This document shows positions 1 to 64,000 of a stretch of 64,000 nucleotides of DNA, piece after piece. The position numbers and the translations under genes are program-made. The notes beneath the pieces were generated by a model. It saw nothing but the letters and a program-made list of their open reading frames with translations, ran no database searches and was not told where the DNA came from. Source of the DNA: Rugalucina vietnamica (Eukaryota; Mollusca; Bivalvia; Lucinida; Lucinidae). The stretch lies in contig OZ024880.1 of NCBI GenBank assembly GCA_964017185.1, forward strand, positions 36,670,329 to 36,734,328. The letters are read 5' to 3'. Numbering within the stretch: the stretch's first letter is position 1; each line of letters begins with the position of its first letter.

Positions 1-3000
1 GATATCTACTGAGGACGTTTTGGTAGGGAAATATGGCGATAGATATCTACTCGGGACGGAATAGTAGGGAATGGTGTTGTAGATCCCTACTTGGGACGAT
101 GCTGAAGAGAATGACACTGTATTACTCTACTGGGGACGGAGTGGTAGGGTATGGCGCTGTATCACTCTACTGGAGACGGTGTGGTTGACTTCCGCACTGT
201 AGATCTCTACTGTGGGCGGTCAAGTACAGTATGGTACTGTAGATCTCTACTTGGGACGGTGTGTTAGAGTATGTCGCTTTCGATCTCTACCGGGGACAAA
301 TTGGTAGATTATTTCGCTTTAGAAGTCTACTGGGGACGGTATGATAGGGTATGTAGCTGTAGATATCTACTTGGGACGTTGTGGTAGGTAATTGGGCGAT
401 AGATCTCTACTGGGGACGGCTCGATAGGGCATGTCGCTGTATATCTCTACTGGGGACGTTGTGGTACGAAATTGGTCGATATATCTCTACTGGCGACGGT
501 TTGGTATATTATGTTGCTGAAGATCTCTACTGGGGCGGTGTAATAGGTTATGGCGCTGTATATCTTTACTGGTGACGGTGTGGTAGGGTATATCGCTGTA
601 GATCTCTACTGGGGTCGTTGTGGTAGGAAACTGGACGAAAGATCTCTACTGGGGACGGAGAGGTAGGGTATGGTGTCTTTGGACGATGCTGAAGAGAATG
701 ACACTGTATATCTCTGCTGGGGACGGAGTGGTAGGGTATGGCGCTGTATATCTCTACTGGAGACGGTGTGGTAGACTACCGCACTGTAGATCTCTACTGG
801 AGACGGTCCAGTAGAATATGGTGCTGTAGATCTCTACTGGGGATGGTGTATTAGGGTATGTCGCTGTAGATCTCTACTGGGTACGTTGTGGTAGGGAATG
901 GGGCGATAGATCTGTAATTGGGACGTCATGGTAGGATATGTCGCTGTATATCTCTACTGGGGACGTTGTAGTATGGAATGGGTCGATAGATATTGGTAGA
1001 GGAGTTCGCTTAATATATCTACTGGGGACAGTGTGATAGGGTATGTAGCTGTAGATATCTACTTAGGACGTTGTGGTAGGGAATGGGGCGACAGATCTCT
1101 ACTTGGGACGGTGTGGTAGGGCATGTCGCTGTAGATCTCTAGTGGGGACGTTGTGGTAGGGAATTGGTTGATATATCTCTACTGGGGAGGGTGTGGTAGA
1201 TTATGGTGCTTAAGATCTTTACTGGGGACGGTTTGGTAGATTATGGTGCTGTAGATCACTACTGGGGACGGTGTGGTAGGGTATGTCGATGAAGATCGCT
1301 TTAGATGTCTACTGGGGACGGTGTGGTAGGGTATGTAGCTGTAGATATCTACTTGGGACGTTGTGGTAGGGAATGGTGCTGAAGATCTCTACTGGGGACG
1401 GATTGGTAGACTATGGTGCTGTAGATCACTACTGGGGACGGTGTGGTAGGGTATATCGATGAACTTTCTCTACTGTGAACTTTGTGGTAGGAAATGGAGC
1501 GATTGATCTCTAATGGGGACGGAATGGTAGGGTATGGTAATGAAGATCCCGACTGGGGACGATGATGAAGAGAATGACACTGTATATCTCTACTTGAGAC
1601 GGAGTGGTAGGGTATGGCGCTGTATACCCTAATGGGGAAGCTCCAGTATAGTATGGTGCTGTAGATGTCTACAGGAGACGGTGTGGTATGGTAGATCTAT
1701 AATGGGGAAGGTTTGGTAGGATATGTCGCTGTAGATCTCTACTGTGGACGTATTGGTAGAGAAGTTCCCTTTATATATCTACTGGGGACGTTGTGGTGGG
1801 GTATGTAGCTGCAGATCTCTACTGGGGAGTTGTGGTAGGGAATGGGGCGAAAGATCTCTACCGGGAACGATGTGGTAGGGTATGTCGCTGTTGTAGACCT
1901 TTACTTGGGACGGTGTGGAACGGTTTATCGCTGTAAATCTCTACTTGAGACGTTGTGGTAGGGACTGTATATCTCTACTTGGAACGGAGTGGTAGGGTAT
2001 GGCGCTGTATATCTCTGCTGGTAGACTACCGCTCTGTAGATCTGTACTGGAGACGGTCCAGTAGAGTATGGTGCTTTAGATCAACTGAGCACGGTGTGAT
2101 AGGATATGTCGCTTAAGATCTCTACTGGGCCGTAATGGTAGAGTAGTTCGCTTTAGATGTCTCCCGGGGACGGTGATCTCTACTGGGGACGTTGTGGTAG
2201 GGAATGGGGCAATAGATCTCTACTGGGGTCGGTGTGGTAGGGTATGTCAGTGTATATCTCTACTGGGGACGATGTGGTAGGGAATGGGTCGATGCTCTCT
2301 ACTCGGGGCGGTGTAGTAGATTAATGTGCTGTATATCTTTACCGGGGACGGTATGGTAGGGTATGATACTGTAGATCTCTACTGGGCACGTTGTGGTAGG
2401 AAATGGGGCGAACAACCGCACTGCATAGCTCTACTAGGGGCGGTCCAGTAGAGTATGGTACTGTAGATCTCTCATGGGGACGGTGTGGTAAAGAATTTCG
2501 CTGAAGATCTCTCCTTCGGACGTATTGGTAGAGTAGTTCTCTTAAGTTGTCAACTGAGGACGGTGTGATAGGGTTTTGTATCTATAGATATACTTGGTAT
2601 GTTGTGGTAGGAAATGGGACGATATATCTCTACTGGGGGCAGTGTGGTAGGGTATGTCACTGTGGATCTCTACTGGGGACGTTGTGGAAGGTAATTGGTC
2701 GATTTATCCCTACTGAGGACGGTGTGTTAAATTATGTTGCTGAAGAACTCTACTGGGGACGGTGTGCTAGGTTATGGCGCTGTAGATCTTTACTGGGGAC
2801 GGTGTGGTAGGGTATAAAGCTGTAGATCTCTACTGGGGACGTTGTGATAGGGAATGGGGCTGTAGCTCTCTACTGGGGACGGAATGGTAGGGTTTTGTGT
2901 TGTATATCCCTACTGGGGACAATGCTGAAGGGAATTTCTACTGGGGACGGAGTGGTGGGGTATAGCGCTGTATATCTCTACTGGAGACAGTGTGGTAGAC

Positions 3001-3390
3001 TACCGCACTTTAGATCTCTATTGGGAACGGTCTGGTAGAATGTGGTGTTGTAGATCTCTAGTGGGGACTGAGTGGTAGGGTATGACACTGTATATCTCTA
3101 CTGGAAACGGTGTGGTAGAATATCGCACTATAGATCTCTATTGGAGATAGTCCAGTAGAATATGGTGCTGTAGATCTCTACTGGAAATGATGTGGTATGG
3201 TATGTCGCCGAGATCTCTTCTGGGGACCTATTGGTAGAGTATGTCGCTTTAGATATTACTGGGGACGGTGTGGTAGAGTATTTTGTTGTAGATCTCTACT
3301 GGGGACGATGCTGAAGGGAATGGCGGTACATTTCTGTACCGGGGACGTTGTGGTAGATAATGGCGCTGTATATGTGTTTTTACGTAAATG
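1..3390. repeat. 40-bp minisatellite array, left block
   Basis: This is a tandem array of 40-bp monomers, each built on GTAGATCTCTACTGGGGACG followed by a variable GTGTGGTAGGGTATGTCGCT half. It runs into the left window edge, so its true start is not seen. Monomers differ by 10-25% and fall into recurring variants (for example GATGCTGAAGAGAATGACAC and GACTACCGCAC types) that appear in fixed order, which is a higher-order structure. Because 40 is not a multiple of three, a frame passes through all three monomer phases every 120 bp. The short open frames of 60-90 codons on both strands are by-products and not genes. No RNA gene or promoter is seen inside. Confidence 0.95.
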
Positions 3391-6335
3391 TTTGTTGACT
3401 TGTCCTCCACAATTTTGGCAATTTTGTCATAATTGTGTAATTATTTTGTTGCTATAGCAACGTAAGGGTGAATTTATGAAAAAACATTTAAAAATCTTCT
3501 CAAAGGCTGTAAGCCCCAGAGCACATGTAAATACCCATAAAGAGGTGGTTTTGTCCCGACTTCTTGACTCTCAGGTGAGCGATTTTTGCCCTTGGGCTAC
3601 TTGTTTCTAAATTGCTGTTTCCTGGTCAATAAATTGTGAAATGAAATTATATGTGGAAAACTTTTTGATACAAGATGGAGTCCAAGATGGTGGCCAAAAG
3701 TGTTATTTTCATGAAATGGACCCATATAACACTCGTATTATTTCTAAATTGCTCTTTTATGGTCAAGTAATTGTGAGAATAAATGAAATGCGTCATTTCG
3801 TCATTGGACAGGTTTTTAGATACAATATGGCGTCCAAGATGGCGACCAAAATAGTTTATTTAAATGAAAGTAACACAAAATACACTCCTGTTGTTTATGA
3901 ATTACGCTTAAGGTCACAAAAATGGGAAATCAAATCGTGTACAGCCTTGAACATAGTATTACTACATATCAATTTGATGTATCCCTAAATGACAAATAAA
4001 GGGAGATAATCATACTCTAAAAGAACATTTGTGTTATTTTTTATATTTTATAGTAACTGAATTTTTGCATATTGTAAAGCAAGCCACTGCCATTTTAGTA
4101 AAACACGTGGTAGACATGCATAAGAGAGAAATTAGTTGGTTAACTTTTGATTGTTGGATGCCGAGATTGCTTATTTGTATGGTTCACGATTCTTGATTTA
4201 CCTACAGATATACCATTTCAGATACATGCTCATTCATGCTGTCACATCCTAGTTGTAGTGGTTTCACATGCCTAACCCGAAAAATAAAAAAAAATACGTA
4301 TAATGTCTTTCCTCTGCCTTAGATAGTCATCAACATATTGTATCAAGGGAAAATATGCCTTAATATAAAATAGAGTAACCCTGTAAAATGAGGATTGACA
4401 GGAGTACAAACAATGCGGTCCGCCATATCCAGACAAAGAAATTCATTTATTTTGTTGGTCGTGAATGCACTCTTCTTTTATCATCTTTGTATGCCTTTCT
4501 GCAATAGTGGTTGTGAAAGATCATCACTTTAAAACGAATAAGATTAATAACAGACGTTGTGTAAGTGGAACTACACACGACCAACCACATCAACGACTCA
4601 GAAACTGTCCAAACTAACCGTGCTACTGTAATGATCGACCGTCCTGCAAAGTTCCAACACAGAAGACCGGAACAGAAAACAGAATGCTAAATCTAGATAT
4701 ATAGTAACAAAATGTCAGTCTCTCCAAACCTCCAGCTTCTGAGTACTGCTACGAAAGCATATCACTAAAAATGAACTTTCGGTGGAATGAGTTGTTTGAA
4801 GTACTGATTCTTGCCAAATCACTGGGATTCTTCATTGCAATTGTATAACCCATAAAACATTTACAACCATAAACTCACAAGATGTTTTATTTAAACTATT
4901 TTATTTTAATAACAGTGCTGGTTTCAGTGTTTCTGATCTCACTCGAAGGGGAAGAAGAAGAACGCGATCGTGTGATTGCTCAGGGCTTGGGACCCATAGA
5001 TCAGTAATAGAATTTCCCCATAGGCATTCAGTGTGGTTTAATAGTTATTTTGACATTTCATGTGTATTACAACTTTTTGTTTAAAATCGCCACAAAGGCA
5101 CATTTTATTTTTCATGTTCGCACATAAAAAGTCACTTCTCTTCTGGGACAGTAGCTAGCCGGCGAACATAACCCATTAAATCCACCGTACTGTACCAAAA
5201 TTGCAATCCACAAAGCTTAAAAGATTTTATAACTGTGAACAGTAACCAGCTAGATCATATGTCATATTTAACCCTCCCCATCCTATTCCTACTGTACCGG
5301 ACAGTAAACTGTTAGCAGTTTTTAACCTGTTACATTTTGTTTCAACGATAAACGACTTATCTGATAGCTCTGTGGATATCTGCATCGATAATAAAGATTC
5401 ACGGATGGATGAAAATAGAGAATTGTGGGTGAATCTAATATTTAGACGGGATATGAGTAGTGTTAGCTATACTGCACATTTGTACTGCTTTGAGATACAA
5501 ACCGACTTCTACAGCGAGTGTTAGCTTCATATACAGCTGTTACATGAGAACAGAAACATTTCCGCTTATGACTTTATTCAAATTAGTACCAAGAGAGTAG
5601 TTGCTCCGTCACTGTATGACTAAAGATTTGTTGACTAGGGAGTGGATCCATAACCAAGATCGTCGACAATATGTTATGTTATAGAATTTCATCGATCGAC
5701 AAAAAATAAAATAAAAATGGCTGCTTAAATTCAACATGCCCACCGGAAAGTAGATAAAATGTGTTTGTGTATATAGAAATGTAATGAAAATTCCGTTTCT
5801 GTGTTTTATTAAACAATATTTGAACAAAAAACTGCCAAAACGCAAATGAAACACGACCTTGGAGTGTAGTGACCATCTTTATTAATTTTGCTTTTGTTGC
5901 ATACATGTATTAATGGAAAAATGTCTTAACTTGAAGTTTTCTCCACTCTAAATGCCATATTTTAACATTTCATCACATGCATGTAAGAACTTCTATCAAA
6001 AGCCCTTATTTCGTCGGCCATCTTGGATTTTGATGGCCATCTTCATCTTGTTTACTTTTATTTTGTTGCATTTGACTGAAAAAAGCTAAATTTTATTATT
6101 TCTCAAGTTTTAAAGCGAGGATTGAGCATTTCATCAGATATCTGTACACAATTCTATCAAAAACACTTCTTTTGTCGGCCATATTTATTTTTGGCGGCCA
6201 TCTTGAATTGCCTAAGGATGCCAATCTGGCATCAGCCGATTTATAAATCAGGATACCCATACCAACTTATTTCTGCAAAAAAAACTTTCTATAGACGCTA
6301 TTGCACGGTCATCTTGGTTTCTAGCCGGACTATAC
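3391..6335. other. Non-satellite block inside the minisatellite
   Basis: This 2.9-kb AT-rich block separates the two satellite arrays; both edges pass abruptly into 40-bp monomers. It holds no recognisable gene. About 3573-3600 carries a CTCAGGTGAGCGA repeat end of the kind also seen near 25780. About 5940-6215 holds two diverged copies of a roughly 162-bp repeat with GGCCATCTTG motifs, and related GATGG(C/T)GGCCA-like text occurs near 3680-3850. Open frames at 3641-3988 and 5609-5906 show no recognisable domain. No terminal inverted repeat or target duplication was found at the two junctions. Confidence 0.6.
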
Positions 6336-9300
6336 TGGGGAGGTTGTGGTAGGGAATGGGTCGATATATCTCTACTGGGGACGGTGTGGTAGATTAAGGT
6401 GCTGTAGATCTCTACTGGGGACGGTATGGTAGGGAATGCCGCTGTATATCTTTACTGGGGACGGTGTGGTAGGGTACGTCGCTGTAGTTCTCTACTGGGG
6501 ACATTGTGGTAGAACATGGGGCAATAAATCTACACTGGGGACGGAATGGTAGGGTATGGTGTTGTAGATCCCTACTGGGGACGATGCTGAAGAGAATGAC
6601 ACTGTATATCTCTACTGGGAATGAAGTGGTAGGGTATGGCGCTGTATATCTCTTCTGGACATGATGTGGTAGACTACTGCACTGTAGATCTCTACTGAGT
6701 AGGGTCCAGTAGAGTATGGTTTTGTAGATCTCTACTGGGGACGGTGTGGTAGAGTATGTCGCAATAGATCTCTACTGGGGACCTATTAATAGAGTAGTTC
6801 GCTTGAAATGTCTACTTGGGACAGTGTGATAGGGTATGTAGCTGTAGATCTCTACTGGGGACGTTGTGGTAGGTAAAGGGACGATAGATCTCTACTGGGG
6901 ACGGTGTGGTAGGGAATGGGACGATATACCTCTACTGGGGACGTTGTGGTAGGGAATGGGTAGATAAATCTCTACTAAGGAAGGTGTGGTAGATTAAGGT
7001 GTGGTAGATCTTTACTGGGGACGGTGTGGTAGACTATGTCGTTGTAGATCTCTACTGGGGACGTTGTGGTAGGAAATGGGGCGATAGATCTCTACTGGGG
7101 ACGGAATAGTAGGGTATGATGTTGTAGATCCCTACTGGGGACAATGCTGAAGAGAATGACACTGTATATCTCAACTGGGGAGGGAGTGGTAGGGAATTAC
7201 GCCGTAAATCTCTACTGGAGACGGTGTGGTAGACTACTTCACTGTATATCTCTACTGGGTACGGTCCAATAGAGTATATTGTTGTAGATCTCTATTGGGG
7301 ACGGTTTGGTAGGGTATGTCGCAGTATATCTCTACTGGGGACCTTGTGGCAGGGAATGGGGCGATAGATATTTACTGGGGACGGTGTGGTAGAATATGGT
7401 GCTGTAGATCTCTACTGGAGACGGTGTGGTAGGGTATGGCGCTGTACAGTGTAGATCTTTACTAGGGACGGTATGGTAGGGTATGTCGCTGTAGATCTCT
7501 ACTGGGAACGTTGTGGTAGGGAATGGGGCGATAGATCTCTACTGGGGATGGAATGGTAGGGTATGGTGTTGTAGATCCCTACTGGGAACGATGCTGAAGA
7601 GAATGACACTGTATATCTCTACTGGGGACGGAGTGGTAGGGTATGGCGCTGTATATCTCTACTGGAGACGATGCGGTAGACTACCGCACTGTATATCCCT
7701 ACTGGGTACGGACTAGTAGAGTATAGTGTTGTAGATCTCCAATGGGGACGGTGTGGTAGTGTATGTTGCTGAAGATCTAAACTGGAGATGTATTGGTAGA
7801 GACGTTCGCTGTAGATGTCTACTTGGGACTTTGTGCTAGGGTATGTAGCTGTAGATCTCTACTGGGGACGTTGTGGTAGGGAATGGAGCGATAGATATCT
7901 ACTGGGGACGGTGTGGTAGGGTATGTCGCTGTAGATCTCTACTGGGGACGTTGTGGTAGGGAATGTGGCGACAGATCTTTACTGGGGACGGTGTGGTAGA
8001 ATCTCTACTGGAGACGGAGTGGTAGGGTATGGCGCTGTAGCTCTCTATTGAGGACGTTGTGGTAGGGAATGGGGCAATAGATCTCTACTGGGGACGGAAT
8101 GGTAGGATATGGTGTTGTAGATCCCTACTCGGGACGATGCTGGACACAATGACACTGTATATCGCTACTGGGGACGGAGTGGTAGGGTATGGCGCTGTAT
8201 CTCTACTGGAGACGGTGTGGTAGACTACCGCACTGTATATCTCTACTGGGTACGGTCCAGTAGAGTATTGTGTTGTAGATCTCTAATGGGGACGGTGTGG
8301 TAGGGTTTGTCGTTGTAGATCTCTACTGGGGACGTATTGGTAGAGTAGTTCGCTTTAGATGTCTAGTTGTGACTGTGTGATAGGGTATGTAGCTGTAGAT
8401 CTCTTCTGGGGACGTTGTGGTAGGGAATGGGGCGATAAATATCTACTGGGGACGGTGTGGTAGGGTATGTCGCTGTAGATCTCTACTGAGGACGTTGTGT
8501 TAGGGAATGTAGCGATAGATCTTTACTGGGGACGGTGTGGTAGAATATGGTGCTGTAGATCTCTACTGGGGATGATGTGGTAGGGTATGGCGCTGTAGAT
8601 CTTTACTAGGGACGGTATGGTAGGGTGTGTCGCTGTAGATCTCTACAGGGGACGTTGTGGTAGGGAATGGGTCGATATAACTGTACTGGGGAAGGTGTGG
8701 TAGATTAAGGTGCTGTAGATGGCTACTGTGGACGGTGTGGTAGGTTATGGCGATGTAGATCTTTACTGAAAACGGTGTGGTAGGGTATGTCGCTGTAGAT
8801 CTCTACTGGGGAAGTTGTGGTAGGGAATGGGTCAATATATCTTTACTGGGGACGGTGTGGTAGATTAAGGTGCTGTAGATCTTTACTTGGGACGGTGTGG
8901 TAGGGAATGGCGCTGCAGATCTTAACTGGGGACGGTGTGGTAGGAAATAGGCGATGCATCTATACTTGGGACGGAATGGTAGGGTGTGGTGTTGTAGATC
9001 CCTACTGGGGACGATGCTGAAGAGAATGGCACTGAATATCTCTACTGGAGACGAACTGGTAGGATATGGCGGTGTAGATCTCTACTGGGGACCTATTAAT
9101 AGAGTAGTTAACTTGGGACTCTGTGATAGGGTATGTAGCTGTAGATCTCTACTGGAGACGTTGTGGTAGGGAATGGAACGATAGATCTCTACTGGGGACG
9201 TTGTGGTAGGGAATGGGTAGAATCGCTACTGGGGACGGTGTGGTAAATTAAGGTGCTGTAGCTGTCTACTGGGGACGGTGTGGTAGGTTATGGCGCTGTA

Positions 9301-12300
9301 GATCTTTACTGGGGATGGTGTGGTAGGGTATGTCGCTGCAGATCTCCATTGGGGACGTTGTGGTAGGACATGGGGCGATAGATCTCTACTGGGGACGGAA
9401 TGGTATGGTATGGTGTTGTAGATCCATACTGGGGACGATGCTGAAGAGGATGAAACTGTATATCTCAACTTGGGAAGGGGTGGTAGTGTATGACGCTATA
9501 CATCTCTACTGGGGAAGTTTTGGTAGGGAATGGGTCGAATCTCTACTGGGGACGGTGTGGTAGGTTATGGTGCTGTAGATCTTAACTTGGGACGGTGTGG
9601 TATGGTAAGTCGCTGCAGATCTCTACTGGGGACGTTGTTGTAGGAAATGATGCGACAGATCTCTACTGGGGACGGAATGGTAGGGTATGGTGATGTAGAT
9701 CCCTACTGGGGACGATGCTGAAGAGAATGATAAAGTATATCTCAACTTGGGAAGGAGTGGTTGGGTATGACGCTGTATATCTCTACTTGAGACGGTGTGG
9801 TAGACTACCGCACTGTAGATCTCTACTGGGTACGGTCCAGTAGAGTTTAGTGTTGTAGATCTCGGAACGGTGTGGTAGGATATGTCGCAATAGATCTCTA
9901 CTTGGGACGTATTGGTAGAGTAGTTCGCTTAAGATGTCTACTTGTGACTGTGTGATAGGATATATAGCTGTAGATCTCTACTGGGGATGTTGTGGTAGGG
10001 AACGGGGCGATAGATCTCTACTGGGGACGGTGTGGTTGGGTATGTTGCTGTAGATCTCTACTGGGGACGTTGTGGTAGGGAATATGACGATTGATCTTTA
10101 CTGGGGAAGGTGTGGTAGAATATGGTGCTGTAGATCTTTACCGGGCACGGTGTGGTAGGGTATGACGCTGTAGATCTTTACTAGGGAAGGTATGGTAGGG
10201 TATGTCGCTGAAGAACGCTACAGGAGACGTTGTGATAGGGAATGGGTCGATATATCTCTACTGGGGAAATTGTGGTAGATTACGGTGCTGTAGATGTCTA
10301 CTGGGGACGGTGTGGTAGGTTATGGCGATGTAGATCTTTACTGGGGACGGTGTGGTAGGGTATGTCGCTGTACATCTCTACTGGGGACGTTGTGGTAGGG
10401 AATGGCGCTGCAGATCATAACTAGGACGGGGTGGTAGGGTATGTCGCTATAGATCTCTACTGGGTACGTTGTGGTCGGAAATGGGGTGATAGATCTATAC
10501 TGGGGACGGCATGATAGCGTATGGTGTTTAGATCCCTACTGGGGACGATGCTTGAGAGTATGACACTGTATATCTCTACTGGGGACGAAGTGGTAGGATA
10601 CGGCGCTGTATATCTCTTCTGGAGACGGTGTGGTATACTACCGCACTTTAGATCTGTACTGGGTACGTTCAAGTAGAGTATGGTTTTGAAGATCTCTACT
10701 GGGGAAGGTGTGGTAGGGTATGTCGCTGTAGATCTCTACTGGGGGGGACCTATTAATAGATTAGTTCGCTTTAAATGTCTACTTGGTACTGTGTGATAGG
10801 GTATGTAGCTGTAGATCTCTACTGGGGACGTTGTGGTAGGGAATGGGACGATAGATCTCTACTGGGGACGTTGTGGTAGGGAATTGGACGATAGATCTCT
10901 ACTGGGGACTGTGCGGTAGGGTATGTCGCTGTAGATCTCTACTGGGGACGTTGTTATAGGGAATGGGTCGATAAATCTCTACTGTGGACGGAGTGGTAGA
11001 TTAAGGTGCTGTAGCTCTCTACTGGGGATTCTGTGGTAGGTTATGGCGCTGTAGATCTTTACTTGGGACGGTGTGGTAGGGTATGTCGCTGCAATCTCTA
11101 CTGGGGACGTTGTGGTAGGAAAAGGGCGATACATCGCTACTGTGGAAGGAATGGTAGGGTATGGTGATGTACATTGTAGATTTCTACTGGGGACCATGCT
11201 GCAGAGAATGATACTGTATATATCTACTTGGGAAGGAGTGGTAGGATATGACGCTGTATATCTCTACTTGAGACGGTGTGGTAGACTACCGCAATGTAGA
11301 TCTCTACTGGGTACGGTCCAGTAGAGTATAGTGATGTAGATCTCTACTGGGGACGGTGTGTAGGGTATGTCGCAGTATATCGCTACTGGGGACGTATTGG
11401 TAGAGTAGTTCGCTTTAAATGTCTACTTGTGACTGTGTGATAGTGTATGTAGCTGTAGATCTCTACTGGGGATGTTATGGTAGAGAACGGGGCGATACAT
11501 CTCTACTGGGGACGATGTGGTAGGATATGTCGCTATAGATCTCTACTGGGGACGTTGTGGTAGGGAATGGGTCGATAGATCTTTACTGGGGACGGTGTTG
11601 TAGATTATGGTGCTGTAGATCTCTACTGGGGACGGTTTGGTAGACTACCACACTGTAGATCTCTACTGGGGACGGTGCAGTAGAGTATGGTGCTGTAAGT
11701 CGTTGTGATAGGAAATGGGGCGATAGATCTCTACTGGGGACGGAATGGTAGGGTATGGTGTTTATCACTACTGGGGACGATGCTGAAGAGAATGACACTG
11801 TATACCTCTGCTAGTGACGGAGTGGTAGGTTATGGCGCTGTTTGTCTCTACTGGAGACATTGTGGTAGACTACAACACTGTAGACTTCTACCGGGAACGG
11901 TCCAGTAGAATATGGCGCTGTAGATCTTTACTGGGGACGGTGTGGTATGGTATGTCGCTGTAGATCTCTACTGGGGGCGTTGTGGTAGGGAATGGGGCGA
12001 TAGATCTCTACTGGTGACGCAATGGTAGAGTATGGTGTTGTAGATCCCTACTGGGGACAATGCTGAAGAGAATGACACTGTATATCTCTACTGGGGACGT
12101 AGAGGTAGGGTATGGCGCTGTATATCTCTACTGGAGACGGTGTGGTAGACTACCGCACTGTAGATCTCTACTGGGGACGGTGCAGTAGAGTATGGTTTTG
12201 TAGATCTCTACTGGGGACGGTGTGGTAAAGCATGTCCATGTAGATCTCTACTGGGGACGTTTTGGTAGAAAATGGGACGATAGATCTCTACTGGGGACGG

Positions 12301-13450
12301 AATGGTAGGGTATGGTATTGTTGATCCCTAATGGGTACGATGCTGAAGAGAATGACGCTGTATATCTCTAATGGGGACGGAGTGGTAGGGTATGGCGCTG
12401 AATGTCTCTACTGGAGGTAGACTTCCGCAATGTAGATCTCTACTGGAGAGGTTGTGGTAGGGAATGGGGAAAAAGATCTGTACTGGGGACACAATGGTAG
12501 GGTATGGTGTTGTAGATCCCTACTGGGGACGATGCTGAAGAGAATGACACGGTATATCTCTATTTGGGACGGTGTGGTAAGATATGGCTCTGTATATCTC
12601 TACTGGAGACAATGTGGTAGAATACCGTACTGTAGATCTCTACTGGGGACGGTCCAGTAGAATAGGGTGCTGTAGATCTCTACTGGGGACGGTATGGTAA
12701 AAATGGGGCGATAGATCTCTTCTGGGGACGGAATGGTAAGGTATGGTGTTGTTGATCCCTACTGGGGTCGATGCTGAAGAGAATGACACTGTATATCTCT
12801 ACTTGGGACGGAGTGGTAGGGCATGGCGCTGTATATCGCTACTGGAGACGGTGTGGTAGACTACCGCACTGTAGATTACGGAGTGGTAGGGTATGGGGCT
12901 GTATATCTCTACTGGAGACGATGTTGTAGACTACCGCACTGTAGATCTCTTTAGATGTCCACTGGGGAATAGGGTGCTGTAGATCTCTACTGGGGACGGT
13001 GTGGTGGGTTATGTCGCTGTATATCTCTACTGGGGACGTTGCGGTAGGAAATGGGGCGATAGATCTCTACTGGGGACGGAGTGGTAAAGTATGGCGCTGT
13101 ATATCTCTACTGGAGACGGTGTGGTAGACTACCGCACTGTAGATTACTACTGGGAACGGTCCAGTAGAATGTGGTGCTGTAGATCTCTACTGGGGACGGT
13201 GTGGTAGGTTATGGCGCTGTAGATCTTTGCTGGGGACGGTTTGGTAGGGTATGTAGCTGTAGATCTTTACTGGGGACGTTGTGGTAGGGAATAGGGTGAT
13301 ATATCTCTACTGGGGACGGAATGGTAGAGTATGGTGTTGTAGATCCCTACTGGGGACGATGCTGAAGTGAATGACACTGTATATCTCTACTGGGGACGGA
13401 GTGGTAGGGTATGGCGCTGTATCACTCTTATGGAGACTGGGGACGTTGTA
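6336..13450. repeat. 40-bp minisatellite array, right block with higher-order repeats
   Basis: This is the same 40-bp family as at 1-3390, here about 178 monomers. The marker monomer GATGCTGAAG recurs at about 6571, 7141, 7590, 8147, 9011, 9437, 9714, 10551, 11189, 11779, 12059, 12330, 12528, 12770 and 13358. Most gaps are close to multiples of 40, with 280 and 560 common, so 7- and 14-monomer higher-order units are visible but are scrambled by unequal exchange. Scattered monomers are truncated. The array stops at about 13450 in unrelated AT-rich sequence. Confidence 0.95.
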
Positions 13451-13494
13451 ACGACATCACCCTTAAACCACTGATAGTTCCCCATTGAAGGATA

Positions 13495-13590
13495 TAAATA
13501 TAAAACTTAGATCCTTTAATACCACTGAGCATATTAATGAGACAATGTTTAGGCTACTTTAAGCTATTCGGAGAGCCTTTATGACATACT
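13495..13590 (+). repeat. Dispersed repeat P, copy 1 (partial)
   Basis: The segment AGATCCTTTAATACCACTGA and its continuation match a block at about 19987-20093 and, inverted, one at about 55385-55490. The three copies share a GATCCTTTAA start and an ATTAATGAGA core. This copy diverges after about 70 bp. The family is not recognised. Confidence 0.55.
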
Positions 13591-13643
13591 AACAAACAAA
13601 CAAAACACTTAATAGGCACCCAAGACATTTATCATTAAATTTT

Positions 13644-13739
13644 GCATGTTGGGAAAAACATTTTATCTAAATTGTTCGTTCAAAGTAACGCGCATGTTGG
13701 GAAAAACATTTTATCTAAATTGTTCGTTCAAAGTAACGC
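13644..13739. repeat. Perfect 48-bp tandem duplication
   Basis: Two adjacent copies of a 48-bp unit beginning GCATGTTGGGAAAAACATTT appear identical. The open frame across it is a duplication by-product. The identity suggests a recent event. Confidence 0.9.
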
Positions 13740-13910
13740 GGTCCCTATCGATGATCGGACTCAGAACGAAAATGTCTTGGGTGAGAACCCAAATGGGAAG
13801 CAGGTGTGAGGCCTTTCACAAAACACTTTGAATATTTAACACTGTTAACAACTTGAGCTCTTGCCCGACATGTCAGTGTCTGCAACATCGTTGACTGGGA
13901 CGTTAATACA

Positions 13911-15430
13911 CAACCAGAGGACCAATGGTCCTGTAAACGCTCACCTGAGATCTGCTACATATGCCAATAAACATGTTTGAATATTATGGTATTTAGCCCC
14001 AGTAGTGCAGGGGCAGATTAAGCCCTTGGGCCATTTGTTTTAAGAATAATCAATTTTCTGTCCATTTGCCAATTTCTATTTTATTTATTCCCTTTAAATG
14101 ACATGTTAACAGTTTTCCCCATTCAAATGCATTGGCAACCCTTGTTGACCTTGCCGTAAAATAGCTCAAGGTCATCACAGGATCATGATTTATATATACA
14201 TTGTATAGTACTTTAGCCATCAATGCTTTATGCCAAGTTTCTTTGAAATCAGTTTACCGGTCCCGGAGAAGAAGATTTTTGAAGGGTTTTTACCATATAT
14301 GGGCATGGCGGCCATCTTGGTCATGTGACCTGGATTATTTATATATACATTGGTTACCCCATCCTATAGATGCTTCACATAAAATTTGGCTTTGATTGGT
14401 CGAGTGGTTTCAGAGGAGAAGATGTTTGAATATTATGGAAATATACATGTATAATGCCACGGGGTGGGGGCATATGAGCTCCTAGAGACCAATCTTTATC
14501 AGAATCATTAATATTCAGTCCTACTATGCATTTCCTGCAAGACTTTCACTTAAAATGACATTTCAAAAGTTTTCCCCATTCAAATGCATTGGCAAACTTT
14601 GTTGACCTTGCCGTAAAATAGGTCAAGGTCATCACAGGGTCATGATTTATATATACATTGTAGTACTTGAGTCATCGATACTTCATGCCAAGTTTCTTTG
14701 AAATCAGTCAACCGGTTCCGGAGAAGAAGATTTTTGAAGGGTTTTTACCATATATGGGCATGGCGGCCATCTTGGTCATGTGACCTGGATTTCTTAAATA
14801 CACATTGGTTACCCCATCCTATAGATGCTTCACATAAAATGTGGCTTTAATTGGCCAAGCGGTTTCAGAGGAGAAGATGTTTGAACATTATGGCGATATA
14901 CATGCCCCGGGGTGGGGGCATATGAGCCCCTGGGGTCCATTTTATTTTTCAGAATCATTAATATTTAGTCCTACTGCCCATTTCCAGCAAGACTTTCACT
15001 TTAAATGACATTTTAAAAGTTTTCCCCATTCAAATGCATTGGCAACCTATGTTGACCTTGCCGTAAAATAGGTCAAGGTCATCACAGGGTCATGGTTTAT
15101 ATACACTTTGTGGACCTTGAGTCCCTCATGCTACATGCCGAGTTTCAAGATCCTAGGCCTTTGGGTTCTGGAGAAGAGATTTTTAAAGGTTTTTACCATA
15201 TATGGGCATGCTGCCATCTTGGTCATGTGACCTGGATTGTTTATATACACATTGGTTCCCCCTTCCCATAGATGCTTCACATAAAATTTGGCTTTGATTG
15301 GCCAAGCGGTTTCAGAGGAGAAGATCTTTGAAAATGGTGGACGACGCCGACGCCGACGACGGACGGACGCCGGGTGCCTACCTATCCTATAAGCTCCCCT
15401 CCTTTGAGCCTTCGGCTCAGGTGAGCTAAA
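13911..15430 (+). repeat. Pearl/Helentron-like array, ~455-bp core x3, GACG tail
   Basis: Three diverged direct copies start at about 14060, 14521 and 14974; the marker ATTCAAATGCATTGGC lies at 14121, 14578 and 15028, giving periods of 457 and 450 bp. The third copy runs into a GACGCCGACGACGGACGGAC tract (about 15340-15370), then a short hairpin (GAGCCTTCGGCTC) and CAGGTGAGCTAAAA. A reverse-oriented end of a related type (AGGACCAATGGTCCT, then CTCACCTGAG) sits at about 13917-13952. A tandem core plus GACG microsatellite plus terminal hairpin matches the known layout of bivalve 'pearl' elements and Helentron-associated INEs. No protein is encoded. Confidence 0.7.
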
Positions 15431-15879
15431 AACGCCAATCTCACTGTCACGACTGTATAAAAATGCATATCTGCTAGACTATCGCCAAAAAATAAAACAT
15501 ATATAACCTTCAATTTTAAGTTTTACTTTAAACAAGTGGGGTTAAGGGTCTGCAGAATAAATATTATTTATTCTTATTGTCAGTGAATTTTCAACTTGAA
15601 CGTGATTAAATGAAAACAAAAATTAAAAATCTATATACATGTAAAAATTGAATCACAAAAGGCACTCATTATGTAAGTTACACCGTCAATATATGTTAAC
15701 GATATATTTATAATTAGCTTAAAATAGCTTTTAAAACGATTCTATTTATAATTAGCTTAAAATAGCTTCTTTTTTAAAAAAATAAGGATAACTCTTTCTT
15801 TAAAACTGTTATAACGACAACACCGTACTCCGCAGGGATATTTAACGTACTCAGCAACGACGTACTCGGCAACGATATT
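15431..15879. other. AT-rich spacer without gene
   Basis: No gene is visible. A short direct repeat (ATTTATAATTAGCTTAAAAT) occurs twice within about 15705-15770. The rest is AT-rich unique-looking sequence. Confidence 0.5.
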
Positions 15880-18640
15880 GCAAGTAGACACTACTGCATA
15901 ATTCTGTACTTATTTGATGAAATTTACCCATCTTTAATCCAAAACAACTCCTTCACGATACAAACGCCTATACAAATTTTGAAGAAACTTAATCAATAAA
16001 TGCTCAAGATAAATGCACAAAAACTAAGGAAACTTTTAACGTAAATCAAAGACCAAAACTCTGTACTTACTGACGAAACTTGCCCATCTTCAAACCCAGC
16101 CTACTTCTTCGTGATATGAACTCCTATACAAAGTTTGAATAAAACCGGTCAATAAATGCTCAAGATACATGTAGAGCCCAGAAACAAAATTCTAACGTAA
16201 ATCAAGGGCCACAACTCTGTACTTATTTAACGAAATTTACACATTTTCAGTCCCAAACCACTCCTTTCTGATTTGAACTCCTGATATATACAAAGTTAGA
16301 AAAAGGTACAATAAGACTAAGATCAGGAAAAGGCGCAATCAGAAAAAGATTCCCACTCCAAAAACCGAGGTGGGAAAAACTAAATCAATAATCAGGTACG
16401 TATACCATGAAACCATATAGTGAGCCGAATGAGCAGCTATTTTCCCAATAGGTGGTCACTCAGCTACCCAAACCTAACTGAAATATGAAAACATACATAA
16501 GGCGCCAACAGCATAAAAATTTTAAACTCCAAGACATAAAACAAAAAAAAAACCACAGAAGTATCGCCTTGGAACGATCAGTAATATAGAATTACTGGCG
16601 GGCTTAAATCGATTTTACAGGTACCTAACCTCACCCTCAGCTTCTGCAGTGTTACATTTAGTTAGTTCTCCGGTTCTCGTGGTGAATCTCTAACTAGTCA
16701 ATGAATCATCAAGAACAAACAAATAAATCATGATAAACATCTTGATGAATCAAAAACGAGGACTCACAGATAGTATAAATTGCCCGACGATGGAGATCCC
16801 TGGGCGCCGAATAACTTAATAACTCTGAAGCAAAGGAAAAACACAAGTTGGACTCCTGTTGGGCAAGTAACAGACAAAAATCACCGGTCCCAACCAACTA
16901 AAATGTATAGCTTTAAGTCGGGGCCATCATAGAGTCTGACGCCCGACACACAGGCATGCAATCAAAAAAGGCAGCATAGTTATCAACCATGATTGGGTTG
17001 AAAACTAAGCATGCAGACAGTCGCATAACATTCAAATTAAAACCTATGTGTCTGTAACGTATAAAGATTTTTCTGAAATAAACAAATCATTCCATCTGCG
17101 TTGAAGTCATTGCATGATTGCAGACTCTTGCAAACCAAATATGCTGCGAAATGTATACAGCATCAAAAGCACGAGCGAGGAAAGCCACCATCCAAAAACG
17201 GAAAAAATTACAATATCAAAATCAAAGTCATCGCGTTTATTATAAACTGTAAGAGAAACAATCCATTTGCAATAGAAAGATGTAAATCCAAAAAGGGGGC
17301 TCTGATATCTGTGATGTTGGTTTTATTCAACTGTAGTTCAGGTGGGTAAATTTTCAAATTAAGGACTGTCAATGTTCAAAAGGTCATCGAGGTACCTAGA
17401 AGTCGAATTAAAGGCCTCGATAACATCAGCTTTATTGTCATGGTAAAGAGAATCCATGAAATCTCTTTCGAAGCAGTATAATAATAAAGCGGCTACAGGT
17501 GCGCAATTTGTACCCATCGGAACTCCAACAATTTGTCTGTATATCTTGGTCCTAAATCTAATATAAATATTATCCAGGAGATAGGATAAGGCGTCGCATA
17601 CTTTCTGACATGACCATAGTATAAACCGACTTTGGTCGGAGGAAGTGAAAAAAGCCTTTCTGTCATTACATGCCAAATAAAGTGAAACATAGTTTTTAAT
17701 GTCCTTTTGAAGGTCCACTCTATTATATCCAGAAGTTTTTCTTTCACTAGATGATGTGACAATGTTGTATACAGAGTAGAAAAATCATATGTGGACAAGC
17801 TTGTCGCACAGGACCCTCTACATTTCAATTTACTGAGCACTTCGCCAGAATTTTTCATAGACAAAAACAATTTCTATTTGAAGTTTCATACACTGTCCCA
17901 CAGTATCTTATGAAATGAGATTTGATAGCAGTAAGACAGGAAGTTAATAATTTAGAAAGTTCAGTAGAATTTGCAAAAATTCTAGCTTTGTATTATTGTC
18001 TTTTGTGAAGATTTGGTAACCAATACATTGTAGAAAGATTTCCTTGGCCTTCAGAGTATTTGTCAATAAATGCTCAAGATAGAGCCCGGAAACGAAATTT
18101 TAACGTAAATCAAGGGCCATAACTCTGTACTTATTTGACGAAATTTACCCATTTTCAATCCCAAACCACTCCTTAATAATATGAACTCCTGCACAAAGTA
18201 TGAAGAAAATCGGTCAATAATTGCTAAAGCTAGAGCCCGGAACGAAGTTTTAACGTAAACCAAGGGTCATAAGACTTATCTTTACATGTATATAACAAAA
18301 TTCACCCATGTTCTATCCCAGACCACTCCTTCCTGATATGAAAAAAAAAAAGTAAAAAAAAAAAAAAAAAAAGTTTTCCTATACAAAGTTTGAAGAAAAT
18401 TGGTCAATATGTCTCAAGAAATTTTCACGTAAATCAAGGGTCATACCTGTACTTATTTAGCGAAATATACCCAAATCAATCTCAGACCACTCCTTCCTGA
18501 TATGAATTCCTAGGCAAAGTTTTAATAAAATTGGTCAATAAATGCTCATGATAGAGCCCGGAAACGAAGCGCTGACGGACGGACGGACATACAGGCAGAC
18601 GGACGGACGGACACTCGAACGTAGATTGTGGATACTCGGC
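15880..18640. repeat. Pearl-like ~157-bp tandem array with GACGG tail, split by a PLE
   Basis: Core repeats carry CTCTGTACTTATTTGACGAA at about 15904, 16061, 16215, 18126 and 18446, with a period near 157 bp. The array ends at about 18570-18620 in a (GACG)n tract, the pearl-element layout. It is interrupted between about 16302 and 18060 by a minus-strand PLE. The left half stops within the ...TACAAAGTTTGAA... phrase and the right half resumes at GTCAATAAATGCTCAAGAT, so the host repeat can be read across the insertion. An A-rich stretch lies at 18341-18372. Confidence 0.75.
16302..18060 (-). mobile_element. Penelope-like element copy A, 5'-truncated, degenerate RT
   Basis: On the minus strand, pieces of a Penelope-type reverse transcriptase can be followed in order: YWLPNLHK near 18010, a TAIKSHFIRYCGTVYETSN stretch near 17920, motif A YDFSTLYTTL near 17790, motif B GVPMGTNCAP near 17520, and motif C RYLDDLLN at about 17377-17403. 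Next come APFLDLHLSIANG near 17305 and the C-terminal region down to about 16930. A 3' UTR of about 620 bp follows, ending in ...TTGTACCTTTT. Several frame changes break the reading frame, so it is dead. No GIY-YIG domain is seen after the RT; one lying upstream would be lost by the 5' truncation. The 5' end lies inside a 157-bp pearl-like repeat. Confidence 0.85.
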
Positions 18641-18817
18641 AAGATGGTTCTGATGGCGTGTAACCACAATCAATGTTTTGAGCAAAATATCAAATATATT
18701 TTTTTTTCTAATTAAATGTTACATAATTACAAATGAAAGCTCTCTACTTACTGCATGGACAAATTTGCATTATGGTAAAACATATATAGACCTAGAATTT
18801 GTTTTCTATGTGAAAAC
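18641..18817. other. Short spacer between arrays
   Basis: AT-rich sequence with no gene or repeat that I can identify. Confidence 0.4.
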
Positions 18818-19972
18818 TGATGTCTCCCCCCTTTCTACGTGCATGTCCAAAATATGCAAGCAAGAGTTATAGTTCTTGTGCATCACATATCCTGTCATTC
18901 TGTTTTATTAGTGTATCAAGTTTCATTGAAATATCTCTTACGGTTTTCAAGTTATAGAGGGGGCACGAAAGTGTTTGGAAAATAATCAAAGGGAAATAAC
19001 TTCAAAGATATGAAAGCAAGAGTAATGATTCTTGTGCATCATGCTTTATAAGTGTACCATGTTTCATTGAAAAATCTCTGGTTTTTGAGTTATAGAGCAG
19101 ACACGAAATTGAATGAAAAATAATCAAAGGGAAATAACTCCAAAGATATGCAAGCAAGAGTTATGGTTCTTTAGCATGACACATCATCTCATCGTGCTTT
19201 ATAAGTGTACCAAGTTTCATTGAAATATTTCTTATGGTTTTCAAGTTATAGAGTGGACATGAAATTGTATGGAAAAATAATCAAAGGGAAATAACTCCAA
19301 AGATATGAAAGCAAGAGTTATAATTCTTGTGCATGACACATCGTCTCATTATGCTTTATAAGTGTACCAAGTTTCACTGAAATTTCCCTTACGGTTTTCA
19401 AGTTATAGGGTGGACACGAAATTGTATGGAAAATAATCAAAGGGAAATTACTCCAAACATATGCAAGCAAGAGTTATGGTTCTTTAGCACGACACGTAAT
19501 CTCATCGTGCTTTATAAGTATACCAAGTTTCATTGAAATAACTCTTACGATTTTTGAGTTATAAAGCGGACACGAAATTGTATGGAAAATAATCAAAGGG
19601 AAATAACTCATAAAATACTTAAGCCAGAGTTATGGTTTTTGTGCACGACACATTGTCTGATCATGCTCAATAAGTGTACCAAATTTTATTGAAAAATCTT
19701 AAACGGTTTTCAAGTTATACAGCGGACACGAAATTGTATCGAAAATAATCAAAGGGAAATAACTCCAAAAATACTCAAGCCAGAGTTATGGTTCTTGTGC
19801 ATGACACATCGTCTCGTCGTGGTCTACAAGTGTACCAAGTTTCACTGAAAAATCTTTAACGGTTTTCAAGTTATAGAGCGGACACGATTTGTGACGGACA
19901 GACGGACAGACGGACGGACAGACGCACGGGGAAAACAATATGTCTCCCGACCCTGTCGGGGGGAGACATAAT
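18818..19972 (+). repeat. Pearl-like ~150-bp tandem array with GACGGACA tail and hairpin end
   Basis: About seven copies of a unit with AATAATCAAAGGGAAATAAC recur every 137-165 bp between 18970 and 19760. The array is followed by a GACGGACAGACGGACAGACG tract (about 19890-19930) and a terminal hairpin TATGTCTCCC...GGGGGAGACATA (about 19940-19972). The left edge (about 18820) carries GATGTCTCCCCCC, an inverted match to the right end, so the element has inverted termini. It is noncoding. Confidence 0.75.
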
Positions 19973-19986
19973 AAAGATAAAACTGA

Positions 19987-20093
19987 GATCCTTTAAGAGC
20001 GGTGAACATATTAATGAGAAAGGGGATGGGCCATACCGCGGTTTCGACTACTTAAGCCTCTCCAGTGACCCTATAGATTTGGCAACATGGAGC
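19987..20093 (+). repeat. Dispersed repeat P, copy 2
   Basis: GATCCTTTAAGAGCGGTGAA through TTTGGCAACAT is matched, inverted, at about 55385-55490 and partly at 13509-13580. It directly abuts the end of the preceding array. The family is unknown. Confidence 0.6.
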
Positions 20094-20556
20094 CAAAGAG
20101 AAGTACTGTAATTTTGCATCTTTCAATAGGGTAGTCGATACAAACCCAAATGGGCCAAAATATCTAAAAACGTTGGTTAGAAAATGAATCTAAACCGATA
20201 ATAATTTTCTGATTTCTCAGAATATCCTCGCTTATCTCAAAGAACCACAAGGAAAATATAATCTGCACTATGGATGATGTATGAGGAGACTTTTTACGGC
20301 CGCCTCACGGCACAACACCAGCTGCAGTAATAGGAATAGTTACCTTCGATATTCGCGTTTCAGCAAAATTCAAACATCATGAAGCCATGGATGAGGCTCG
20401 GTCATTTGAACATTTCAAAACGCAATAGATTTATCTTTTTCCAAAAAATAGTTTTTAGCCGGAATGTGAATGCATATAATATTTATAGATCTTTTTACAA
20501 ATAATAACCGTTAATAATTCCAACTTTACTTATTTCCTACAGTCTTACTGGTTGTT
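20094..20556. other. Spacer without identified features
   Basis: No gene, RNA or repeat is recognised in this AT-rich spacer. Confidence 0.4.
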
Positions 20557-21115
20557 TGAAAAGGTACAAGTAGGCAATGATCAGAAAATGGCGCAATCGG
20601 TTCTCTTGGTGAATCTCTAACTAGTCAATGAATCATCAAGAACAAACAGATAAACCATGATAAACATCATGATGAATCAAAAACGAGGATTCAACAGATT
20701 CAGTAAGCTGCCCGACGATGGAAATCCCTGGGCGCCGAATAATTTACTAACTCCGGATCACAAGAAAAAAACACCAGTTGGACCCCGGTAGGCCAAGCAA
20801 CAGACAAGACGCTCCGGCCCCAACCAACTAAAATGAATAGCTTTAAGTCGGGGCCATCATAGAGTCTGACGCCCGACCCACCGGCGTGCAATTAAAGAAG
20901 GCAGCTTAGTTATCAACCACGATTGGGTCAAAAACTAAGCATGTAGACTGTCGCATAACATTCAAGTTATAACCTATATGTCTGTAACGTGTTATGAGTT
21001 TTCCGAACTAAAAAGAAAAATCATTCCTTCCTATAAGTTTCTTAAATTTGTAAACGAAGTCACCATAAAATTCTGGTTCCGAAAGGCCCTCACGTAAAAG
21101 CGATTTTAGCCCAAC
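20557..21115 (-). mobile_element. PLE copy B, C-terminus and 3' UTR with internal deletion
   Basis: On the minus strand this holds the C-terminal codons of the PLE RT (ending ...VGRASDSMMAPT-stop at about 20860) and a 3' UTR that is missing its middle: the first about 45 bp from the 3' end join directly to sequence that lies several hundred bp inward in copy A. The 3' end is again ...TTGTACCTTTT. Confidence 0.8.
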
Positions 21116-21772
21116 GTATTTGATCACATTAAATTTTATATAATCTACGTATTTGGAAATCAAGTCAAAGTGTCTGCGATAACTTGAAAAGCTTTGTACT
21201 TCGATAAAAGAAATGCGTAAGAATACTCGGTTTTCACCTTAAAAACGGCGCGACGTTGCGTGATTACGTGACGTTTCTTCTAAGAAATGTTGACGTCACC
21301 AAATCTCAACGTCATAAAAACAATGGATGAACGCGTTTTGAAGGCGTCGGAATGAATATTTGGATTTTTATAAACATAGACGCTTTTTCTTTTAACAGAA
21401 CATCGTACGTTAAGTGTTTTAATCTTCTTGTTGTGTGTTAAAATTTGACGTTTCCATTTCTAATGTTCCGAGCCTCAGTTCAAAATCGCCACGTCTTTCT
21501 ATCGGTCCAGACGGCGATATTTTATCCCAAAAGAACAATTATGAATGAAGGGGAGATGTTCTGAAGCTCCCGCGTTTACAGCATGCCTATAGCAAGCCAG
21601 TTATAGCTTCTATAAATTGCTTGAATGAGTTCTATGCTTTGTAAAAGTTTAAGATGGCTGCCCCTCATGAAGATCCATCTTGCTCTTTTTTCCTTCCGCT
21701 GGCTATAAAAATTCAAATCAGTGTAGACAAATGCAGTGTAATGAGACAAAATGGAATTATAAGGAATGAATT
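21116..21772. other. Spacer without recognised gene
   Basis: Moderately GC-richer sequence with several CG-containing TGACGTCA/TTACGTGACG-like words at 21250-21310. No ORF with a recognisable domain. Confidence 0.35.
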
Positions 21773-21908
21773 ATTATTTTTGTTGATTTTATCGATGTAT
21801 AAACTCAGGCGAATCATTCACAAACTTTTTATATAAAGCCTTTTGGGCTTTATTTAGTTTGTGAGTGATTCGCCTGATTCAACGCATCGATAAAATCAAC
21901 AAAAATAA
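21773..21908. repeat. Hairpin (MITE-like) element, ~65-bp arms
   Basis: The left arm (TTTTTGTTGATTTTATCGAT, then ACTCAGGCGAATCATTCACA) folds on the right arm (TGTGAGTGATTCGCCTGA, then ATCGATAAAATCAACAAAAA) around a tip AAAGCC-TTTTG-GGCTTT near 21835-21851. A half-arm copy (GTTGATTTTATCGATGTGTA) is found at about 33247-33278, which shows that this is a dispersed family. Noncoding. Confidence 0.8.
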
Positions 21909-22204
21909 AAATCATTTCTATTTCATTGCATAAATACCCATGTCACACAATATTACCAGGCGTATATAAACGAAGAAAAAGCTTTGCATTAACGAGATGA
22001 TTCACGTGTGCACGGGCTGTAAAGTCACCGTATTCATTTATGCTTGTTAACGGGCACCACGCAAAGCACGTGCTTATAATGAGTAGAGTAACTGAACCTC
22101 GCCCACAACGAGCATAAGATTTAAAACTTATACGCGTCTGAAAATGTGACGAGGCCGTAAAATATATTTCGCCATTATTTCCTTCATTTGTGTCGATTTT
22201 ATGC

Positions 22205-22326
22205 AATAATAGCGATCAAAATGATTTTGTCATTAATTAACATTTGCTAGGTCCCTCGGGAAGTGTTGCACTCGGGGACCTAGTGAATGTTAATGAATGG
22301 AAAATCATCTTTGATCCCTATATATT
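22205..22326. repeat. Hairpin element F1
   Basis: Arms of about 54 bp (GATCAAAATGATTTTGTCAT inward to CTAGGTCCCTCGGG; mirrored by CTCGGGGACCTAG outward to AAAATCATCTTTGATCCC) surround a short loop. The outer ends (GATCAA...TTGATCCCTATAT) are shared with hairpins at 31382-31533 and 56168-56312, although the hairpin tips differ. Confidence 0.8.
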
Positions 22327-23349
22327 AAGCAAATAAGGTCGGCTCACCTACGTTTAGGGTTAAATTACAAGGTTAACGGATTTACCACACAATCGTACAT
22401 ATTACTGCTTATTCAAATGGTCAACACTATTCCAGATGTTAAAATACATCTGTTCTGATTACAATTGTTTACCGTTATTTACCTGTTCGTGCTAAAAATG
22501 TTATAGCCTCATTATCATGCATCTCTGAAAGGATTGAACATACATGTAGTTACTAATAACAGTTGTTTATAGTTACTTAGTACCTGTTTGCAACATTCTA
22601 TAGCCTTATTATAATGGATCTATGAATCGACTGTATGTGCTTCATCATAAGATAAATAACTATTTCTTCCCTAGCCTAATTTGCTGTAAATACCAAACCA
22701 ATGTTAAATTAATCAGATTTTTGCTTCAAGCATACTGTTTAGCAGGATTGCATCTCATTTATATGCATTGGACCGAACATTTTTTCCTAATTCAATTTGA
22801 GCCAGTTGTACGACTTCATCATTTGACAGATTTGTTCGACTTCTGGCATTATTATACAGCTGTCACTATTGTCTGCATATTAAGAGCATCTACTGATTAT
22901 ATTGGGATTCTCCCTAATTGACAAATACGTCACTTTCAGAGACAAAAATGTGTAGCTCTTTTGAAAAGTCAAGGTTACTATTTATGTCAAATTTAACCTT
23001 AATTTGGAATTCGCATTTCTTAGCATTAATACAATGCACATAGATTGGAAGCAAGTCTAAATTTACAAATCAGGCAAATGTTTGGTTTAAGATATATCGA
23101 CATTTTGTACGACAATGCCTTTGAAAATGCTACCATTCCTTAGCTTTAATTGAGAGACAAAACCAAATGCGGTTACGATTCCCCTAGGTCTTAAGACACG
23201 AAAATGGATAATGACGACATTAATGATCCCTTACAAAAAAGAAAAAAAAATGAATGTCAAACATAAATGTACTTGATTTGTAACTAAATAAAGTCTAGCT
23301 CTAATATCGGAAGATTTTTCTAAAATCCACTTGGTGTCAAATTGCACCA
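22327..23349. other. AT-rich spacer with a weak ~114-bp duplication
   Basis: About 22460-22640 holds two diverged copies of a roughly 114-bp unit (ATAGCCTCATTATCATGCAT against ATAGCCTTATTATAATGGAT). An open frame at 22622-22921 (99 codons) has no recognisable domain and starts within this repeat, so I do not call it a gene. Confidence 0.4.
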
Positions 23350-23485
23350 TTAAGAAAACTTGCCCATGAAATATATACAGGGTTTGTTTTTTGTTTGCTT
23401 GTTTGTATGGTTTTTTTTTTCTTTCTTTTTAATTTTTTTTAATCACTCAAAACATACATTATGGGTACACGTTAGAACCGCATCG
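23350..23485 (+). repeat. Family N element, left-half fragment
   Basis: AAGAAAACTTGCCCATGAAA through AAACATACATTATGGGTACACGTTAGAACCGC matches the left half of the palindromic family N described at 31590-31925. The middle is replaced by a T-rich low-complexity run. Confidence 0.65.
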
Positions 23486-23754
23486 GTGTCTTCGTGACAC
23501 GTTTCTGAAAGAGGAATCAAAACATCATTTTGTTATTGGTAACTGTGACGTGACTATGAGTCAGGACATTAATAAAAAGTGGAAATTGGACTGCGAGACT
23601 AAATGCTACAGACCCTACCGTACGGCGTGACCGCCGGAAACGTTTTCATGAGCCCATTATCATATCCAGGATAGTTTAAATAATTACCAACAGTTGATTA
23701 TGTAGGAAATCCAAAGTTCATGTATTTTAGTAATATTATGAAAATAATTATGAA

Positions 23755-24445
23755 TATACAATAACCTAAGTTGTAACGTCCTATGTTGCTGCCTTCTTTA
23801 ATTGCACGCTGGTTGGTCGGGCGTCAGACTCTATGATGGCCTTGAATTAAAGCTGTTCATTTTAGGTGGTTGGGGCCGGAGCTTCTTGTCTGTTGCTTGG
23901 CTCACCGGGATCCAATTGGTGTTTTTCTTTTGCTCCGGAGTTAGTAAGTTATTTGGCGTCCAGGGATCTCCATCGCCGGGCAGCTAACTGAATATGTTGA
24001 GTCCTCGTTTTCATTCATCAGGATGTTTATCATGATTTATCTGTTTGTTCTTGATGATCCATGACTAGTTAGAGATTCACCACGAAGACCGAAAAACTAA
24101 CTAAATGTTATGAACCACCGCAGAAGCTGATGGTGAGGTTATGGCCATGTAAAATCGATTTAAGCCCGCCAGTAATTTTATATTACTGATTGTTCCAAGG
24201 CGATACTTCTGTGTTTGTGTGCTGTTGGCGCTTTTATTTATAAATGTATGTTTCATATTTCAGTTAAGTTTAGGTAACTGAGTGACAACTATTGGGAAAA
24301 CAGCTGCTCATTCGGCTTATGATATGTTTTCATGGTATATGTACCTGATTGTTAATTTAGTTATTTTTCCACCTCGGTTTTTGGAGTGCGAATCTTTTTT
24401 TTTGATTGCGCCTTTTCCTGATCTTTGCCTACTTGTACCTCTTTT
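23755..24445 (+). mobile_element. PLE copy C, C-terminus and full 3' UTR
   Basis: It starts in the last codons of the RT (GTAACG... CTGCCTTCTTTAATTGCACG) and continues through the whole 3' UTR (AGCCCGCCAGTAATTTTATA; CCACCTCGGTTTTTGGAGTG) to ...GCCTACTTGTACCTCTTTTT at about 24445. It is a 5'-truncated insertion. Confidence 0.8.
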
Positions 24446-24654
24446 TAATCTCATAACTCTATTTATGAATTCTGGTTGCTTTCACCAGGGTCATTAGTGT
24501 GGGACTTTGTTTATGATTACATCAATTCAATGCCATGGTTTAATTTGCGATTCAAAACCTAGTTTCATCTGTACTAAAGGTACTTCACATTGACCGTCCC
24601 ACATGCGGTCGACGCATTTGAGGTATGTTCTACTTAACTGCACTTGTGCACTTG

Positions 24655-24785
24655 TTTTTTCTACTCTGTATAGTTACAACATTACCACATAATCTAATTA
24701 AAGAAAAACTTCTGGATTTGATAGAGTGGACCTTCAAAAGGGCATTAAAAAACTATGGTTCACTTTATGCGCCTCTTCCTGATCT
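24655..24785 (+). mobile_element. PLE RT fragment fused to 3'-end sequence
   Basis: Translation gives TTLPHNLIKEKLLDLIEW and TFKRALKNYGSLY, the segment just after motif A of the PLE RT. It passes straight into CGCCTCTTCCTGATCTTT, which is 3'-UTR-like, so the middle of the element is deleted. It lies about 210 bp downstream of copy C. Confidence 0.75.
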
Positions 24786-25815
24786 TTAAAAATCTTGCTT
24801 TATGAAGCTGGTACTTTGCATACATGTTCCTGGCATTAGCCTCTACAAAAAAAGTTGTGTTTTGTTCCAGGCAGATAAGAACTCTGGTTGCTATGACAAC
24901 TTTCAGTTTCTATAGACTTATAATGGGGAAAGTGAAAATTTGCTATTTCTGCAGTCTCATTGGAGATATTTGATTTTTATTTTAGAGAAATGTTTATTGA
25001 GTAGTGCTCTACGTTTCAGATGACCTTCATTCTGATTGCTTATTTTGATTGGTTGCTGGGGCCGCAAAAAGGGCAAATTTTCGAGAAAAAATCTATAAAA
25101 ATCTTCTTCTCAGAAACTGTTTGCTTTATGAAGCTGATACTTTGCGTACGTGTTCCTGGCGCATTAGCCTCTACAAAAAATGTGTTTTGTTCCAGGCAGA
25201 TAAGAACTCTGGTTGCTATGGCAACTTTCAGTTTCCATAGACTTATAATGGGAAAAGTGAAAATTTGCTATTTCCGCAGTGTCATTGGAGATATTTGAAT
25301 TTTATTTTTAGAGAAATGTTTATTGAGTAGTGCTCTACGTTTCAGATGACCTTCATCCTGGTTGCTTATTTTGATGGTTGCTGGGGCCCCAAAAAGGGCA
25401 AATTTTCGAGAAAACATCTTTAAAATTCTTCTTCTCAGAAACTGTTTGCTTTATGAAGTTGATACTTTGCATACATGTTCTACAAAAAGTTGTTTTTGTT
25501 CCAGTCAGATAAGAACTCTGGTTGCTATGGCAACTTTCAGTTTCCATTGACTTATAATGGGAAAAGTGAAATTTTGCTATTTCTGCAGTCCCATTGGAGA
25601 TTTCGCAGAAATGTTTGTTTTATATTACTTTTGACTTAATACCTTATTATTTTGATTGGTTGCTGGGGGCCCGAAAAAGGTAAATTTTCATTAATTATTT
25701 GAGTATTAAAGGTCAAGTTTACTTTTTACATTGACCAACATGACCTTAGCTAAAGGTCATGCAAGACCGAATCTCAGGTGAGCGATTTCAGGACCAATGG
25801 TCCTCTGGTTTGAAA
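24786..25815 (+). repeat. ~328-bp tandem array (3 copies) with CAGGTGAGCG end
   Basis: GCTTTATGAAGCTGATACTT recurs at about 24795, 25121 and 25449 (period near 328 bp). Each unit also carries GGTTGCTATGGCAACTTTCA, which contains a small palindrome. The block ends with ATCTCAGGTGAGCGATTTCA and a AGGACCAATGGTCCT palindrome at about 25790-25805. Open frames on both strands (60-90 codons) follow the repeat period and are not treated as genes. Confidence 0.8.
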
Positions 25816-26999
25816 TACAACGTAGCCAATGGTTAATACACAGGAAGCTGTGAATCTGTCCTGACATGACTGAAAATGTTTTGAAAGCTAACAAATAAAC
25901 AAAAGGTGACAGCAACAGAATTTTCAGAAATTTCTTTAGCCTGTGACCTGAAAATAGATAGATACAGACAACTTATTGAGTTCAAGAAGCTACTTGAATA
26001 TTTAAGGCCAATGTCATTTATGACCTTGGCTAAAGGTCTTTTACATATATAATCTAAACCTTATTTTTTCAAAAAAAACACTCGGCCAAACATAGCCAAG
26101 CTTTTTGTGGAAAGTTAAATGAAAGGAATGATCAGGAAACCAGAAATGTCAACGAAAGTTTCATCTACATATTAACGCCGTTTCCTTGTACATAGCAGTA
26201 GATTTAAGAAATCAGTTGTATGTTCTTTACTGAATACTCATGCGGTAACCACAGCTTCGGATCACATTTCCAAAGCTGTGGTTTGTGGAAATATTTACCC
26301 CATCAAGCCTCATTATCAAAAGACTATGAGAAACAAGATATTGGTATTCTTATATTTTGTATAATTAGACTCAAACCTATAATTTGTCATTACATATCTA
26401 CCAAAACGATACAATACAGTGTCCATTACGCAAAAGTTGGTTGTGTTTTTTTTCTGTGGAGGGTGAACTGCAACAGAAACTTTTCTAATGTTTATGGACA
26501 AACCCTATGGACATAAGAGTCGGAAAATTTGTGAATCGTTTGTATGGTATTATAACAACACTGAGGTCAAGGGATGGCGTTTAAAAGCAGTGAAATAACT
26601 GGATATATTATTTATAAACATATCATTATATACCAAGATGTAAATTAAACAATCAGTGGCATGCGGCATTCATGCTTATCAACAACCGTCCGTTAACGAA
26701 GTACAAACGGATACGGATTCTCTTGGTTTGTGATGCCGTTGACTAAACCAAACAGCTGTTTTAATGAGCAACCATTAGAAACCGTTCGCATTTTATGAAC
26801 GCGCAATTTGCAAAACGAAGCTTATTTGACACAACCCACTCCATTTCTTTAACGTCAGTTTTCTGAATTACTTATTTAAGAAACGATCTTTAAAGAAGTA
26901 TGTGCTAAGTAGCATGCCAGAGCACTAATGTAAATCTAACAGTAGGGGGCGTTCCGCTGAATATTTCCTGGTGACATTCGCTTTCCAGAAAAATAACTG
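25816..26999. other. Spacer without recognised gene
   Basis: AT-rich. One small stem (AACCACAGCTT / AAGCTGTGGTT, about 26246-26283) is visible. The 98-codon frame at 26220-26516 shows no recognisable domain. Confidence 0.4.
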
Positions 27000-29900
27000 A
27001 GGTAGCAATCCACAGTTTTTAGAGCATTTTTCAGTTAATTTTGCTAGATCCGCCAAAATTGATAATAGCTCTGTCCAATCTGGTGAACAATCCGATTTCT
27101 CCCATAAAATCATTAAATCAAATGTCTAACAACAAAATAACATCATTTAAATTGCCTAGCACTGACTATCACCCTACATGTATTGGGGATATTTTCCCCT
27201 ACCCCCTCTTTCAGACCAGTGAATTTTCGTAAAATATGCCTGAAGTCTGGGCCCCCATGCATATTCTGTGCAAAAGGAAGCCCCATAGATCTCATGCAAA
27301 TACTTAGAGAATCGACCCAGGATCATAATGAGCAGTGCACAAATATGTGCCATCCATCTACTTTTTTCGCTATTTGTGAACAAAGATAACCCCTGCAAAG
27401 TCGACAGTGAAGAGCGTCACCGGCTATGACTGGCGAACGATCCGGGATCCTTATATAATCCCGGTTTTTACCAGTCTAAAAATAGAAAATAAGTATTTTT
27501 CACATGTTTGAGGCATAATTGATCCGATTTGGGGAAAGATGTCGGCAAATTATTGAAAGAGGATAATTTACAGCCCAATTTCATGCCCTACCCCTTAATA
27601 TTGAAAGTTTTGGCCCACCTCAAAAGTACGAAACTGTGAATGGAACCTTAAAGCAAAACTTTTTGCTCTAGTTTCTGGCAATTTTCGTCTAAAACTATTC
27701 TTTAACATAATTCCAATTAAATTCAGGCAAAGAAAGTGGATTTGCATTAAAACTGGCCTTTCAGGAGGAGTCAGAATGAGTCATATGGTTTCGAGGCATT
27801 TTTAGGTCGATTTTTGAGGAATGGAGCCCCAACTAACCGCATCCAGCTTTACTCACTCTGTGGTCGTGCGAGTGACCAAAAGATCACGAAACAGTTATGT
27901 CCATATATTGGGCCACCTGATCAAAGAAAACTGAGACCTTGAAATGGAAATTAAAAAAATCGGTTATTGCTTTAAAGCAAAACTTTTTGCTCTAGTTTCT
28001 GGCAATTTTCGTCTAAAACTATTCTTTAACATAATTCCAATTAAATTCAGGCAAAGAAAGTGGATTTGCATTAAAACTGGCCTTTCAGGAGGAGTCAGAA
28101 TGAGTCACATGGTTTCGAGGCATTTTTAGGTCGATTTTTGAGGAATGGAGCCCCAACTAACCGCATCCAGCTTTACTCACTCTGTGGTCGTGCGAGTGAC
28201 CAAAAGATCACGAAACAGTTATGTCCATATATTGGGCCACCTGATCAAAGAAAACTGAGACCTTGAAATGGAAATTAAAAAAATCGGTTATTGCTTTAAG
28301 GTAGCAATCCACAGTTTTTAGAGCATTTTTCAGTTAATTTTGCTAGATCCGCCAAAATTGATAATAGCTCTGTCCAATCTGGTGAACAATCCGATTTCTC
28401 CCATAAAATCATTAAATCAAATGTCTAACAACAAAATAACATCATTTAAATTGCCTAGCACTGACTATCACCCTACATGTATTGGGGATATTTTCCCCTA
28501 CCCCCTCTTTCAGACCAGTGAATTTTCGTAAAATATGCCTGAAGTCTGGGCCCCCATGCATATTCTGTGCAAAAGGAAGCCCCATAGATCTCATGCAAAT
28601 ACTTAGAGAATCGACCCAGGATCATAATGAGCAGTGCACAAATATGTGCCATCCATCTACTTTTTTCGCTATTTGTGAACAAAGATAACCCCTGCAAAGT
28701 CGACAGTGAAGAGCGTCACCGGCTATGACTGGCGAACGATCCGGGATCCTTATATAATCCCGGTTTTTACCAGTCTAAAAATAGAAAATAAGTATTTTTC
28801 ACATGTTTGAGGCATAATTGATCCGATTTGGGGAAAGATGTCGGCAAATTATTGAAAGAGGATAATTTACAGCCCAATTTCATGCCCTACCCCTTAATAT
28901 TGAAAGTTTTGGCCCACCTCAAAAGTACGAAACTGTGAATGGAACCTTAAAGCAAAACTTTTTGCTCTAGTTTCTGGCAATTTTCGTCTAAAACTATTCT
29001 TTAACATAATTCCAATTAAATTCAGGCAAAGAAAGTGGATTTGCATTAAAACTGGCCTTTCAGGAGGAGTCAGAATGAGTCATATGGTTTCGAGGCATTT
29101 TTAGGTCGATTTTTGAGGAATGGAGCCCCAACTAACCGCATCCAGCTTTACTCACTCTGTGGTCGTGCGAGTGACCAAAAGATCACGAAACAGTTATGTC
29201 CATATATTGGGCCACCTGATCAAAGAAAACTGAGACCTTGAAATGGAAATTAAAAAAATCGGTTATTGCTTTAAAGCAAAACTTTTTGCTCTAGTTTCTG
29301 GCAATTTTCGTCTAAAACTATTCTTTAACATAATTCCAATTAAATTCAGGCAAAGAAAGTGGATTTGCATTAAAACTGGCCTTTCAGGAGGAGTCAGAAT
29401 GAGTCACATGGTTTCGAGGCATTTTTAGGTCGATTTTTGAGGAATGGAGCCCCAACTAACCGCATCCAGCTTTACTCACTCTGTGGTCGTGCGAGTGACC
29501 AAAAGATCACGAAACAGTTATGTCCATATATTGGGCCACCTGATCAAAGAAAACTGAGACCTTGAAATGGAAATTAAAAAAATCGGTTATTGCTTTAAGG
29601 TAGCAATCCACAGTTTTTAGAGCATTTTTCAGTTAATTTTGCTAGATCCGCCAAAATTGATAATAGCTCTGTCCAATCTGGTGAACAATCCGATTTCTCC
29701 CATAAAATCATTAAATCAAATGTCTAACAACAAAATAACATCATTTAAATTGCCTAGCACTGACTATCACCCTACATGTATTGGGGATATTTTCCCCTAC
29801 CCCCTCTTTCAGACCAGTGAATTTTCGTAAAATATGCCTGAAGTCTGGGCCCCCATGCATATTCTGTGCAAAAGGAAGCCCCATAGATCTCATGCAAATA

Positions 29901-30246
29901 CTTAGAGAATCGACCCAGGATCATAATGAGCAGTGCACAAATATGTGCCATCCATCTACTTTTTTCGCTATTTGTGAACAAAGATAACCCCTGCAAAGTC
30001 GACAGTGAAGAGCGTCACCGGCTATGACTGGCGAACGATCCGGGATCCTTATATAATCCCGGTTTTTACCAGTCTAAAAATAGAAAATAAGTATTTTTCA
30101 CATGTTTGAGGCATAATTGATCCGATTTGGGGAAAGATGTCGGCAAATTATTGAAAGAGGATAATTTACAGCCCAATTTCATGCCCTACCCCTTAATATT
30201 GAAAGTTTTGGCCCACCTCAAAAGTACGAAACTGTGAATGGAACCT
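27000..30246. repeat. A-B-B-A-B-B-A tandem array, 1299-bp period
   Basis: Block A (about 650 bp, starting GGTAGCAATCCACAG) lies at 27000-27650, 28299-28949 and 29598-30246. Block B (324 bp, starting AAGCAAAACTTTTTGCTCTA) lies in pairs at 27651-27974/27975-28298 and 28950-29273/29274-29597. By eye the three A copies are identical, and the two B types differ from each other by a single base that is kept in both periods. Two events are therefore implied: an older B duplication, then duplication of the whole A-B-B unit. Each A carries an imperfect stem (GACTGG...CCGGGATCC...ATCCCGG...CCAGTC). The repeated short ORFs are shadows. An assembly artefact cannot be excluded. Confidence 0.95.
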
Positions 30247-31068
30247 GAGCAATGTCAAGAATAAAACTGAAAAACGGGATGGCGACAAAGTTTCGTGTAT
30301 GTATATGCTCGAAGACAGTGGATTATGTATAAATCATAAACTTCTAAAAACATTTTCTAAATTTTATCGCAGACACTATGAATTAATTTCCAACTTAAAT
30401 GTTGGGTTAAATATGCTTTTACGTGACGGTCTTTCGGAACCAGAATTTTATAATGTCTTGGTTTATAAATTTAAGAGACTTATAGGAAAGAATGATTTTT
30501 CTTTTCAGTTCAGAAAAAATCATTACACGTTACAGACGTATAGGGTAAAACTTAAATGTTATGCGACAGTCTGCATGCTTAGTTTTAAACACAACCATGG
30601 TTGAAAACTACGCTGCATTCTTAAATTGCACGTCATGAGCTTTTTGTTTGTCCTTGATGATTCATTTACTAGTTAGAGATTCACCACGAGGACCGAACAA
30701 CTAACTATATGATGTGAACCACTGCAGAAGCTATGTATGTGAGGTTATGACCATGTAAAACTAGTTTAAGCCCGCCAGTAATTTTATATTACCGATCGTT
30801 CCAATGCGATGCTTCTGTTGTGGTTCTTATTGTTTTATGTCTTGGTGTTGCAGTTTTGTGTTGTTTGCACCTTATGTGCGTTTTCATATTTTAGTTAGGT
30901 TTAGGTAACTGAGTGGCCTCCTATTGGGAAATAGTTGCTCACTTGGCTTACAATATGTTTTCTTAGTACAAGTATCTAATTGTCAATTTAGTTTTCCCAC
31001 TTCGGTTTTTGGAGTAGGAATTTCTTTCTGACTGCGCTTTTCCTGATCACTGCCTACTTGTACCCTTT
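30247..31068 (+). mobile_element. PLE copy D, RT C-terminal domain plus 3' UTR
   Basis: The frame from about 30325 reads TFSKFYRRHYELISNLNVGL, then LLRDGLSEPEFYN and VYKFKRLIGKNDFSFQFRK, which is the region downstream of the RT palm in this PLE family. A one-base frame change follows, and the last codons read RQSACLVLNTTMVENYAAFL. The 3' UTR ends ...GCCTACTTGTACCCTTTT at about 31068. The 5' end abuts the last A block of the tandem array; its exact start is uncertain (30247-30310). Confidence 0.8.
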
Positions 31069-31381
31069 TCATTTTATGAATATGTACATGCTAAACACAT
31101 ATCATTGCATAGATACATATGCGCATAACTGTTTGAAACCGTTTTCAATTGGACCGAAATCCGTGTTCAAACAGCAACGGCCATGTTCAAATCATGCAAT
31201 TCACCTGCCGTTTGAACATGGGTTAAGGCTAAAGTCTGTCATCGTCATTGATCAATACGACGTGACGTCACTGTTCCGGAAAAAAAATGCCCGACATTGA
31301 AGAAGCTCCGCGGTTTACGGTGAGATTTTGCGTTGTAAATGATTTCAAGTGATTTGAAATGAATTCATGTGAAAATGCAAG
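31069..31381. other. Spacer with a small stem
   Basis: A 10-bp stem CATGTTCAAA / TTTGAACATG lies at about 31183-31221. The 80-codon frame at 31058-31300 shows no recognisable domain. Confidence 0.4.
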
Positions 31382-31533
31382 AACAGCAATCAACCATGTT
31401 TTCTTTCAGTGTTCAAACATTCGCTGGATCAATCAGAAAGGGTTGGAACACGCGGCCTTCGGCCTTGTGTTCGAACACCTTCCTTTTGATCCATCGGTTT
31501 GAACACTGAAAACCATGGATGACCCCTTTATTA
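31382..31533. repeat. Hairpin element F2
   Basis: The left arm (ATCAACCATGTTTTCTTTCA, then GTGTTCAAACATTCGCTGGA) pairs with the right arm (ATCGGTTTGAACACTGAAAA, then CCATGGATGACCCC) around the tip CGGCC-TTCG-GGCC near 31452-31464. The ends resemble F1 and F3. Confidence 0.8.
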
Positions 31534-31589
31534 AGCACAGACTGGTACGGAATTATCGGAACCGGTTGTTGGGGATGATAACCTTGAAG

Positions 31590-31925
31590 AATGATATTTC
31601 ACATTACGAAATCACGCCCATGCAATATAGAGAAAAAAATTTTGGTTGTAAAAATGAAAATTTTCACCGGAAAATTTTTGATATTTTTCTTATTTTTGCT
31701 CAAAACATAGATTGTGGGTACACGTTAGAACCGCCTCGACGAGGCGGTTCTAACGAGTACCCACAATCTATGTTTTGGAGCAAAAATAAGAAAAATAGGT
31801 ATACCCCAGCATACCCCAGTTTTAGTATATAAAAGTGGGGTATGAGGGGGTAAACATTTCACGGATATGTCTTCCTGATGAGATCTAACAATCTCGACAC
31901 GACATGTCATGACGTATTTCAATTA
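31590..31925 (+). repeat. Family N element, most complete copy, central palindrome
   Basis: The order is: a CCCATGCAATATAGAG left part, AAAATTTTCA-type AT-rich text, then a long palindrome (about 31680-31799, arms near 55 bp: CAAAACATAGATTGTGGGTA inward to AGAACCGCCTC and back). After this come a CATACCCCAG...GTGGGGTATG stem and a right end CACGGATATGTCTTCCTGAT. Other copies or fragments lie at 23350, 40610, 42185, 43655, 53990 and 56400/58012. It looks like a nonautonomous element. The ORFs at 31515-31832 and 31725-31922 are inside it and are not genes. Confidence 0.75.
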
Positions 31926-32696
31926 CGTAAATTAATTGCACTTGTTTGACGTTCATTCTAAAGACTGCTTGCTGATACAGTTAAAAAGAAAATTCGAGCT
32001 TTATTGAGACGCAAACACTGTATTTGATCAATGGACAAAAACATCAGATGCCAAATGTTTTATGTAGAAGATGAGTTGCACCTCTTCCAAGCACTTGATT
32101 GTTCGATTATTTCAAGTATATTATTGAAATGTTTTGTTCGCTGTCCTGCATGAATTCTACGATGTTTATTTATGGACAATTGGCTTATTACATTAATAAA
32201 TTACTAACTTACTTACTTAATCACTTAGCTAATACAAACTTATTTTGATTTCAAAAATACATGTAGATATACCAAAACAAATGTTAATTGGTGTGTATGT
32301 AGACTGTTAACATATGTCTAAAACAGCACCCCTCTTTTTATACGTATTCATTTAAATTTGTATATGGTGTTATTATTTAGTTGAACATATAGTTTGGATA
32401 TTAATGATGGATATTAGATTCTGACTTCGCCACTTCCTGGTGAATCCTCACACGTATGTTTTAATACATTCTTATAAACTTGCTTACATATATACTTGCT
32501 TTTGTTTCTCCCTTGCTCTCACATAGAAAAGAAAAAGAACTCAAGAACTTTTTGTCGAAGTGTTACATCAGAACAAGGTCAATCAATAACAATATCAATG
32601 TCTTTTCCATTGTTTTATCAAACAATGATAAATGAAGTAATCCAAGAAGTTCCGAAACATCAATCAAATGATGTCGTTTCTTTATGGAATATTATA
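31926..32696. other. AT-rich spacer
   Basis: No feature is recognised. The 78-codon frame at 32496-32732 runs into the MITE that follows and lacks any domain. Confidence 0.4.
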
Positions 32697-32932
32697 TGTG
32701 CCGCCGCATGGGAAAACCAACAATCTGCATAGGTGAAAACAAAGGCGCAGATCAGCTTCGCAGTAACTGCGAAGCTGATCAGCGCCTTTGTTTTCGCTAC
32801 ACGGATAGTACAATTCCTCTACGTTCTAAATCCAAAATTTCCAGCCTTTAACCATCTCCTATGACTGTACCGCCTGCTTTGTGTCGGACCTGGTCGGAAC
32901 CCAAATTGTTGGTTTTCTCACGCAGGGGCTCA
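32697..32932. repeat. Two-hairpin MITE, copy M1
   Basis: The ends are imperfect inverted repeats (GCCGCCGCATGGGAAAACCA; GGTTTTCTCACGCAGGGGCTC). Near one end is a strong internal stem GAAAACAAAGGCGCAGATCA...TGATCAGCGCCTTTGTTTTC with the tip CTTCGCAGTAACTGCGAAG. Five copies in this window (32697, 39937, 41209, 41704, 58281) share this layout. Confidence 0.85.
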
Positions 32933-34104
32933 TATCATTATCAGCGTGTTTTTTTCGTTGCGGTTAGACATCAAGACCGTAAAAATTTTAGAGAAACATG
33001 TTCAGTGTTGCATTAACTTTTGCTGCAAAAACACTAACAGAGCAATGATGATAAAACGAACCGTTAGTCTAAGGCGAAAAAAAATAGTGTGATGTTCATA
33101 ACAATGGCTAAGCAGTAGAAAAGTTTGAAATAGATCCATAATCATGTTTAAGCGTACATATATAATTACTTACGCAAATTACCTTTTTTTCTTAATAATT
33201 CCATAATTATGTGGCTAGATATATTATAGGAATATATTTTATTTCTGTTGATTTTATCGATGTGTAAACTCAGGCGATACTGGAAAAGTAAAGTGGAAAT
33301 GTTCGACAAAAACAAAACTTTATTGGAATAGGCATTTCTGGTGCGCACGCGCAAGAATTAATTTGCAAAATGGACAAAATTTTCATAATACACGAACATT
33401 TAAACCCCCTTTAAATGTTCAATATAAAATTTATCCAGGCTTTACAGGAGAGCTTCAAATTCTTTAAATTCTCAAATTATCTCCCTTTGAAATATAGCAA
33501 TTTTTCAGTCATGATTTTGACTATATCTGACAGTAATTTTACAGATTCATTCATAGACATTTTAATCCATTATCAATTGATAAAATGGAAGCTATATAAT
33601 GTAAACGTTTCAAATTCTAGTTCTATTGGAAGTGACATTTGAAACAATTTATCAGAGTAGTCAGATAGTAAGCGAATTCCTTCCACCGAAAGGAGTCCAA
33701 TTTTAATGTCTTTGCCGTACATTTACCTAAAGCCTTGCTTTAATGTGTAGAGCAAAATTATCCAAGAAATCATTATATACCATCAAGTTTTAAATGTCAT
33801 TAAACGTAGACAATTTCAATAATGTTACTGTATGAAAATGAGAAAGTACCCAATTCATATTCAAACGACAATTTTAGCACATGCAATGATAAAGATTCAA
33901 GAATAAGCATGTCTGCTTGATAGAAATAAGATTTTTCTTGCGTGATTCACAAAGCATAAATGTCCAAAGTTGCCACTCTGCAATGGATTTACAAAAATGA
34001 TCTGATATAGAAACTTCTTTGACATATATAGTATACAGAGTTCCATAGCCAACGCTAATTTATTATTTCCCTCTCACCTTTTAAATCGGTTAATTATCTG
34101 AAAA
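32933..34104. other. AT-rich spacer with a hairpin half-arm
   Basis: About 33247-33278 matches one arm of the hairpin at 21773-21908. No other feature is recognised; the ORFs here are AT-rich and lack domains. Confidence 0.4.
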
Positions 34105-34612
34105 CTTTCGTACCGCCCAATCCGCATTTAAATGACCTGAAAACTCTTTGACCTTCTTGTCTGTTGCTTGGCCCAACAAGGTTCAACTGGTGTTTTTCTT
34201 TTGCTCCATCGTCGGGCAGCTTACTGAATCTGTGAGTCCTCCGGTGGTTTTCGTGATTTGTTTGATTATCCGAGTCACCACGAGGACGGAACAACTAACT
34301 AAGTGATGTTAGGCCTGTAAAATCGATTTAAGCCCGCCAGTAGGCGATACTTCTGTGGTGGTTCGTTTTGTTTTATGTCTTTGTGTTGATATTTGTGCTG
34401 TTAGCATCCTATGTTTGTTTTCATATTTTTGGTTAAGTTTGGGTGACTCAGTGGCCACCCATTGGTAAAATAGCTGCTCACTAGGCTTGCTACATGTTTT
34501 CTCAGTATAAGTACCTTATTGTTAGTTTTTTTCCCATCTCGGTTTTTGGATTGGGAATTTCTTTCTGATTGTGTCATTTTCTGACCGATGCCTACCTTTA
34601 CCTTTTTTAGTG
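34105..34612 (+). mobile_element. PLE copy E, 3' UTR only, with internal deletions
   Basis: This is 3' UTR text from TGTCTGTTGCTTGGCCCAAC through AAGCCCGCCAG and CTCGGTTTTTGGATTGGGAA to ...TACCTTTTTT. Several segments are missing compared with copy C, including the AATTTTATATTACTGATCGT stretch. Confidence 0.8.
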
Positions 34613-35825
34613 CGCATTAGCGGGTACTTGCCACAAGGCAGAAGAGTGCATTTTCCGTACGTAGATCGCGTGGGCTCGTGATTTCTCAAAAACATGCATA
34701 CTTTTTCTATATCTTGGAAGATCGCCCGATGAGTACATGCCAATTTCAAAATTGAAAGCTACGCCAGAAATTATTTGGTACCCGTAAATTACCTGGTTTC
34801 GGCGTTGAAGGTCAAGTTCCCGTGGAATTGGTCATTGCTAGTGAAAATAATATGTTTTATTTTATGTTAGCAACCTACCCTTACCGAACTAAAGGGAAAA
34901 TCGGGTAACTCTTTGTTAAAGAATATGGTGGTTTGTACAGTTTTGTAAGAAAATAACCAAAACCACTGAATTCTTTCATTTTCCAAATTACCCATCCATC
35001 ACTTTTAAGCAATCGTAGGCGAACAAAAAGCCTGAAAACTAATTTTCAAAGAAACTGGTCGGGCTACACTTATGTTAAATTATTAGTTGAATCGATCGAA
35101 TCCACAAAAGGGAGCTCAGTATATACATGTACATCTCCCTGGGGTATGCGTCTGATGCACGGCAGTGCGGCTCTCATACAGCACGCAAGACTGTAAAGCT
35201 TCTGCAAGTAAACAGAATTAATTACCGACCTAAACAAATCGACCATATGTGTCCCGTATCTGGGACATTATCAGCTGTGTAGGAAGGAAACGGTACCCTG
35301 CTAATGTTATACAGTTTTAGCAATATGTAAGGTATAGCGCAGTGTAGTTGTATGCAGTACGTGGCTTCGATGCGTAGTTGTTGGTTAGCTGTCATTCGAG
35401 TAAATGGCGGCCTAACTAGATAATTTGATCGGATCAGATGAATATTTTAGTGTGATAGTTTAGTTTCAATTGTTTTGTTTGTTGTTTTGTTTTTCTTCCT
35501 TCTTCATGAATAAAAGACACAAAAAGAAATACAGTATGACAATAAATATTGTAGGTTTATTGCTGAAATTATGTTTTGTTTAATCCCTCAAGTTTTGCGA
35601 CTTTTGAAAATGAAGTGTAGTTTGTCTAAACGCCCGAGATGTTTATTGATTTGATAAAGGTTCGCTGGCATGATTTTGCCTTCTGTGTACGTCACTATAT
35701 TTTTCTATCGTCCCTACAATTTTTATTTCAATATCTTGAGTAGTTTTGACATTATAGCAAAAACTCTATCGGTAGCGTTGGAAGTATCGTTGAGTATATA
35801 TATCTTAACAGGTAAAAGATCAGAC
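34613..35825. other. Spacer without recognised gene
   Basis: No gene or repeat family that I can name. The 75-codon minus frame at 34522-34749 overlaps PLE copy E and is not supported. Confidence 0.4.
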
Positions 35826-36062
35826 AAATGATCATGACGGCGGCCCCCGTGGCCGAGTGGTTAAGGTCGCTGACTTCAATGCTCTTGATCATTCGATCAT
35901 CTCACCGACTCGCACGGGGCACGAATTCATATGTGAGACAAGCCATGTTCTGCTTGCGGGTGTGTCAGGTGGTTTTTTCCCCGGGTGCTCCGGTTTTCGC
36001 CCCACCTACCGATTGATTCGTCTCGATATGAGTGAAAAAGCTTGAAAGGGACGTAAAACTGA

Positions 36063-36096
<34 letters not shown>

Positions 36097-36104
36097 ATCA
36101 TGAC
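35826..36104 (+). mobile_element. tRNA-derived SINE with poly(A) and target duplication, copy 1
   Basis: The body is 35839-36091. It starts GGCGGCCCCCGTGGCCGAGT with an A-box-like TGGCCGAGTGG, has a tRNA-like head, continues with a body ending CTTGAAAGGGACGTAAAACT, and finishes in a poly(A) of over 25 bases. A 13-bp target duplication AAATGATCATGAC flanks it (35826-35838 and 36092-36104). The head resembles a Ser/Leu-type tRNA but its B box is degraded in this copy. The perfect duplication and long A tail suggest a young insertion. Confidence 0.92.
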
Positions 36105-36599
36105 ATTTCTGTTGAGCGTTGAACCAAACATGTCAAATTGAGCGCATGATACCGGCAAAAATAAAATGTTGGGGAAAAGATTCGTGTAAGAATATAATAA
36201 AATTGTGTAGCGTTTTCTTTTATTCAGTATATACAGATTTTAATGTACTTTGTATTTGTTTAAAAAGCTCGAACTCCATCTTATTTATCCTCTATTTTGG
36301 AAATTCTTGAACTACTGATCAGAAAGAAACATAATTCATAAAGCATATACGTAGTACGCTTTAAGGAAATTAGAACGGTTGATTTTACTATCGGAATTGA
36401 TTCTTAGCAATGCATTATGTCTATTGTTCTTCTGCATATGTATCTGTGCCGATGTGAACTAATCTGATTTGTGTCAGGAGTTATAACAACTGCGACCGTG
36501 ACAATTGTCTTTCCATGATTCCCTAAGGCAACCTTCGTATGGCAGACTGTCATTTGAAAAGAATTCGATACCATGATGTTTGTAGCATCGACAAAAAAG
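36105..36599. other. Spacer without recognised gene
   Basis: AT-rich. Short ORFs on both strands lack recognisable domains. Confidence 0.4.
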
Positions 36600-36908
36600 A
36601 ACAAGTAGGCAAAGATCAGGAAAAGGCGCAATCAGAAAAAGATTCCCACACCAAAAACCAAGATTGGAAAAAAACTACATTAACATCAGGTACTTATACC
36701 ATGAAAACATATCGTTTGCCGAATGGGCAGTTATTTTCCAAATAGGTGGCCACTCATTTACCTCAACTTAACTAAAATTATGAAAACATAAGGCGCCAAC
36801 AGCACAAAAAATTGTAAACACCAAGACATAAAACGAAAGAACCACCACAGAAGTATCGCCTTGGAACGATCAGTAATATAAAATTACTGGCGGGCTTAAA
36901 TCGATTTT
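36600..36908 (-). mobile_element. PLE copy F, 3'-terminal ~310 bp
   Basis: Minus-strand 3' UTR from AAAATCGATTTAAGCCCGCC to ...CTGATCTTTGCCTACTTG. The truncation point in the UTR (at ATCGATTTAAGCCCGCC) is close to that of the copies at 47073 and 47745. Confidence 0.8.
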
Positions 36909-36969
36909 AGATGCTTAAAGATGCCATCTGTGGGTTCTTGTGAATGCATGCAGGCAGAAAGTCGGTAGA

Positions 36970-37075
36970 TCCAGATCATGAACCATAATTGCATAATTGG
37001 TGCGAATTAGAATGATACTTTCCTGATCATGGACCATAATTGCATAATTGGAGCGACTTAAAATGATAATTAGTT
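36970..37075. repeat. ~51-bp imperfect tandem duplication
   Basis: GATCATGAACCATAATTGCA and GATCATGGACCATAATTGCA occur about 50 bp apart, and both units continue TAATTGG(T/A)GCGA. Confidence 0.75.
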
Positions 37076-37129
37076 GTTTTTTTTCGAAGCAGTATTGCTG
37101 ACTATGTTGCTATGTTATTTTTACTCAGA

Positions 37130-39209
37130 GTAAAATGTTTTAGTTCTCTATCTGATCTTTTTTCATGTGACGTAAGCTTATCACAAGGGGAGATAATTTC
37201 ATCCTTTCTTTTTTGATTGTTTATGAATGATATAGAGCTGAATTTACAAGAAAATTTAAACGATGGCATAAGTATTGAACAGTTGCAGTTGTATTTGTTG
37301 TTATTTGCTGATGATGCAGTCATATTTTCGGAAACCCGCGAGGGTCTCCAAAACCATCTTAATAATCTTGAAAGTTACTGTCAAAAATGGAATATCACCT
37401 TAAATGTTAATAAAACTAGAATAGTTGTTTTCAGAAAAGGCGGCAATTTAGGCCAAAATGACAAATGGTTTTATTGGGGTAGTGTAACAGAGATCATTGT
37501 AAATAGTTTCACCTATTTAGGTGTCGGGATCTTTTGTTCCAAATACCAAAACTCTATCAGGAAAAGCACTGAAAAGTATGCATCAGTTATTACAGCTTTT
37601 ACGAGAAGTTGATACGCCGGTAAACATTGCTTTCAACTTATTTGATTCTCTTGTGGCATCTATCCTCAGTTACGGTTGAGGGGTGTGGGGATTTATGAAT
37701 GCCGAGTGCATAGAACGAGTTCACATATCATTTTGCAAATATATCATAAATGCAAAGCAAACTACAAACAACAATGTTGTGTACTCTGAATTGGGAAGAT
37801 ATCCACTTGCGGTTGAAAAAGTACAAGTAGGCAAAGATCAGGAAAAGACGCGATCAGAAAAAGATTCCCACTCCAAAAACCGAGGTGGGAAAAAACTAAA
37901 TTAACAATCAGGTACTTATACCATGAAAACACACCGCAAGCCGAATGAGCAGCTATTTTCCCAACAGGTGGCCACTCAGTTACCTAAACATAACTAAAAT
38001 ATGAAAACACAAATAAGGCGCCAACAGCACAAATTTTAAACACCAAGACATAAAACAAAAAGAACCACCACAGAAGTATCGACTCGGAACGATCAGTAAC
38101 ACAAAGCTACTGGCGGGCCTAAACCGGTTCCACATGGCCATAACCTCACCCTCAGCTTCTGCAGTGATTCATAACATCTAGATAGCTCCTCGGCCCCCGC
38201 GGTGAATCATCAACCAGTCAATGCATCATCAAGAACAAACAAATAACTCACGATAAACATCCAGATGAATAAAAAACCAGGACCCACAGATTGAGCAAGC
38301 CGCCCGACGATGGAGATCCCCGGGCGCCGAACAACTCACCAACTCCGGAGCAGAAGAAAAACACCAGTTGGACCCCGGTGGGCCAAGCAACAGACAAGAA
38401 GCCCCAGCCCCAACCATAAGGCGCATAAGAATCGTCAAATATTGGTTTAATGTAATTCGGAAATCTGAAAATAATTGTATTATAAATTCTGTATATGATG
38501 AAATGAAAAGCAATATTGAAAATGATTCAAGTAGCGTAGTTTGGCTCACAAAACTTAAGAAATTGCTAGAGCAAAACGGTTTTGCTGATGTATGGATGTA
38601 TCCTGGTTCAGTTGATGTTAAAGCATTCATTCCTGTGTTTAAAACCAGATTAATTGATACTTTTCTGGTAGGAATGAGAAATGAGCTAACTGCTTCTTCA
38701 TCGATGAGTCTATATAGGGAACTTTGAATTTGAATAATCGTAAATATAGGAACGCAATAGCAAAATTTCGACTTTCTTCACCCAATTCGCAATGAGACAG
38801 GTAGACACACTCCTCGTATTAACAGACAACTAAGAAAATACTTTTTATGTACAAAAGATGAAAAAGAAGACGAATTTCATTTAGTTTTTGTATGCCCAAT
38901 TTATCAAGAATTACGTTCACAGTATATACCTAGATATTATTATATTCGCCCTAGTATGCTTAAACTTGATCAACTTCTAAATGCCAGTGGAAAAAACCTT
39001 AAAACGTTTGTCACTTTTCATTACACAAGCTTTAAACACTAGGAACTTAGCTACAAATAATGTACAATAAATAACTATTATTAATTTATTAACACCATAA
39101 AATATTGATGACACACTATCTCACTCTCTTTTTGTACTGTATGTTGTGTTATGTACCATATACATTGTTTTGTGTTATTCTAAATGCATGTGTACTTATG
39201 TTTGTTAAT
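37130..39209 (+). mobile_element. Non-LTR retrotransposon (LINE) RT remnant, interrupted by a PLE
   Basis: The 3' part of a LINE ORF2-type protein. An LSQGEIISSFLF-type block with LFMNDIE (about 37170-37240) is followed by LLLFADDAVIFSE, the catalytic FADD box, at about 37295-37335, then LNVNKTRIVVFRKGG, FTYLGVGIF and a thumb-like region to ...SELGRYPLAVEK at 37822. After a PLE insertion (37821-38417) the same frame resumes RRIRIVKYWFNVIRKSENN and continues to 38727. The C-terminus then shifts frame and shows LCTKDEKEDEFHLVFVCP, a zinc-knuckle-like tail. Internal stops (one near 37678) and frameshifts make it dead. The 3' end is a TTGTTAATAAATG-type tail at about 39209. I do not assign a clade. 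Confidence 0.85.
37821..38417 (-). mobile_element. PLE copy G inserted in the LINE
   Basis: Minus-strand 3' UTR, about 597 bp, from CCCCAACC... at the right to the ...TTGTAC 3' end at the left. Joining the LINE across it gives an uninterrupted frame (...LAVEK / RRIRIV...), which fixes the insertion point to a few bases at GTTGAAAA/AGGCGC. It is 5'-truncated within the UTR and so carries no RT sequence. Confidence 0.85.
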
Positions 39210-39212
39210 AAA

Positions 39213-39639
39213 TGTAACAGGTGAAAAAGATGCAAATAATCTTTTCGCCCCGGCCGAGGATTGAACCAGGGTCTCCCGCGTGCTAATCCAACACTCTATT
39301 GCGTCGCTGTAAAAGCCGGCTTGTACCGCAAGGCGATACAAGTGTATATCATACCTAGCACTACTACATATTCCCCCTCCATTTTAGATTCGTCCCCGAA
39401 TCTCAATTAGACATTCACGAACCTAAATTCGACACGGATGTGCTCCGAGCCATCGGATGGGTCATTTCACGTTGGGCGCCAAATGTAACAGGTGAAAAAG
39501 ATGCAAATAATCTTTTCGCCCCGGCCGAGGATTGAACCAGGGTCTCCTGCGTGCTAATCCAACACTCTATTGCGTCGCTGTAAAAGCCGGCTTGTACCGC
39601 AAGGCGATACAAGTGTATATCATACCTAGCACTACTACA
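39213..39639 (-). mobile_element. TRIM-like miniature LTR element
   Basis: Two 156-bp direct repeats (39213-39368 and 39484-39639) differ at about one position and have TG...CA ends. They flank only 115 bp. Read on the minus strand, the first repeat is followed by TGGCGCCCAACGTG, a typical primer-binding site, and the second is preceded by a purine tract AAAATGGAGGGGGAA, the expected polypurine tract. A 4-bp TAAA flanks both sides. It encodes nothing. This fits a terminal-repeat retrotransposon in miniature that moved using an LTR element's proteins. It looks structurally whole, and the near-identical LTRs suggest it is young. It sits at the 3' end of the LINE. Confidence 0.85.
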
Positions 39640-39909
39640 TAAACATGAGCTGATGTGCTTAATTCATGAATAAACTTGCTGCTGTTTAATAACTTGCTGC
39701 TATCAAAGTAACAAATACGAGTAAGCATTGACCATTAACTGATACAATCACAAATAAACCCGGTCCTCGAACTGAAACAATCAAGGCAAGATAAGTTAAG
39801 CGTACTGTCATGTTAGTGTATAATTACAAATTTCAGGATATTATACTTATTAAGTAACAGAAACCTAATGAGACGTTTCATCTTCTGAAAGAAAAAAAAA
39901 GATAAAATG

Positions 39910-40183
39910 ATTTGTTGTAACTAGCAGCGAACATACGAGCCGCCTCGTGGGAAAACCAACAATGTGGTTTCCGAACAGGTCCGACACAAACCGGCCTGTA
40001 CAGTCATAGAAAAGAGCTAGAAGCTTGAAATTTTGGAGTTAAGTAGTTGTACTATCCGAGTAGCGAAAACAAAGGCGCTGATCAGCTTCGCGGCGAAGCT
40101 GATCTGCGTCTTTGTTTTCGCCTATGCAGATTGTTGGTTTTCCCATGGGGCGGCTCATTTGTTGTAAATAGCAGCGTACATAC
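39910..40183. repeat. Two-hairpin MITE, copy M2, flanked by 27-bp direct repeats
   Basis: The element is 39937-40156 (GAGCCGCCTCGTGGGAAAAC ... GTTTTCCCATGGGGCGGCTC), in the opposite orientation to M1, with the internal stem AACAAAGGCGCTGATCAGCT...AGCTGATCTGCGTCTTTGTT. Outside it, ATTTGTTGTAACTAGCAGCG and seven more bases (39910-39936) are repeated with two mismatches at 40157-40183. The 60-68 codon ORF over it is a shadow. Confidence 0.9.
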
Positions 40184-40609
40184 TTTTTTAATTTTTCAGG
40201 TTCGTGCATCAAATTTGCCTCTTAGGATTGATCACGCCATATATCTGAAATGAAATAGATAGATTGTCACTGAATAATGGTTTAATGTCACTAAAGTATC
40301 ATGGACATATATACCTCGATGAAATGGCTTGATTCTGATTGATATTGAATACAAAGTATTTTTAGTAAATCACAGTAGGAAAGCGAAAGTGGCCAGATAA
40401 TTGCAGTTTGGAACAGAAGGAAAACGGAACGTTACAAATTAAACGCTCGGTCACTTACGGTGTTAATTTTGTGTTTACGCCCAATAAACGTCCAACTATT
40501 ACGCATAAGCAGACACTCATTTTGCTTGACTTTTAAGATTTAGGGTATATGAACTTAAGGATGATAATGACCCCATACGGTTAATTTCATCTTTGAACTT
40601 GAAACTCAT
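40184..40609. other. Spacer without recognised gene
   Basis: AT-rich unique-looking sequence with no identified feature. Confidence 0.4.
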
Positions 40610-40880
40610 CCTACCTTATATACATTACGAAAACTTGCCCATGCAATAAACAGAGAATTTTCGAGCTTTAAAATTTGAAAATTTTCAACCGAAAAAGTTT
40701 GATATTTTTCTTACTTTTGCTCAAAACATAGATTGTGGGTACAAGTTAGAACCGCCTCGTCGAGGGGGTTCTAACGAATAAGAAAAATAGGTATATCCCT
40801 GCATACCCCAGTTTTGCTTTATAAAAGTGGGGTTCAAGGGGTTATACATTACTCGGACATGTTTTCGTGATGATAGTGTC
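40610..40880 (+). repeat. Family N element, copy with shortened palindrome
   Basis: CATTACGAAAACTTGCCCAT through CAAAACATAGATTGTGGGTA, CGCCTCGTCGAGGGGGTTCT, CATACCCCAG and TACTCGGACATGTTTTCGTG. Compared with the copy at 31590, the right palindrome arm is cut short after the GGTTCTAACG block. Confidence 0.75.
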
Positions 40881-40884
40881 GGAA

Positions 40885-41080
40885 ACCCGATCCACCGGCG
40901 TGCAATTAAAGAAGCATGCATAATTATCAACCGTGATTGGGTTAAAAACTTTAGCATAAAGACTGTCGCATCACATTTATAATTATTATATACTATACGT
41001 TTGTAACGTATGGTGATTTCTCAAAAACTGAAAAGAAAAAAAATTATTCCGTCTTTTAAGTCGAGTATAAGCTTTTTGTA
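40885..41080 (-). mobile_element. PLE fragment, RT C-terminus
   Basis: Minus-strand match to the last RT codons (reverse of CCACCGGCGTGCAATTAAAG, then ATCAACCGTGATTGGGTT and GACTGTCGCATCACATTTAT). It directly abuts the right end of a family N element, and the 3' UTR is missing. Confidence 0.75.
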
Positions 41081-41208
41081 AAGAAAACAAACTAAAATGG
41101 TTTAGTATATTTTAATCAAAATACTACTATTTCGGGACGCTTTCGACATAATGTCGATTTCAATGTGCATCAGCTAGAATTCCTATTGTCTTCCAAAGCA
41201 TTATAATT

Positions 41209-41442
41209 GAGCCACCTCGTGAGAAAACCAACAATCTGCATATGCGAAAACAAAGACGCAGATCAGCTTAGCGATAACCGCGAAGCTGATCAGCGCCTTT
41301 GTTTTCGCTACTCGGATAGTACAATTCCTCTTCTACTTAAATCCGAAATTTCAAGCTTCTAGCTCTTTTCTGTGCTTGTACAGGCCGGTTTGTGTCCGAC
41401 CTGTTCGGAAACCACATTGTCTGTTTTCCCACGAGGCGGCTC
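41209..41442. repeat. Two-hairpin MITE, copy M3
   Basis: Terminal inverted repeats GAGCCACCTCGTGAGAAAAC / GTTTTCCCACGAGGCGGCTC, with the internal stem ACAAAGACGCAGATCAGCTT / AAGCTGATCAGCGCCTTTGT. Same orientation as M1. Confidence 0.9.
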
Positions 41443-41703
41443 AAATTTTGCATATTTTGCAATTATCACCATTTCAAATAAGATCTTAAAGTAGAATTGC
41501 AAATGCCAGAAGCGTCACAAGGGACGGCTTGAATGACAGCTTCGCTCTGGGAATGGTACTCAACATGACTTAACACATGTACTCTAGTGATTGATGAATC
41601 AACCATACAAGCATGAAAGATGGCTCTGATCCACTACTGAGTCTTTAACATCCATGCGAAACATTTGAATTCATGTAACGTTTTTATTAATAATTTATGA
41701 TAT

Positions 41704-41930
41704 GAGCCTTCGCATGAGGAAATCAACAATTTGGGTTTCTGACAAGGTCCGACACAAACCAGCCTGTACAGTCCCACAAGCAGACTAGAAGCTTGAAATT
41801 TCGGATTTAAGAAGAAGAGAGATTGTACTATCTGTGTAGCGAAAACAAAGGCGCTGAACAGCTTCGCGGTTACCGCGAAGCTGGTGTGCGCCTTTGTTTT
41901 CGCATATGCAAATTGTTGGTTTTCTCCATC
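41704..41930. repeat. Two-hairpin MITE, copy M4, one end decayed
   Basis: GAGCCTTCGCATGAGGAAAT at the left; the internal stem GCTGAACAGCTTCGCGGTTA / CCGCGAAGCTGGTGTGCGCC; the right end reads GTTGGTTTTCTCC and then loses the family sequence. Orientation as M2. Confidence 0.85.
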
Positions 41931-42184
41931 TTCAATTTATGCACTTATTAAAGTAATAAGTCGACGACAATTTGTCACACTGGGGGGCAATTGTAGACGC
42001 ATATTCTTAGACCTTTGCTCGGTATTGAATAGAAACGCAAACTTGCAGAGCAGGTTAAGACAATGCCTCACAATCTGAACGTATTGAGATTTCTTTCTCG
42101 TCAATCAGTCAGTCAATTTTCTCAAATAAAGTGAAGACTTAAGGAGAGAAGAAGCCATTGCAATACCATCATTTCTGTGATCTC
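41931..42184. other. Short spacer without gene
   Basis: No recognised feature. Confidence 0.35.
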
Positions 42185-43015
42185 CTTTGTAATATGTATA
42201 CCTCTGCATACCCTAGTTTTACTATAAAGTAAGGGGCATATTTGATGCCATCCGGCGAGCGTTTTATGACCTGAGATTTACCTGGAGATTTTAGTGGGTG
42301 CGGCTTAACTACTGGCCCAGGAATTATAAGCCAGTTGGAATACCTGTAATATTTAATCTCCTGATAAGAGCTGTCAATAATTCGAAAGGGACCTTTTCTC
42401 CATGAAGCAATATCCAATCAGAATTGATTATTGCTAGTGTTGTATATTGGAGAGCTCAGAGAGATGTTGACAGGTTGGTGTCTTAACAAAAGCTGACATA
42501 AGAGTAGTAGTAGAAAGTGGCCTTTTTTCGTCATGCCGGGCTGAACGGACTTAATCCAAGATTCCACCACAAGTACGAGACTGAGACCCCTTATTCAGCC
42601 TTTTATAGTCCAGGTGCCCCTTTAATGGGATATTTATTTCCTGATGACAGACGGCTGAACGGACTTAATCCAAGATTCCACCACAAGGACGAGACTGAGA
42701 CCCCTTATTCAGCCTTTTATAGTCCAGGTGCCCCTTTAAGGGGATATTTATTTCCTGATGACAGACGGCTGAACGGACTTAATCCAAGATTCCACCACAA
42801 GGACGAGACTGAGACCCCTTATTCAGCCTTTTATAGTCCAGGTGCCCCTTTAAGGGGATATTTATTTCCTGATGACAGACGGCTGAACGAACTTAATCCA
42901 AGATTCCACCACAAGGACGAGGCTGAGACCCCTTATTCAGCCTTTTATAGTCCAGGTGCCCCTTTAAGGGGATATTTATTGCATGGACATGTTTCCTGAT
43001 GACAGACGCAATTTT
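42185..43015 (+). repeat. Family N debris containing a 114-bp x4 in-frame minisatellite
   Basis: About 42195-42240 matches the CATACCCCAG stem of family N. From 42540 a 114-bp unit (CTGAACGGACTTAATCCAAG ... CCTGATGACAGACGG) repeats four times at 42540, 42654, 42768 and 42882 with only a few differences. As 114 is 38 codons, a 160-codon frame stays open (42517-42999) with a repeated NPRFHHKDETETPYSAFYS peptide. The end of the unit (GGGGATATTTATT, GCATGGACATG, TTTCCTGATGAC) is recognisably the right end of family N, so I regard it as an amplified piece of that repeat and not a protein gene. Confidence 0.75.
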
Positions 43016-43132
43016 AATCCCTATTATCAGATCCTCAAAATTATTTGCCATAGCACAACTTCTATTTTAAAATACCCTATCCGGACTTCATGCTTAGCTC
43101 ATTTAAGCCTGGCTTCCTTTTTGTGGGACATA

Positions 43133-43201
43133 GGCAAACAGCATAGTTCCAGATGTGACGCCACAGAACGCGGCGTCGCATCTGGGACTCTTCTGTTTGC
43201 A
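43133..43201. repeat. Imperfect hairpin, ~30-bp arms
   Basis: GCAAACAG...AGTTCCAGATG...GACGCC pairs with GGCGTCGCATCTGGGACT...CTGTTTGC around an ACAGAACGC loop. Confidence 0.75.
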
Positions 43202-43654
43202 CAGAGAAATTTCATCGACAAATGAGATAAAAAAAAATAATAAAAATAAAAATCACTCCTAACACCCCTAAAAATGAAAGTGGACTCACCCAAATGATAA
43301 TGATGGGAAAATCCATTCGTCAAATATGGGTTAAAAGAAAAGATCAGTAGAGTGCACAATATGAATGTCTAATAGCGGGTGAGTGTTCTGAGTGCCCACA
43401 CACACATATCTAGATTGAAACGTGGTTGTTCAAGAAATAAAAAGATGTCACTTTTTTCAATCTGATCTAATATTTTCCAGTTTATCGTCTGAATACCGAA
43501 GACAAAACAGCATTTGAGAACAATTGTTCCAACAATAAGTATGGTTATCAGGTTTCTTTGACTATAAACATGGCTCGCAAAAACTCAGCAATTTTAGGAA
43601 AACTGTGTGACATGTATTAGGCAAGAGAAAAAACGTATGTCTGAAAGCAAATTC

Positions 43655-43855
43655 ATTACGAAAACACAACCATGCATTTCACAGAGATTTTTCGTCTGTG
43701 AAAAATAAAAAAAAAAAATCCATCAAAAATCATATTTTCTCCTACAGGGTTCAAAACGTACACCTTGCGGGTACACCTTGGAACCTCCCCGACCAGGATG
43801 GTTGTTAAGGGGGTATTTACTACACGGATATTTTTTCTTGATGACTCTATCTTAA
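43655..43855 (+). repeat. Family N element, diverged copy
   Basis: CATTACGAAAACACAACCAT, TTCAAAACGTACACCTTGCG, GGTACACCTTGGAACCTCCC, then GGGGGTATTTACTACACGGA and TTCTTGATGACTC. The order of parts matches the full copy, but divergence is high. A G-run of 9 or more lies at about 43886-43897. Confidence 0.6.
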
Positions 43856-43920
43856 AATCCGCATATATTAATTTTCTAACTATATAGGGGGGGGGGGGAG
43901 GGTCAATTTATTGACAAGTC

Positions 43921-44603
43921 CTAAAATGTTTTGAATATTGTTCGAGTTTTCTTTGCGGATACCATTGCACGCTTCACATCCAAATCTGGCTTCTCACGAA
44001 AATAGTAATGGGCCTTTAGCAACTTACCCTTCACCGTTTTCGTCACAAAATAAGACAGCAGTGGCATATTACAGGTCATGTTCTGAGGTATGTTAAGATT
44101 TAGATACCTTAGATAGTATGATAAAATTCCTGATATCGAGAAATCGTAAGTCCAGACATGAAGAAATGTACATAAAATCTCTGATAGTTTCTGCGAGCAT
44201 ATATGTCCTATATTTCTGTAGATTGTGACACATGAAAATCTAAATAAGTCCAGTGCCGGTAGACACCAAGTCACCTTGCATGTATTGTTTTATGAAACTG
44301 TGATGGATGATAGAAGCAAAATGATACGTGTCTTCCATCAAACCAAGCAATCTTTATTGTGATTTTAATGGAATCTATAGCATCAATCAAAATATGACGT
44401 TTTATCTTGTGTCCTAAATCTAGGAGGACTGATGGGAATAACACGCAAACAGACATGCGCTTTCCTGACAAGTGATAATCTTTACGGTAAAGTTCTGTGG
44501 CCACTTGTTCAAAATTAACAATGCGGTTAGCTAACGATTCGTTAAAAATTTCAAATGACAATATTACAAATACACTGCTATTTTTTTTTTGTTTTGTCAA
44601 CAA
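43921..44603 (-). other. Two overlapping unrecognised minus-strand frames
   Basis: Two minus-strand open frames (44603-44271, 110 codons, and 44274-43921, 117 codons) overlap by four bases in different frames. Neither shows a domain, signal peptide or strong splice sites I can defend. They could be remnants of one reading frame with a frame shift, an exon pair, or chance. I list the block because it is the longest stretch in this part of the window without a repeat signature. Confidence 0.2.
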
Positions 44604-44787
44604 AAAATAGCAGTGTAATTGCTAGTGTAGTCGGCATTTACTTATCGAGTTGAGGCCTTAACGATAGCTAACAAAATTTTGGAGGTCATAGGAGAGGCTA
44701 GATCCCGAATACGCTGCTTACGGCGCATGCGTTGTAGTTTATCAAAATGTGTTATTCAAATCGTATACTTATCGGTATATCGTATAT

Positions 44788-44861
44788 GTCTCTGTGGCGC
44801 AATTGGTTAGCGCGTTCGGCTGTTAACCGAAAAGTTGGTGGTTCGAGCCCACCCAGGGACG
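44788..44861 (+). tRNA. tRNA-Asn (anticodon GTT)
   Basis: A full 74-nt cloverleaf can be drawn. The acceptor stem GTCTCTG pairs with CAGGGAC (one G-U), with discriminator G at 44861. The D-arm region TGGCGCAATTGGTTAGCGC includes the internal A box. The anticodon stem is TTCGG/CCGAA around the loop CTGTTAA (GTT reads AAC/AAU). The T arm GTGGTTCGAGCCCAC includes the B box. There is no intron, and CCA is not encoded, as expected in animals. A CTCTTTTA termination signal follows about 7 nt downstream. All stems are intact, so it looks functional; it has no SINE body or poly(A). Confidence 0.96.
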
Positions 44862-45338
44862 TGTTACTCTTTTATGTTCCTTACTTTTTCGAATCTTCCG
44901 AACAGCGTACAGTACGTATACCATTTGCAAAAGAGAGAATATATATATATCATTTATCATTTTTATTTTATATAGTTTTTTTTTCTTTCTTCTTCGGTGT
45001 ATTGTGTCTTTGTATGCAACCTCAAGTTAACTCATACTAATGATAAACCAATAATCAGAATACCGCGTCTAGGATATTAATGGAACTTTTTGCAAAAAAA
45101 AAAAAAAAAACAAAACGAAAACGCAGCCGTATATAGTACCATTGCTTTGACCGTGTCACTATACCTTTCGTGACAACTGTTTGTAGACATTAGCGGAGGC
45201 CTGGGTTTCTACTCTATTAAGATATATATATATATATGTATATTTTTCAAATGTTTCATGAAGTCCGTGGGCGTGTCTTATTGGCCAGGACTCGAGGTTA
45301 TAAATCTTTTTTCATGCTCAGCAAAGCTGAGACTTAAG
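44862..45338. other. Spacer with low-complexity runs
   Basis: Contains a TATATATAT run (about 44940-44950), an A-run (about 45096-45110) and a second TA-run (about 45222-45238). No gene. Confidence 0.45.
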
Positions 45339-45406
45339 TTTATCCTGCTGATAAATGTTAAAATGCCAACAATCGTTGGCATTTTAACATTTATCAGCAG
45401 GATAAA
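45339..45406. repeat. Perfect 32-bp palindrome with 4-nt loop
   Basis: The arm TTTATCCTGCTGATAAATGT plus 12 more bases (45339-45370), the loop AATC, and the exact reverse complement (45375-45406). Weak pairing continues outside it (CTTAAGT / ATAGTCT), and CATGCTCAGCAAAGCTGAG / CATGCTCAGTCAGCTGAG lie on the two sides (about 45313 and 45483). These suggest a larger decayed hairpin element of about 190 bp. Confidence 0.92.
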
Positions 45407-45576
45407 TTATAGTCTAATGGAATTTGTGCCAGTATTTTCAACTGATTTTGGCTATTTCACTATTTATGAGCAGTTTAAATTTCATGCTCAGTCAGCTGAG
45501 ATGAGCACCAAAAAGTTTTACAACCTCAGGGCCTGATCAAAATGTCGTTCCGAAGGATTTCAATCTTTAGATTAAA

Positions 45577-46493
45577 AAGGTACAAGTAGGCAAAGATCAG
45601 GAAAAGGCGCAATCAGAAAAAGATTCTCATTCCAAAAATCCGAGGTGGGAAAAACTTAAATCAACAATCAGGTACTTATACCATAAAAACATATCGTAAG
45701 CCGAATGAGCAGCTATTTTCCCAATAGGTGGCCACACAGTTATCTTAACTAAAATATGAAAACATACACAAGGCGCCAACAGCACAAAAATTTAAACACC
45801 AAGACAAAAAACAAAAAGAACCACCACAGAAGTATCGCCTTGGAACGATCAGTAACATAAAGTTACTGGCGGGCTTAAAAAGGTACAAGTAGGCAAAGAT
45901 CAGGAAAAGGCGCAATCAGAAAAAGATTCCCACTCCAAAACCCGAGGTGGGAAAAAAACCAAACTAACAGTCAGGTACTTATACCATGAAACATATCGTA
46001 AGCCGAATGAGCAGCTATTTTCCCAATAGGTGGCCACTCAGTTACCTTAACTTAACTAAAAATATGAAAACATACATAAGGCGCCAACAGCACAAAAAAT
46101 TTCCAAACACCAAGACATAAAACAAAAAGAACCACCACAGAAGTATCGACTTGGAACGATCAGTAACACAAAGTTACTGGCGGGCTTAAACCGGTTTTAC
46201 ATGGCCATAACCTCACCCTCAGCTTCTGCAGTGGTTCATAACATTTAGTTAGTTCTTTGGTCCTCGTGGTGAATCTCTAACTAGTCAATGAATCATCAAG
46301 AACAAACAAATTAATCATGATGAACATCCTGATGAACAAAAAACCAGGACTCACAGATTGAGTAAGCTGCCCGACGATGGAGATCCCTGGGCGCCGAATA
46401 ACCTACTAACTCTGGAGCAAACGAAAAACACCAGTTGGACCCCGGTGGGCCAAGCAACAGACAAGAAGCTCCGGCCCCAACCAACTAAAATGC
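45577..46493 (-). mobile_element. Two PLE 3' ends head-to-tail (copies H1 and H2)
   Basis: Minus strand. A 3' UTR copy of about 618 bp (46493 down to about 45876) joins directly, with no spacer, to a second copy of about 297 bp (45874 down to 45577) that starts at the TTTAAGCCCGCCAGTAACTT point. Both finish ...CTTTGCCTACTTGTACCTTT. This head-to-tail arrangement of a complete 3' end followed by a truncated copy is typical of PLE insertions. Confidence 0.85.
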
Positions 46494-46548
46494 GTTACTT
46501 GTCCCTTTAATTATTTTCATGAAGCCGGGTATTTTAATTACATTGTCT

Positions 46549-46720
46549 TGTTAACGCTAACGTCTGTCTAGTTTTGACCCGAATCGTGACACTGATGTAC
46601 GTAAATAGTGCGAATATCTGTTGTCAAAGGTCAATCGGCACAGTCAAAGAAATCGCACTATTTACATTCACCAATGTCACGATTAGGTTTCAAAACTACA
46701 CATACGTTAGCGTTAATACC
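46549..46720. repeat. MITE-like inverted repeat, ~65-bp arms
   Basis: The left arm TAACGCTAACGTCTGTCTAG, then CGAATCGTGACACTGATGTA and AAATAGTGCGA, pairs with the right arm TCGCACTATTTACATTCACC, AATGTCACGATT and ACGTTAGCGTTA. The loop is about 35 nt. The 67-codon frame at 46574-46777 is a shadow of it. Confidence 0.85.
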
Positions 46721-47072
46721 AGTTTACAGCTGCGTTCAGTTATTAATATACCCCTGCAGTATTCAGAAATAATTTGACAACTCCTCTTGTTTTTGAACAA
46801 TCGTCAGTGGCAAGAAATGGACAACTGGAGGAATTTGTTTATATATTTTGTTACATGTACATAATATGTATGTGTGTAATTATTTACTTTGTATATAAAA
46901 CTTCCAGATATTGTGATGTTGTATGCCTAAATTCATAACATGTTATATGGAGCTAAATTTTAAACAAAACATTCGCTTGTATTCGAATTTCAAAGATTCC
47001 ACAAGGAACCATGAATAATGGTTTGTAATTGTATTTGTAATTTATGACGAATAACCATTTTCGTATTAAGGC

Positions 47073-47312
47073 TGTAAAATCGATTTAAGCCCGCCAGTAA
47101 TTTTATATTACTGATCGTTCCAAGGCGATACTTCCGTGAAGGTTCTTATTGTTTTATGTCTTGGTGTTTGCACCTTATGTATGCTTTCATATTTTTAATT
47201 AAGGTAACTGAGTGGCCACTTATTGGGAATACAACTGCTCATCCGGCTTACGATATGTTTTCATGGTAAATGTATGTGATTGTTAATTTAGTTTTTTCCC
47301 ACCTTAAACATT
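47073..47312 (+). mobile_element. PLE 3'-UTR insertion I (3' end deleted)
   Basis: CTGTAAAATCGATTTAAGCC to TTAGTTTTTTCCCACCTT, then straight into AAACATTTGGTG of the host arm. The last about 85 bp of the UTR are missing relative to copy J, so this loss came after the arm duplication. Confidence 0.8.
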
Positions 47313-47744
47313 TGGTGTCTTTATGAGCAATATTTACAAAGTTACACCATGATTTTCATTCAATGTGCATTTTTGAATTTTACAGTAAAGAGGTTATTAC
47401 TATTTCAAATTTAACACGTCAGTGTTATTTTGCAAGAAAAATAATATTCCACCAGGACGTGTGCACAAAGAAACATTGCTAAAGGGCTCTTTCATGTAGT
47501 AAGAATGTCTTAAAGCACTTTGGAGTCACGTCTGGGTTTGAATTCTGCCAATAACAATTTACTCTGTAATTATTTACTTTGTATATAAAACTTCCAGATA
47601 GTGTGATGTTGTATGCCTAAATTGATAACATGTTATATGGAGCTAAATTTTTAACATTCGAATTTCAAAGATTCCACAAGGAACCATGAATAATGGTTTG
47701 TAATTGTATTTGTAATTTATGAACGAATAACCATTTTCGTATTA

Positions 47745-48061
47745 AGGCTGTAAAATCGATTTAAGCCCGCCAGTAATGTTATATTACTGATCGTTCCAAG
47801 GTGATACTTCTGTGAAGGTTCTTATTGTTTTATGTCTTGGTGTTAATTTTTGTGCTGTTTGCACCTTATGTATGCTTTCATATTTTTAGTTAAGGTAACT
47901 GAGTGGCCACTTATTAGGAATACAACTGCTCATTCGGCTTACGATATGTTTTCATAGTAAATGTATGTGATTGTTAATTTAGTTTTTTCCCACCTCGGTT
48001 TTTGGAGTGGGAATCTCTTTCTAAATTGCGCCTTTTCCTGATCGTTACCTATTGGTACCTT
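47745..48061 (+). mobile_element. PLE 3'-UTR insertion J
   Basis: Same insertion as at 47073, carried in the second arm copy, with the complete 3' end (CCACCTCGGTTTTTGGAGTG ... CCTATTGGTACCTTTT). The shared 5' truncation and flanks show that a single insertion was later duplicated. Confidence 0.85.
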
Positions 48062-48407
48062 TTAAACATTTGTTGTCTTTATGAGCAATATTTACAAAGT
48101 TACACCATGATTTTCATTCAATGTGCATTTTTGAATTTTACGGTTAAGTGGTTATTACTATTTCAAATTTAACACGTCAGTGTTATTTTGCAAGAAAAAT
48201 AATATTCCACCAGGACGTGTGCACAAAGAAACATTGCTAAAGGGCTCTTTCATGTAGTAAGAATGTCTTAAAGTCTGGGTCAAGTCTGGGTTTGAATTCT
48301 GCCAATACGCGTGTTTGAAAATCATCATACAGTTTCATGTTGTTGTTGTTGTTTTTCGGCATAGCATAGACTGCATTAGTTCCTCTAATAACAAAAAAAA
48401 ATGTTTT

Positions 48408-49019
48408 GCGGATTTATGATTTATACTAAGAACATTACCTTATATATTACCTGATATAGATACTAATTATTTTCATTTCCTTTATTGGCATGTTAATTTC
48501 CATGACTTAAATCCTACAGAAGAGGTTTGGAATACCATGAAGAGGATAATGTGAGTCATTGCGGATTTATGATTTATACTAAGAACATTACCTTATATAT
48601 TACCTTATATAGATACTAATTATTTTCATTTCCTTTATTGGCATGTTAATTTCCATGACTTAAATCCTATAGAAGAGGTTTGGAATACCATGAAGAGGAT
48701 AATGTGAGTCATTGCGGATTTATGATTTATACTAAGAACATTACCTTATGTATTACCTTATATAGATACTAATTATTTTCATTTCCTTTATTGGCATGTT
48801 AATTTCCATGACTTAAATCCTATAGAAGAGGTTTGGAATACCATGAAGAGGATAATGTGAGTCATTGCGGATTTATGATTTATACTAAGAACATTACCTT
48901 ATATATTACCTTATATAGATACTAATTATTTTCATTTCCTTTATTGGCATGTTAATTTCCATGACTTAAATCCTACAGAAGAGGTTTGGAATACCATGAA
49001 GAGGATAATGTGAGTCATT
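48408..49019 (+). repeat. 153-bp x4 tandem repeat encoding a Tc1 transposase tail
   Basis: Units start at 48408, 48561, 48714 and 48867 (GCGGATTTATGATTTATACT), differing by only a few bases. Each encodes, in one frame, HDLNP(I/T)EEVWNTMKRIM followed by a stop; this is the conserved region around the last catalytic acidic residue of Tc1-type transposases (usual form SPDLNPIE..W...K). The upstream part of each unit has stops in this frame, so no long ORF exists. Confidence 0.85.
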
Positions 49020-49082
49020 GCCTAACAATAAATTCAGCCCACTAAATGATTCAGTGCAGGGGAACAAACTCTGGCAAAATAT

Positions 49083-49658
49083 AAAATAAAAAATGGCAAA
49101 ATACAAAGACAGAGGTGACTTCGAAGTGATTTAAGACATGCTTACCTCACGAAGGAACGCACTTGTAAGCTTTCTTAGTACAGCCGTCTTGGAAGAATAT
49201 TAATTTTCTTGCAAATTGACATGCTCGGTTTTATATTGTAACAAACGTTTTACCATGAAATCCAAAATGCACATGGAATGAAAATCAGCGTGTGTCTTTG
49301 TAAATTGTGCTCGTAAAGGCACTAAATTTTCAACCCCATGTACAAAAATGGTTAGTCGTTCATAAATTATACATAAAATTACAAATGATTGACCATGGCT
49401 CCTTGTGGAATCTTTGAAACTTGAAGATCAGTGAATCTTTTGTTAAAAATTTGGCCCCATATTTTATGTAATCAATTCAGGCATACAGCATCACAAGATC
49501 TGGACGTTTTATATACAGAGTAAATATTTACTCTCATACATAACAACATTTATAAACAAACTTACTACAGTTGTCCATGTCGTGCCAGTGATGATTGTTC
49601 AAAAACAAGAAGAGTTGTCAATTCATTTCCGAATATCGCAAGGGTATATTAATAACTG
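49083..49658 (-). repeat. Right inverted arm of the Tc1-like element, PLE-free
   Basis: Reverse complement of the left arm at about 80% by eye. At the position where both left-arm copies carry the PLE, this arm reads straight through (AACCATTTTTGTACATGG ... AAAATTTAGTGCC), so it preserves the empty site. Confidence 0.8.
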
Positions 49659-50545
49659 TTGTATTTTTCCTTTTCTCATTCCTGTTTCTAGAGTTGTCAT
49701 TACTATTCTAGAAATTGAAAATCAGAACATTCATATATCAGACTTTAGGGACATAGTACATTACCATAACATTCATTTTATACTTTTTTCAGCATCCTGG
49801 GTTTGTTAATAGCTCCGGTACAAGTGATTTTGTATGTCTACCGCTATTTTCCAATACTTTTTTACCGGTTTCTTATGTATTTTATTTTAATTTTCATGAA
49901 TAAGCAAATACAAACATTTGAATAATAGGTATTAAGATGAAATTGTTAGGTTCATGCATCATTAATAGACCAATTATAGTATTCTAGAGCATGCAATGCT
50001 GGTATATGTATATGTTTGTGAGCACACCCTATTTATTAGAATCACACTAGAGGTAGGTGTGGAAACTATGTAATTTTACATCATGTAAATGCGTTCATTG
50101 TTGAGGACACTTTTTATGACATTAAGGTTATCTCTCTGACTACACTGGCAGCCATTAGAATTGGTCCCATGAATGCAAATAGATCTTATTACCCATCCAA
50201 AACCTTGTACTGTCTACAATTTTCCCTTGTTTTCCTCGAGTTTTGACAATTTAATTAATATTCATGAATATGCAAATGAGGTGATATTGATTTAGACACA
50301 TGGCTTCAATACGTTTGTCATATGATATTACTGGCTCAATAATAAAGAGTCACATTGATAGTTTGGTCCTAAAATCAGTTTATTAATGTGTTATAACAAT
50401 TTTTTTTGTCTTTCTAAAGTTTACATTAAAATTCATGAATTACATTACTTACCATACATTAAAAGGGCTATACATAAGCTCTAAAATAGCTCCCGGGGTA
50501 CCCAGAGATAAATGTCTTTAATGTCACGGATCAAACAAGCTAGGG
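49659..50545 (+). repeat. Single-arm copy of the 61-64 kb foldback repeat
   Basis: Blocks such as GACCAATTATAGTATTCTAG, GTGTGGAAACTATGTAATTT, CATTAAGGTTATCTCTCTGA, TTCATGAATATGCAAATGAG and AATAGCTCCCGGGGTACC occur in the same order and orientation in the right arm at about 63110-63890. Only one arm is present here. Confidence 0.8.
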
Positions 50546-51065
50546 TACCACATTTTCACCCCCAATAAAAGTACTTTTGCAAGACCAAAAAAATGGTTTT
50601 CATACTTCCTAAAGACAGTACTAAACAACTATACTAAGGAAAGTTTTGCTAAACAGGTGGCCACCAAAAGTGATTTTGATGGCTTTCCTCAGTCTGGGGC
50701 TTTTGCTAGAAAGCTAAAAATCTGAATTTCTATGCTTATATTTACATTTTGTATAATCAATCAAGTATCAGTCTTTTATTTCCCAAAACTATTGTAAATT
50801 TTTCGGATATTGATATCAAACCTGACTAAACGGAGTTTCGGAACAGCCAAAACGCCAAATTTTCGCGCTTAACGTCATGGTGATACGTGACCGATGCCAT
50901 GCCAACTTAAATAATCAAACAGCGTCACTGGCTGACATCCATAGGTGTGGCTTAAGGACTCGCGAATTCTCAATGTTTTTATTGGGAAATGAAGAACATC
51001 AAGAATGACATTTTCATCTAGGGTGATTGCAATGAAAATGTAAAATAAGGTCCTACATTTCTGTA
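50546..51065. other. Spacer without recognised gene
   Basis: No domain or repeat recognised. A GC-richer stretch with CG words lies at 50830-50960. Confidence 0.35.
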
Positions 51066-51239
51066 GGTACAGCCCCTTTCACTCGAATATGCCGTTTGGG
51101 CATTTGCGTTACATCTGAGTTTCTGTTCATGTTGTCCACAAAGACATCTGGATTGACTGATCTACTGATTTGAGTGACAGTTACAAACTAAATGACATTT
51201 AAAACGGCAAGCTCAATTGAAATTTTTATATTACTATGT

Positions 51240-51288
<49 letters not shown>

Positions 51289-51871
51289 ATTCAGTTTTAC
51301 GTCCCTTTCAAGCTTTTTTACTCATATCGAGACGAATCAATCGATAGATGGGGCAAAAACCGGAGTTTCCGGGGAAAAAGCACCTGACACACCCGCAAGC
51401 AGAACTTGGCTTGTCCCACGTGTGACTCGCGCCCCGAGCGAGGCGCGAACCCACAGCGGTGAGATGATCGAATGATTAAGAGCACTGAAGTCAGCGACCT
51501 TAACCACTCGGCCACGGGGGCCGCCAAATATGTGGAATTTTGGCCATGTTGGCCATGTAGATACTGATAGGTAACTGCTAATGTTGATAAAATTCTGCTT
51601 TTGTCCCTATCCTATTTCAAATATGTGTTCTTAATATACATTGTATATGTTGTGCAAAGCATTTTGAAATAAAAATATGCTTTAACAAAACAATTACAAT
51701 ATTATTATCAGAAGCGGGTGACAGCATTACCTAAAAGATAAATGCTGAATAGATTTTAAGAACACCTGGGACACTGTTTCAGTTCTAAAATAGAATAAAA
51801 TGAACCTGATTTACACACAAATTTGATTGACCTAAATGCTCAAACGGCAACTCGAGTGAAAGGGACTGTAA
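51066..51871. repeat. Inverted-repeat element carrying a SINE
   Basis: The left end CAGCCCCTTTCACTCGAATA, then TGCCGTTTGGGCATTT, is mirrored at the right by AAATGCTCAAACGGCAACTC and GAGTGAAAGGGACTG (about 51833-51871). Without the SINE the element would be about 525 bp. It looks like a nonautonomous DNA transposon; no transposase is seen. Confidence 0.75.
51234..51536 (-). mobile_element. tRNA-derived SINE with long A tail, copy 2
   Basis: Minus strand, body 51525 down to 51288 with a poly(A) of about 45 bases (T-run at 51243-51287). The head GGCGGCCCCCGTGGCCGAGT is at the right edge. Its B-box region GTGGGTTCGCGCCTCGC is better preserved than in the copy at 35839. A flanking TATGTGGA (51234-51241 and 51529-51536) is the likely target duplication. 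Confidence 0.9.
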
Positions 51872-51874
51872 CTG

Positions 51875-52117
51875 ATGGCAAACTCCGATTTAATGTTCAT
51901 TGTTATTAGTTGCGAAACCTCACTCCACTACGTTCCGTTGCAGACCCTTATGGTTCTATTTGATCAAAGCAATTTCCGGTTGAATAAAACAGGACACGTG
52001 GTGAGTGCATCCGAACTCGACATTGTTGACGTCACCGGGTGCCTTGGCGTCGCGGCACGCGCCTTGTCGCGTGAGCATGGAGAGCTTCTTTTTGACTGGC
52101 TTAGCCTTGCGGATTAA
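51875..52117 (+). other. Unrecognised 80-codon frame, GC-richer than its surroundings
   Basis: ATG at 51875, stop at 52117. The composition is protein-like (for example VTGCLGVAARALSREHGELL) and the sequence is clearly GC-richer than its neighbours. However, no domain is recognised, and an internal GTGAGT at about 52000 could equally be part of something else. It begins directly after the inverted-repeat element above. It is antisense to, and outside, the coding exons of the gene at 52390-58217. Confidence 0.25.
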
Positions 52118-52192
52118 AAGTGACCGCAAATGAGCTAGCTGTATGTGTAAATCTCACAGAAATTATGGATTTAAAGCAGGAAATCAGAGACT

Positions 52193-52198
52193 TTTATT
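52193..52198 (-). promoter_or_regulatory. Candidate poly(A) signal AATAAA
   Basis: AATAAA on the minus strand, about 190 bp beyond the stop codon in exon 4 of the predicted minus-strand gene, a plausible 3' end signal. Confidence 0.4.
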
Positions 52199-52389
52199 AT
52201 GGAACTCATCTAGAGACAAAATTTAATATCTCTTCGAACAGAATGCGAAGTCAGGTTGAGCAGAATTTAGTTTTTCACAGTGAATTTCGTGTTTGAAAAT
52301 GTGATGTGTAAAGTAAAACATTTTTCCCGGTCATACACGCTTGGCTTTGAGGCTGTGTGACACATTCGGAATGCTTTTGTTATACATTG

Positions 52390-53552
52390 TTATGGACTAT
52401 CCACATCATGAAAGTTTGTGTTTATATCCACTGTACTCTTAATTGCCATATCGAAGTTGATGATGTACACGCTTCTGAGTACAACGACACATCTACGATA
52501 GTCACATAGTTTAGGCTGTCGTCGATATGGTAATAGGTCAGGTAAGGCCTTGTTGGTAGTATCGTATCTGCCTGTAGAGAAAAAGACAATATACAGTGAT
52601 GGTAAAAACAAAATTTTATAACTATATACAGTGATGGTGAAAACAGAAACTCTCTTTTCATTTTCCCCATGGTCGACTGCATTTTATCTGGACAAAGAAG
52701 TGTAATATACATGTCAAGCAGAAACCCACTTTTCTCACGCAATGGCTCATATACTATACCGTAACAACTATCAATCTTATATGGCTTAAAGCATTTCACT
52801 CATGCTGAAAATTCGAAGTTTTGAAGTTTTCGGTTAATAGCTATATTCATAGCTAATTTTCAATTGTTGAAATGACCGACTACAGAAAAAAAATGTATTC
52901 TATCCACAGAGCTGACATATTTTCAATGCATGGTTACGAATGTTTCTGGCAAAATATATATGCTATTTAGAACGATTGTATGACCACTTAACAAGTACTA
53001 ACTGTGCGCTGATGAGTGGAACATTTGCGCTTATTAGACCAAATACGGTATCAAAAACCGTTAACCCTCTTTGATGTTTGAACATCATATGTTGCTTTTT
53101 TAACCAAGAAAGTTTGAAATGGGAAATAACGGTTTATAGTTTAATGTATTTAACCGAACAAAGATCATCATTTTCAAACAAAAGTTCATCACTGCAGAAG
53201 CCGAGGGTGAGGTTATGGCCATGTAACTGGTAAACTAGTTTAAGCCCGCCAGTAATTTTTATTACTGATCGTTCCAAGGCGATACTTCTGTTGTGGCTCT
53301 TATTGTTTTATGTCTCGGTGTTGAATTTTTGTGTTGTTTATGTGCGTTTTCATATATTTTAGTTAGGTTTGGATAACTGAGTGTCCACCTATTGGGAAAT
53401 ATCTGCTAAATCGGCTTACGATACTGTTGACAAAGGACGAGTTGGCCAAAGTATGAGTTGACCATAAACCAAAAGCATGCAATATAAATAATAAAAGAGT
53501 AATTACCTTTAAATCAATAAATCACTACCACCGTTTCTATAATTTCTGTTTC

Positions 53553-53584
<32 letters not shown>

Positions 53585-56500
53585 CTGTTTCTTGCTTCGT
53601 TAAATACCGGTTGTTCTAGCCATGGTTCTATTGGTTGACCAGGTACTGACAATGGATCAAGTACTGGTTGATCGATGAATGACGAAATTACTATAAAGAG
53701 AGAAAATATCACACAAATTGGATGCTTAAATGATATGCGGTAAGTATATTGGAGATTTTATCATCAACAGTGCAAAATCCTATTTGTGCCTGAGCGCGCT
53801 TTCGCCTTTCGGCTTCTTCAGAGGCGTACTAAATACTACATATTAAGATTGTGATATCTACATATGCCTATCATAGGCAGTTAAACAGAAAAAATAGAGC
53901 AATCTAAAAATTCTACATTCTACGCTAACATGGTAAAACCTCATATAACTCCATAGAAATAAACACACCGCTTGTGGCACTCGTTATAACCGTCTTGTCT
54001 ATGCTGTTCTTACGTTTACCCACAATCTACATGTATGTTTTGAGCAAAAATATTTAAAACAGTCTACGTTTTTCCTTTTATTTATTTATTTTTTTATTAT
54101 TTTTTTACACATTAAAATCTCTGTAAATCGCATGGGCACGCCTTTTGTAAGGCACGTATCAGTGACCGGTGCATGCGTATTCCATTTCCAGTCTAGTACA
54201 GTATGTATTATGACGTTCCGAATCGGCGTTCACGTGATCTAGACTGTGATAAATATTTACATTTATTGTTCCATTTTACATAGTCTAAATTTCAAAAATG
54301 AGACGAAAGCGTGTCTAGAGTGGAGTTGAAATCATTCCAAAGTTCTTCTACCGACATGCCCTTATGGCTGGTCAAGAACCTTTGTTGGTAATCTTTCATG
54401 AGGGTCTTAAATCTAGGCTAATCTGCTTTGCGAAAGGGGGATTTTTGCGGAGGTATTATCAGTTAAACGAACGACTGCCTCTAAAGTTTCTAATTCTTTC
54501 TTATCTCAGAAAATTGTAATAGAAAGTCTAATGTTTCACTTGCATGACGTATTTCTGTTTTTCTCTTCCTTCCCTTTTGTCATTCATTTTCTTTCTCGAT
54601 CTTCCATTTCAAACTTTTGTTGTTGTTTTTTTTTCTTTCAAGTTCTAACTAATTTGCACTTCTTTTTTATTTCAAATTCTAATTTGAATTTCTCCAACTT
54701 CATTTGCCCTTTATTGTCTAGCTTTCTCAGCCGAATGTAAGTTTGAGTGACCATAATGAAAATAACGAAAATGAAGTGGAATGAAAAATCTTAGTGTCAA
54801 TACGTTATATGGATATGAAATAAACAAACAAAATAATTTTCCATTTTTATTTTGGATCAAAAGTAATGAAACATTGTCCCTCTACACCCTAAGTTACTAA
54901 ACCAAAAGGTACAAGTAGGCAAAGATCAGGAAAAGATCAGGAAAAGGCGCAATCAGAAAAAAGATTCCCATTCCAAAAGTAGAGTGTAAAGGGTATACAT
55001 TTGGTGGACAAATTTGCCTGATCCCGGCGGCTCACTTACCTTGATGGTACGTTGGGAGCACAACTACAGGTCTGGGAAATAATATAGACCATATTGGGGT
55101 GTGTTTCACCCATACCGCGCTACTCCACGGGCTGTAGTTGAAACCTAAATTGAAAACGAATAATTATTACGTTCGCAGGGTATAAATATATATATGATGC
55201 GACATTCTGTATTCTTAGTTTCAACTTGGACAGTGCGCATCAATGATAAAATGCCACGTCACACATAAGCGATAGTTTTTCGACGCAGATCTTGGTTATT
55301 ATAGGTTTTAGGTCATTTCCTAACCAGCGTAAAAATCATAATGCTCAAGTTGCGTAATTGCTAGCATTTTGTTGATTTGGATGAATAATGTTGCCAAATC
55401 TAACGCGTCATAGACGGGGCTTTTAAAAGTAGATGAAACCGCAGTATGAGACATCCCCGTTCTCAATGATATGCTCTTTGCTCTTCAAGGATCTTTTTTT
55501 TTTTTTTTTTTTTTTTTTTTTGCGAACCGGAGTTCAGCAACAATCGTTTTGTTTTCGTTTGTTACGTACTTTGTAAATCGTTGCTTATATATGCATGAAT
55601 GCGTGTGTAAATTTCTGTGTTCGTCACGATAAGAATATTGTTCACGTCTCTGCAAGGCCGCATGACGATGGCGTTTCGTATTCGCTCAGAGGCAAACGCA
55701 AGATCCGCTCAAGATCGAATTTATTCATATCTGTGCTTTTAGCTGCTCCTTAGCGCATCCTAACGCAAGTGAGCACGGCAACAATTACTTGCACGGTCCA
55801 ACTCGCTTTTCCGAATTTAAGTCTTGATTTATGACGTAAATATTAATAATAGTGACGTCCAGAAATCGCAAAGTAAGGCACATTTAACCCTTTTCCAAAG
55901 CCTATGTTATAAGAATAAGTTATTGTGTGACGATGCCTTAAGAGTTTGGTTCAAAGTTTAGAAACCATGGTAACGAACTCGGCTAGTGATACATTCTTAC
56001 AGCGTTGACATATTGTGACGTCATGATTGCAGACGTTGAAGTTTGCCCCGCAAGCAGCATTTTAAAAGGTCGTTAGCTAACATCATTTTCCGCGCCATTT
56101 TGAGTTCATGAATGTTTTGTAAAATCTAGACAATTTCTCAAACGTTTCGCATGAAATAGTTGTATTGCAATCATAATGATCAAACATGTTCTTTTCTGCT
56201 GGGCCCCTCGGGAGGGTTGAAACCCGAGTCTGTCAAACTCGGGTTTCAACGCCTCCCTCGGGTTCCAGCAGATGTCAATGCATAGAAAACCATGATTGAT
56301 CCCTATATTAATATAAAAATAAACAACATTCCATTTAATCATTAAATTGCGAAAAACGGACTTGTGCAAGCCTTTTGATTTTAAGTATACATCAGGAAAA
56401 CATGTCCGTGCAATGGGTACCCTCGTATACCCCACTTTTACATAGTAAAACCGGGGTATGCAGGCTAGGGGTATACCTATTTGTCTTATTTTTTGTCCAA

Positions 56501-58217
56501 AACATAGATTGAGGGTACACGTTAGAACCGCCTCTATTAAAGTATTACGGCTTGTCAGAGAATGCTCTTAGTCTCATCAAAAACTACTTGAGTAATAGGA
56601 AACAGTGTGTCAAATTGGGTACTTTTATCAGTGATTTTAAAGATATTTACAAAGGTGTTCCTCGGGGCTCAATTTTAGGTCCTGTACTTTTTAACATTTT
56701 TATTAATGATATATTCTATTTTATAACAGATAGTGACTTGCGTAACTATGCAGATGACAATACTGTTACCTACGCCCATAGTGACCCACAAGTTGTAAAA
56801 TCTGTACTAACTTAAGATAGTATTAAATGTGTTGATTGGTTCTCTGATAATCACATGCAGGCCAATCCAGATAAATTTCAAGCTGTAGCTGCTGGTCTGA
56901 AATCCAAGAATGAAAATTTCAGTTTTGATCTAGGTAATGGCTGTATTATTCATTGTGAGGGTGAAGTGAAATTATTAGGTGTAACCATTGATTTTAAGCT
57001 AAAATTTGATTTACGTGTATCTAACATCTGCAAAAAAAGCCTCAAGACAACTAGGGATTCTTAAACGTATTGGTAAAAACATAATATGTAAATTAGGAAA
57101 GCTGAGTATATACCATTAATTCATACTATCTAATTTTAGTTATTGTCCTTTGTCTTGGCACTTCTGTGGTGAAACCAACACCAAAAAACTTGAACAAATC
57201 CAGGAAAGAGCTCTACATTTTATTTATAATGATTATAATTCAGACTATGACACATTACTTCTAAATTTAAAATGCCTACATTGAAGTTGAGAAGACTAAG
57301 GACAATGGCTTTAGAAGCTTTTTAAGATTTTAAACCACCAAGGACCTGTGTATTTGCATGACATGCTTAATACTAAAAACCATAATTATTCTTTTAGGTA
57401 CACTAGAACTGCTAAAATCCCTAAGAACCTCAGGCTATGGCCTCAGCTCTTTCCGGTACAGCGCAGCTAAATTATGGAATTCTTTACCTCAACATTTTAG
57501 AGATGAGACAAGTTTTAATAATTTTAAAAGTTTAATCAGTGCCTGGAACGGGGAGAGTTGTGTCTGTACTTTTTGTTCTACAGTATAGATTTGCTTTTTG
57601 TTAGCATGTTAATTTTACTGTGTTTTGTTTTTTGCAAGATGCTCTATTATGATTATCTGACCTATCTTTAGTGTATTATCTGACCTATCTTTAGTGTATT
57701 ATCTGACCTATCTTTAGTGTATTATCTGACCTATCTTTAGTGTATTTGTATCTTTAGTGTATTATCTGACCTATCTTTAGTGTATTATCTGACCTATCTT
57801 TAGTGTATTTGTATCTTTAGTGCATTATCTGACCTATCTTTAGTGCATTTGTATCTTTAAAGATGATATGTATGATTTTTTATGATAATTATGTAATTTG
57901 TGTTTGAATGTATTATAATGATATGTAGTCGGTAAATAGCTATCCATAGCTAATGTTATAATGTTTAAACTTCCCGACTTAAAATAAATTTTGACTTTGA
58001 CTTTGACTTTCACGTGTACCCACAATCTATGTTTTGAGCAAAGATAAGAAAAATATCAAAAATGTTTCAGCTGAAAATTTTCAATTTTTAAAGCTAAAAA
58101 AAATCTCTGTAAATTGCATGGGTAATTCTCGTAATGGATTTTAAGTATATAAAATAACTTACCATTTCCGAGGTAGAAGCAGGTAACAAGGAATACTATA
58201 ACAAGACGAGATACCAT
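52390..58217 (-). CDS. Predicted small secreted protein gene, Asn-rich isoform or alternative terminal exon
   Basis: I assembled this minus-strand model from splice sites. Exon 1 (58217-58163) encodes MVSRLVIVFLVTCFYLGN, a signal-peptide-like hydrophobic segment, ending ...AAATG|GTAAGT in phase 1. Exon 2 (55144-55040, acceptor TTTTCAATTTAG, donor AAG|GTAAGTGAG) is 105 nt, symmetric 1-1, residues 19-53, rich in Trp, Pro and Val. Exon 3 (acceptor CTCTCTTTATAG; coding 53690-53509) accepts phase 1 and encodes residues 54-113: a Pro-rich stretch (LDPLSVPGQPIEPW), ten consecutive Asn with flanking RN pairs, and a stop. Exon 4 (52571-52390, acceptor TCTTTTTCTCTACAG) also accepts phase 1; joined to exon 2 it gives another 113-residue product with Cys and a basic PYRRQPKLCDYRR stretch. 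Exon 3 has a donor (AAAG|GTAATT) just after its stop, so exon 4 may be 3' UTR or an alternative terminal exon. Function is unknown; I infer secretion only. Confidence 0.6.
53190..53426 (+). mobile_element. PLE copy K, 3'-UTR fragment in an intron
   Basis: GCAGAAGCCGAGGGTGAGGT through TAAGCCCGCCAGTAATTTTT to ATCGGCTTACGATAC, where it breaks off about 120 bp short of the usual 3' end. It lies between exons 4 and 3 of the predicted gene, antisense to it. Confidence 0.8.
53552..53583 (-). repeat. (AAC)n microsatellite coding the Asn run
   Basis: TTG/GTT triplets on the + strand, read on the minus strand as AAC codons for the Asn stretch of exon 3. Pure codon repetition predicts length variation between alleles. 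Confidence 0.85.
53830..53975 (-). repeat. Dispersed repeat R, copy 1
   Basis: ATATGCCTATCATAGGCAGT, AGAGCAATCTAAAAATTCTA, GGTAAAACCTCATATAACTC and AAATAAACACACCGCT occur in reverse order and orientation at about 60275-60415. The family is unknown; both copies are near the predicted gene. Confidence 0.75.
53990..54145 (-). repeat. Family N fragment, inverted
   Basis: Reverse-oriented ACCCACAATCTACATGTATG, TTTTGAGCAAAAATA and TCTCTGTAAATCGCATGGGC match the left half of family N. Confidence 0.65.
54146..54904. other. Intronic spacer, T-rich
   Basis: Between exons 3 and 2 of the predicted gene. The 69-codon frame at 54531-54740 is a Phe-rich product of pyrimidine-rich sequence, not a gene. Confidence 0.4.
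54905..54980 (-). mobile_element. PLE 3'-terminal stub L
   Basis: Only about 75 bp of the 3' end (TTTTGGAATGGGAATC ... GCCTACTTGTACCTTTT on the minus strand) with a short internal duplication of GATCAGGAAAA. It lies about 60 bp from exon 2. Confidence 0.8.
55385..55490 (-). repeat. Dispersed repeat P, copy 3
   Basis: Reverse complement matches 19987-20093 (GATCCTTGAAGAGC ... GATTTGGCAACAT). A T-run of about 27 follows at 55493-55520. Confidence 0.6.
55521..56167. other. Intronic spacer
   Basis: No repeat or exon recognised; several TGACGTCA-like words (about 55850, 56018). Confidence 0.35.
56168..56312. repeat. Hairpin element F3
   Basis: A strong stem GGGAGGGTTGAAACCCGAGT / ACTCGGGTTTCAACGCCTCCC, with outer ends GATCAAACATGTTCTTTTCT / AGAAAACCATGATTGATCCC matching F1 and F2. 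It lies in intron 1 of the predicted gene. Confidence 0.85.
56537..58011 (+). mobile_element. 5'-truncated LINE (Jockey/CR1-like), RT remnant
   Basis: It begins inside the RT: LSLIKNYLSNRKQCVKLG, then KGVPRGSILGPVLFNIFIND (about 56652-56711), then LRNYADDNTVTYA with the catalytic YADD box (about 56739-56778). A stop at about 56813 is followed by HMQANPDKFQAVAAGLKS, VKLLGVTIDFKLKFDLRVSN and a C-terminal SFRYSAAKLWNSLPQHFRDE ... ISAWNGE near 57440-57550. Stops and frame changes make it dead. The 3' end is AATAAATTTTGACTTTGACT-type (GACTTT)n. The ending SAWNGESCVCTFC tail is typical of this RT group. It is in intron 1 of the predicted gene, antisense to it. Confidence 0.88.
57652..57856 (+). repeat. 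23-bp minisatellite in the LINE 3' region
   Basis: TTATCTGACCTATCTTTAGT plus GTA, about eight to nine times, with a shorter TTTGTATCTTTAGTG variant interspersed. It lies between the LINE C-terminus and its (GACTTT)n tail. Confidence 0.9.
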
Positions 58218-58271
58218 CTCTGGGTCCAAGTAGTGAGCAAATGATTAAAGATGACCAGACAGGGGCTCCTT

Positions 58272-58277
58272 CTTATA
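58272..58277 (-). promoter_or_regulatory. Candidate TATA box of the predicted secreted-protein gene
   Basis: TATAAG on the minus strand, 55 bp upstream of the ATG at 58217, leaving room for initiation at about 58245 and a 5' UTR of about 30 nt. A MITE starts 4 bp further upstream (58281). Confidence 0.45.
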
Positions 58278-58280
58278 ATT

Positions 58281-58515
58281 GAGCCGCGACGCGAGAAATC
58301 CGGTCTTCGGGAGTTCCGACCAGCTGCGACACAAACCGGCCTGTACAGTCGCAGAAGCAGGCAAGAAGTTTGAAATTTCGGATTTAAGAAGAAGAGAAAT
58401 GGTACTATCCGTGTATCGAAAACAAAGGCGCTGATCAGCTTCGCAGTTACTGTGAAGCTGATCTTCGCCTTTGTTTTAGCATAGGCAAAAATCCGGTTTT
58501 CTCACAATGCGGCTC
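58281..58515. repeat. Two-hairpin MITE, copy M5, at the gene promoter
   Basis: GAGCCGCGACGCGAGAAATC / GGTTTTCTCACAATGCGGCTC termini and the internal stem AACAAAGGCGCTGATCAGCT / AGCTGATCTTCGCCTTTGTT. Same orientation as M2. It ends 4 bp from the candidate TATA box. Confidence 0.85.
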
Positions 58516-58725
58516 ATAAACACCAGGAAACATTAAAGCCAAAACACGTTACAAGCCAATTAAGCTAATGACAGGTCAAAACTTAATTTAAATTTTAATT
58601 AATCAATTAAAAATCGAATAATAAGTAATATGTTTGCACCTTAATATTAAATCTTTAAGAGGAGTGCTTTATAAAGTTACAAGACCGCCCTAAACTCAGG
58701 ATTGAGTATGCACATCTGAGTGTGT

Positions 58726-58754
58726 ATGAGTGAGTGAGTGAGTGAGTGAGTGAG
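58726..58754 (+). repeat. (GAGT)n microsatellite
   Basis: About seven GAGT units. Confidence 0.9.
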
Positions 58755-60274
58755 CAATCAATTAATGTAAGGCCAAAAATAAAATGTTTGCATTTGCCTA
58801 CCGACCTACTTTTTTCTGCCAAAAAATCTGTATATTATGCATACAGGCAAGTTTTCGTAATGGTATTAGCTATTATGGACTTATGATAAAACCCCTTTCA
58901 CGAAGCACATGTACTATGCAGACAATGCAGTGCATTTGTATTAGCGACTTTCGGAAAAACGTTTATCAGAGTTACAAATAGGATATGTGATACATTATTA
59001 CTGACAACCCATCCAGACTGATTTATAGGTCCAAATTTATCTTGCCAAAATGCCAGGTCATATTTTGTTTTAATCGCACCAGAGGACAACTGTGGACAAC
59101 AATTGCATTTTTATTTTCTTTCTTTCTTTTTTAAGGAAATCTAATTTCCAACATTTCATCCCATTAAAAAATTCAATTTAATTCTAACGGCATTGGGGGT
59201 GGGGGGGGGGGGGTCTTGCCAGTTTATCAGTCCTTTATGCCTATTTCAAAAAAAAACATCTCGTGTTAGTTACTCAATACTCGCATTTTAAATTGACCAT
59301 GCCATTTGTGCAGACGTACACGCGGAACGCGTTCATCATACATCGAATTTGAGTTTGAGCTTTATATATTTAATACCTAACTGTAAATGAGCCAAAAATA
59401 TTCAAGATGCTAGAGCCAAGGAGCTTCTGTTGAGAAACTCATATATGATTCGTGATTGCTCCACTAGCGACGAGAATCCGCATACTTTTCGATTGCTGGG
59501 ATATGTCTATCAATGGCGGATTTTTAAAATACACATGATTCTCCGATTACACTCAGTCTGTAGATTCCATATTTCAGAGAGCAAGAGGCCAGCATGCAAA
59601 GTTAGCCAAATATTGATATTTGGTCTGTTTCGGCGATCCTTTTTGGACTTTCTCTGTGCCTACACACGGTCTTTCCATCCGCCTTTATCCTCACTTAACT
59701 TAGCGGTTCTTAACACTTACATTTCTAGCGGTGTGTTTACAAGTGACACTTCAGAAGGCCGATAATCTTACATTAATGTGATAATGGCTGTTGAAACGCT
59801 GTCTTACATCGAGTTGATTCACAGATATTTATTTTCTACGGATACTATATTTCACATATTCGGGAATAATATTCGATTTAAAAGTTAACATTAGACATCC
59901 CAAAATTATTATAAATCGAGAATAACTAGTCCATTTTGACTTTATTTATTATATTAGGGGGCCTATAGATGATTTTACGCATTGGTCTTAGTATGGCTGA
60001 GATATTTTCTACTTTACCCCATATTTGTACAAAAGTTAAAGAGATCAAAAATGGGTGCTACTGTTTGATGGCCATTTTGTTCATAATCAGGTACTCGATT
60101 TAAAACTTTTTGCTGCTATCCGGCTTTTTCATATACATCCATATAAAAGTCTGGTTTTCTCATTTTTTAGTTTCAAAGCATTTAAGTCAAGCTATCAGGA
60201 ATTAAAAATGAAACTGAGATTCTTTTAACCAATTTTTGTGCGGAACGAACTTTATTAAAACCCTTTAGTTTGTA
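58755..60274. other. Spacer without recognised gene
   Basis: Contains a G-run of 10 or more near 59201-59213. The 111-codon frame at 59430-59765 has no recognisable domain, and I see no clear splice context. Otherwise AT-rich and featureless. Confidence 0.35.
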
Positions 60275-60415
60275 GCGGTGTGTTTATTTTTTCTGTAGTT
60301 ATGTAAGGTTTTACCATATTATGAGTAGCATGTAGAAGTTTTAGATTGCTCTTTTTCTATTCTAGTCTTTGACTGCCTATGATAGGCAGATGTAGATATC
60401 ACACTCTTAAGAGCT
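60275..60415 (+). repeat. Dispersed repeat R, copy 2
   Basis: GCGGTGTGTTTATTTTTTCT, AAGGTTTTACCATATTATGA, TTTTAGATTGCTCT and TGCCTATGATAGGCAGATGT form the inverse of 53830-53975. Includes a CTATGATAG-type palindrome. Confidence 0.75.
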
Positions 60416-60889
60416 AGTCATTCTGCTCTTCGAGTGTGTTTTCAGAAAATGTTTTGTTATGTTTTATGTATTTTCTTTCCCACCTGGTGTCTATGTTGGG
60501 ACTTTTAATTTAATTTCATCGATTTCTGATCCCTCTATTCTAGTCAATGTCGAATGGGAATCTCGTGCGATTTGTTTGACGATTTATGACGACCTATATA
60601 AAACTTATCTATGGGGTACATGTATAACATTAAACCTGTTCGTCGCACTTACACCCGCGTCAGAGTCGATTTATGACGTCATCAATATAGCGTCTATCTG
60701 ACTATATGTGAATTATTCGTATTTCCATCAAAATCGATTGAAAACATCGCATTATTACCTAATGTATGAAATTTTATCTGATCATACACACGATAGACGA
60801 ATTAAGTCGATGGGTTAAAGGATACTGCTTTATCCAGTCATACGTTCGTTCGTGCATACGTCGGACATACGTTTTTCTTCAAAAAACGC
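60416..60889. other. Spacer without recognised gene
   Basis: The 80-codon frame at 60459-60701 is unrecognised. A CGTTCGTTCGTGCATACGTC stretch lies at about 60845. Confidence 0.35.
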
Positions 60890-63800
60890 CCACAACTTAA
60901 AGACCCTGGGAGCTAATTTGATGCACTCCAGGACATTTTATCATCGGTGCCAAATCATTTCCTGGGACCCCAGAAATACAAAGAATTTTTGTCCTCAAAT
61001 ATAAACTATGAAAAAAATGCATGGTTTCCATGGCAACCGTTAACGAGATTCTTGAGCATGGGGTGTACATACAAAATTGATCATATCTCCATTGTTACTT
61101 ATCCTAGACTACTGTATTTGGTCTCATTTTAAAGCTTAGACACAGTCCTTTCTTTTTATGCAAATTATTTGCATATTCATAAATTTTAATGAAAATATGA
61201 AAAATGGCAAAAAGTCGTTAAAAATCCATAAATGAACTAATTTCAGGCCCAAACTGCCATTCACGGTGACACTTTGTTATTGAACCAGTAATTTCATATG
61301 ACAAATTTATTGATGAACTGGCCCTATAAAAGATTACCTCATTTGCACATTCATGAAAATTAATAAAATGTCAATAAAGTGAGGAAAAACGAGGGAAAAC
61401 TATAACATTGCAAGGTATTGCATATGTTATATGGCCTAACTTGCATCTCTGTGACAAATTCTCAAGGCTGTTGGTGTTGTTGTCAGAGGGACCACTTTAA
61501 TCCTTATATGTTACTTAGTTTTCATACCACCTCTCATGCGATTCTAAAGAATAGGGCGTACTTACAAAAAATACTCATATTCCACCAATAGAATGTTCTA
61601 GAATACTATTGTTAGTCTGATAGTGATGCATGAACTGAACAATTTAACCTGTGTACCTCATATTTAAATCACTGAATTCACTTATTCATGAAAATTAACA
61701 AAATAAAAAAAAATGAATAAAAAAATAAATAAAAACATTAAAAATGGAGAAGAATTGTGGAACAGTAGGGGTTATATGTAACAAAATCGCTTGTACCAGA
61801 GCTGTTTATCAACCCAGGATGCTGAAAGAGGTATTCAATGAATGCTATGGCAATGTACTATGACCCTGACGTATGATATAAGAATAATCTGATTTCCAAT
61901 ATCATAAATTTTAATGAAAACTAAATAAATTTTAGAGAAAAGACAGTGAAAAAATGGGTTAACCTACAAAATGACTTATATTACGGCATTCGAAAGTCAT
62001 CTAGTGCTAAAAATGGCATCAAATGGTGTCTATGGCAATATTATAACATCCTGAACAACAAGTTATGAGTCATTTGGTGTAAGTTTCATGAGTTTTAAGA
62101 ATATCAACAAAAACTTTTGAATTTAGTGGGTGGGGAATACGGAACAATCAAGGGGGTATACGTAAAAGAGCTATAATTGGCACCAAATGATTGCTAGGAC
62201 AATTTTCTGTAACGATATAATCAGCTATTTTTGTTGTATGGATATTACTGAGATCTTCATAAATAAGAGAAAAACGGGTACACCAAAGAAAATCGCTCAT
62301 ATCTCAGCCGACAATATCATTAGAATGCTGAAAATGGTTCCATTAGAATGATGGGAGAATGCACTAATGCCATGTAGTACGATAGCTTAACCACATGTTA
62401 TTAGATTTTCTGAAAGTTACATAAAGTTTCGAAAAATATGAAAATTGAATGCTGTGCCTCACCAAAATTCATTAAATCTTGTTTGCCAGAAAGCATGATT
62501 TATCTGATACATCTGAGCACATGACAATAAACCATTGCCCTAGCAATAATTTGGGGCCATTTTGAGTCCTTCACAGCTATTGGCAGCTGAGATATAAGCA
62601 ACGTTGTTGGTGAACCACTTCATTTTTCATTGATTTTGCTATTATTTATTAAGATCTCATTAATATCAATAGATCTACAAGAAAAATAGCTGGAAACCGC
62701 GATATGACCCATCTTCAAGGATCGCAGTTCTACTCTTTTTCTTACTTTATATATCGGATTATATGGTTACAGAACATTGTCCTAGCAATCATTTATTACC
62801 AATTATAGCTCCCTACGTCTTTCAGTAACCCGGATACGTGCGTTTTCTACGTATACCCCTTAATTGTTCTGTATATTTTCTCTAAATTCAAAACGTTTTG
62901 TCAATATTCTTAAAACTAAAACACAAATGACCCATACTTTATAGTACAGGATGGTATAATAATGCCATAGACATCATTTGATGTCATTTTAGCACCATAT
63001 GACTTTTGATTGCCGAGATACAAGTAGGTACCATTTGATGTCATTTTTCAGCACCATATGACTTTTGATTGCCGAGATACAAGTTATTTTGTAGGCTAAA
63101 TTGTTTGGTTAATGTATCACTATCAGACCAATTATAGTACTCTAGAGCATTTTATTGGTGGGATATAAGTATTTTAGAAAGAACATCCTATTCTTTAGAA
63201 TCGCATGAGGAGCGGTGTGGAAACTATGTAATTTTACATCATGCAAATATTTCTTCATTGTTGATGACAATATTTGATGGCATTAAGGTTGTCCCTCTGA
63301 AAACACTGACAGTTTTGAGACTTTGTCCCAGGGATGCAAGATAGATTGGATCCTATCCAATACCTTGCAATGGATATAATTTTTATCTTGTTTTTCCTCA
63401 CTTTTTGGCAATTTTATTATTCATGAATACACAAATGAGATAATTTTCATATAGGATCATGTCATCAATAAATTCGTCATATGATATTACTGGTTAAATA
63501 ACCAAGTGTCACAACGACAGCTTGGGCCTATATTTACTTCATTTATGGAGTTTCAAAGATTGCTCTGCCATTTTGCATGTTTTCATGAAAATTAATGAAT
63601 ATGCTTATTAGCAAATTTGTAATACTTACCATAAAAAGAAAGGGCTATGTTTAAGCTTTAAAATGAGACCATGTTCAATAATCTAAGATAAGTAACAGTG
63701 GAGATATGATCAATTTTGTATGTATACCCCCATCCTCGAGAATCACGTTGACGGTTGCCATAGAAACCGTGCTTTTTGTCATAGTGCATTTGAGTTTATC

Positions 63801-63910
63801 TTGGGGGACATTTTTTTTTCATTTCCGGGGTGCCAGTAAATGATTTGGCACCCATCTAGGTTAAATTAGCTCCCGGTGTACCATGCATAGTTTGGCACTT
63901 TGTATGCAGA
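60890..63910. repeat. Giant imperfect inverted repeat (foldback), ~1.5-kb arms
   Basis: Left-arm landmarks (GGGAGCTAATTTGATGCACT at 60908; GTGCCAAATCATTTCCTGGG; GATCATATCTCCATTGTTAC at 61080; ACCTCATTTGCACATTCATG at 61337; GCTATAATTGGCACCAAATG at 62170; TTGCTAGGACAATTTTCTGT) occur in reverse complement and mirrored order on the right. Right-arm examples are ATTGTCCTAGCAATCATTTA at 62775, GGAGATATGATCAATTTTGT at 63702 and AAATTAGCTCCCGG near 63868. The centre is near 62390. Each arm is itself built from reiterated blocks with TTCATGAAAATTAA and TATCTC(C/A)G words. No transposase is seen. A one-arm relative is at 49659-50545. Confidence 0.85.
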
Positions 63911-64000
63911 TTTTGTCGTGACGTGACTCATATCTTTAATGCTATGCTCCTTGTGAGAGATACTTTTGTGCTAAAATAGCTTTTAAAATACAATTGGTAA
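63911..64000. other. Window edge
   Basis: Sequence outside the right arm; too short to classify. Confidence 0.3.

Follow-up and report, generated by a model that had tools for sequence, protein, structure and literature searches.

Small secreted proteins of molluscs and the present locus

Genes for small, fast-evolving secreted proteins are common in molluscs, and short multi-exon genes for secreted proteins without known homologues are easily overlooked by annotation. Three described systems come closest to the locus considered here, among them a shell protein, GAAP, which is taken up below. In one review, every mantle secretome surveyed includes novel genes whose products are lineage-restricted, and low-complexity repeats are borne by many of the secretome proteins (PMC4897951). 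Another is a matter of gene architecture: phase-1 introns are found in excess near the signal-peptide cleavage sites of secreted-protein genes (PMC1626468).

The present locus lies in a window (the whole stretch of DNA that was analysed, 64,000 bases in length, corresponding to C12:36670329-36734328 of a 47-contig genome of 1,089,854,562 bases). It very probably corresponds to a real, unannotated animal gene, and exons 1, 2 and 3 are likely to make up a gene for a secreted protein. With the lineage-restricted proteins of mantle secretomes, as they are characterised in that review (PMC4897951), the predicted protein shares a signal peptide, a short length, the lack of a recognised domain and of relatives found, and a simple amino-acid repeat made from one slippage-prone codon; it differs from them in being of low complexity only in part and in being known here from the gene sequence alone. 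GAAP, by its name and its description, is also an Asn-rich low-complexity protein of mollusc shell, although it is listed as A/G/S-rich with repeats, and the likeness is one of description with no kinship claimed. Because mantle secretomes have lineage-restricted, low-complexity proteins, a matrix, mucus or adhesive role for the predicted protein would be a reasonable guess and no more. The position and the phase of intron 1 are, on the other hand, like those in genes of secreted proteins whose signal-peptide cleavage site coincides with a phase-1 intron (PMC1626468); such genes constitute a general architectural class and not a family. The locus would probably represent, in sum, an orphan gene of a well-known class and not a new type of system, where orphan means that neither a recognised domain nor a convincing paralogue was found, the latter in its own genome, in which the search was made; other bivalves may have it.

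Exon structure and coding potential

A sequence-only reading of this DNA had proposed a hidden multi-exon gene, consisting of four minus-strand exons with GT-AG borders, the first of them encoding a signal peptide, and with phase-1 junctions. Coordinates, sites and phases could be reproduced on the sequence (Table 1), and the chance scan and the open frames described below are in agreement with it. All three junctions that it named are GT-AG and cut after codon position 1, and joining of the exons rendered 113 residues for each of the isoforms 1-2-3 and 1-2-4, as had been put forward. Its statement that the longest single frame has 67 codons is not in agreement with the genome search, which reports an open frame of 62 codons around exon 1, one of 82 around exon 3 and one of 97 around exon 4; an open reading frame of 125 amino acids, in a different frame, also overlaps exon 4. 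The start of exon 1 at 58277 was taken from that reading, and positions 58277-58271 overlap the end of a repeat. A TAA is found in frame 5' of the ATG.

Table 1. Features of the predicted gene and its surroundings (window positions; a slash in a donor site marks the exon-intron border)
Feature	Position	Strand	Remarks
Exon 1	58163..58277	-	Short 5'UTR, ATG at 58217, then 18 codons + 1 nt; donor ATG/GTAAGT
Exon 1 product			Predicted signal peptide, MVSRLVIVFLVTCFYLGN(G)
Exon 2	55040..55144	-	105 nt, symmetric phase 1-1, GFNYSPWSSAVWVKHTPIWSILFPRPVVVLPTYHQ; donor AAG/GTAAGT
Exon 3	53507..53690	-	Predicted Asn-rich C-terminus; TAA at 53511-53509, then AG, donor GTAATT at 53506
(AAC)10 pure codon run (microsatellite)	53553..53583	-	In exon 3, would encode the poly-Asn tract; found with TRF
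Exon 4	52390..52571	-	Following exon 2: 59 codons + TAA; following exon 3: 3'UTR
AATAAA poly(A) signal	52193..52198	-	191 nt past the exon-4 stop, inside a repeat
Possible TATA box, TATAAG	58272..58277	-	Edge of the upstream repeat; assigned by position alone
LINE fragment	56536..58013	+	In intron 1; RT-like reading; many genome copies 82-98% alike; class by eye from a translated motif
Interspersed repeat	52100..52387	-	Begins 3 nt past the exon-4 stop
Repeats	58518-58271, 58147-56388, 55524-55388, 54984-54898, 54138-53714, 53428-53188, 52387-52100		

Splice sites were scored with weight matrices of general metazoan values, not trained on the genome under study, and ranked among the 3516 GTs or the 3603 AGs of the minus strand of the window. 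Counting the site itself, 12 GTs score at least as high as the donor of exon 1, 2 as that of exon 2, and 52 as that of exon 3, the score of which is moderate (3.59). Among the AGs, 182 equal or surpass the acceptor of exon 2, which is an ordinary one, and 50 that of exon 3, while the acceptor of exon 4 (score 9.92) is the top of them all.

The first 19 residues would form a signal peptide by simple rules (Arg at position 4, a hydrophobic core, Gly at -3 and -1), and the 10-residue Kyte-Doolittle maximum of the exon 1 product is 3.21. Exon 1 would provide this peptide, intron 1, of phase 1, being located where cleavage is likely, GNG/FNYS, and exon 2 would provide a hydrophobic N-terminal segment containing Pro and Trp that is common to both isoforms. 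The mature protein would have 94 residues in either case, with 16 Asn, no Cys and a pI of 8.4 for isoform 1-2-3, and with 2 Cys and a pI of 9.3 for isoform 1-2-4. The low-complexity repetitive segment of isoform 1-2-3 corresponds to the (AAC)10 run; being a pure run, slippage in whole codons is to be expected, and the poly-Asn tract is probably polymorphic.

It could also be the case that there is no gene and that splice-like sites and open frames have lined up by chance, the more so as the model was picked after viewing 64 kb. The scan that bears on this required three exons in combination. The first, with an ATG, had to span 12-35 codons and to have a hydrophobic core as well as a basic or His residue close to its start; the second had to be symmetric (phase 1-1) and open; the third, a terminal exon, had to continue in phase and to stay open over at least 55 codons. 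The thresholds of the scan were the observed values, fixed after the gene had been seen, and the scan was run without a check of the cleavage site, which makes the null more generous. At these thresholds, the real sequence (the window extended by 50 kb on each side and taken on both strands, 328 kb of strand) rendered one model, the gene itself, whereas none appeared in Markov sequences of order 3 or of order 5, for each of which 60 strands of 64 kb were simulated (3840 kb each; 7.68 Mb in all). Loose thresholds likewise rendered none in the order-3 and order-5 simulations and only the gene on the real strands. Models were obtained on 2/60 and 8/60 simulated 64-kb strands with very loose thresholds, a result that speaks for chance, but the real strands still contained only the gene. 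For the three exon classes taken singly, the counts over the simulated 7.68 Mb were 2, 10 and 153; multiplied by hand, their separate rates lead to ca. 4e-4 expected models per Mb of strand. The locus is poorly explained by chance, even if one allows generously for other designs that a reader might pick, and it is quite improbable in our opinion that no gene is present.

With regard to the open frames, the predicted frame is open and the other five of the six are closed in exons 2 and 3; in exon 4 it is the only open one of the six, its own stop aside, with another sense frame remaining open until one late stop. Synonymous codon use in the joined frames resembles that of C1q exon segments from its own genome (a training set of 30 segments with 3805 codons, drawn from 150 C1q matches; one of the segments contains a stop), the null for these joined frames of 110 codons being narrow because long open noncoding stretches are few. 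For single exons, compared with open noncoding stretches of equal length, the test is weak, with P values of 0.087, 0.153, 0.155 and 0.033 for exons 1 to 4, and exon 3 does not stand out once its Asn run is left aside (P 0.335). The domain search of the 1.09-Gb genome from which the C1q segments stem rendered at least 150 matches (150 of 516 candidates were scored), those listed being above the curated cut-off. Since C1q expansion is a mark of bivalves, these matches likely fit an organism of this group.

Exon 3 and the C-terminal part of the predicted protein

Exons 3 and 4 had been regarded in the sequence-only reading as two possible terminal exons. What stands of this is that both are open in the right phase; the notion of exon 3 as an end was revised. 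The reading that we find most likely is that of exon 3 as a cassette exon rather than one of two rival ends, because a donor is located 2 nt past its stop and because exon 4 has the top-scoring acceptor. The chance of finding a donor of such strength at no more than 5 positions from the stop is about 0.0055. The simplest model that makes use of both sites would be a transcript of all four exons in which the reading frame terminates at the end of exon 3, leaving exon 4 as 3'UTR. Exon 3 has both an acceptor and a donor, and its inclusion and its skipping each keep a frame. When included, it would give rise to an Asn-rich, probably disordered tail, exon 4 being then 3'UTR, and the stop, 2 nt before the last junction, would be too near to it for nonsense-mediated decay, a stop shortly before the last junction escaping this process as a general rule. 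When exon 3 is skipped, the frame would continue into exon 4 and the protein would end in a basic tail with two cysteines; for the skipped form (1-2-4), we see the case as about even. We infer transcription, secretion, cassette splicing and the low-complexity matrix or mucus role from the features of the locus.

The same claim of a gene would hold if exons 3 and 4 were mutually exclusive terminal exons with their own poly(A) sites, exon 3 never being spliced onward. Both exons are indeed open and in the right phase, and a second AATAAA is located ca. 245 nt past the exon-3 stop (window position 53263). This AATAAA belongs, however, to another interspersed repeat and is present in 14/27 alignments of other copies of that repeat, so that it is not a sign of selection, and the donor 2 nt past the exon-3 stop would be left unexplained. 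Such mutually exclusive ends appear improbable to us.

The gene could also code for one protein, that of exons 1-2-3, with exon 4 purely as 3'UTR that happens to contain an accidental open frame, an alternative that likewise retains the claim of a gene. The donor past the exon-3 stop is in its favour. Moreover, 59-codon openings follow good acceptors in 10/178 cases at the matching offset and in 24/534 over three offsets, and are therefore not rare, so that exon 4 may be only 3'UTR, and the second open frame that overlaps exon 4 implies that openness is cheap in that region. Nevertheless, none of the other three exons reaches the synonymous-codon score that exon 4 has in its frame (P 0.033), and the phase is preserved if exon 3 is skipped. 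We consider a single protein rather unlikely, though clearly less so than mutually exclusive ends.

Regarding the poly(A) signal that follows exon 4, other copies of the repeat at 52100-52387 were compared in 26 alignments (the best 25 of 40 other listed places plus one additional copy in L014), of which 19 start precisely at 52387. At the poly(A) site they carry AAGAAA in 20 cases, AAAAAA in 3, and TTGAAA, GATAAA and AATAAA in one each. That 25 of the 26 have no exact AATAAA speaks for the proposed gene, against which an accidental origin has to be weighed. With the 15 differences over 288 positions that the window copy shows, the chance of an accidental gain of AATAAA at 52198 is ca. 7% (hand arithmetic). 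Both outer ends of the gene, one with TATAAG as a possible TATA box and the other with the last poly(A) signal, would lie at or inside the interspersed repeats that abut it. Returning to exon 3 as a cassette, the most far-reaching interpretation would be that its skipping switches the C-terminal half of a lineage-born protein between a slippage-prone, Asn-rich tail without Cys and a basic tail of equal length with two Cys, in a transcription unit completed by mobile DNA. Taken as a whole, this interpretation is speculative, and we would give it a low probability.

Repeats and relatives of the probable gene

The repeat map, based on whole-genome and local comparisons, is a lower bound, since 40 of 29124 candidates were scored in the whole-genome comparison. 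According to this map, 49.6% of a span of 6419 bases is masked, with 0 masked bases in the coding parts of the exons; exon 1 entered this test by its coding part, a repeat-free island of 123 bases, and not by the repeat-overlapping positions 58277-58271. A zero overlap as good as this was found in 130/6419 circular shifts and in 495/20000 independent random placements. As far as mapped, the coding parts are not pieces of transposons, and the exons were found without the repeated genome copies that a transposon-derived open reading frame would have. Insertions have seemingly been tolerated solely outside the coding parts, which is suggestive of constraint, although it is not a proof of it.

Some of the repeats show features of their own. 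The one at 58271-58518, of ca. 246 bp, has an internal palindrome and many copies in 164 kb, with TATAAG at its edge, before exon 1. The repeat at 53714-53972 is 89-98% identical to other listed copies over most of its length and stops 23 nt before exon 3. The idea that exon 3 was brought in by an insertion that split a repeat (54984-54898 / 53428-53188) was rejected because the copies in which both pieces are close to each other (e.g. two in the window and one in L029) show the opposite relative orientation. Elsewhere in the window, positions 1-3370 and 6333-13421 are occupied by a long minisatellite with units of ca. 40 bp and a strong skew of G over C on the plus strand, these regions being more G-rich than the remaining window. 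A 114-bp tandem repeat at 42539-42980, with units 98% alike and of a length divisible by three, makes up the larger part of an open frame of 160 residues, which would encode a repeated peptide. Open reading frames with RT-like stretches recognised by eye (e.g. FADDAVIF) are found at 17359-17870 and 37217-37612, and are probably further fragments of retroelements.

That the family is not recognised, as had been noted from the sequence, is supported by the searches carried out here. No Pfam family was found for either isoform at E <= 10, and isoform 1-2-3 rendered nothing of note in the PDB (best E 1.7) and 0 confirmed among 600 pattern matches in the viral contigs of IMG/VR. None of six peptide strings occurred in the texts of papers. 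The DNA of exon 2 has one match in the genome, itself, and a protein search of the whole 1.09-Gb genome with exons 1+2, exon 3 and exon 4 found no convincing second copy. Several candidates were discarded. A match of exon 3 on C17 (E 0.0016) contains 2 stops, and it was absent upon tblastn rescoring at E <= 1, as were those on C1 (E 0.49) and C16 (E 2.7). The match of exon 4 on C14, with an identity of 25-30%, has a genome-wide E of 5.45, and E values of 7e-5 and 0.005 at two places when 13 small loci alone are searched; it was judged to be due to chance. The matches of exons 1+2 on C1, C3 and C4 are short and partial, with genome-wide E values of 0.25-4.8, and were judged in the same way; in the 13-locus set, E values were 1.6e-5 to 7e-4 for L004, L005 and L007 and 0.23 for L006.

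With no convincing relative in the genome, and with introns and both flanks heavy in repeats, the locus might be thought of as a recently dead pseudogene that is still intact, or as a fragment of a larger gene with further exons. Against this, the frames and splice sites of all four exons are unbroken, and the region from 62500 to 50500 yielded no additional open phase 1-1 exon of 30-300 nt with an acceptor of at least 2.5 and a donor of at least 3, the scan recovering only exon 2 and, within exon 1, a piece of 33 nt. We therefore hold both a dead gene and a fragment to be quite unlikely. In our preferred interpretation, the gene would probably be intact and single-copy, and its secreted product would have ca. 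94 mature residues.

The locus alone alters no general view. If it is expressed, it would add one more orphan gene, in which the use or omission of exon 3 would act as a simple, testable switch and in which the poly-Asn tract is probably polymorphic.
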